From: a virus
DNA: 32,427 nucleotides
Strand: one strand, 5' to 3'
IMG/VR virus record: IMGVR_UViG_3300025418_000918
Coordinates: 1 to 32,427 of that record
Every line of letters starts with the position of its first letter. Within the stretch, counting starts at the first letter, position 1. Below, piece by piece: positions 1 through 32,427 of this stretch. The notes under the pieces are model-generated. The model saw nothing but the letters and a program-made list of their open reading frames with translations, was not told where the DNA came from and did no database searches. Made by a program: the position numbers and the translations under genes.

Positions 1-377
1 TGTTTACAGTCTTTTCACTGACACCGCAACGAAGGTCTTTGATAAGGATACGGCGATACCAATCATTCCATTGTGCCTTGGTGCTTGCTGACAGCGCCAG
101 TTCAATGGCATCACGAGCGGCATGTCCGGTAAGTTCACGAGCAGCCAAACTACGGGCTAGTTCTTTAAAGACTACCCAAGGTAAACCCTGTCCTTCTCCG
201 CCACCGTGTGTGGGCACTTTCTTGACACCAAAAGTAATCATAGGGTCAAGGGCCAAACGGAAACCTTCAAACAGCTCTTGATTGTCTGCTTCGGCCTCAG
301 CTTCAATAATTGCTTCTTTGTTTAAACGACTTGCGTGTTCTTCAAGGCTACGAATAACGCTATCACAATGACTCATG
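1..377 (-). CDS. ATP-dependent DNA ligase, N-terminal part (cut by window edge)
   Basis: The open frame starts at ATG 377-375 and runs off the left edge, so only about 125 N-terminal residues are visible (first residues MSHCDSVIRSLEEHASRLNK). The stretch WYRRILIKDLRCGVSEKTVN near residues 106-125 matches the pattern at the end of the N-terminal DNA-binding domain of T4-type (gp30-like) ATP-dependent DNA ligases. In that family it precedes the adenylation domain with the KxDG lysine, which lies outside the window. The expected role is nick sealing during phage DNA replication and repair in the host cytoplasm. An AGGA ribosome binding site (386-383) sits 5 nt before the ATG, and a near-consensus sigma70 promoter lies just upstream, which suggests its own expression as an early or always-on gene. 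The family call is from pattern recognition and is not confirmed by the catalytic domain. Confidence 0.75.
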
Positions 378-380
378 GCA

Positions 381-415
381 TTCCTGTGTGTTAAAAACTA
401 TATTATACAGGAATT
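381..415. repeat. Inverted repeat flanking the ligase -10 element and containing its RBS
   Basis: ATTCCTGT (381-388) and ACAGGAAT (408-415) form a perfect 8-bp inverted repeat with a 19-nt spacer. On the minus strand the first arm met by a read-through RNA (415-408) overlaps the promoter spacer and the edge of the -10. The second arm (388-381) contains the AGGA ribosome binding site of the ligase. A transcript started at the local promoter (about 396) would lack the first arm. A read-through RNA from erpA would carry both arms and could fold over the RBS. A protein operator is the other reading. Confidence 0.5.
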
Positions 416-431
416 TTAGTCATTTGTCAAA
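403..431 (-). promoter_or_regulatory. Near-perfect sigma70 promoter for the DNA ligase gene
   Basis: On the minus strand there is TTGACA (431-426), a 17-nt spacer, and TATAAT (408-403). Both hexamers are full consensus. The -35 overlaps the TGA stop of erpA (429-427). The predicted start near 396 leaves a leader of about 19 nt to the ligase ATG at 377, containing AGGA. It should be read by unmodified host RNA polymerase. Confidence 0.75.
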
Positions 432-756
432 CACTAAATGAGCTACCGCATCCACATTGGCTAACAGCATTGGGGTTTTTTATGTTAAAACTGCTACCCA
501 TTAGATCTTCTTTGTAATCAATGACAGCACCATTAAGATACATCATGCTCATACTATCAACTAATACTCGAAACTTACCAGCTTCTAGTACGAAATCGTC
601 TTCGTTTTGTTCTTCATCAATGGTAAATCCATATTGGAAACCACTGCACCCTCCGCCTTGTACAAAAGTGCGTAAGGCAACATTGGGATTATCTTCTTCT
701 AAAAGAATATCCGATATTTTTGATTTGGCAGCATCTGTAATAGTTAGTTGATCCAT
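427..756 (-). CDS. erpA: A-type iron-sulfur carrier protein ErpA
   Basis: This 109-residue protein has the full length and motifs of ErpA, an A-type carrier that delivers [4Fe-4S] or [2Fe-2S] clusters from the IscU scaffold to apo-enzymes. The three cluster cysteines are present: C37 in [14 protein letters not shown] and C101/C103 in the C-terminal CGCGSSFSV. The segments [16 protein letters not shown] and NIKNPNA are typical of the family. It lies 8 nt after iscA in an iscU-iscA-erpA order. This looks like a complete, functional copy with no truncation. ErpA rather than a second IscA is favoured by [11 protein letters not shown] and CGCGSSFS. Its start has no clear Shine-Dalgarno, and a TATAAATA sits 5 nt upstream of the ATG. 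Carriage by a phage is unusual but fits the many Fe-S enzymes downstream. Confidence 0.92.
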
Positions 757-761
757 GATGA

Positions 762-769
762 TATTTATA
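762..769 (-). promoter_or_regulatory. TATAAATA box (T4-late-promoter-like) just before erpA
   Basis: The minus strand reads TATAAATA at 769-762, identical to the T4 late promoter element. It overlaps the TAA stop of iscA and ends 5 nt before the erpA ATG, so a transcript from it would be leaderless. It may be a chance match in AT-rich DNA, because part of it is fixed by the iscA coding end. Confidence 0.25.
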
Positions 770-1091
770 CCCTAAAACTTTCGCCACAACCACATTCACC
801 ACGAGAGTTTGGATTATGGAATTCAAATCCTTCATTAAGTCCTTGGCGGACATAATCTATTTCTAGCCCATCTAAATAAACAGAATCACGTCCATTTACC
901 CAAACAGTGGCTCCGTTGTGTTCGTATTTGAACCAATCACGAGTTGCAGGAGCACTATCCATATATTCTAGCACATAGGCCAAGCCACTGCAACCTGTGG
1001 TTTTTACACCTACCCTAACACCAACTCCTTGCCCTCTTCGAGCAATTTGTTGTTTGATTTTATTAGAAGCTGTTTCTGTTAAGGTAATCAT
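765..1091 (-). CDS. iscA: Iron-sulfur cluster assembly protein IscA
   Basis: This is a 108-residue A-type carrier, close to the usual IscA length of 107. Cluster cysteines are C34 ([14 protein letters not shown]) and C100/C102 ([10 protein letters not shown]). [20 protein letters not shown] is the conserved C-terminal segment. IscA binds Fe or Fe-S clusters and passes them to client proteins, mainly [4Fe-4S] clients. The ATG at 1091 lies inside the end of iscU, giving a 29-nt overlap (1063-1091) that suggests translational coupling. It is distinct from the ErpA encoded next door, so the phage carries two A-type carriers, as many proteobacteria do. Confidence 0.93.
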
Positions 1092-1443
1092 TTATCGCGG
1101 CTTTGACAGCATCTTCTGCCAAAATTGAGCAATGTATTTTAACGGGTGGAAGTGCCAACTCTTCGGCAATGTCGCTGTTTTTAATACTTCCCGCTTGATC
1201 AAGTGTTTTCCCTTTAACCCACTCTGTAACCAGGGATGAACTAGCAATAGCGGATCCGCATCCATATGTTTTAAATCTCGCATCTGTAATAATCCCATCT
1301 TCAACTTTTATACTTAACTGTAAAACATCTCCGCAACTAGGTGCCCCCACGAGTCCAACTCCAACACCTTCCTCGTCTTTGGCAAAACTGCCAACATTAC
1401 GAGGATTTTCATAGTGATCAACCACCTGTGCTGAATAACTCAT
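1063..1443 (-). CDS. iscU: Iron-sulfur cluster scaffold protein IscU
   Basis: This 126-residue protein is very close to bacterial IscU across its length. The cluster ligands are present: C37 and D39 (GAPSCGDV), C62 (FKTYGCGSAIASSS) and C105 (KIHCSILAED). The LPPVK motif at residues 98-102, which the chaperone HscA recognises in cellular IscU, is retained. IscU assembles a cluster from iron and sulfur supplied by the cysteine desulfurase IscS. No iscS, hscA, hscB or ferredoxin gene is in the window, so host partners are presumably used. The start at 1443 follows AAAGGA with suitable spacing. The resemblance is to beta/gammaproteobacterial IscU, which hints at the host group or the gene donor. 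It is complete and shows no sign of decay. Confidence 0.95.
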   Translation of the reverse strand: MSYSAQVVDHYENPRNVGSFAKDEEGVGVGLVGAPSCGDVLQLSIKVEDGIITDARFKTYGCGSAIASSSLVTEWVKGKTLDQAGSIKNSDIAEELALPPVKIHCSILAEDAVKAAINDYLNRNSF

Positions 1444-1493
1444 ACAATATTTCCTTTGAAATTAAACATTTAGTCCGTTACTAAAATCTGCCA

Positions 1494-1751
1494 TTAGTCT
1501 CTAGAACCGGGATAGTATTTTTGGTTGCCGCCAAACTTAACACTTTTAACTTTGCGACCTTTAAGCGTTTTACCGCTACCTTTAACACCTTGTGTACCCG
1601 TTCCGTCTGTATTATCTGTATCATGCGGACGCATACCACGGGCAACACATTGGCTATAACGAACATTAGACAAACGAGCGCCACGCACATCACACTGAGC
1701 CTGTGTAGGAGCGGCTATTTTCTTTTCAGCAAGTAAGTCTAATATTTTCAT
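1494..1751 (-). CDS. Small basic phage protein of unknown function
   Basis: This is an 85-residue protein I cannot assign. The N-terminus MKILDLLAEK is followed by RLSNVRYSQCVARGMRPHD, a Cys/Arg pattern I associate loosely with small uncharacterised proteins of aquatic phages. The C-terminal half is Gly/Lys-rich (about residues 50-85: GTGTQGVKGSGKTLKGRKVK and onward) and strongly basic, so nucleic-acid binding is possible. There are two cysteines (C20 and C35) and no membrane segment. It lies 8 nt after the 3-TM protein and 50 nt before iscU on the transcript. The frame is supported by its tight packing between neighbours. The overlapping alternative frame at 1481-1693 is less phage-like and overlaps more poorly. 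Confidence 0.6.
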   Translation of the reverse strand: MKILDLLAEKKIAAPTQAQCDVRGARLSNVRYSQCVARGMRPHDTDNTDGTGTQGVKGSGKTLKGRKVKSVKFGGNQKYYPGSRD

Positions 1752-1759
1752 ACTTTTAT

Positions 1760-2086
1760 TTATTTAAAAAGAATGATACCCATCATCAAAGTCTGTGCAA
1801 CAAAACCAATAGTGATCGTAGCAATATACAAGATATCTTTTTCCAGGAGGGATTTAACAAACAAGGTAGTTAGAGCGGCCCAGATAAACACCATCAAGTC
1901 AATATTAGGTAGTTTATCGCTATTGCCCACAATCACTGCCCAAAGCGTAGGAACACTGGCAAAGTGTAGCATAACAATAGCAATCCAACCTAGCGCATGA
2001 GCACTGATGTTTACAGCATGATTTTTGATAAAGTTGTAAATGGCTGTGTAACCTTTGACGAACAAGTTAATGATTTTTGAAAACAT
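1760..2086 (-). CDS. Small integral membrane protein (about three TM segments)
   Basis: This 108-residue hydrophobic protein has likely membrane segments near residues 30-54, 62-79 and 85-107, with a basic amphipathic N-terminus (MFSKIINLFVKGYTAIYNFI). I do not recognise a family. It follows the wall hydrolase by 8 nt on the transcript and starts after AAGGAAA. Its place next to a peptidoglycan hydrolase makes a holin-like or lysis-accessory role possible, but nothing in the sequence proves that. It could equally be a generic phage membrane protein. Confidence 0.65.
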   Translation of the reverse strand: MFSKIINLFVKGYTAIYNFIKNHAVNISAHALGWIAIVMLHFASVPTLWAVIVGNSDKLPNIDLMVFIWAALTTLFVKSLLEKDILYIATITIGFVAQTLMMGIILFK

Positions 2087-2094
2087 ATATTTCC

Positions 2095-2673
2095 TTAGTT
2101 ATAAAAAATGTGATGACCGATGTGTGCTACAGGCTTCTTGCCCCAATGTGGGTCAATATAGTCTGCATGATAATAAAGTGCCCGTTCTAGGCTAGGTAAT
2201 CGATAGTTTTCCATTAGAACTTTTTGTGCGGCAATAACGCTTTGTTCATAGTTAACTTTGTTAACGGCATTGAACTTAACGACTCTATCGCAGGCCCACG
2301 AAAACTGGCATACGACCTTATCATAGAACACATTCTTTTGGTAAATGGTTTTACATACATCCCCGGGAAACTTGCCCGAGTTAACACGATTCATAGTAAC
2401 AATGGCCACTGCGGCTTTGCCTTCAAATGGTTCGCTACCAGCTTCAAAGTAAATGTTCTTAGCCAAACATCCCATTTGGCGTTCTCTAAACTCTGCTGTA
2501 ATATCGCTGGTTTCTTGTGCATCGCTGTGGGATAGTTTAGTGTCTACTGCCCAATGTAGCAAATGTACTGTGCCCCATAGGAATAATCCCATTAGCACAA
2601 AAGATATAAATTTGAGAATTGAATTGGGTATCTCAACCCCTTCCACTCCTCGCTTGTTCGCAATCGTAGTCAT
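2095..2673 (-). CDS. Cell wall hydrolase, SleB/Hydrolase_2 family, N-terminally anchored (endolysin candidate)
   Basis: This is a 192-residue protein. Residues about 19-42 (ILKFISFVLMGLFLWGTVHL) form one hydrophobic segment, a signal-anchor or SAR-type signal. The Hydrolase_2 (SleB) domain follows from about residue 65: CLAKNIYFEAGSEPFEGKAA with the probable catalytic E77, then AIVTMNRV, CQFSWACD, and the C-terminal ALYYHADYIDPHW and HIGHHIFYN. The family cleaves peptidoglycan glycan strands (lytic transglycosylase-like). As the only lysozyme-like gene here, with its own promoter and a strong AGGAGG RBS (2683-2678, 4 nt from the ATG), it is the best endolysin candidate. The anchor suggests export by the host Sec system. 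A virion-associated lysin is the alternative. Confidence 0.85.
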   Translation of the reverse strand: MTTIANKRGVEGVEIPNSILKFISFVLMGLFLWGTVHLLHWAVDTKLSHSDAQETSDITAEFRERQMGCLAKNIYFEAGSEPFEGKAAVAIVTMNRVNSGKFPGDVCKTIYQKNVFYDKVVCQFSWACDRVVKFNAVNKVNYEQSVIAAQKVLMENYRLPSLERALYYHADYIDPHWGKKPVAHIGHHIFYN

Positions 2674-2677
2674 AAGA

Positions 2678-2754
2678 CCTCCTTTTGTTTAATAGCGCGG
2701 TAAGAATAGTTATCTTCAACTCGTAAGTTTATAGCAAAAAGTGCCTAAAGTCAA
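2678..2754 (-). promoter_or_regulatory. Promoter and strong RBS for the wall hydrolase and downstream genes
   Basis: The 87-bp gap 2674-2760 carries, on the minus strand, TTGACT (2754-2749), a 15-nt spacer, and TATAAA (2733-2728) preceded by TGC, an extended -10. The leader is about 47 nt and ends in AGGAGG (2683-2678). The short spacer is suboptimal but the extended -10 compensates. It separates the long sugar/radical-SAM operon from the hydrolase, small protein and isc genes. I see no hairpin terminator in this gap. Confidence 0.55.
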
Positions 2755-2760
2755 GTGTTT

Positions 2761-3084
2761 TTAAGGTTTACGCTCGATATCGGACTCTTCGCAACGAGTT
2801 CCGTATTGTATTTCAACAATCTTTAAGGGGTTATCAGTGTTGTTGATCAACTGATGCCATTCGCCCACAAGTATAGTTTTGCTTTGTTGTTCTTTAAGGG
2901 TTGTTCTACCAGGATTCCAATCTATAGTAGCAGTGCCTTCACTGACAATCCAGTATTCATTACGATGTTCGTGTCGTTGCATACTCAACTGTTGTCCCGG
3001 CATAACAGTTAATTCTTTAACTTTCATACCCGGTACTTCGTGTAATACTTGATAGTAGCCCCACGGGCGATTTGTTTTTGTCAT
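2761..3084 (-). CDS. Cupin of mannose-6-phosphate isomerase type (ManC C-terminal-like)
   Basis: This is a 107-residue single-domain cupin. RPWGYYQVL near the N-terminus, VKELTVMPGQQLSMQRHEHR (residues 22-41) and EYWIVSEGTATI match the C-terminal isomerase domain of bifunctional ManC/CpsB enzymes. Metal ligands are probably H38, H40, E43 and H77. Stand-alone versions convert mannose-6-phosphate and fructose-6-phosphate, or act on related sugars, feeding GDP-mannose. It is the last gene of the long operon and overlaps the upstream methyltransferase-like gene by 4 nt (ATGA). No guanylyltransferase is visible. A general sugar-binding cupin is the alternative. Confidence 0.8.
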   Translation of the reverse strand: MTKTNRPWGYYQVLHEVPGMKVKELTVMPGQQLSMQRHEHRNEYWIVSEGTATIDWNPGRTTLKEQQSKTILVGEWHQLINNTDNPLKIVEIQYGTRCEESDIERKP

Positions 3085-3632
3085 TTTTCACCTATAATCA
3101 TAAAGCGTGTAAAACTCCAATTCGGATATACAAACGCTTTTTCACCACTATACATCAGCTGTCGAACTGGGTACATTTTTACAAAATCTTCAAGACAACT
3201 CGAATGAACATGATGGTCTTCATGAGGCATATTGTTACCTTGTAGAACAACTGCGGTTCCTTTGGGAATGTTATTCCACCAATCCATGTTATCAAAATGT
3301 TCTGTACTGGTGTTTATGATCATATCCATATTACGCAAAGATGTTATTGATTTATTACAATCTTCTGTAAAGGCTTTAAACTGCCAATCCTGCCATACCC
3401 AGTTTTCATTTATCATATCTGCCACAGGTTGGCACGTTGGATCCATATCTAAACTAACACAGCGATCTATTTGTATGTTGCCACGAACTTTGAGTAGGAA
3501 ATGTGTTATACCATACCAACCGCCGTAGATACCTAAGTAATCTATTTGTGTGTAAATTTTTTCTAGTTCTTCACACAACCAAATCTTACTGCCTATTTGT
3601 CCACTGCTAAATGCGTCTGGATTAATTTCCAT
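3081..3632 (-). CDS. Putative SAM-dependent methyltransferase, class I-like
   Basis: This 183-residue protein has a Rossmann-like start. YLGIYGGWYGITHFLL (residues 32-47) resembles SAM-binding motif I with G37-G38, and SLDMDPTCQPVAD (residues 60-72) supplies the acidic residue after strand 2. INTSTEHFDNMDWW (residues 106-119) is in the position of motif IV. The substrate is unknown. The context of sugar epimerases, cupin and TPP enzyme suggests a small-molecule or sugar target. It overlaps the gene before it by 1 nt (TAATG) and the cupin after it by 4 nt. The glycine motif is not canonical, so catalytic activity is not certain. Confidence 0.65.
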   Translation of the reverse strand: MEINPDAFSSGQIGSKIWLCEELEKIYTQIDYLGIYGGWYGITHFLLKVRGNIQIDRCVSLDMDPTCQPVADMINENWVWQDWQFKAFTEDCNKSITSLRNMDMIINTSTEHFDNMDWWNNIPKGTAVVLQGNNMPHEDHHVHSSCLEDFVKMYPVRQLMYSGEKAFVYPNWSFTRFMIIGEK

Positions 3633-4168
3633 TATACGTAGTATAGTTCCGGGTATTCGATTAATACATGCACACCGCCCTGTTTATAGGCTTTCTTATA
3701 GGTATCTACAATCTTGGCATGATCTTTTAAATCATAAAACTTAATGTTTGGGCACATAGATTTGAACTCTTTTAAATAGTTGCCTTTATGCTGATGACCA
3801 GGATCTAATGGCTTGTCTGAACCTTTGCCCAATCTAATGATCATGTTGGCCTGTTGACCAGTCATTAGTTCATACTTGTCTACATGGTTAATCAGTTGAT
3901 TAGCAGCCAATATAATAAAGTCCCAACGAGGATAGAATGTAACCACGGTCTTACCAGTCATAGCAATACCTAAACTCATGCCCATTTGTGTTTCTTCCAT
4001 GACGGGTAGCTCAATCATTTTATCTTTGGACACATTACCCAATGTAGTACTCATAGGATTACCAGCATAAACAATCTGTTGTCCTATAAACACTGTGTTG
4101 TTTTGCTCTCCCAAATAGGTCATTGCCTGTGTTAAAGCATCTTTATACGGTTGCGTTGTTGTTGTCAT
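3632..4168 (-). CDS. TPP-enzyme pyrimidine-domain protein (E1 beta / transketolase-Pyr-like), minimal
   Basis: This 178-residue protein resembles the pyrimidine-binding half of E1 beta or transketolase. IELPVMEETQMGMSLGIAMT (residues 52-71) carries the conserved glutamate (E58/E59) that activates the thiamine aminopyrimidine. TFYPRWDFIILAANQLINHV matches the following helix, and GHQHKGNYL matches the loop seen in E1 beta. Typical E1 beta is about 325 residues with a transketolase C-terminal domain; that domain is missing here. The partner cofactor-binding half is encoded at 15752-16378. Together they could form a split carboligase or transketolase acting on sugar intermediates, since no E2/E3 components are present. 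It overlaps the upstream SGNH gene by 26 nt. Confidence 0.75.
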   Translation of the reverse strand: MTTTTQPYKDALTQAMTYLGEQNNTVFIGQQIVYAGNPMSTTLGNVSKDKMIELPVMEETQMGMSLGIAMTGKTVVTFYPRWDFIILAANQLINHVDKYELMTGQQANMIIRLGKGSDKPLDPGHQHKGNYLKEFKSMCPNIKFYDLKDHAKIVDTYKKAYKQGGVHVLIEYPELYYV

Positions 4169-5024
4169 TTTCTATTCGTCTAATAATGTTTTGAGCCATA
4201 ACTCTGTGGCAAGTTAAACTTGGATGATGATCTTTAGGAGTTACTTCAAACGAAAACTCATCCCATTTAACTGTGAGTTCTGGATTATAACCTTTACTGT
4301 GCATGGCACCAGGCCACATTAAATCTGTAATGCTTTTATAGTTTTTACCATTGTAGTTAAATGTAACAAATCTTTGAGATAACCAAAGATCCTGCTCAAT
4401 CAAGGGAATATACTCTTCAGGCCAAGTAAAGATTAGGGTCTTTATTCCTTTACTTTCACAAGTTTGCAGGAACTGTTTGACATTGTCAAGACCCTTTTGA
4501 ATGTATTGTGCTAAAAACTGATCTAATGACAAACCTTGATCTTCTAAATACTTTAGGAAATGCTGTTTATGTTCGTCTTTATTAATTTCGTGAAAAGGTA
4601 AGTAATGCGTTTTTCCGCTGTGTTCAAATACAACATGATCCCGCTGCCATTGAGTTAGTTGAAATACAACATGGGACACTTCTTCGTATTCAATAAATGG
4701 AATACTATGTCCACTATACCAAGCACCTTCAGATCTATCAGTAAAACACTTGGTCCACCATGTAACAGCACCTTCATTAGATCCACCATTTTGAGGATGA
4801 ACAAACTCAAAACTATTAAAATGGTCAGCAACTATTCTAGGATAGCGAACGCTTTCCATAAACTTGATGTGTGCATGTTTAACTAGTTTAGGATCGTATT
4901 GATCCGGAGGAGGTTCTCCTATAGTGGGCAGGTTACTATAATAATATAGACCCTGTCCCCACGTAAAGGAACATCCAGCAAATATCATGCCTTTGGTAAT
5001 TCTACAGTTTTCTTTACTTTGCAT
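4143..5024 (-). CDS. SGNH-hydrolase-like protein, paralogue A
   Basis: This 293-residue protein has three blocks like those of SGNH/GDSL hydrolases. Block I is GMIFAGCSFTWGQ with S19 as probable nucleophile, a block-III-like segment is HPQNGGSN (N79-G-G), and block V is KDHHPSLTCHRV with D265 and H267. The family includes esterases and O-acetyl hydrolases or transferases acting on glycans. There is no signal peptide, so it acts in the cytosol. It is one of four tandem homologues (4143-7593) that share the ending D-x-HPSL-x-CHR. It overlaps the next-upstream gene by 11 nt. The substrate is unknown. Removing or transferring acyl groups on sugars made by this cluster is an inference. Confidence 0.7.
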   Translation of the reverse strand: MQSKENCRITKGMIFAGCSFTWGQGLYYYSNLPTIGEPPPDQYDPKLVKHAHIKFMESVRYPRIVADHFNSFEFVHPQNGGSNEGAVTWWTKCFTDRSEGAWYSGHSIPFIEYEEVSHVVFQLTQWQRDHVVFEHSGKTHYLPFHEINKDEHKQHFLKYLEDQGLSLDQFLAQYIQKGLDNVKQFLQTCESKGIKTLIFTWPEEYIPLIEQDLWLSQRFVTFNYNGKNYKSITDLMWPGAMHSKGYNPELTVKWDEFSFEVTPKDHHPSLTCHRVMAQNIIRRIENDNNNATV

Positions 5025-5955
5025 TATCTTGTTCTATTCTTTTAATAATGTTGTCAGCCACAACTCGATGACACTTTAAACTAGGATGGTCATCCAAAGT
5101 TGGGACTTCGAAATTATCAGTATCAGTGGACAATTTAAACCCGGGTACAGTCATTAAATCATCCATAGATAGATAGTTCTTACCTTCGTAGTCGAAAGTA
5201 ATAAATCTTTCAGAAAACCAACTATCCTTTTTAATATATTCTAAAAAATCATTAGGCCAAGTTAGAATATAAGTTTTAATATTTTTATCTTCTAGTTGTT
5301 GTAATAAAGTTTTTACCGATGCTAAACTGTTTAGCAATACTTCTTCATTGTGTTGACCCACGGTTTTATTGTTCAAATTTAACCAATCCAAATATAAATC
5401 TCTAAAAGGTCCATCTGGATTCCATAGTAAACTAAGAGTAATTTCTTTCTGTATATTGCCTACCTTCAACTGTACCGTATCTCGGTTATAAGGAGTTAGT
5501 TGAAGAATAAAGTGTGATATATCATTAGTATCAATATATTCTATCTTATCAAACCATTTTGGATGTGATTCAAAAGTTTCTTTTCCGGAGTCTTTAAAAT
5601 AATCATAGGCATAGGCATGAACATATTTTGTCGGTTTTCCTGGATTAAGTAAAACAGAGTTTTGTCTACTAAAACATTCAGACCAATACTCATACATTTT
5701 TTTATTACTGCCACCATTTTTGGCGTGTACTATTTCATAGGTATTAAAATGATTGGCAACAAGTCTAGGATATCGTACAGCATCTTTAAAAGCAACATGT
5801 GCCCTGGTTATAAAAATAGGGTTAAAATTATAAGGCTTGTCTTCTATAACAGTTTTAGAGTTAGTATAATAATGTAGATTTTGTCCCCATGTAAAGGAAC
5901 ATCCTGCAAATACCATGCCCTTTATAGGAGTTGCATCTGGTTTATATTTCATCAT
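5014..5955 (-). CDS. SGNH-hydrolase-like protein, paralogue B
   Basis: This is a 313-residue paralogue of the 4143-5024 product. Block I is GMVFAGCSFTWGQ (S20), the middle block is HAKNGGSN (N80-G-G), and block V is LDDHPSLKCHRV near the C-terminus. The order of conserved segments is the same, including RYPRLVANHFN and a TYILTWPNDF segment. The gene is very AT-rich and cytosolic (no signal peptide). It overlaps its upstream neighbour by 4 nt (ATGA). Two adjacent ATGs (5955 and 5952) could start it, and I keep the first. Tandem duplication followed by divergence best explains the set of paralogues. Confidence 0.7.
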   Translation of the reverse strand: MMKYKPDATPIKGMVFAGCSFTWGQNLHYYTNSKTVIEDKPYNFNPIFITRAHVAFKDAVRYPRLVANHFNTYEIVHAKNGGSNKKMYEYWSECFSRQNSVLLNPGKPTKYVHAYAYDYFKDSGKETFESHPKWFDKIEYIDTNDISHFILQLTPYNRDTVQLKVGNIQKEITLSLLWNPDGPFRDLYLDWLNLNNKTVGQHNEEVLLNSLASVKTLLQQLEDKNIKTYILTWPNDFLEYIKKDSWFSERFITFDYEGKNYLSMDDLMTVPGFKLSTDTDNFEVPTLDDHPSLKCHRVVADNIIKRIEQDNAK

Positions 5956-6653
5956 ATATTAAAATGTTGCATTATTTCAATAGCCAGCGCCCTAGCTGAT
6001 TCTAACCCAGGATGTTTTTGATTATGAAATAACGAAGTATCCTGTGTTGCTGCAATAATTTCTTCTTTAATAGACAACTCTCGTTGTATGATATCCTCGG
6101 ATATATCGGGCCAATCCCACAAAGAACCTTTACCTCTTTCTAAAAATTCAAATGCTTGACTAGCGGGCACATCTTTTCCAGTTATTTTAGAACGCAGATT
6201 ATCTACTGTATAATCTGCCCAATCTAACATATGCTTTTTAGATTTGTGTAGGGGGGCATGGCCGCCCATTATAGCCCATTTGACAGTAGGATGATTATTT
6301 TTAATATCAGTGGCCCATTGATACATTCTTTCGGCAGTAAGATCTATTACTGCATCATATCCTAATGTAGAAAACTTTTCTACTTCTGGAGGGGTAAAAT
6401 CTCTAATCAACTCAGTATGAAACCAAATAACGATATCTGGATACATTGTGGTATCTTTAGTGGCATATAACAATGTTTCTAGTTGTTGAAACTGATAGTT
6501 ATTACTATTACCTCCCCAAGATTTATTAAATGTAGGATGTCCTTTCTTGAGAAACTGATATTCAAACCACTCTGCAATAGAGGTATCTCCTCGTGGCCAA
6601 AGATGACAAGGAACGGTTCCCCATGTATCCCCTATTATAACTATATTAGCCAT
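5952..6653 (-). CDS. Divergent SGNH-like protein, block-I Ser replaced by Thr
   Basis: This is a 233-residue shorter relative within the SGNH row. Block I reads VIIGDTWG, with T10 where the nucleophile serine would be. The middle block is SWGGNSNN, and the C-terminus has NQKHPGLESARALA in the place of block V. It lacks the D-x-HPSL-x-CHR ending of its neighbours. The Ser to Thr change suggests either altered chemistry or a binding-only role. It starts 8 nt inside the upstream paralogue and ends in a 4-nt overlap with the next gene. Fold assignment rests on these short motifs, so confidence is moderate. Confidence 0.55.
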   Translation of the reverse strand: MANIVIIGDTWGTVPCHLWPRGDTSIAEWFEYQFLKKGHPTFNKSWGGNSNNYQFQQLETLLYATKDTTMYPDIVIWFHTELIRDFTPPEVEKFSTLGYDAVIDLTAERMYQWATDIKNNHPTVKWAIMGGHAPLHKSKKHMLDWADYTVDNLRSKITGKDVPASQAFEFLERGKGSLWDWPDISEDIIQRELSIKEEIIAATQDTSLFHNQKHPGLESARALAIEIMQHFNI

Positions 6654-7593
6654 TTTTATCCTTTTCTATTTTTTTAATAATGCTGTCTGCAAATAAACGA
6701 TGGCAATGTAGACTCGGATGACTATCCACTGGTGGAGTTTCAAAATGTTCATAATCACCTAATATCTCTAACCCAGGGTTTTTTTGAAACATATCTTCGA
6801 TACATTCGTAGGTAGAATTGTTATATTCAAATGTTATAAGTTTATCTGCCAAAAGTTCATCTTGTTTGATTAACGGTACATAGTGGGGAGACCATGTCAT
6901 GATGTAGGTCTTTATTCCTTTTTCTTCTAAACCTTGTAAAAAGGTTTTAACATTGTTAAAATCGTTGGCAATAAATTCATTGTGGAACTGAAAAAGATCC
7001 ATATTTTTATTCAACAACCATTCAGAAAATAAATCTTTATAGTGTTGACTAGGATTCCAAACATCAAATAGTCTCAACGGACGACCTACTCTATAGATAA
7101 AATCAAAGTTTGTAATACGACTTCTCGGCCAATAGGTCAGTTGAAAAACTACATGCGAAATCTCTTGGTGTTTGGTTTTTGTTAGTTGATCAAACCAAGT
7201 GGGATAATCTTGAGCAATTTGAACATCTGTCTTACCTGCAATATCCGGAGCTAGATGATCGTATAAAGTATTCCTTATAAAGGATCCATGATTATTATCA
7301 TCGTTAAGGCTTTCTGTCCAATACTCAACCATCAAGTCATTTGCACCACCGTTACTGGGATGAACTATTTCAAAAGAATCAAAATGATCAGCAACTAGTC
7401 TAGGAAATCTATGCCTGTTTTTAAACTTTAGATTAGCAGTAGTATAAAGCCAAGGGGAATATCCCTGTTCTTGTTCTTTATAAGTTTCTAACACAGGAGA
7501 AAAACTATACCACCAAAGTCCTTGACCCCAGGTAAAAGAATCACCTATAAACAACATGCCCTTTTTAGATTCAGGGTTTCCACGATATTTCAT
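6646..7593 (-). CDS. SGNH-hydrolase-like protein, paralogue D
   Basis: This is a 315-residue paralogue. Block I is GMLFIGDSFTWGQ (S19, the most GDS-like of the set), the middle block is HPSNGGAND (N81-G-G), and block V is VDSHPSLHCHRL. It shares RFPRLVADHFDSFEIVHP and a TYIMTWSPHY segment with paralogues A and B. It is the first-transcribed member of the tandem set and overlaps the poly-lysine end of the upstream gene by 4 nt (ATGA). There is no signal peptide. The likely chemistry is ester hydrolysis or acyl transfer on a glycan, inferred from family and context. Confidence 0.7.
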   Translation of the reverse strand: MKYRGNPESKKGMLFIGDSFTWGQGLWWYSFSPVLETYKEQEQGYSPWLYTTANLKFKNRHRFPRLVADHFDSFEIVHPSNGGANDLMVEYWTESLNDDNNHGSFIRNTLYDHLAPDIAGKTDVQIAQDYPTWFDQLTKTKHQEISHVVFQLTYWPRSRITNFDFIYRVGRPLRLFDVWNPSQHYKDLFSEWLLNKNMDLFQFHNEFIANDFNNVKTFLQGLEEKGIKTYIMTWSPHYVPLIKQDELLADKLITFEYNNSTYECIEDMFQKNPGLEILGDYEHFETPPVDSHPSLHCHRLFADSIIKKIEKDKNG

Positions 7594-8024
7594 TTTTTCT
7601 TTTTCTTAGGTTCGCTGGATTCGCCCCAACTGATTTCCCAATCTTTAAAGTCAGCGGCAAGACAATCCACTTTATAATCCAATCTGCCACCTACTACTTC
7701 TTGTATTTTGTTTTTAGCAGTATTACGAATACCATTTAATCCGTGTGTAAGTGCTAGATTACCTTCTTTAAGTCCGCGACGGTAAGCAGATTCATTGTGC
7801 CAAATATGTAAATTCATTTGACTCACTACCACAATAGCACGAATAGTTTCTGCTGTGATCTCAGCATCTGCTTCATTGAGTATAAGCTGAATATCGTGTA
7901 CAATATCCGCAATCTCCTGCGAATATTCTGCCTTGTGTTCTGTAATGAAAACTTCTTTTAGTTGAACAATGCTCAATCTATCAATAAGGTCGCCTAGTGT
8001 ATGCAAGTATCTTCTCTCAGTCAT
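7590..8024 (-). CDS. Conserved hypothetical protein with a Lys-rich tail, in sugar-gene context
   Basis: This is a 144-residue, mostly helical protein. The N-terminus RRYLHTLGDLIDRLSIVQLK resembles small uncharacterised proteins with a DLIDRLSI motif found beside sugar genes. I do not recall a defined function. The protein ends in SEPKKKKK, and the poly-A run runs directly into the ATGA overlap with the SGNH gene downstream. It starts in a 4-nt overlap with the preceding epimerase, so co-translation is likely. It could be a small accessory or adaptor protein. No catalytic motif is evident. Confidence 0.6.
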   Translation of the reverse strand: MTERRYLHTLGDLIDRLSIVQLKEVFITEHKAEYSQEIADIVHDIQLILNEADAEITAETIRAIVVVSQMNLHIWHNESAYRRGLKEGNLALTHGLNGIRNTAKNKIQEVVGGRLDYKVDCLAADFKDWEISWGESSEPKKKKK

Positions 8025-8956
8025 AAGTTTGTAAAGTTCCTGTTATTGTTAGTTATTACAATCGGATATGCGGCCATTAACTGTTTGATTCCGTAATCCA
8101 AATCATATTGAGGTTTCCATCCCAGTGCTTCAATCTTGTCATTAGACACAATATAGTTACGTTTATCAAAGTCTTCCTTAAAGTCGTCTTGTTTGATAAC
8201 CAGTTTGGGAATGTACTCTTTGATCTTTTCGGCTAACTCTAGTTTACTTAGATTGGCAGTACTTAGCCCTACATTGTATGCTTGACCGCTAGACTTTTCA
8301 TAGTTTTCAATCATAAACTCAAAAGCCCGAGCAATGTCTTGTACATGAATATAGTTACGTTTAAAATGTGCTTCAAATAACACAAGATACCCGTCTACCA
8401 TACTTTTGTAAACAAAATCGTTTACCAACAAGTCTTGGCGCATACGGGGACTTACACCAAACACTGTTGCCAAGCGCATGGCAATACCACCTGCGGCAAT
8501 CGCAGCATCCTCGGCCTTACACTTTGTTTCAGCATACAGACTCAAAGGTTTAAATGGGCTTTCTTCTGTGATGATTTGATCCGATGATCCATATTGACTA
8601 TTTGTATTGGGCATAATCAACATTTGATCTTTATGTAGGTATTTGGCAATCGCTTCTACATGTAAAAAGTTAACATCAATGGCTAGTTGTGGATTAGCCT
8701 TACAGGCAGGCATACCTACAATAGCAGCCAAGGGGATAATGACTTGATGCTGTTGAGTTTGATCTAATAATAGTTCGGTATCACGTACATCGCCTTGTAC
8801 AAACTTAAAATGTTCGTGCTTAAACAAATGAAATAAAGATGCTTGTTTATATAACAGATTATCAAATACTGTTACTGCATAGCCTTTATTCAATAGATGT
8901 TCTGCTAAGGTGGATCCTAGATATCCAGCCCCGCCTGTGATCAAAACAGTTTTCAC
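8021..8956 (-). CDS. NAD-dependent nucleotide-sugar epimerase/dehydratase (extended SDR)
   Basis: This 311-residue extended SDR has the NAD-binding motif TGGAGYLG (residues 7-14), an acidic residue after strand 2 (VFDNLLY), and the catalytic pair Y141-x3-K145 in SLYAETKCKAED. S120 is nearby. RNYIHVQDIARAF is the typical C-terminal substrate-domain segment. Such enzymes epimerise or dehydrate NDP-sugars in the cytosol. The exact substrate cannot be read from the sequence. The start is GTG at 8956, in a GTGA overlap with the upstream SDR. Of the three SDRs in the window this is the only one with an intact YxxxK, so it is probably active in the usual way. Confidence 0.85.
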   Translation of the reverse strand: MKTVLITGGAGYLGSTLAEHLLNKGYAVTVFDNLLYKQASLFHLFKHEHFKFVQGDVRDTELLLDQTQQHQVIIPLAAIVGMPACKANPQLAIDVNFLHVEAIAKYLHKDQMLIMPNTNSQYGSSDQIITEESPFKPLSLYAETKCKAEDAAIAAGGIAMRLATVFGVSPRMRQDLLVNDFVYKSMVDGYLVLFEAHFKRNYIHVQDIARAFEFMIENYEKSSGQAYNVGLSTANLSKLELAEKIKEYIPKLVIKQDDFKEDFDKRNYIVSNDKIEALGWKPQYDLDYGIKQLMAAYPIVITNNNRNFTNL

Positions 8957-9921
8957 TGGAACTCATCCTTGTTGGCAAGATACCAATCGTGGGCTTTCTT
9001 AAGTCCAACTTCCAACGGAGTTGTAGCTTCCCAACCTAACTGTGCTTTGATCTTGTTAGAGTCAATGCGGCGTGTGGGAATCATACTGGGCTTGCCAGTA
9101 ACATATTCAATAGGGTTAGTATTGTTAACAAGATTTTTCATAATAGACAGAACATCATTAACAGAGTAAACATTGTTACAGCCTACATTGTAAACATCAT
9201 AAGTCTCTTGTTTTTCCATTACTAACTGTACTGCTTCAACAAAGTCATCAATATATAACAAGTCACGTAGTTCTGTACCATCGCCCCATACTGGGATAGG
9301 ATTCATATTGTCTGCAACCTTACGAATAGTTGCTGGTGTAACGTGGCACTTGGCAAAGTCATACTTGTCGTGAGGGCCGTACAAGTTAGCAGGACGAATA
9401 ACCACTGTGGTCATTGGTGTGGGCAAATACTTGGCGTAAAGTTCGCATTGAACTTCTGCATAACGTTTCATCCAACCCACTGGGAAGTAAACAGGATATG
9501 GAGCATCAAACAAGAAGTCTGTTTCAACCACCGGTTCGTCGCCTTTTGGTGGATATACTGTGTTGCTACTGATAAAAATATACTTAGTAACCTTGTTACG
9601 ATAAGCACTATCGATTAGGAAGTTATTCATAGCCACATTAGGTGTAACGTGTGCAAGTGGGGATTGAACTGTGTCCACAGCATTACTGGTACTTGCGGCA
9701 GCATGAATAACCACATCACAGTCTTTGGTAACATCTAGGCAAGTGTGGTAATCTGTTAGGTCACCATTTACATATTCAACACCATTGTGCATATCACGCG
9801 GCATACGAGTATGTAAATGTACACGAATATCGGTATAGCCATCAGCTACCAGTTTGTTGGTTAGATTTTGTCCGACTAGGCCAGATCCACCTGTGATTAA
9901 AATTTTAGAAGTCTTTTCCAT
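8953..9921 (-). CDS. Extended SDR, GDP-fucose-synthase-like, lacking the catalytic Tyr
   Basis: This is a 322-residue protein with TGGSGLVGQNL (residues 10-20) for NAD(P) binding, IFISSNTVYPP, and RDLLYIDDFVEAV in the substrate domain. It resembles GDP-4-keto-6-deoxymannose epimerase/reductases, whose active site reads YGWSKR. Here the same place reads V148-G-W-M-K152-R with E156, so lysine is kept but tyrosine is valine. It has its own good RBS (AAAGGA) and an 11-nt gap from the preceding methyltransferase gene. It may use another acid (Y145 is near), or bind rather than convert an NDP-sugar. Confidence 0.8.
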   Translation of the reverse strand: MEKTSKILITGGSGLVGQNLTNKLVADGYTDIRVHLHTRMPRDMHNGVEYVNGDLTDYHTCLDVTKDCDVVIHAAASTSNAVDTVQSPLAHVTPNVAMNNFLIDSAYRNKVTKYIFISSNTVYPPKGDEPVVETDFLFDAPYPVYFPVGWMKRYAEVQCELYAKYLPTPMTTVVIRPANLYGPHDKYDFAKCHVTPATIRKVADNMNPIPVWGDGTELRDLLYIDDFVEAVQLVMEKQETYDVYNVGCNNVYSVNDVLSIMKNLVNNTNPIEYVTGKPSMIPTRRIDSNKIKAQLGWEATTPLEVGLKKAHDWYLANKDEFQ

Positions 9922-9932
9922 ATAGTCCTTTT

Positions 9933-10628
9933 TTAGTTTGATTTGATTAGCATTACTTTTAAACCTGGATCAGTAGGGAACATATCCACTATTTTGACCA
10001 GTTTAAAGTTTTCTTGTGTTAGTATATCTTCTAATATACCTTTTTGATTTAGCTGTGCAGTTATAAAAATATCTGCATCATCTGTTAGATGAGGGCGTAT
10101 GTTGGCAAAAAACTCTTTATGAGCAACAAAATCAGTGTCAATCATTAATCTTTTGCCTAGATCATACATTTCCTTAGGCATATTGGGATCTACTACATAT
10201 CCGCCGTCGTTAATCGCATTAGGGGGATTACCGACTACTAGGTCCCATATTTCAGTGTCCGGAATACCCGAAATGGTAGGTGTTACATATCCTGTAAACA
10301 CTTGATCGTAGTTTAGTTTTTTTGCATTTTGAAATCCAGTATACACAGCAAGATCATATATATCAGAAAATGTGAGTTCGTTACTGATGTCTTGTGTTAA
10401 TATTTCCCAGCCTATTCTGCCATGTCCGCAACACCATTCAAAACATCTATTATATTTTTTCTTGGCGCCGTATTTGTCGATAGCTTCTAAAAAGTAAGGA
10501 AGGTGGAAATCACCGCCACCTTTAAGATACCATTTATGGTCTATAAACTTGCCGTTGGTTAAACAGGTACGATTATGCTCGTTTAGATTTAATCCATCCA
10601 GTACAGGATTGGTAGGTACAAGGTTCAT
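9933..10628 (-). CDS. SAM-dependent methyltransferase with an NPP motif
   Basis: This 231-residue protein has motif I CFEWCCGHGRIGWEIL (residues 62-77) and motif IV LVVGNPPNAI with N134-P-P-N137. The NPP[Y/F/N] motif is typical of enzymes that methylate a planar or amide nitrogen (PrmC, RsmC and adenine-N6 types). The target cannot be told from sequence; protein glutamine, RNA, DNA base or an amino sugar are all possible. There is no target-recognition domain. It sits after a 36-nt gap carrying a TTGACA box, and its ATG has no Shine-Dalgarno. It follows the oxygenase genes and precedes the SDR pair. Confidence 0.78.
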   Translation of the reverse strand: MNLVPTNPVLDGLNLNEHNRTCLTNGKFIDHKWYLKGGGDFHLPYFLEAIDKYGAKKKYNRCFEWCCGHGRIGWEILTQDISNELTFSDIYDLAVYTGFQNAKKLNYDQVFTGYVTPTISGIPDTEIWDLVVGNPPNAINDGGYVVDPNMPKEMYDLGKRLMIDTDFVAHKEFFANIRPHLTDDADIFITAQLNQKGILEDILTQENFKLVKIVDMFPTDPGLKVMLIKSN

Positions 10629-10635
10629 ATTATAT

Positions 10636-10664
10636 AGTTTAATGTGTTAGAACAAGAATGTCAA
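10636..10664 (-). promoter_or_regulatory. Candidate internal sigma70 promoter in the long operon
   Basis: In the gap 10629-10664, the largest inside the 27-kb operon, the minus strand has TTGACA (10664-10659), a 17-nt spacer, and TAAACT (10641-10636, 4 of 6 matches). The predicted start falls at or next to the ATG at 10628, so the transcript would be leaderless. The -35 is perfect and the -10 is weak. Confidence 0.4.
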
Positions 10665-11318
10665 TCAATCTTTTACAGTGATAAATGACAAATAAGAAAC
10701 TCTTTTAAATCCATTTTTAACAGTTACTACCGAATGGCTTGGATTGTTTTTTGTAAAATCTAACAATACAAAATTACCTAAAACTGGTTGCACTAATATG
10801 TCATTATCCTGATCGTGGAGTACTAGGTGTCCTCCAAACGAATCATTATATTCTGAGACATCGTTTAAGTATATCAGTATTGCACAAATTCTTCCGGGAT
10901 TATTTCCATCTTCGTGTTTCATTATACCATCGCCGTTTGTATAGTATGTAATACTATCGTCAAACTTCATATTTTTTAAAGTTGTTACATGATTGGGATA
11001 GATATTTTTTAAATATTCGTAGATTTTAGAACGTATATGGTTATGATTTTCATAACTATTTGTATAATACCAACTTTGAAAAACAGATTTTCCCTGAGAC
11101 TTTGCTTGTTTTTTTTGTTCTTCAACTTTATCTAATGGAAAACTCCAAGAGCTGCCTGCTTGCGGGATAACTTGAAATGTACATAACCATTGATCAGGAT
11201 CTTTAATAAAAGAATCCAAAGAGCTAGATCTTATCTCTTTTAAGATATTAACATCTAGACCTATCTCATCAATATTACCTATATGGTAACCCAATGTGGT
11301 CAAACTTTTAGTTGCCAT
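10665..11318 (-). CDS. 2OG-Fe(II) dioxygenase (prolyl-hydroxylase-like), copy 1
   Basis: This 217-residue protein has the iron triad H135-x-D137 in MKHEDGNNPGRICAILIYLN and H195 in PSHSV, with R206 as the 2-oxoglutarate anchor (FKRVSYLSF). The jelly-roll spacing fits prolyl-4-hydroxylase-type oxygenases. The family hydroxylates proteins, nucleic acids or small molecules using O2 and 2-oxoglutarate. It is adjacent to a paralogue (11319-11996) sharing the H-x-DGNNPGR block. The substrate is unknown. In this context a virion protein or a sugar is plausible. The first 120 residues are diverged and may bind the substrate. Confidence 0.85.
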   Translation of the reverse strand: MATKSLTTLGYHIGNIDEIGLDVNILKEIRSSSLDSFIKDPDQWLCTFQVIPQAGSSWSFPLDKVEEQKKQAKSQGKSVFQSWYYTNSYENHNHIRSKIYEYLKNIYPNHVTTLKNMKFDDSITYYTNGDGIMKHEDGNNPGRICAILIYLNDVSEYNDSFGGHLVLHDQDNDILVQPVLGNFVLLDFTKNNPSHSVVTVKNGFKRVSYLSFITVKD

Positions 11319-11996
11319 TTATTTTTCTATGTCCATTAAATTTTTATTTGAAACAAAATCTACGTAAGCATATCTATTAAATGAATTTTTTACTTCTTCC
11401 ACTGAATGATGAATATTATGATGTTTAAAATCTAACATAACAAAAGTACCGCGAACTGGTGAAATTTCCTCATGTAGTTCACCGTCATCTATAATAAGTC
11501 GGCCACCGTCTTCTGCATTATAAGTGTCATTCAAATATATAAGAAAGACGCACAATCTGCCCGGATTGTTTCCGTCCCTATGCCTTTTAGAAAAATCCCC
11601 AGGTTCGTATAAAGTCAACATATCATTATGAAACATTTCAGCTGTTTCTAACTCTGGGTATATAGAAAGAATATATTCTGATATATATTTTCTAAAAGTT
11701 ATACACACAGCATAGACTTCACTACCGCCAAACTGCCACCATTTTTGATCCAATGCTAGATTCTTTTCTATTGTTTCCTGTCGTCTAGAATCGACTTCAT
11801 TAAATTTAAGACGAGGTTCGTAGGTGTTTCCTATTTGACCACTTATGCAATGCCAATAAATTCCATTTTTTTCTTTATCAATAGATAAACTTATTGTTTT
11901 ATCAATCAAAGAATCTACTATCTGATTATCGGGAATTATTTCATTCAAATTTCCTACATAATACCCTGTCTTTAAGTATTGTTCAACATCGATCAT
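11319..11996 (-). CDS. 2OG-Fe(II) dioxygenase (prolyl-hydroxylase-like), copy 2
   Basis: This is a 225-residue paralogue of its downstream neighbour. The iron site is H139-x-D141 in SKRHRDGNNPGRLC with H197 in NIHHSVEEV, and R208 is the probable 2-oxoglutarate anchor. FLIYLNDTYNAEDGGRLII is the conserved strand after the HxD. It starts in a 4-nt ATGA overlap with the upstream SDR and abuts copy 1 with no gap (TAA ATG). The N-terminal third differs from copy 1, which suggests the two act on different substrates or at successive sites. Confidence 0.85.
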   Translation of the reverse strand: MIDVEQYLKTGYYVGNLNEIIPDNQIVDSLIDKTISLSIDKEKNGIYWHCISGQIGNTYEPRLKFNEVDSRRQETIEKNLALDQKWWQFGGSEVYAVCITFRKYISEYILSIYPELETAEMFHNDMLTLYEPGDFSKRHRDGNNPGRLCVFLIYLNDTYNAEDGGRLIIDDGELHEEISPVRGTFVMLDFKHHNIHHSVEEVKNSFNRYAYVDFVSNKNLMDIEK

Positions 11997-12979
11997 ATTT
12001 TATAGTTTTTTGCGTAATTTTTAATAGTACTACGTAGTCCATCTTTTAACGAAGTTTTTGGTAGTATATTATATTTACGCTGTTTTTCAGCACCTAGACA
12101 ACGAAGGAGATCGCCATTGGGCTTGGTTTCATCCCAAATAATGTTCTTGGTTTTGCCAGTTAGTTCCTTATATACATCAACGATAGTTTCAATAGTATCC
12201 TTAATAGTAACTGCTTCTCCGCAACCAAAGTTAATAACGTCATTGACTTCATTAACTACACAATCAATAGTAGCCTGTGCAACGTCATCTCCGAACACAA
12301 AGTCTCTACGTGCAGATCCGTTACCCCAACATATCATTTCGCTGCCTTCTACATTGAACAGTTTCCATACATTGGATCCAATAACTGTGGCATCTTGTGA
12401 GAACTTGTCATTTACACCGTAGATATTACTAGGTCGAATGATTGTCCATTTGGTCCAGCCATGCTGTACTTTTAATGCATCAATAGCCAGCTCGCCCATG
12501 CGTTTAGTCCAGCCGGGGTGCCAATCATTCTTACTGGGCATAGTACTCCACACAGTATCTTCTTCCATTACATCAGCAGGAGCATATACTCCCACAGATG
12601 ACAGATATACAAACCAATCTACCTTGGCATCAAACGCTGCCTTAATCACATTGGTATTAAACATCATCATGGGAAACACATAATCAGCAGGGCTTTTAGC
12701 AGTTCGGCTAGGACTGCCTTTGATTCCAGCAATGTGTAACACCACATCTACATGACGTTTTTTAAAGAAAGACTCAACTTGATCCATATAGGTTAAATCA
12801 ATCTTTACGCCGATACAACGGCCGGCAAACTCTGCTTCTAGGCTATGTATCTCTGGTGTAATGTTAATGTCCATGGCATAGACAATGTCAGCACCCTGTT
12901 CTAGGCACTTGCGTATTGTAGGAAGGCCAACAAGTCCTGCGGCTCCGGTTACTACTACTCGTTTGTTTGTTAGTTTCAT
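11993..12979 (-). CDS. Extended SDR epimerase/dehydratase lacking the catalytic Tyr
   Basis: This 328-residue protein has VVVTGAAGLVGLPT (residues 8-21) for cofactor binding, VYLSSVGVYAP, and RRDFVFGDDVAQATID in the substrate domain. At the active site P155-G-W-T-K159-R replaces the Y-x-x-x-K pattern. The lysine is in place and the tyrosine is proline. The same position is valine in the SDR at 8953-9921, so the loss is shared by two diverged paralogues. It is likely a nucleotide-sugar enzyme with changed chemistry or a non-catalytic binder. It lies 4 nt after the glycosyltransferase-like gene on the transcript. Confidence 0.8.
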   Translation of the reverse strand: MKLTNKRVVVTGAAGLVGLPTIRKCLEQGADIVYAMDINITPEIHSLEAEFAGRCIGVKIDLTYMDQVESFFKKRHVDVVLHIAGIKGSPSRTAKSPADYVFPMMMFNTNVIKAAFDAKVDWFVYLSSVGVYAPADVMEEDTVWSTMPSKNDWHPGWTKRMGELAIDALKVQHGWTKWTIIRPSNIYGVNDKFSQDATVIGSNVWKLFNVEGSEMICWGNGSARRDFVFGDDVAQATIDCVVNEVNDVINFGCGEAVTIKDTIETIVDVYKELTGKTKNIIWDETKPNGDLLRCLGAEKQRKYNILPKTSLKDGLRSTIKNYAKNYKI

Positions 12980-12983
12980 ATGA

Positions 12984-14402
12984 TTATAATGTTGAAAAGA
13001 AATCTTCTAAAGGGTTATAGTTCTTTAGACTTAAAAAATGTTGTTGGTTATAGATTAATATATCAGTTAATGAGTAATACCAGTTATGGAGTTCTTCCAT
13101 ACTCATTGCCTTAAATCTATTAATTTCTGCCACAATCATTTTGAGGCGGGTTTTAGGATCTGCTTCTAGGGCATAACTTTCGTCAATGTAGGGATGAAAT
13201 GTTTTAAATCCCAATCGTCGAATTTCATCTAGGCCATTGTGATTGCCTAGATAGATAAATGGTTGTAGATTAAGGATAGGCCTAAATGTTTTTTCAGATA
13301 AAAATGGACTCCATTTAACACCATTATCAAACTGTGTTTCAGATGTAATGTGTAAGTAGGTGTCTAGGTAGTATTCCTTTTTATTGTTCTCATTGGTTTG
13401 GAATCCTTCTTTGCCCTGCGGAGTTAACTCTTGTGTATCTATTTCATAGGGCAACATATCGATGATAGTTTTTACTCCCTGAGCTATTTCTTCCTTTGTA
13501 CCATCGATTAACTTTGCCATTTCTGATTCAGGTTCCCGATGCACTGTAGTTAAGAAACTAAACAAACTATCATCCAACCAGTTATTACGAATAGCTTCAT
13601 GCATTAGTGCAAGTCTATGAGCTCTATTCATGCTTCGATTCCAAGATAAGAATCGTTTGGGACGAACGACTGAAGAGTCTAAATCAGAAACTTTTACATA
13701 ATCGCTTTCATAACTAAGTGATGATCTTGGAATAGGATAGCGATGTGCTATGGCAACTTGTTGTTCCATCGATGCATGTGAAGTACCTAGTTTTGCTTTA
13801 CCAAAGTTTCTAGAGTGATAATCGTTTCGAATATTACCTTGTAGTAACAAAACATTCTCACCGGGTACACCCAATCGTCCTAAAGCAATTTCCATAAAGT
13901 TTGTGGTATATTCACAAACAGCAGGTTCAGTTAAACAAGAAATTAAAACTTTGATTTTACCTTTGGCAAAAACTTCCCGAGTTTTAGGAGATAATGTATC
14001 TGGAAAATGATAGTTATGAGTTTCGCCATCTAATGTAAACTTAAAATCGCCATAAATCGCATCTGTACTCCAGTGATGAAGTTCAATAGGATAAAGATAA
14101 ATGCAATCATCGTTTTCATCAACATCATCTATAGACACTATGTTTTCAATACCGTAGTGTTTATGAAAGTAATAAAAAACATTCGAGTGTACAAATATAT
14201 CTCCATCCTGAGGACCTATATGATAGTTATTAAATCTAAAATACATATTACCATCCAGATTAACTTCAACAGTATTAGTTGTTAACCAGTTTTTTATATA
14301 TTCTAAAATAACAGGATGAGTACCATTAGCCAATGGCATTTGTTTGTTATCTGTTGTAGTGAACCAGTTAGAGTAAACTAACTTATATTTGCTTTGACTC
14401 AT
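12984..14402 (-). CDS. Glycosyltransferase-like protein, paralogue 1
   Basis: This is a 472-residue cytosolic protein of a family I know only as uncharacterised phage or marine proteins. It shares three regions with the 14383-15780 product: KLVYSNWFTTTDNKQMPLAN at the N-terminus, KRFLSWNRSMNRAHRLALMH in the middle, and FLSEKTFRPILNLQPFIYLG followed by LGFKTFHPYIDESY at residues 367-410. The SEKTFRP-x-N-x-QPF-I block recalls the donor-sugar region of GT-B enzymes such as exostosins and fucosyltransferases (an EK/EKxF motif). Glycosyl transfer is therefore an inference. The same C-terminal domain is fused to an SGNH domain at 16911-19355. It overlaps the upstream paralogue by 20 nt. Confidence 0.6.
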   Translation of the reverse strand: MSQSKYKLVYSNWFTTTDNKQMPLANGTHPVILEYIKNWLTTNTVEVNLDGNMYFRFNNYHIGPQDGDIFVHSNVFYYFHKHYGIENIVSIDDVDENDDCIYLYPIELHHWSTDAIYGDFKFTLDGETHNYHFPDTLSPKTREVFAKGKIKVLISCLTEPAVCEYTTNFMEIALGRLGVPGENVLLLQGNIRNDYHSRNFGKAKLGTSHASMEQQVAIAHRYPIPRSSLSYESDYVKVSDLDSSVVRPKRFLSWNRSMNRAHRLALMHEAIRNNWLDDSLFSFLTTVHREPESEMAKLIDGTKEEIAQGVKTIIDMLPYEIDTQELTPQGKEGFQTNENNKKEYYLDTYLHITSETQFDNGVKWSPFLSEKTFRPILNLQPFIYLGNHNGLDEIRRLGFKTFHPYIDESYALEADPKTRLKMIVAEINRFKAMSMEELHNWYYSLTDILIYNQQHFLSLKNYNPLEDFFSTL

Positions 14403-15780
14403 AGTTTAATAGTTCTTGAAAGGGGTTATAGTTTTTAAAAGTATGTAGATGGTTCTGATTGTGTACAAGTACATCAGTAATAGAATGGTACCAATCATTT
14501 AACTGACCAATAGGTAGTTGAGCAATCTTTAATATTTCTTGTTTGATTAATGCAAATCTCTTTTTATGATCTTTTTCTAGATCGTAACTTTCGTCGATGA
14601 ATGGATGAAAAGTTTTAAATCCCAGTTGATGTAGTTTATTTAATGCGGCATAGTTACCCATGTAAATAAATGGCTGTAGGTTCAATATAGGTCTCCATGT
14701 CTTTTCAGAGAAGAATGGAGTTTCATCTTTATCAAAATCTGTTTCAGTTGTGATGTGTACATAACTGTATCGATAAAACTCTTTTTTATTACTGTATACA
14801 GGAAAGAATGTAAATCGCTGTTCGTCAGGCAAATGATCAGTATCTAAATGATAAGGTACGATACTAGCAATATCTTCTACCATTTCATCTGTGCCTTCCA
14901 TGACCCTGTTTAACATATCAACGGTATCATGTTTAACATCAAATAGGAAACTAAAAAACCCTTCCCGTAACAACTTATGTTCTATAGCCAGTTGACATAG
15001 GCCTATGCGGTGGGGGCGGCCCATTCTATTAAAACTTAAAAATCTTTTAGATCTAATAGAGTATCGACTAATATCACCGGGTTTAACATAATCACTAACA
15101 TAGTTTAGTCCTGTATCAAACGGATACTTATCCATAAGATTTGCTGTTTGATATAAGGCAATATCGCTACCTAATAGGGTCATGCTAGTTTTAATATCGT
15201 ATCTTACATTACCCTGTAAGCATACAATGTTACTACCTTTTATTCCTAGGTTCAATAGCAGTTTCTCCACATCTTCTAAAATAGATGGTTCGATAGAAGG
15301 ATCAATCATGTTAACCAATAATAGTTTAACACGACCTGTTTGGAGTAGTTCTAATATTTTAGGAGTTAATGAGTTCCCGATAGAATGACGGTATTCGGTA
15401 CCATCGACCATTATATCTGTTTCATTTAAAACAAACTGTACAGTATTACATTCTAACTCAATGGGATAATAGTAACTGCCATCTGTAACTTGATCTTCAC
15501 TTACTATATTATCTAACCCAAATGACTCTTTAAAATGATAAAAGAAGTTAGAGTTTCTAAAATAATATCCAGATTTAGGATTGTTATAGTAATAACAGTC
15601 ATCGATTTCTTTTATTCTTAGAAAATCGTCACTGTGCTGTAAATGATCGTTGATTATTTTATCCTGCATCCAGTTAACTAGTGCAGGATGTAATCCGTTA
15701 GCTAATGGGTATCTTATATTATCTATAGTATACCAGTTAGAATAAACTAACTTAAAAGGCGATCCACTTGCCTGAACCAT
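14383..15780 (-). CDS. Glycosyltransferase-like protein, paralogue 2
   Basis: This 465-residue protein is similar to its downstream neighbour over the whole length. It shares FKLVYSNWYT at the N-terminus, KRFLSFNRMGRPHRIGLCQL in the middle, and FFSEKTWRPILNLQPFIYMG (residues 356-375) followed by GFKTFHPFIDESYDL and DWYHSITDVLVHNQNH at the end. Membrane segments and a signal peptide are absent. Its start lies 29 nt inside the end of the TPP-enzyme gene. Tandem duplication is the likely origin. The two copies may add different sugars or act as a heterodimer. The glycosyltransferase label rests on the EK-type motif and on context. Confidence 0.6.
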   Translation of the reverse strand: MVQASGSPFKLVYSNWYTIDNIRYPLANGLHPALVNWMQDKIINDHLQHSDDFLRIKEIDDCYYYNNPKSGYYFRNSNFFYHFKESFGLDNIVSEDQVTDGSYYYPIELECNTVQFVLNETDIMVDGTEYRHSIGNSLTPKILELLQTGRVKLLLVNMIDPSIEPSILEDVEKLLLNLGIKGSNIVCLQGNVRYDIKTSMTLLGSDIALYQTANLMDKYPFDTGLNYVSDYVKPGDISRYSIRSKRFLSFNRMGRPHRIGLCQLAIEHKLLREGFFSFLFDVKHDTVDMLNRVMEGTDEMVEDIASIVPYHLDTDHLPDEQRFTFFPVYSNKKEFYRYSYVHITTETDFDKDETPFFSEKTWRPILNLQPFIYMGNYAALNKLHQLGFKTFHPFIDESYDLEKDHKKRFALIKQEILKIAQLPIGQLNDWYHSITDVLVHNQNHLHTFKNYNPFQELLNYESKQI

Positions 15781-16378
15781 AGTGCGGGTATTTTGATTTA
15801 TATTTGTAGTAGACTACATCTTCCGGAATATCGCGTTGCTTTTTCCAAGTTGCCTTAGTAGGTGTATAGGTTGATACTCCGTTGTCTTCTACAACAAAAT
15901 ACAATGGTAAATCAAAGTTTCTAGCATACTTGTGTGCTTCGTAAAAAGCACCAGTTTCAAAACTCATATCGCCGATAAAACACCATACCTTTTCGTCGCT
16001 GCCAGAGTCCTTGATACTTTTTGCCACACCCAGAGCAATAGCAATAGTAGAAGATACAATGGCGCTAGAATAAAAGTGTTCATCGATATTGCAGATAGTA
16101 ATGCTCTTACCAGCAAGGATTTCATCTTCTAGCCATACAGGGTCAATGCCTTTAAGCAATGCATGATAATGACTGCGCCAAGTAGAAAACACCCAGTCAG
16201 TGGCCTTAATGCGCTTAAAGATATCGATCAAGGGTTTTTCGTTGCCGTCCGACAAATGCACCGGGCCACGAATCTTGGCATCTTCCCAATGCTCCACAAT
16301 GCGTTGCTCGAACGCCTGTAGTTGTTCTACTGTATATCCGTGTTTACGGACAACGGGATATTGTTTTAAGTTTTTCAT
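15752..16378 (-). CDS. TPP-binding E1 alpha / transketolase-like protein, minimal
   Basis: This 208-residue protein has the thiamine-diphosphate signature G136-D137 in WCFIGDMSFETGAFYEAHKY, followed 29 residues on by N166 in FVVEDNGVST. STWRSHYHALLKGID (residues 65-79) matches E1 alpha. Normal E1 alpha is 320-360 residues. The partner pyrimidine half is at 3632-4168. I chose ATG 16378, which gives the ATGA overlap typical of this operon, over a TTG 39 nt upstream. The 5' part of the gene is far richer in GC (34 of 60 at 16261-16320) than the glycosyltransferase-like genes (16 of 60 at 14401-14460), which suggests separate acquisition. The likely role is sugar carboligation or ketol transfer. 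Confidence 0.78.
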   Translation of the reverse strand: MKNLKQYPVVRKHGYTVEQLQAFEQRIVEHWEDAKIRGPVHLSDGNEKPLIDIFKRIKATDWVFSTWRSHYHALLKGIDPVWLEDEILAGKSITICNIDEHFYSSAIVSSTIAIALGVAKSIKDSGSDEKVWCFIGDMSFETGAFYEAHKYARNFDLPLYFVVEDNGVSTYTPTKATWKKQRDIPEDVVYYKYKSKYPHYGSGKWIAF

Positions 16379-16914
16379 CTGTCTCTTTTTTGTAATATAG
16401 GAGTTGTGGTTGGCCAATCAATGTCAAAGGACTTCCAGTTAATAACACCTTGTTTGTTTTCATCAACATAGTCACCTTGATAAAACAAGTTGTAATGGAA
16501 GACACAGTCAGTTAACGCATAGTGTCCATTGGCAAACCCCGGAGGGACTAATACTTGATCGCGTGTTCGTTCACTGATAATATATGATTCCCATTTGCCA
16601 TAGTTAGCCGAATCGGGTCTAGCATCGAGTACAACTAGATAGATATCTCCTACTAATGCCTGTACAAGTTTCCAAGTTTTATCATCATAATGTAATCCAC
16701 GAAGCACACCCTGATATGACTTTGAAAATCTAACATGTGTATTGACATCGTTGGGCATTAATGCATTAACAGGATGTGCCGTGTTATGATATGTTGTAAA
16801 GATTTCGCCACGGTATTCTCTGTATACACTGGGAGTATACACAGGCACTTCATTACCAAATGTTTTTAGATAGGATGTGCTGAACTCATCCCATTTTTTA
16901 TCTTTATAACTCAT
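16375..16914 (-). CDS. rmlC: dTDP-4-dehydrorhamnose 3,5-epimerase family protein (RmlC-like)
   Basis: This 179-residue protein has the RmlC cupin core: GVLRGLHYD with the catalytic H75, KLVQALVGDIYLVVLDAR with K82, YGKWESY, VLVPPGFANGHYAL and GVINWKSFDIDWP. The family epimerises 4-keto-6-deoxy NDP-sugars at C3 and/or C5. RmlA, RmlB and RmlD are not recognisable here, so the substrate may come from the host or from one of the SDRs. It overlaps both neighbours by 4 nt (ATGA). The rmlC symbol marks the family; the true substrate may differ from dTDP-rhamnose intermediates. Confidence 0.85.
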   Translation of the reverse strand: MSYKDKKWDEFSTSYLKTFGNEVPVYTPSVYREYRGEIFTTYHNTAHPVNALMPNDVNTHVRFSKSYQGVLRGLHYDDKTWKLVQALVGDIYLVVLDARPDSANYGKWESYIISERTRDQVLVPPGFANGHYALTDCVFHYNLFYQGDYVDENKQGVINWKSFDIDWPTTTPILQKRDR

Positions 16915-19355
16915 CCTTTTACTACCCTATCAGAAAGATATCTAACCAATTCTTTACTATGGGCTTCATCTTTATAAATGCCCAATAGGTGATTACGATT
17001 ATGCACTAATATTTCTTCCATCTGCCAATACCATTTGTGTATTTCTTCTTTGCTCATAGAACAAATTCGTTTGATTTCAGCAAACATCATTCGCATACGA
17101 AGATCGTTGTCTAATACATTATCAAAACTTTCGTCAATCCAAGGATCAAATGTCCTAAACCCAATATTACGCAGTTCTGCTAATGCACCTGGGAAGGCAA
17201 TGAAAATAAAGGGATGGAAGTTGGCAATGGCCTTGAATACTTTTTCAGTAAACGATTTATATTCACCGTGTATGTATCCTTCGGAAGCAATATACAAGTA
17301 AGCATTTTTACTAGATTTACTGCCGTACTTGTCTCCCCAACCACTGGTATTATGATATCCTGCATCGGGTTCGTCCTGCATACGGTGTGGCAAAACTTCA
17401 TGTAATCGATCTATCACTGAGTTATCGCAATCAAATCCGTAGCTTTTAGACACATAATAGCCATAGTCTCTACCACGATAATCTAACATAGACCAATCAC
17501 CTAGATCTAACAAGTTTTCTTTAGCCATTTGGTAAATCATTGCCACTCTATGATCTCTGCTTCTTCTATTAGGAAACATAAAATGATTACGTCTTAGATA
17601 GTTTCTACTGTCATAGAACTGTTGTTCTGTTAGCCCCGAACCAGTTTTGTTTTTAAAGTGTGCAGATATATTAACCAACAGGAATGGCATGTTTTTAACT
17701 ATCATGCATCGTTCGTGTTCGGGGAACCAAGAGTTATATACTTGTTCTGCGTTAAAACTGTTGATAGATAGAACAATCTGTTCTTTAGGAATACCGCTAC
17801 GTTGTAGACCTCTGTGGAAGTCCTCAAACTCATAACGTTCAATACACGGCTCGTTGGCCCAATCTAAAAAGATAATAGCGTTCTTTTTACGAACATCTTC
17901 CAATGCCTGTGCAGACATATGTTTCCAAAAGTATTCGCCATTTAGTTTACTGCCTACATGATCGGTCCCTGTAAACTTACCAAAGTGCAAAGTCACTTTA
18001 ATAGGATAGATATATTTGTGATATCCATCTGCATGTAGAGTTTGATTTCCAAAGTATAAAGAGTTTTCATAGATATCTACTAGTTCTTTATAGGACCAAT
18101 GCCGTAAGTGAGATCCTCCCATACGTAGGCTATTAGGCCAATCTCCCATTTGATCACCAAACATTTGTTTCAATGGACTATTGGGAGAATCTAACTGTTC
18201 TTCGTAAAAACTTTCAGAACTAAGTCTATTTGAATAGAGTGTGTGCAAATAGTTTACAATGCCCATTTCTGGTGCCAGAGCGTTAGGCAATACAATATTA
18301 GGCATTACATAATCGTAAAAGAACGGTAATCTAGGTTTTTTTTCGACCACGGTTATTTGACTATTAGGTACTGGTACAGGCACTGGTGCTGAAACTAAAG
18401 TCTGTACTGGGGCAGGTGCAGGCACCGGAGTAGGGGCCGGAGTTGTATTAATAACTACTACAGGGGGTAGTTGATTAGAACTTCCTCGCATCTCTGTAGG
18501 AGGAGTGATCAAAGAGTATGGATCTATCGTTCTTTCCTGAGTAGGCACTGCTGGTGTATTAGCTACAATAGCCGGTAGTTGTATAGGTGATGGAACTTCG
18601 TTTGTAACAGAAGAAGGATAGGCTTTATAATAAAAATCCCGTAGTTTTTCTGCAAACAGTTTATGTGGTTCAGCACCGTGATGCCAAAACTCAGGACCTG
18701 CATTTCTATACCCTTCGTTTTTATATTTCCAATAAAAACTTTCTTTATTGTTCATAATGTCCATATAGACATCTTTATCAATTTGATTTATATAAAAGTT
18801 TAGATGTGGGCTTTCGCTGAACATCTCCATGGTATTGCACATCAAATACCTGATATTTTTAGTTTGTAAAAAATATTGTAGTTGTAGTACAAGGTTAGCA
18901 CTTGCTATTTCCATGTAAACAACATTCTTTGCTATAAATTCTTGGCATCCCGCAATAATAGTTTTTTCTTCTTCGTGGCCGCCTTTATACCCCATGTTAA
19001 CACGGAGGAAATCCATATCAACTTTTGATATATAATCGCTATAAGGATTCCATTTATCATACCAAATAGGTCTGTCAACAGGCACCTCCATTCGAAAACT
19101 CTCAGTCCATGCAACTAATATTTCCAAATCCATTTTTTCAGGATCGTAAAAAGTATTAACCCATTCAATAATGACACGGGTAATAGTTGCGTTGGTAGAT
19201 CCGTGAGATGCAATATTAAGTGCTTTACGGCCAATCTTTTCCGCAAATAGATTACCAAAAGAATTTTTTCTATTATATTCGCTGTCTTGAGTTCCGTCCA
19301 TTTCTGATCCGGATGCATGACTACAGCCTGCAATTAATAATAACTTTTCTTTCAT
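16911..19355 (-). CDS. Fusion protein: SGNH-like domain, Pro/Ala/Val linker, glycosyltransferase-like domain
   Basis: This is an 814-residue three-part protein. Residues 1 to about 247 start with LLLIAGCSHASGSEMDG (S12, block I) and contain HGSTNATI and WHHGAEPHKLFAEKL, matching an SGNH-type fold. Residues about 248-340 are a low-complexity linker rich in Pro, Ala and Val (for example VPAPAPVQ and APVPVPVP). Residues about 345-814 resemble the two glycosyltransferase-like proteins at 12984-15780, with FTEKVFKAIANFHPFIFIAF and IGFRTFDPWIDESF from residue 702. The fusion links acyl-ester chemistry to glycosyl transfer in one chain. It overlaps both neighbours by 4 nt. There is no signal peptide. 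The domain calls are motif-based. Confidence 0.65.
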   Translation of the reverse strand: MKEKLLLIAGCSHASGSEMDGTQDSEYNRKNSFGNLFAEKIGRKALNIASHGSTNATITRVIIEWVNTFYDPEKMDLEILVAWTESFRMEVPVDRPIWYDKWNPYSDYISKVDMDFLRVNMGYKGGHEEEKTIIAGCQEFIAKNVVYMEIASANLVLQLQYFLQTKNIRYLMCNTMEMFSESPHLNFYINQIDKDVYMDIMNNKESFYWKYKNEGYRNAGPEFWHHGAEPHKLFAEKLRDFYYKAYPSSVTNEVPSPIQLPAIVANTPAVPTQERTIDPYSLITPPTEMRGSSNQLPPVVVINTTPAPTPVPAPAPVQTLVSAPVPVPVPNSQITVVEKKPRLPFFYDYVMPNIVLPNALAPEMGIVNYLHTLYSNRLSSESFYEEQLDSPNSPLKQMFGDQMGDWPNSLRMGGSHLRHWSYKELVDIYENSLYFGNQTLHADGYHKYIYPIKVTLHFGKFTGTDHVGSKLNGEYFWKHMSAQALEDVRKKNAIIFLDWANEPCIERYEFEDFHRGLQRSGIPKEQIVLSINSFNAEQVYNSWFPEHERCMIVKNMPFLLVNISAHFKNKTGSGLTEQQFYDSRNYLRRNHFMFPNRRSRDHRVAMIYQMAKENLLDLGDWSMLDYRGRDYGYYVSKSYGFDCDNSVIDRLHEVLPHRMQDEPDAGYHNTSGWGDKYGSKSSKNAYLYIASEGYIHGEYKSFTEKVFKAIANFHPFIFIAFPGALAELRNIGFRTFDPWIDESFDNVLDNDLRMRMMFAEIKRICSMSKEEIHKWYWQMEEILVHNRNHLLGIYKDEAHSKELVRYLSDRVVKG

Positions 19356-21592
19356 ACTTTACTGCTTCTTTTTTTAATATTATCAAATACTATAGCATAT
19401 ACAGGAACTTCAGGACTAGAGGGAATTTCTTTAGTAGTTGATTTATCCGGTATGGCTACTTCATATTGTCTATAATCGCCCCAATCTCCCTCGCCTATAT
19501 ATCTATAGGTAAAGGAAAAATCAAGTTTATTAAATGTTGCTTCTTCATGAAGCATATGCGAAAAACTTCTATCACTTCTGCCAGTATCACCCCATTCTTC
19601 AGGCTTGGCTAGTTTACGTGCTCGTTTGGCAGTATTACTTTGCATACGACTAAAATCTTGTGCATAGAAAGGCCCGCGCCGAGGATCGTCCTCGTCTCTA
19701 TCATCATAGGGATTTTCAATTTGATTAAACTCATAATCAAAGTCTGCTTGCCAGCGTCCTTCATCTGTGATATCAAACTTAAATGTAGCGGTATACATAC
19801 CAGGACCAAACTGTCCACCGAACTCATTTTGATCAATATCTGGATTAAACTTAATCTTAGCAGAATATCCGCCTCTAGCACGCCATAACATTCTAAAGAA
19901 AGGCCACATTTCATTTACTAATGTGTCAGCAAATGGATTAATATCAGGTTTGATAATGTTGTAGTCAAACTTTTCATATCCCACTTCGCGCACTGTACTA
20001 GGATTATCTAACACAACCTTATAGTGATCTACTGCTAACTTATGACGTCGTGGATAACTAAAAGGAACTTCCACTGTGTCAATAATCATATCTAAGAATA
20101 TAGAAAATGCTTTGACACGGGTCATAACATGGGTACCGCCTAGCTTAAAGTCCTGTGTAATCCAATGATTTTGATACTTGTGATCACTTAGTCCAAACTT
20201 TTTAGGATTCTGTCCGATAATAGTTTCTGGTCCAAGACCAAAGCCAAATCCAGACCCTACATTATTGATATTCATGTTACGAACACGCCATAATAATGTC
20301 ATACTGTCGGCTGCATCTTGGAAATCTTCTGTAGGGAAACCCATGATCCAGTTAGTGGCAGCATAGATTCCTACTTCTTTGCCGTCACGGAAGTTCTGTT
20401 CCATTTCAGCAATAGTAACACCTTTGTCCATGTCATCTAATACTTTCTGACTACCACTTTCGATACCATAGTTCAGAATGATACAACCACCTGCTTTAAG
20501 GTCTTTGAAGTATTCAAGATCCATGCGGCCGTCGCAACGAGCATAACCAGTCCAATGAATCTTTAAGTCTTTGGCCACAACAGCCTTACAGAACGCACGT
20601 AGTTCTTTTAGGTTACCATTAACTAAACTGTCAATGAACCAAATAATGTCTGTGCCTTTGTTGTAGTACAGCCATTCTACTTCGGTGATAAGGTCCACAG
20701 CCTGACGCTGACGATACTTCCAAAAGTGTGTTTCTTCACAGAATGTACATTTAGCAGTACAGCCACGACTAATCTCACTGTTAACACCGTTAGGCAACTT
20801 ATACTGATTGAAGTCAATACTTTCATAATCAGGCATAGGTAAGCCATTGATATTGATACGTTGATCTTCAGGCTGTGTTACATACTTTGGTCCTTTGAGA
20901 ACAACACCGTTTTCTACTTCATCTAAAATCTCTAACAGTACTTGCTCACCCTCTCCGTTGACAACATAGTCAAAGTAATCCTCAATCTCGAACCAGCCCT
21001 TTTGTACATTACTACCACCGATAGCGATTCTAATGTTAGGATTACGGCGTTTGAGTTCCTTACACATCCATTTAGTAGGAAGCTCATTGATATTGTATAC
21101 ACTAAATCCTATAATGTCAGCACCATATTCTTCAAGCTCATCACAGGCTTTCATTAACAACGGTTCAAGCACAGGATGAATGTGTTCATAATATGTACTG
21201 CCAGTCCAATGCCAGATAGCACTAGGATCCCACAACGGAAATGGTATTAATTTTCTAGGGCGCCAGATTTTTTGATATTCATTATAAGCACGAATATTCA
21301 AATCTTTAATAACTGTTTCGTAGCCTGCACTTTTGGCAACACCACTAAGTCGAGCTAGATTAAACGGAGGCATGTCAGGTGCCCACTCGGGACACATTAC
21401 CAATGCTAGTTTTGTTTTGCGTGTTTTGTAATCGATATAAACAGGAGTAACGTTTTTTTGCTCTGTTTTTTTAGCATAAGGTGCAATAGCATCCATCATG
21501 GCACGATGTCGTGCATCTGCGAGATCCTCAGGAGGCTGTTCTCGCGGACCAATATCTTTTCTTGCTAACTGTGTTAAATTGAAATCAATCAA
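19352..21592 (-). CDS. Radical SAM protein with N-terminal B12-binding-like domain
   Basis: This is a 746-residue protein. Residues about 60-225 look like the cobalamin-binding-type domain of B12-radical SAM enzymes (LALVMCPEWAPDMPPFNLAR, GADIIGFSVYN, IAIGGSN, VVNGEGEQVLLEIL), without a DxHxxG motif. The radical SAM core has C278-x3-C282-x2-C285 in SRGCTAKCTFC, then IIWFIDSLVNGN and LNYGIESGSQKVLDDM. About 280 C-terminal residues are unassigned. The start is TTG 21592, directly after the stop of the upstream gene, with AGAAGG upstream. Members catalyse methylations, C-S bond formation and rearrangements. The substrate here is unknown. Confidence 0.85.
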   Translation of the reverse strand: MIDFNLTQLARKDIGPREQPPEDLADARHRAMMDAIAPYAKKTEQKNVTPVYIDYKTRKTKLALVMCPEWAPDMPPFNLARLSGVAKSAGYETVIKDLNIRAYNEYQKIWRPRKLIPFPLWDPSAIWHWTGSTYYEHIHPVLEPLLMKACDELEEYGADIIGFSVYNINELPTKWMCKELKRRNPNIRIAIGGSNVQKGWFEIEDYFDYVVNGEGEQVLLEILDEVENGVVLKGPKYVTQPEDQRININGLPMPDYESIDFNQYKLPNGVNSEISRGCTAKCTFCEETHFWKYRQRQAVDLITEVEWLYYNKGTDIIWFIDSLVNGNLKELRAFCKAVVAKDLKIHWTGYARCDGRMDLEYFKDLKAGGCIILNYGIESGSQKVLDDMDKGVTIAEMEQNFRDGKEVGIYAATNWIMGFPTEDFQDAADSMTLLWRVRNMNINNVGSGFGFGLGPETIIGQNPKKFGLSDHKYQNHWITQDFKLGGTHVMTRVKAFSIFLDMIIDTVEVPFSYPRRHKLAVDHYKVVLDNPSTVREVGYEKFDYNIIKPDINPFADTLVNEMWPFFRMLWRARGGYSAKIKFNPDIDQNEFGGQFGPGMYTATFKFDITDEGRWQADFDYEFNQIENPYDDRDEDDPRRGPFYAQDFSRMQSNTAKRARKLAKPEEWGDTGRSDRSFSHMLHEEATFNKLDFSFTYRYIGEGDWGDYRQYEVAIPDKSTTKEIPSSPEVPVYAIVFDNIKKRSSKV

Positions 21593-22639
21593 TTAATCTA
21601 CCTTCTTTTTAGTTCTAGTTTTTTTAGGTTTAACAGGTTCTTCGGCAACAACTGGTATAACAGGAATAACTTTGCGATCGGGGTTATGTTTGGGAATAAT
21701 AATATCTGTACCGCAATGGCAGTGTTCTTTTTCGCAGGTAATCACTTTAGGACCAATCTCAGCAATATCTCTTAGAATATTACCGCCATAACCGCCTTCA
21801 CCACAACTAGCTAGTCCAATATCTCCCATAGGATTGATAAACAAGCTATCGCCTACATTACAGCGCCAGCCTTTGAAAAAGTTCTGTCTATTAATAATAA
21901 CATCATTGCTATTAGTATACAACTCTTCTCCATCCTCATGAATAGAATAACTTACACAGTTATCCGGAGTAGTGGGTTTAGGTAGTGTAAACTTCATATC
22001 CACCGAATGTGTTTTTAAGAAATCTACTTTTTTCTTGCTACGATACTTCCAAGGACTAGCATAGATTGTCATCTCATCAAACAACGGAGTCCATTCAATA
22101 AAGTAGTTAGGCATAACTTTTTTCAAGTGTTCGCCGTATTCAACAACTTCCCAAAAGCGTTCATCATGCATCAACATCTTTGTGGCAAGATAGTTTACCT
22201 TGTCACATAAGAAGATACTATTCTTTTCGTATTCTTCTTTGTTACTAAACTCCACATGATAACTAGCAACAATATCATCAAACAAATGATAATGTTTCTT
22301 CCACCAAGCCAATGGGCGACTTAGATTAGTGTTTACTGCTAATGTACAGTTAGGCAGTTCACGCTTCAACCATTCGCATACAGGAATAAAGTTACGCCAT
22401 GCTGTAGGTTCTCCTCCACTAAAGAAGAACTTAAAGTGTTCATAACCTTCTTCCTTGTAACGATTAATAATAGTTTCAAGGTTAGTTAGGTACTTGGTCA
22501 AGTTACCATTATTGGTTTCAGTACCACTCCAGTTGCCTGGATTACAATAACTACATTTAAAGTTACAGTAGTTGTTAACTTGCCAAGTGACTGCAAGGTA
22601 TTTTTGTTTCCCTACAATCTCGATTATTTCTTTGCCCAT
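21593..22639 (-). CDS. Radical SAM protein with C-terminal Cys-rich region
   Basis: This 348-residue protein has the cluster motif C25-x3-C29-x2-C32 in NNYCNFKCSYCNPG near the N-terminus and FFFSGGEPTAW as the SAM-binding GGE motif. A C-terminal Cys-rich region (WRCNVGDSLFINPMGDIGLA, then CEKEHCHCG) looks like a SPASM or twitch auxiliary-cluster segment. The protein ends in a Pro/Lys-rich tail. It differs from the N-terminally SPASM-like neighbours, so it probably does a different step. It overlaps the upstream radical SAM gene by 16 nt. Confidence 0.85.
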   Translation of the reverse strand: MGKEIIEIVGKQKYLAVTWQVNNYCNFKCSYCNPGNWSGTETNNGNLTKYLTNLETIINRYKEEGYEHFKFFFSGGEPTAWRNFIPVCEWLKRELPNCTLAVNTNLSRPLAWWKKHYHLFDDIVASYHVEFSNKEEYEKNSIFLCDKVNYLATKMLMHDERFWEVVEYGEHLKKVMPNYFIEWTPLFDEMTIYASPWKYRSKKKVDFLKTHSVDMKFTLPKPTTPDNCVSYSIHEDGEELYTNSNDVIINRQNFFKGWRCNVGDSLFINPMGDIGLASCGEGGYGGNILRDIAEIGPKVITCEKEHCHCGTDIIIPKHNPDRKVIPVIPVVAEEPVKPKKTRTKKKVD

Positions 22640-23919
22640 TGATAGACCTCTTTTAATTCTGGAACAACGTCCAATAACTTTTCTTTTCTATTAACATCCA
22701 TTTCATTATTATGGAAAATGAATTCTAATATACCGCCTTTGTCCTCATGACTGACATGATCACCGTATCTATGACTGCCTGCTTTTAAGTTCTGTTGTAT
22801 AAGTTTAAACCCATTTGCAATGCCGGGCAAGTGTTCATACTTCCTAACATGCATTTCATACGTTTTGATTAACTTTTCTTTAATATGGTCTGGCAATATA
22901 AAGATATTGGCCCACCAAGGATGTGTAAGCAAGTTAAATCTAGGATCAACTTTTTTACTAATCAACTCATTGTCATATAGATAATCAAAGAACTCAGGGA
23001 AGGACCAAACATTCCATGTACTGATCGTAGGACTAATCTGGAACTCTGCATGTGGAACTTCTTTCTTTAGTTTTTTCATGTTCTTAACAATGGTATCCCA
23101 TTTGGTACCTTTGCGTACAAGTTCAGCAACATCGCCACTGGCATCGAGACTTGCCCAAATCTTGATGTTGGGAAACTTCTTCCACAACTCAATCAAGTTT
23201 CTATCTTTGTATTTCAATACACTAAAGTTAGTAGTATATGTTAGTTCAACCTTATGGGTCAGACCTTTTTCAATCCAATAATCTAAACATTCATAATGCT
23301 CGGGTGTAATAATAGCTTCTCCACCTGCAAAGTAAACTTCTTCAACGTGATCGAGATAGGGTTTTAGTTTAGTCATAAACACTTGGTCTTCGTTGGTATT
23401 AACAACAAATGATTTTAATCCAAAGTATTTTTCTAACTTATCATGCCCTTTAGTCTTAGCGTATTCTTCTGCCCATTGACTACTACAAGCAGGTCCACAT
23501 GTACGACATTTCATGTTACATAGGTTACTAAAACGAATGTCCATATACTTCATTTTAAACTCGTCAATGCTGCCGTCTTTCTTAGTCTTACTAATAAGAT
23601 CAACATAGTCAAGTCCCCTACGGGTATTATGACTATTACGCATAGTCCAAGCACCTAGTTGTTCTACGCTGGTGCAACGGAAACAAGTTTCAAGCGGCTG
23701 ATCTTTTAACATAGCCACACGCATCTTTTTGTACTCGTCACTATTCATCATTTGAATAATAGATTCTTCTGATTTAATCTTAGACACTGGCTTAGAGCTA
23801 TCTGCCATACAGCAGGGCATAACATCCCCATTAGGGAACGAATGGAAGTGTATCCAAGGTAGAACACAAAAGTTCTTGCCTTCTTTGATCAGTTTAGTTA
23901 CATGTGCTTTTGTTACCAT
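22624..23919 (-). CDS. Radical SAM protein with N-terminal SPASM/twitch-like domain, paralogue 1
   Basis: This is a 431-residue protein. An N-terminal Cys domain (C18 in NFCVLPWIHFHSFPNGD, C36-C37, C79 and C82) resembles SPASM/twitch auxiliary-cluster domains, which normally lie after the radical SAM core. The core follows: DIRFSNLCNMKCRTCGPACS with C134-x3-C138-x2-C141, and VYFAGGEAII as the GGE motif. It is homologous to the next two genes over its whole length. The twitch-type family is seen in uncultured phages and is of unknown substrate. The order of domains suggests a peptide- or glycan-modifying enzyme, but that is inference. It is separated by 1 nt from the upstream gene. Confidence 0.87.
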   Translation of the reverse strand: MVTKAHVTKLIKEGKNFCVLPWIHFHSFPNGDVMPCCMADSSKPVSKIKSEESIIQMMNSDEYKKMRVAMLKDQPLETCFRCTSVEQLGAWTMRNSHNTRRGLDYVDLISKTKKDGSIDEFKMKYMDIRFSNLCNMKCRTCGPACSSQWAEEYAKTKGHDKLEKYFGLKSFVVNTNEDQVFMTKLKPYLDHVEEVYFAGGEAIITPEHYECLDYWIEKGLTHKVELTYTTNFSVLKYKDRNLIELWKKFPNIKIWASLDASGDVAELVRKGTKWDTIVKNMKKLKKEVPHAEFQISPTISTWNVWSFPEFFDYLYDNELISKKVDPRFNLLTHPWWANIFILPDHIKEKLIKTYEMHVRKYEHLPGIANGFKLIQQNLKAGSHRYGDHVSHEDKGGILEFIFHNNEMDVNRKEKLLDVVPELKEVYQWAKK

Positions 23920-23920
23920 A

Positions 23921-25165
23921 TTAATCCATCATTGAAGCAAGTTCGGGAAATACTTTGGTAAAGTCTTCGCCGCGGACTTTGTCTAATACTGCAATCTCTT
24001 CTTGGAACTTGGCTTTATTATCTGCCCAGGTATGTTGAGCATTTGCCCAAGCCATAGTAGATTCTACCACAGGCAGTTTATAATCGAGGAATCCCTTGCT
24101 TTGCATAAACTTTACCAACGATTTAATCTTAAATGTAGCTTCACGTTTAAGTTTAGCTGGCATTACTTGAGATGTAAAATGTGTCGGTGATGTCATATTA
24201 TAGATACCAAATGTTGTGTAACTCCAAGAGGTATAGATTTTCTTTTCAATCAAGTAATGATAGAATTCTAACATAGTATGATAGTTAAACACACTACATA
24301 CAGTATTTAGACCAAATCTAACATTATCCATTGAGCTGAGTTTGATAAGGTTCTTTTCTACCTGTCCCCAATCAGTGCCATGTCTAATATACTCAGCACG
24401 TTCACCGTGATGATCAATACTGGCTTCTAGAGAAATAGGTTTGGTAAAATGACTCCATAACTCAATAATATCCTTGTTCTTAAACTTCAAGTTACTGACA
24501 TTTGAGTTGTATACAAGATTAATATCTGTACGACCTTGTTTAATCATTTCTTCTAGAACAATATAATGTTCTTCGGTAATCAACGGTTCACCACCAGCAA
24601 AATACGCATACTCCATATGTGGAATATGTTCAATGACTTCTTCCAATAGTTGAGGAGTATTGTTCTTAGGGTGAATAGTAGCCCAAGGTACTTTACGTTT
24701 GATATCTTCCTGTTCCCATAATGTACTAAATGCCGCATTACAAGTTCTACATTTAAAGTTACATACGTTATTAAAACGCACATCAAAATATCGCATTTTA
24801 AAGTCAGCAAGAGTGCCATCTTCTAGCGTATTAGCCATAGCTTCATCAAAGTGATGTTTAAATCGTTTAGCAAACTGATCTTTACTAGAACTAATACCCT
24901 GCGCCTGATGTTCATGACAACCAGCACATGCGGGATTAAAACGTTCGTTCAGCATATCCAAACGTAGTTGTTTCATCTTATCACCATTGATGATAGACTC
25001 AATAGTTTGTTCTGTTGTATTCCCCACAACATCCCTAGCAATACAACAGGCTGCTGCTTCTCCTACTGGAGATGTGTATAGGTGAATCCAGGGAGACATA
25101 CAAAATGTCTTGCTTTCATTTAAAAGAAAGTCTTTATTTACAGTTACAGTTTTTTGTTTTTTCAC
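23921..25165 (-). CDS. Radical SAM protein with N-terminal SPASM/twitch-like domain, paralogue 2
   Basis: This 414-residue protein has the same architecture as its neighbours. Auxiliary cysteines are C22 (FCMSPWIHLYTSPVGE), C40-C41, C80 and C83. The radical SAM motif is C135-x3-C139-x2-C142 in FNNVCNFKCRTC, and YAYFAGGEPLITEEHY holds the GGE. It is closest to the 25162-26415 product, sharing IEHIPHMEYAYFAGG-like, DHHGERAEYIRHGT and SVFNYHTMLEFY segments. It overlaps that gene by 4 nt. Duplication followed by divergence is likely. The substrate is unknown. Confidence 0.87.
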   Translation of the reverse strand: MKKQKTVTVNKDFLLNESKTFCMSPWIHLYTSPVGEAAACCIARDVVGNTTEQTIESIINGDKMKQLRLDMLNERFNPACAGCHEHQAQGISSSKDQFAKRFKHHFDEAMANTLEDGTLADFKMRYFDVRFNNVCNFKCRTCNAAFSTLWEQEDIKRKVPWATIHPKNNTPQLLEEVIEHIPHMEYAYFAGGEPLITEEHYIVLEEMIKQGRTDINLVYNSNVSNLKFKNKDIIELWSHFTKPISLEASIDHHGERAEYIRHGTDWGQVEKNLIKLSSMDNVRFGLNTVCSVFNYHTMLEFYHYLIEKKIYTSWSYTTFGIYNMTSPTHFTSQVMPAKLKREATFKIKSLVKFMQSKGFLDYKLPVVESTMAWANAQHTWADNKAKFQEEIAVLDKVRGEDFTKVFPELASMMD

Positions 25166-26415
25166 TTTGGTTCCATCAATGGGTATAGTTCTGGGAATGT
25201 TCTAACAAATGATTCCCCTCGTACTCTGTCACGCTCTTTAGTATGATGTATGAATTCTTTTCTAGCCGTTTTCCAGTTATCTTCACTGTTAACAAAAGGA
25301 ATAGCCAAATCTAAGTATTGTTTTACAATATGTCCATTTTGCAAGGTTGGAGCATATTTCATTATCTTTTCTGTTCCAATATCTTTTAAATGTCTAGGCA
25401 ATGCAGTAGCAGTATAATATGGCGGATGTGTAGTCATAGACAAATAAGTTTGATAATCCTCTTGTCTAATCAAATCTTTATCTAACATATAACTATAGAA
25501 ATCAGTTATTGTTAGATAGTTAAACACACTCAATACTGTGGCTACTCCTAACTTTACATTATCTAGTTTTCTAAAGTTAATCAAGTTACTTTCAACTACG
25601 CCCCATTCGGTTCCATGTCTAATGTATTCAGCACGTTCTCCGTAATGGTCAACGCTTACCTGTAGCTCAATCTTTTTAAAGTTCTTCCAAAGATCTAATA
25701 AGTCTTTATTCTTATAGTTAATAGTACTACCATTTGTGTTATAACGCAACATTACATCTGTTCGACCCCGACGAATCATTTCTTCAAGGATAATGTAATG
25801 TTCGTCCATGATCAATGGTTCGCCACCAGCAAAGTAAAGAATGTCTGCGTGATCTAAATGTGTTTTTACTTCTTCAATCAGTGTGCCTTTATGATTGTCT
25901 GCATGGATAGTGACCCAGTCTTCCAGGCCCAGTTTCTTTTGTTCAGCGGCCCATTTACTACTAAAGTCAGCACCACAAGTTCTGCAAGCAAAGTTACAGA
26001 TATTACTGAATCTAATATCAATAAGATGTAGTTTAAACTCATCCAAAGATCCATCTTCATTGGTATTAGGTACTAACTCATCAAACCGTTTTCCAAAATG
26101 ATCTTTGCCAAATGTTCTGTAAGTGTGAGGACTGATTTTTTCACGGTCGTAACACATTTTACAGCAGTCCGAAGGAACATCATTTAACATATCTAATCTC
26201 AGCTTCTTAGCAGCATCACTGTTAAAGATTTCCTTTAGGGAGTTTTCTCTAACATTCCCTAACTGTAAAGATCTATCAGTGGTACAGCATGGAAACACTT
26301 CACCGCCGGGACTTACAAAAAGATGCATCCAAGGAAGCATACAAAATGTCTTACTGTCCTCCATTAGATAATCTTTGTTAATCGGTATTACTTTATTCAT
26401 ATTCACTACATTCAT
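25162..26415 (-). CDS. Radical SAM protein with N-terminal SPASM/twitch-like domain, paralogue 3
   Basis: This is a 417-residue protein. The auxiliary cysteines are C25 (FCMLPWMHLFVSPGGE), C43-C44, C84-C85 and C88. GNVRENSLKEIF between them is the typical SPASM spacer. The core has C140-x3-C144-x2-C147 in SNICNFACRTC and LYFAGGEPLIMDEHY. An ATG at 26400 (MNKVIPINKDYL) aligns better with the paralogue's N-terminus and may be the true start. With 26415 the gene overlaps the upstream one by 23 nt, and with 26400 by 8 nt. It shares DHYGERAEYIRHGTEWG with paralogue 2. Confidence 0.87.
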   Translation of the reverse strand: MNVVNMNKVIPINKDYLMEDSKTFCMLPWMHLFVSPGGEVFPCCTTDRSLQLGNVRENSLKEIFNSDAAKKLRLDMLNDVPSDCCKMCYDREKISPHTYRTFGKDHFGKRFDELVPNTNEDGSLDEFKLHLIDIRFSNICNFACRTCGADFSSKWAAEQKKLGLEDWVTIHADNHKGTLIEEVKTHLDHADILYFAGGEPLIMDEHYIILEEMIRRGRTDVMLRYNTNGSTINYKNKDLLDLWKNFKKIELQVSVDHYGERAEYIRHGTEWGVVESNLINFRKLDNVKLGVATVLSVFNYLTITDFYSYMLDKDLIRQEDYQTYLSMTTHPPYYTATALPRHLKDIGTEKIMKYAPTLQNGHIVKQYLDLAIPFVNSEDNWKTARKEFIHHTKERDRVRGESFVRTFPELYPLMEPK

Positions 26416-27775
26416 TATAAAAATCTGTCATCTCGGGGAACGTTTCCAAAAAGTTTGTGTCCCTGCGTTCATCTAACGCATTAAACCAGTTATAAAAATC
26501 CTTGCGACCTTCTGCGACGCGAGCATCATCATATGTTGTTGATTCCATATAATCAACGACACGTCTAAACTTTTCATATTCAAAAGTTGTAAACTTTGCC
26601 AAATCGTTTTCGTCTGTGTTGTCTTTCATAAACTTTAACGACTCGTGCATGTAAGGCAAAAACTCTGTCTTGGGCAATATATTCATATCATACTGCAATG
26701 GTTCTTTGAGATAGGGTGTATCAAATCTAACCATTTGCGGTTGATCAGTTCTATTGTACTGATTATACTTGGCACGCCATTCTAAGATCTTTTCCAATAG
26801 GCTCTTGAATGTTGTCACACACAAGATATTAAACGTAATCATAAAACTGATCGGCTGTCCAGTACCTATTAGGTACGCATCGAGGTTGCGTTCCCAAATG
26901 GACAAATCTAATCCTGTTCGAATATATTCTGCTCGTGGGCCCCATGTATCAATGCTAGTAAACAACTTAAATCTACGGATTCCTTTGTTGTCTGTAACAT
27001 AGTTTACACTATCAATCATCTTATCTACCAATGCTGGTTTGACACCAATATTGCTATTGATATTTAATTCTAATTGAGGCATGGGGTCATTTTTCAGGCT
27101 ATCAAACAGTTTCCAAGTACTGGTATGCATCAATGGTTCCCCACCAGTAACTCGTAGAATGTTCAGTGTCTTACTCATTTCAGGCCACCAACGCCACCAA
27201 GCATCCACAAATGGATTACTTTCTTCACGCTCGTAGATCTTTAGGTAATCGATATCACAACGATGATTGCTCACTGTTTCTACAGGACCGTGCTGTTTAA
27301 TCTCGTTGTAGAAACGACTGCTGGCTTTGGGGTGGCAATAGCCGCATTTGAAGTTACATTCATTACCGAACGATACTTCAATATATTCTGGGTTGATGTT
27401 CTTATTGTATGAACCTGTAGTTGCTTCTTCCCACCGAGAAGGAGTATAGATGGATGTTGTTCTAATGTGGCGGTCACTGATGTAACCTTCGCCCATATTT
27501 TCAATATTCCAGCAGTATTGGCAACCTTTGGTTTGTACGCCCAATAACATATCCCTACGCTCTAACTTTTTAATAGGAGTATTGTGCAGGGCGCTGGGAT
27601 TACGTCTAATCTCTTCTTTGTTTATCTTGTGTGGAGGCGGGTGATAACAACTGTGTGTTTCACCTGTTTGTAGGTACAAGGTAGTATGATGCCATTTAGC
27701 CAAACAAAATGTTGGACTAACTTTGTTCATAATGGGTATGAGTTTTCTAACTTTCTTCTCGTCCGAATCTGACAT
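26393..27775 (-). CDS. Radical SAM protein, divergent twitch-type member
   Basis: This 460-residue protein carries a shortened auxiliary set (C24 in TFCLAKWHHTTLYLQTGE, C43, C85 and C88), then the core C140-x3-C144-x2-C147 in GNECNFKCGYCHPKASSRF, and ILRVTGGEPLMH as the GGE motif. The segment DTWGPRAEYIRTGLDLSIWE corresponds to DHYGERAEYIRHGT of the neighbours. It is the first radical SAM gene of the operon and overlaps the glycosyltransferase gene upstream by 29 nt. The distinct CGYC and WHH motifs suggest a separate substrate. Confidence 0.86.
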   Translation of the reverse strand: MSDSDEKKVRKLIPIMNKVSPTFCLAKWHHTTLYLQTGETHSCYHPPPHKINKEEIRRNPSALHNTPIKKLERRDMLLGVQTKGCQYCWNIENMGEGYISDRHIRTTSIYTPSRWEEATTGSYNKNINPEYIEVSFGNECNFKCGYCHPKASSRFYNEIKQHGPVETVSNHRCDIDYLKIYEREESNPFVDAWWRWWPEMSKTLNILRVTGGEPLMHTSTWKLFDSLKNDPMPQLELNINSNIGVKPALVDKMIDSVNYVTDNKGIRRFKLFTSIDTWGPRAEYIRTGLDLSIWERNLDAYLIGTGQPISFMITFNILCVTTFKSLLEKILEWRAKYNQYNRTDQPQMVRFDTPYLKEPLQYDMNILPKTEFLPYMHESLKFMKDNTDENDLAKFTTFEYEKFRRVVDYMESTTYDDARVAEGRKDFYNWFNALDERRDTNFLETFPEMTDFYNECSEYE

Positions 27776-29756
27776 TATATTCCTTTAATAACCATTCTTC
27801 GTCATTGATATTCTTTAGTTGATCAGGACGAGCATTATCTATAAACTCTCTAGCATGTTGAGCACCTAGCTGTGCATACTCACCAAATGGTTTATTTGAA
27901 CCTTTTGTAAGCCAATCATTGTATCTTTCTTCATGTTCAGAGTTATCTGAATCATAGACCATGTTATAGCATAACTTAACACATTCTCTAAAGGCACTGC
28001 GCCAAGTAGCATACTCACTGGTATTAAAACGGGTTGTGTTACTAACTTCTTCTATGACTTTGAGTTTTTTAGTCACAGTAGTAGAAAAGTCTAATGTAGT
28101 CCAAGTTTTACGATGTAATACATAAGCACGTGGTAATAGTTTAACACCGCCATTGCCATAAGTCAAACCATTGATAGGATTACGACTGTGCCAAATATAA
28201 GCACAGTCTCTATCAAAGATGCCTGGCTGGAAGTTAAACGACCAATCGTCTTCCAAATATGCATCACCGTCTACTACAAAGAACATGTCTGTTTCACATA
28301 GTTCGGCGGCGGCTTTATGTGCAGCCATGATACCTTTGACTCCATCTACTCGTTGTGCATATGGAGCAAACTCTAAAACTCTTTGCCAGTTTTCTTCTGC
28401 ATTGTCTTCGTTGTAACTGATAAACACCACATCGAGTGGTTCAAACAATGGAGTAACAATACCCATTTCCTTTGTACCTGCGGGATTATCAACTAGACTC
28501 ATGGTCAATGCCCATACATTGTCTTGATTCCATTCTGGATCAAGATACCAAACATGCTTGAAGTCTTTGTCGTGATAAGGAATGTTGTAGTCAACTTCCA
28601 TTTCCAATCTAGGCAACTTGGGATTCTTTTGAATGTTGACTGCGGGAAATACTGTGCCCACATACTTGTCGCCTTTGGGTTTATCCACATAGGAGCCAGT
28701 AACAGCAACTATGTCATAGCCTGTACTAGTAACTGTATCCAGTTTCCAACAATGCCTATATTCAAACTCTTTATGATGTGCTACATGTTCTTCTATGCCT
28801 TCAAACTGCATTCCTTCTAGATCAGGATGTAGTTCGTAGGTCATTATGGGACTAACATAGTCAACAATAATCCGTTGTTTGGTTTTGGCTGATGCTTTTA
28901 TCTTAAATGCCCAAATCTCTTTTTCTTCAGTCTTTTTATGTTTGTTGTCTAACATCCAAACATGTTCGTAATTTAAGTTATCCCACGACACAGAATAACT
29001 AACATCATAGTCTAACTTTGGAAGTTTAGGATTGTATTCGATTATGAGTTCAGGACTCACCGTACCCACAACTTTGGCAGGCATGGGCTTTCTATATTCG
29101 GGAGTAAACTTTACGGCCCAAACATCCCCGTCTGTATTATATTCTGGATCTAGATTGTAAACACATTCATAGGCCAAATCCCAATAGGGAGGGCATAGTT
29201 CATCTATGTTTAGATTGAAGTCTGGAAGGTCTGGGTTAAATGACACTTTGACATTTGGGGTTAGATCCTCCATTACATGTGTGCCTTTAACTGCTATACC
29301 GGAAGGTATGCATTTGTACACCCATACACGATCTTCTAGTGGATTGAACCTAGTATCCATATACCAAACTAGTTCTCGTTGCCTGTGCCATGTACCAGGA
29401 TCGTAGGTGTTTACTGGATCATCGACAAAAGTCATCATGCGATCTAGATCTGGATTCTTACGCCAAATCAGCTTGGGCTTTTCCAATATGATTTCTTCAT
29501 AGCCATCACTGGGTTTCCAATAGCTATTAAAACATTTGGCAATCCACTCTCCGTCCATGCCCCAAACTATACATTTGTCAGATGCAGGAACATTATGAAT
29601 ATAGTGATGTAGATCCGGATCTACTAGCCAAGGGTTGATAACTAGAAAACGCTCTTCATCGCATAGTTGTTGTAGCTCAAGGTCATAGGCAACAGGGTCG
29701 CCTTGCCATTTTATCTTTTTAACCAGTTCGGGATCTACTCTGTAAATGTCTGCCAT
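27747..29756 (-). CDS. GT-A-like glycosyltransferase with five N-terminal tandem repeats
   Basis: This is a 669-residue protein. Residues about 100-440 hold five repeats with a period of 66-70 residues, each marked by a VW-x-[LM]-D-like anchor ending at residues 134, 203, 270, 340 and 406, with NP-x-LP elements between. A C-terminal GT-A-like domain starts near residue 441 (LDVVFISYNEDNAEENWQRV) and contains the metal/nucleotide DxD-type motif D496-G-D498 in FFVVDGDAYLEDDWSF. It is the first gene of the long operon, with a strong promoter whose -10 lies 9 nt before the ATG, and no Shine-Dalgarno. The repeats may bind the acceptor, for example the adjacent virion protein. Confidence 0.75.
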   Translation of the reverse strand: MADIYRVDPELVKKIKWQGDPVAYDLELQQLCDEERFLVINPWLVDPDLHHYIHNVPASDKCIVWGMDGEWIAKCFNSYWKPSDGYEEIILEKPKLIWRKNPDLDRMMTFVDDPVNTYDPGTWHRQRELVWYMDTRFNPLEDRVWVYKCIPSGIAVKGTHVMEDLTPNVKVSFNPDLPDFNLNIDELCPPYWDLAYECVYNLDPEYNTDGDVWAVKFTPEYRKPMPAKVVGTVSPELIIEYNPKLPKLDYDVSYSVSWDNLNYEHVWMLDNKHKKTEEKEIWAFKIKASAKTKQRIIVDYVSPIMTYELHPDLEGMQFEGIEEHVAHHKEFEYRHCWKLDTVTSTGYDIVAVTGSYVDKPKGDKYVGTVFPAVNIQKNPKLPRLEMEVDYNIPYHDKDFKHVWYLDPEWNQDNVWALTMSLVDNPAGTKEMGIVTPLFEPLDVVFISYNEDNAEENWQRVLEFAPYAQRVDGVKGIMAAHKAAAELCETDMFFVVDGDAYLEDDWSFNFQPGIFDRDCAYIWHSRNPINGLTYGNGGVKLLPRAYVLHRKTWTTLDFSTTVTKKLKVIEEVSNTTRFNTSEYATWRSAFRECVKLCYNMVYDSDNSEHEERYNDWLTKGSNKPFGEYAQLGAQHAREFIDNARPDQLKNINDEEWLLKEYNVRFGREES
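28437..29459 (-). repeat. Five protein-level tandem repeats (about 68 residues each)
   Basis: The repeats are encoded within the glycosyltransferase gene, residues about 100-440. Anchors VWYMD, VYNLD, VWMLD, CWKLD and VWYLD end at residues 134, 203, 270, 340 and 406, giving steps of 69, 67, 70 and 66. DNA identity between copies is low, so these are old repeats. Confidence 0.7.
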
Positions 29757-29765
29757 ATACTAGTA

Positions 29766-29793
29766 ATTATACTAGCATAAAATAGAAAGTCAA
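29766..29793 (-). promoter_or_regulatory. Strong sigma70 promoter at the head of the 27-kb operon
   Basis: On the minus strand there is TTGACT (29793-29788), a 16-nt spacer, and perfect TATAAT (29771-29766). It lies in the 48-nt gap between the virion-protein stop (29805) and the ATG at 29756. With 9 nt between the -10 and the ATG, the mRNA would have about 2 nt of leader and no RBS. No terminator hairpin is visible in this gap. Confidence 0.7.
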
Positions 29794-29804
29794 GTTATAG
29801 ATTA

Positions 29805-32162
29805 TCAGTTAGGTGGGGTAGCAGTGATTGTAGTAGGATTACCCGAAGCGTCAAATCCAATAAAATATTGAGTAGTAGGTCCGGATGGGCCGATTTGTGT
29901 AATTCTATTTGGATCATTGGAATAGTAATACATCAAATACTGCACAGAAGTCAAAGTGGTATCAACAATATTATCTCCACTAGTAGTAGACAATGAAGGG
30001 TTCACGCCCACTGTTAAGTTGCCGTAACCATCTGAAGAAAAATGTGCTATATATTGTCCGCTGAAATAGTTTGAATAGCTTTGTCCAGCAGCAATAGGAT
30101 AGGATAAACTGGGCGGTACAGGTATATCGAGATTAGGTTGAGCTCCGGTAACTTTGACTCTACCTATCTCTGCCCAAGTGTGATTTAGAGCATACAAAGT
30201 ACTCCAAACAATGTTTCCTTGACTATCAGTTATTTTTATAGCTGCGGCACCTGGACCAGCTTGATTTGTCACTGTCCAACTCGGACTGTGTATTCCGGCT
30301 GATAAAGAAATAGTTCCAGTTAACGAAGTGTTCCATCCGTTACTATCAGTTTGAGTAGCTATTACCGTTCTATCTAAACTGAATGATCCTATGTTATCAC
30401 AAGAAAACTCCCAAGTAAAGGTATCAGCATTTCTAACAACAAAGGGACTATAGTATTGACTATATGTACCGGTAAGTCTTACATCCGAAAACCAAACACC
30501 GTAGGTTTTTAAGAATGTAGACCAGTTGCCAGCGCCCGGACCACCCCCAGGACCAGCATAATATAAACTCCACTGTTCGTTTAGATTAGGAGATCTTAAC
30601 TGTGTTACAGGTGTTAGGGATTGTAATACGTTTTGATCATATTGGTAGACCTGGTTAGTGCCGCCGCCGCCCCAACCAAACCCGTAGGTCAAATATGTTT
30701 GACCGTTTATCATATCATAACTAAATGCTATCAATCCGTTGTAGTTATTTTCTGCACTTATCCAACTGCCTATGTTATGATCGACAGGTACGTTTACATT
30801 AAAGGTACAAGGTAAAGATCCTACCGCAATCTGTGTAGCATCCGGATCTAGATAGTTTACAGTAAGTGTTAATGTAGGAGTATAGGTACCATTTCCGCTT
30901 TGTGAAGTATCTATGTTTATAACCATTACAAGCGGATTAGCAGCATAGTTAGTAGAATAGTAAGGGAAAGAAGTACCAAGACTCAATGAACCCAGATTAG
31001 ACCACGATGCATCGATGTAGTAGTTAGGATTAACAACTCCTCCGTAGAGACCTACTGCAAGATTGATGTTTTGTGAAGTAGTAATAAGTTCAGAAAGGCT
31101 AGTAATCGGAGTGCCGCCGACAAAGAATCCAATACCAAAGTTAGCCTGTACCGGATTGACCACTTGTATTGTACCTATGTTCGTTACAATGTCTATAATG
31201 TTATTATATAGGCCGCCGCTTGCCCCTAGGTTATTATTTTGCCAAGTCAATGTTAGTGTAGTACTGGCATTTGGAGCCAATGTTGCAGTACCTAATGAAG
31301 ATGTAAATGTTATATTATACGATTTTGTAGGATCATTAATATAGTTTATACTGCTAATAGTTATGTTACTATTACCGTTGTTAGTCAGTGTTAATACTGC
31401 GGTATTGGCTGTATTTCCTGTAAGTGTTTGTAAGACCACTGAAGAAACAGTTAGTCCTACACCTAAACTAGGTGCAACGGCAAATATACCTGCATTGTTA
31501 GGACTTATACTGGTCTTGTAAATTGCATTACCAGATATAGTAGTATTCACTCCGGGGGTATTAGGAGTAACCGTTGTGGTAATAGCAAATCCGCTGCCAT
31601 AGCCAGTGATGGACACAGATTGATGCCCTAGGTTATCAGTTGTTGGGCCTGTTATAGGACCCACAGTATGAGATATAGTAGGATTGTAGTTAGTTGCTGA
31701 AAATGATAATCCTGTAACTAAATCCGTTGTCAGTGAGCCACCTAGATTAAAGAATCCATTCGCTAATGCGTTTGAAGACCAGTTAAAATCAACTGTATAG
31801 GTTGTAGTAGTGCTAGTAGTAAATGATATCGGTGTGTTTACAGTTGCTATTTGACTAGGATGTGCATTAAGATAATAAGTTATTCTATTACCTATTTCTG
31901 TTGTCAAAATAGTATACATCGATGTAGACACAGCAGAACCAATAGTTGCAGGACTGATTGATGTAGTTTGATTACTTTGGTGTACATCTGCTCGATTAGT
32001 ATCTGCTAGTAATCTATTCCAATCGCTGGCTCTGATCAGTTGACCCGATGTTACTGCGGTACTAACGGCTTGGCCGGCGGCATCATAGGTATTTCCATAT
32101 AACGAACTTATGGAGTTTTGTAAAGTATTAAAACTGTCTGCACTGGCGATTGTATTTGGCAT
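29805..32162 (-). CDS. Virion/fibre-like structural protein with beta-sandwich repeats
   Basis: This is a 785-residue protein. The N-terminus MPNTIASADSFNTLQNSISS with LIRASDWNRLLADTNRADVH (about residues 43-62) resembles the start of virion or tail-fibre-like proteins of aquatic T4-like phages. The bulk is Ser/Thr/Asn/Gly-rich and beta-strand-like, with Ig-like segments (for example TAVLTLTNNGNSNITISSI) and Gly-rich loops near the middle-to-C-terminal part. There is no signal peptide and few charged residues. It is probably a tail fibre, decoration or baseplate-associated protein. Its Ser/Thr richness and its place just before the glycosyltransferase make it a candidate target of the modification genes, by inference. 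Confidence 0.7.
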   Translation of the reverse strand: MPNTIASADSFNTLQNSISSLYGNTYDAAGQAVSTAVTSGQLIRASDWNRLLADTNRADVHQSNQTTSISPATIGSAVSTSMYTILTTEIGNRITYYLNAHPSQIATVNTPISFTTSTTTTYTVDFNWSSNALANGFFNLGGSLTTDLVTGLSFSATNYNPTISHTVGPITGPTTDNLGHQSVSITGYGSGFAITTTVTPNTPGVNTTISGNAIYKTSISPNNAGIFAVAPSLGVGLTVSSVVLQTLTGNTANTAVLTLTNNGNSNITISSINYINDPTKSYNITFTSSLGTATLAPNASTTLTLTWQNNNLGASGGLYNNIIDIVTNIGTIQVVNPVQANFGIGFFVGGTPITSLSELITTSQNINLAVGLYGGVVNPNYYIDASWSNLGSLSLGTSFPYYSTNYAANPLVMVINIDTSQSGNGTYTPTLTLTVNYLDPDATQIAVGSLPCTFNVNVPVDHNIGSWISAENNYNGLIAFSYDMINGQTYLTYGFGWGGGGTNQVYQYDQNVLQSLTPVTQLRSPNLNEQWSLYYAGPGGGPGAGNWSTFLKTYGVWFSDVRLTGTYSQYYSPFVVRNADTFTWEFSCDNIGSFSLDRTVIATQTDSNGWNTSLTGTISLSAGIHSPSWTVTNQAGPGAAAIKITDSQGNIVWSTLYALNHTWAEIGRVKVTGAQPNLDIPVPPSLSYPIAAGQSYSNYFSGQYIAHFSSDGYGNLTVGVNPSLSTTSGDNIVDTTLTSVQYLMYYYSNDPNRITQIGPSGPTTQYFIGFDASGNPTTITATPPN

Positions 32163-32204
32163 AGAATAATATTTACCTAAAAATGTATTTGTGCATTTAG
32201 TGTG

Positions 32205-32233
32205 TTGTAAATATAGTTAACCTAGCATATAAT
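32205..32233 (+). promoter_or_regulatory. Divergent sigma70 promoter for the rightmost gene
   Basis: The plus strand has TTGTAA (32205-32210, 4 of 6), a 17-nt spacer, and perfect TATAAT (32228-32233). Six nt separate it from the ATG at 32240, so the predicted start is at the start codon and no Shine-Dalgarno is present. The 77-bp region 32163-32239 is the only strand switch in the window. A minus-strand promoter for the virion gene is not clear (TTTACA, 18 nt, TACATT is weak). Confidence 0.5.
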
Positions 32234-32239
32234 AAGAAT

Positions 32240-32427
32240 ATGAATAAATTTAAACATTCCGGAGCCTTTGGCGACCTCATTTATAGTCTCCCCATTATGA
32301 AACATTTTGGTGGAGGTGAGTTTTATCTGCATCTTAACCAAATCGATTGGATTGGCATGCACTACTATGGTAGTCCTCCAAACCCATTCCATAAGGGCAG
32401 ATTAACTCCCAGTGATTTCAAATATAT
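32240..32427 (+). CDS. Partial protein, GT9/heptosyltransferase-like N-terminus (cut by window edge)
   Basis: The open frame from ATG 32240 runs off the right edge (62 full codons). The N-terminus MNKFKHSGAFGDLIYSLPIM followed by GGGEFYLHLN resembles a family of phage and bacterial proteins with HSG-x-xGD-x-IYSLP. It recalls the first strand and loop of GT9-type (heptosyltransferase-like) GT-B enzymes. Only about 60 residues are visible, so the assignment is tentative. It is the only plus-strand gene found and is divergent from the virion-protein gene. Confidence 0.6.
   Translation, partial: MNKFKHSGAFGDLIYSLPIMKHFGGGEFYLHLNQIDWIGMHYYGSPPNPFHKGRLTPSDFKY

Follow-up and report, generated by a model that had tools for sequence, protein, structure and literature searches.

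A conserved array of radical SAM genes beside glycosyltransferase-like and fibre-like genes in uncultured phages

Results

We analysed a window of 32,427 nucleotides (positions 1 to 32,427 of IMG/VR record IMGVR_UViG_3300025418_000918), which belongs to an uncultured virus infecting bacteria and contains six adjacent radical SAM open reading frames on the minus strand (19352-27775). This array is not a chance pile-up: many records of uncultured phages contain its orthologues, for the most part with gene order retained. The best explanation is a cassette located in a fibre region and carried by large phages, in many cases of the T4 type, and we see about an even chance that the array enzymes tailor an unusual sugar of the fibres or of the host surface, forming the core of a phage glycan-tailoring cassette.

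Six neighbouring radical SAM genes with Cx3Cx2C had been described in the first-pass annotation and were found again here, with CxxxCxxC read in every one of the six: tw460 (26393-27775), tw417 (25162-26415), tw414 (23921-25165, GTG start), tw431 (22624-23919), rs348 (21593-22639) and B12 (19352-21592, TTG start, 746 aa). The genes had also been said to overlap, which was observed at three of the five junctions (23, 4 and 16 bp), whereas one junction abuts and another has a 1-bp gap. The NCBIfam profile NF033640 (N_Twi_rSAM, twitch domain-containing radical SAM protein; curated cut-off of 170 bits) was exceeded, over near full length, by tw460 (297 bits), tw417 (381 bits), its close paralogue tw414 (354.8 bits) and tw431 (367 bits), that is, by the four genes to which N-terminal auxiliary-cluster cysteines had been attributed. 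Seven cysteines, made up of those of the N-terminal auxiliary cluster and of CxxxCxxC (C25, C44, C85, C88, C140, C144 and C147), were kept at a frequency of at least 90% in each of the four twitch groups (107 non-redundant sequences from loci L007-L091).

The short rs348, which adjoins tw431, scored 37 bits on NF033640, below the cut-off for N_Twi_rSAM; its C-terminal cysteine-rich region had been noticed previously, and a C-terminal cysteine pattern was seen in 32 of 37 non-redundant relatives. Regarding the general radical SAM profile PF04055 (cut-off of 29.5 bits), tw417 was the only twitch gene above it (36.2 bits); tw414 (28.6 bits), tw431 (24.9 bits) and tw460 (21.1 bits) were below, as was rs348 (28.7 bits, just below), a cellular relative of which (L212:11244-12275) reached 32.7 bits. 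The B12-binding-like gene was confirmed by PF02310 (38.6 bits) and PF04055 (59.2 bits), both above cut-off; it also has a long C-terminal part. SPASM-like domains were above cut-off in tw417, tw414 and tw431, and the PF13186 cut-off was exceeded by tw417. The weaker NCBIfam matches of tw417 were mostly to peptide maturases, far below cut-off (DynA, 39.3 bits; WgkB, 38.7 bits), and the best match of the B12 enzyme was to a RiPP C-methyltransferase (97.3 bits versus a cut-off of 281.85). The latter enzyme may be a methyltransferase, transferring a methyl or similar group.

The structural model of tw417 (pLDDT 89.9, pTM 0.86) was compared with known folds. Among the matches listed, anSME, a protein/peptide enzyme (Z 11.3), tied with BlsE, a sugar enzyme (Z 11.2), so that fold failed to tell a sugar from a peptide substrate; BtrN was absent from the 50 matches listed. 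In PDB profile searches, the auxiliary domain was covered by a single match, to BtrN (E 0.0011), which we take to be an aminocyclitol dehydrogenase, and the core also matched SkfB, a peptide enzyme, and viperin. The B12 enzyme matched MgmA, TokK, CysS and apramycin oxidoreductase 4, the best solved match being MgmA, titled methyl-coenzyme M reductase glutamine methylase. Several of the sequence and fold matches were to peptide enzymes, which counts against a sugar substrate.

Recurrence of the array was assessed in viral loci. All of the 34 non-redundant loci of the tw417 set (at least 18 kb) contained at least four twitch genes, and 31 contained the gene of a protein with a GT-A fold (described below). 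Flanking sequence was long enough in 44 non-redundant B12 loci; within it, a gt814/gt465-type gene, related to the 814-aa protein or to the two proteins at 12984-15780, was found in 43, a twitch gene in 31 and an epimerase-type gene in 28. The cluster motif CxxxCxxC was kept in 498/498 twitch-type ORFs with 330 aa or more and in 83/83 B12 ORFs with 600 aa or more, in a redundant set that includes the window itself. Two outcomes had been named in the first-pass annotation as speaking against its reading, and neither was observed: unrelated recent insertions are ruled out, since orthologues and gene order recur, and broken radical SAM cores are ruled out by intact cluster cysteines across the family. 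The array genes appeared to be under purifying selection; the dN/dS values (9 locus pairs picked by eye, with finite dS in 29 of 41 comparisons for the six genes) are rough, because many finite dS were above 1.

The density of these genes had been called unusual for a virus. This held for the phage collection searched, in which tw417 relatives were found in 4 of 50,697 records and tw460 relatives in none (E 1e-5 for both), but not for uncultured relatives, since 25 out of 25 related records, picked for holding relatives (24 from IMG/VR, plus Vibrio phage K566), contained 4-13 NF033640 matches each (E 0.001). Among cultured phages, Vibrio phages K566 and K567 carry distant relatives of the genes. 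None of 14 control genomes had an NF033640 match above cut-off, and weak matches were seen in all 14. A near-identity search with positions 17001-32000 against phage records returned no match. A gp23 major capsid gene was present in 15 of the 25 related records and not in the 99-kb contig of the window's virus, these records being fragments.

In the tree, tw460 formed its own clade (support 0.999), and tw414 was a clade within the smallest clade containing tw417. Several phages have one gene at the place where the window has these two, and tw417 and tw414 look like the result of a later duplication; they may run one reaction twice. The closest cellular genes of tw431 were from Bdellovibrionota, and tw431 and tw460 each had their own closest cellular genes. 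Mean identity was 20-41% between the four twitch groups and 48-64% within them; only 12 positions were conserved within yet different between groups, 11 of which set tw460 apart. The earlier proposal that the enzymes differ in motifs fits rs348, B12, tw460, tw431 and the tw417/tw414 pair taken together. Given the apparent duplication behind that pair, successive steps on one product, which these enzymes may carry out, are only partly supported.

Bdellovibrionota genomes were found to hold clusters of related twitch genes, located near carbamoyltransferases and a nucleotidyltransferase and including Asp/Asn hydroxylase-family genes. Like the phage array, these clusters contain an adjacent tw431-rs348 pair and tw460 relatives, with a carbamoyltransferase close by in some. 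They differ in being cellular, in having up to 13 NF033640 genes above cut-off in 29 kb, and in showing no close relative of the phage B12 enzyme, their own B12 radical SAM proteins being distant from it. None of 71 candidate stretches detected with two short peptide patterns was confirmed as a close cellular relative of B12. Five cellular loci did hold distant B12 radical SAM proteins, at 46-109 bits, and L264 one at 64 bits, so that "virus-only" is true of close relatives alone. A GHILD motif, considered as a link between cellular and phage genes, was dropped, as it occurred in 0 viral loci.

On the 5' side of the array, the 27747-29756 gene (minus strand) encodes a protein with N-terminal beta repeats and a C-terminal GT-A fold domain (approximately residues 438-582; model pLDDT 88.8, pTM 0.46). 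Top Foldseek matches were glycosyltransferases (best E 1.7e-4). VIA reached Z 11.2 across 133 residues, level with nucleotidyltransferases, which have the same fold. The product is likely a glycosyltransferase; it had no Pfam or NCBIfam match, and so none to a known glycosyltransferase family. In 87 loci, a GT-A-fold gene precedes the array on its 5' side at a distance of at most three genes and, of the 79 loci having sequence upstream of it, 62 had a fibre-like gene at most three genes further 5'.

In the window, this position is occupied by 29805-32162 (minus strand), which encodes a repetitive, fibre-like and presumably structural protein of 785 aa, a candidate carrier of the modification. 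It showed choice-of-anchor/ASH-like repeat matches below cut-off and no PHROG match. Its assignment to the fibre-like family of a second group of loci was rejected, the match being weak and biased (E 0.0006, bias 48 bits, score 10). That family, poor in cysteine (0-4 per protein, 39 members), had no Pfam or PHROG match; a structural role is suggested for it because PHROGs for virion structural proteins and tail fibres are matched by the adjacent L131:974-2599. The phage records yielded no match to the L131 relatives of the GT-A and fibre-like genes. Tail fibre PHROGs were also matched by L163:255-3278, approximately 24 kb downstream of the array on the 99-kb contig of the window's virus, in keeping with a fibre/host-recognition region.

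The remaining neighbours, all on the minus strand, include several sugar genes. An 814-aa protein (16911-19355) aligns in its C-terminal part, at 22% identity (alignment A6), with two related proteins of 472 and 465 aa (12984-15780). The first had no match in NCBIfam, Pfam, PHROG or PDB searches, and the other two none in Pfam, PHROG or PDB; a glycan role is presumed for the first, the other two are putative glycan enzymes, and naming of this family was abandoned, as it had no database match. An RmlC-type dTDP-sugar epimerase (16375-16914; PF00908, 103.1 bits) was identified, together with a split thiamine-diphosphate enzyme, whose first half (15752-16417) was above cut-off for PF00676 and covers positions 3-199 of the 405 of phrog_34187, and whose second half (3632-4168) was above that of PF02779 and covers positions 237-401. 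Nucleotide-sugar epimerase/dehydratase genes, two 2OG-Fe(II) oxygenases and a methyltransferase-like gene lie at 8021-12979 (PF01370 and PF13640 above cut-off, PF05175 just below), and Fe-S assembly genes at 427-1443 (an A-type carrier, an A-type-like gene at 765-1091 and an IscU-type scaffold; PF01521 and PF01592 above cut-off), with 8953-9921 and 765-1091 assigned from sequence alone.

A carbamoyltransferase was present in 98 of 154 viral loci, and DegT aminotransferases in others. Neither these nor amidinotransferase-like genes (a name given from reading the sequence, both representatives being without Pfam match) nor PIG-L genes were found in the window or its 99-kb contig, which also counts against a sugar product. 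A carbamoyltransferase was ruled out as a specific partner, because 145 records of cultured or catalogued phages, mainly cyanophages, have one as well, and because it is absent from this contig.

Discussion

The reading of the locus as a glycan cassette is suggested by the GT-A gene, the fibre-like gene and the sugar-nucleotide enzymes that adjoin the conserved array. The BtrN match, the carbamoyltransferases of viral and Bdellovibrionota loci, the DegT aminotransferases, the tail fibre gene on the 99-kb contig and the purifying selection also favour it. In such a cassette, the nucleotide-sugar enzymes would make a sugar, on which tw460, tw417/tw414, and tw431 with rs348 would perform different C-H chemistry (oxidation, epimerisation or deoxygenation); the B12 enzyme would add a methyl or similar group, and glycosyltransferases would attach the product to the fibre or to the surface polysaccharide of the host. 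The outcome could be altered adsorption or the exclusion of competing phages, and the phage-encoded Fe-S assembly genes may supply the enzymes. It is possible, though doubtful, that the five or six different enzymes represent a long-kept pathway of large phages leading to a multiply edited, previously unknown tail-fibre sugar, with a B12 family seen closely only in viruses and twitch enzymes sharing Bdellovibrionota ancestry.

The main rival is that the virion protein itself is modified, through crosslinking, epimerisation or methylation of fibre residues of the kind found in peptide natural products. The nearby fibre-like gene, the rank of anSME in the tw417 comparison, the MgmA and RiPP methyltransferase matches of B12, the SPASM-like domains and the Asp/Asn hydroxylase-family genes of the Bdellovibrionota clusters all point this way; nevertheless, we consider it unlikely, as no PqqD/RRE-type peptide recognition domain was among those listed for the six proteins, the fibre-like family has few cysteines, the enzymes are conserved even though the window's fibre gene matches that family weakly, and sugar enzymes abound among the neighbours. 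Reprogramming of the host through a lipid or other small molecule unrelated to the virion would fit the cellular relatives, which mostly occur alone (single-copy within the fetched stretch in 57 of the 72 loci without a GT-A gene), but the phage array adjoins fibre-like genes, and we judge this improbable.

Little weight, similarly, is given to the idea that one enzyme was duplicated in tandem and retained for dosage, with no separate steps: the nesting of tw414 and the scarcity of positions distinguishing the groups other than tw460 would agree with it, whereas the separate cellular relatives of tw431 and tw460 and the low identity between groups argue against it. Finally, viperin-like or counter-defence nucleotide chemistry seems very improbable. 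Prokaryotic viperins did weakly match five of the six proteins, and the B12 enzyme matched the candidate defence family PDC-M51A (33.9 bits); however, the viperin matches were confined to the core (22.9-36.1 bits for the best one in each protein), and the NCBIfam viperin profile gave 20.5-31.7 bits for five of the six, against a cut-off of 180.

High radical SAM density in phages is already published (PMC5332604, PMC7029224). A 183-kb T4-like marine virus has 12 radical SAM genes and an Fe-S carrier gene, and resembles the present virus in carrying both kinds of gene; in the part of that report dealing with them, these genes are handled as Fe-S metabolism, without discussion of their order, of a B12 enzyme or of a partner glycosyltransferase (PMC5332604). 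Pelagimyophages carry radical SAM cassettes in host-recognition islands located between VrlC and gp14, which, like the array locus, combine a fibre region with glycosyltransferases; they infect SAR11, their freshwater members are described in the relevant section as without radical SAM genes, and the enzymes are not dissected there (PMC7029224). The NF033640 family name tells no reaction, and the phage genes differ from the family as such in forming an ordered array.

Phage radical SAM genes have been counted, and taken as Fe-S genes or island cassettes, in the corresponding parts of these reports (PMC5332604, PMC7029224). Here they fall into conserved groups of enzymes, each inherited separately and linked to a locus with fibre-like and glycosyltransferase-like genes, so that an oddity becomes a pathway open to testing. 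A new sugar, if that is the product, would account in part for the variable islands with which large phages recognise their hosts, and a set of uncharacterised enzymes would become available for assay.

Organization of the radical SAM array

In the window, whose 32,427 bases are the length of the IMG/VR virus record, six radical SAM ORFs are packed with almost no gaps on the minus strand (19352-27775). In a profile search, four of their products, named by length (tw460, tw417, tw414, and tw431), scored above the cut-off of the twitch-type profile NF033640, with matches spanning nearly the whole protein; the short protein rs348 matched weakly, in the core only, and the B12 protein contained B12-binding and radical SAM domains, each over its cut-off. 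The array is bordered at one end by a 669-aa protein gene (27747-29756, minus strand) and a fibre-like gene, and at the opposite end by an 814-aa gene.

Fe-S assembly genes that share the array's strand (427-1443; an A-type carrier, an A-type-like gene, and an IscU-type scaffold) may be the source of clusters for radical SAM enzymes. Elsewhere, a thiamine-diphosphate enzyme was split in two (15752-16417 and 3632-4168), with about 11.6 kb between halves that match separate parts of the same PHROG family.

Recurrence and conservation in viral genomes

The B12 protein was used to scan IMG/VR (best 80 of 187 related stretches, identity 58-100%), and a tw417 scan added 76 relatives in 75 loci. The set recurred across both series of viral loci with its order mostly kept; B12 was placed ahead of the twitch genes in a few loci (e.g., L034, L035, L044, and L056). 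The cores were unbroken: in redundant sets that include the window, 498/498 twitch-type ORFs with 330 aa or more had CxxxCxxC, as did 83/83 B12 ORFs. Among non-redundant sequences, the auxiliary-cluster pattern was found in 28/28 tw417, 16/16 tw414, 37/38 tw431, and 25/25 tw460 proteins, and nine locus pairs picked by eye gave 41 radical SAM comparisons, 29 of which had a finite dS; in these 29, dN/dS was 0.014-0.092.

The 80 B12 loci comprised 58 non-redundant loci, 44 of them with enough flank. These 44 contained a gene of the family of the window's 814- and 465-aa proteins (43 loci), a twitch gene (31), three or more twitch genes (22), rs348 (29), and the 669-aa protein gene (25); among the 13 loci whose flank lacked a twitch gene, four (L020, L061, L069, and L075) carried twitch genes elsewhere in the record. 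A second locus group (L092-L160) was composed differently: its loci hold a pair of tw460-like genes, a single tw431-like gene, and about two tw417-like genes. All 25 larger records, selected for holding relatives, had NF033640 matches (4-13 each), and 15 of them had a T4-type capsid gene, which was not found in the 99-kb contig of the window's virus. In many loci, a second B12-like family of about 640 aa was observed upstream of the main B12 gene (e.g., L084:4946-6874 and L051:4130-6061), scoring about 22-47 bits against the window B12 protein.

Relatives were rare among catalogued phages. In the phage collection, tw417 relatives occurred in 4 of 50,697 records; a second-group tw431 relative occurred in two records, and tw460 relatives in none. 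Vibrio phage K566 carried several copies of distant relatives. In the single-cell contig of Marine virus AG-345-D19 (MH319727.1, 5919-7950), a carbamoyltransferase match was directly followed by a twitch match. Carbamoyltransferases were present in 98/154 viral loci (two representatives Pfam-confirmed) and in 145 phage-collection records, and were not found in the window or the 99-kb contig.

Cellular relatives and gene lineages

The search of cellular genomes confirmed no close relative of the B12 protein and found distant B12 radical SAM proteins only (46-109 bits). Twitch relatives (best 80 of 159, in 79 loci) were present as a single copy within the fetched stretch in 58 of the 79 loci; seven of all 79 had the appearance of phage contigs. 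Three Bdellovibrionota loci (L190, L202, and L212) each contain a run of three genes: a tw431 relative, immediately after it an rs348 relative (280-297 bits), and then a third radical SAM-like gene. Genes near Bdellovibrionota twitch clusters encode carbamoyltransferases, Asp/Asn hydroxylase-family proteins, a 2OG oxygenase, and a nucleotidyltransferase. One Bdellovibrionota genome carried 33 NF033640 matches, including 13 genes over the cut-off within 29 kb (G027:C1:745513-774880), interspersed with Asp/Asn hydroxylase-family and amidinotransferase-like genes; this region resembles a biosynthetic cluster.

When 306 deduplicated sequences were placed in a tree, tip order grouped the tips by gene, not by phage. 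In a second tree, the tw460, tw431, and tw414 genes of L007-L091 each formed one clade (support 0.97-1.0), and every one of these clades included a single gene from a metagenome-bin contig that looked phage-like. Genes of L212 and L202 first grouped with phage genes in the tw431-containing clade (0.945), which L190 also joined (0.828); one L190 gene grouped with tw460 (0.932), and another with second-group tw460-like genes (0.999). From these joins, in a tree without rs348, we infer that the tw431 and tw460 lineages were probably already apart before exchange between phages and bacteria, and the tw414/tw417 split would be a later event than their separation.

Predicted structures

The tw417 model was of good quality (pLDDT 89.9, pTM 0.86), and the solved folds closest to it were about tied: anSME (Z 11.3, rmsd 4.2, 220 residues aligned), BlsE (11.2, 4.2, 216), MoaA (10.5, 4.3, 218), and viperin (10.2, 4.4, 201). 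The predicted viral protein that matched it best was an unstudied one from an uncultured phage (TM 0.89 of query, 29% identity). In profile searches, BtrN matched the auxiliary domain (E 0.0011), and viperin and SkfB matched the core. Fold and profile matches do not decide between a sugar and a peptide substrate.

In the model of the 669-aa protein (pLDDT 88.8, pTM 0.46), residues 438-582 adopt a GT-A fold (Foldseek best match SunS, E 1.7e-4, followed by GtrB, WrtF, and ThuS); in VIA, glycosyltransferase and nucleotidyltransferase tied at Z 11.2 over 132-133 residues. The beta repeats preceding this domain (27747-29756 and relatives) ranged among phages from none to several hundred residues.

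Genome position and possible function

In 87 loci, the GT-A gene was located within three genes on the 5' side of the array, and seven more held both in other placements; a fibre-like gene lay at most three genes 5' of the GT-A gene in 62 of the 79 loci with upstream sequence. In the 99-kb contig, a 785-aa fibre-like gene precedes the array, and several long genes lie about 21-44 kb downstream, beyond sugar, Fe-S, and other genes; tail fibre PHROGs match one of these long genes, and another carries collagen repeats. This arrangement resembles the host-recognition cluster of pelagimyophages outlined in PMC7029224, where the fibre island contains radical SAM cassettes. In PMC5332604, 12 radical SAM genes are reported from one T4-like virus, which also has an Fe-S carrier gene; among the titles and abstract openings covered, none beyond these two sources concerned such an array.

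The 99-kb contig also encodes a Gram-negative outer-membrane porin (L165:4739-5692; PF13609, 91.6 bits), which could change the surface of the infected cell or be a clue to the host, as well as a ClpX-like ATPase with a zinc finger (L165:8208-9446; ClpX by Pfam) and AhpC (Pfam) followed by an AhpD-like gene identified by eye (L165:2860-3913).

The enzymes of the array might modify the fibre directly, a reading that we consider rather unlikely. The conservation and ancestry of the array, its position, the GT-A fold, and the sugar genes are direct observations, and a glycan-tailoring pathway has about an even chance of being what the array encodes. Its substrates, step order, attachment site, and benefit would then be putative features of such a pathway.
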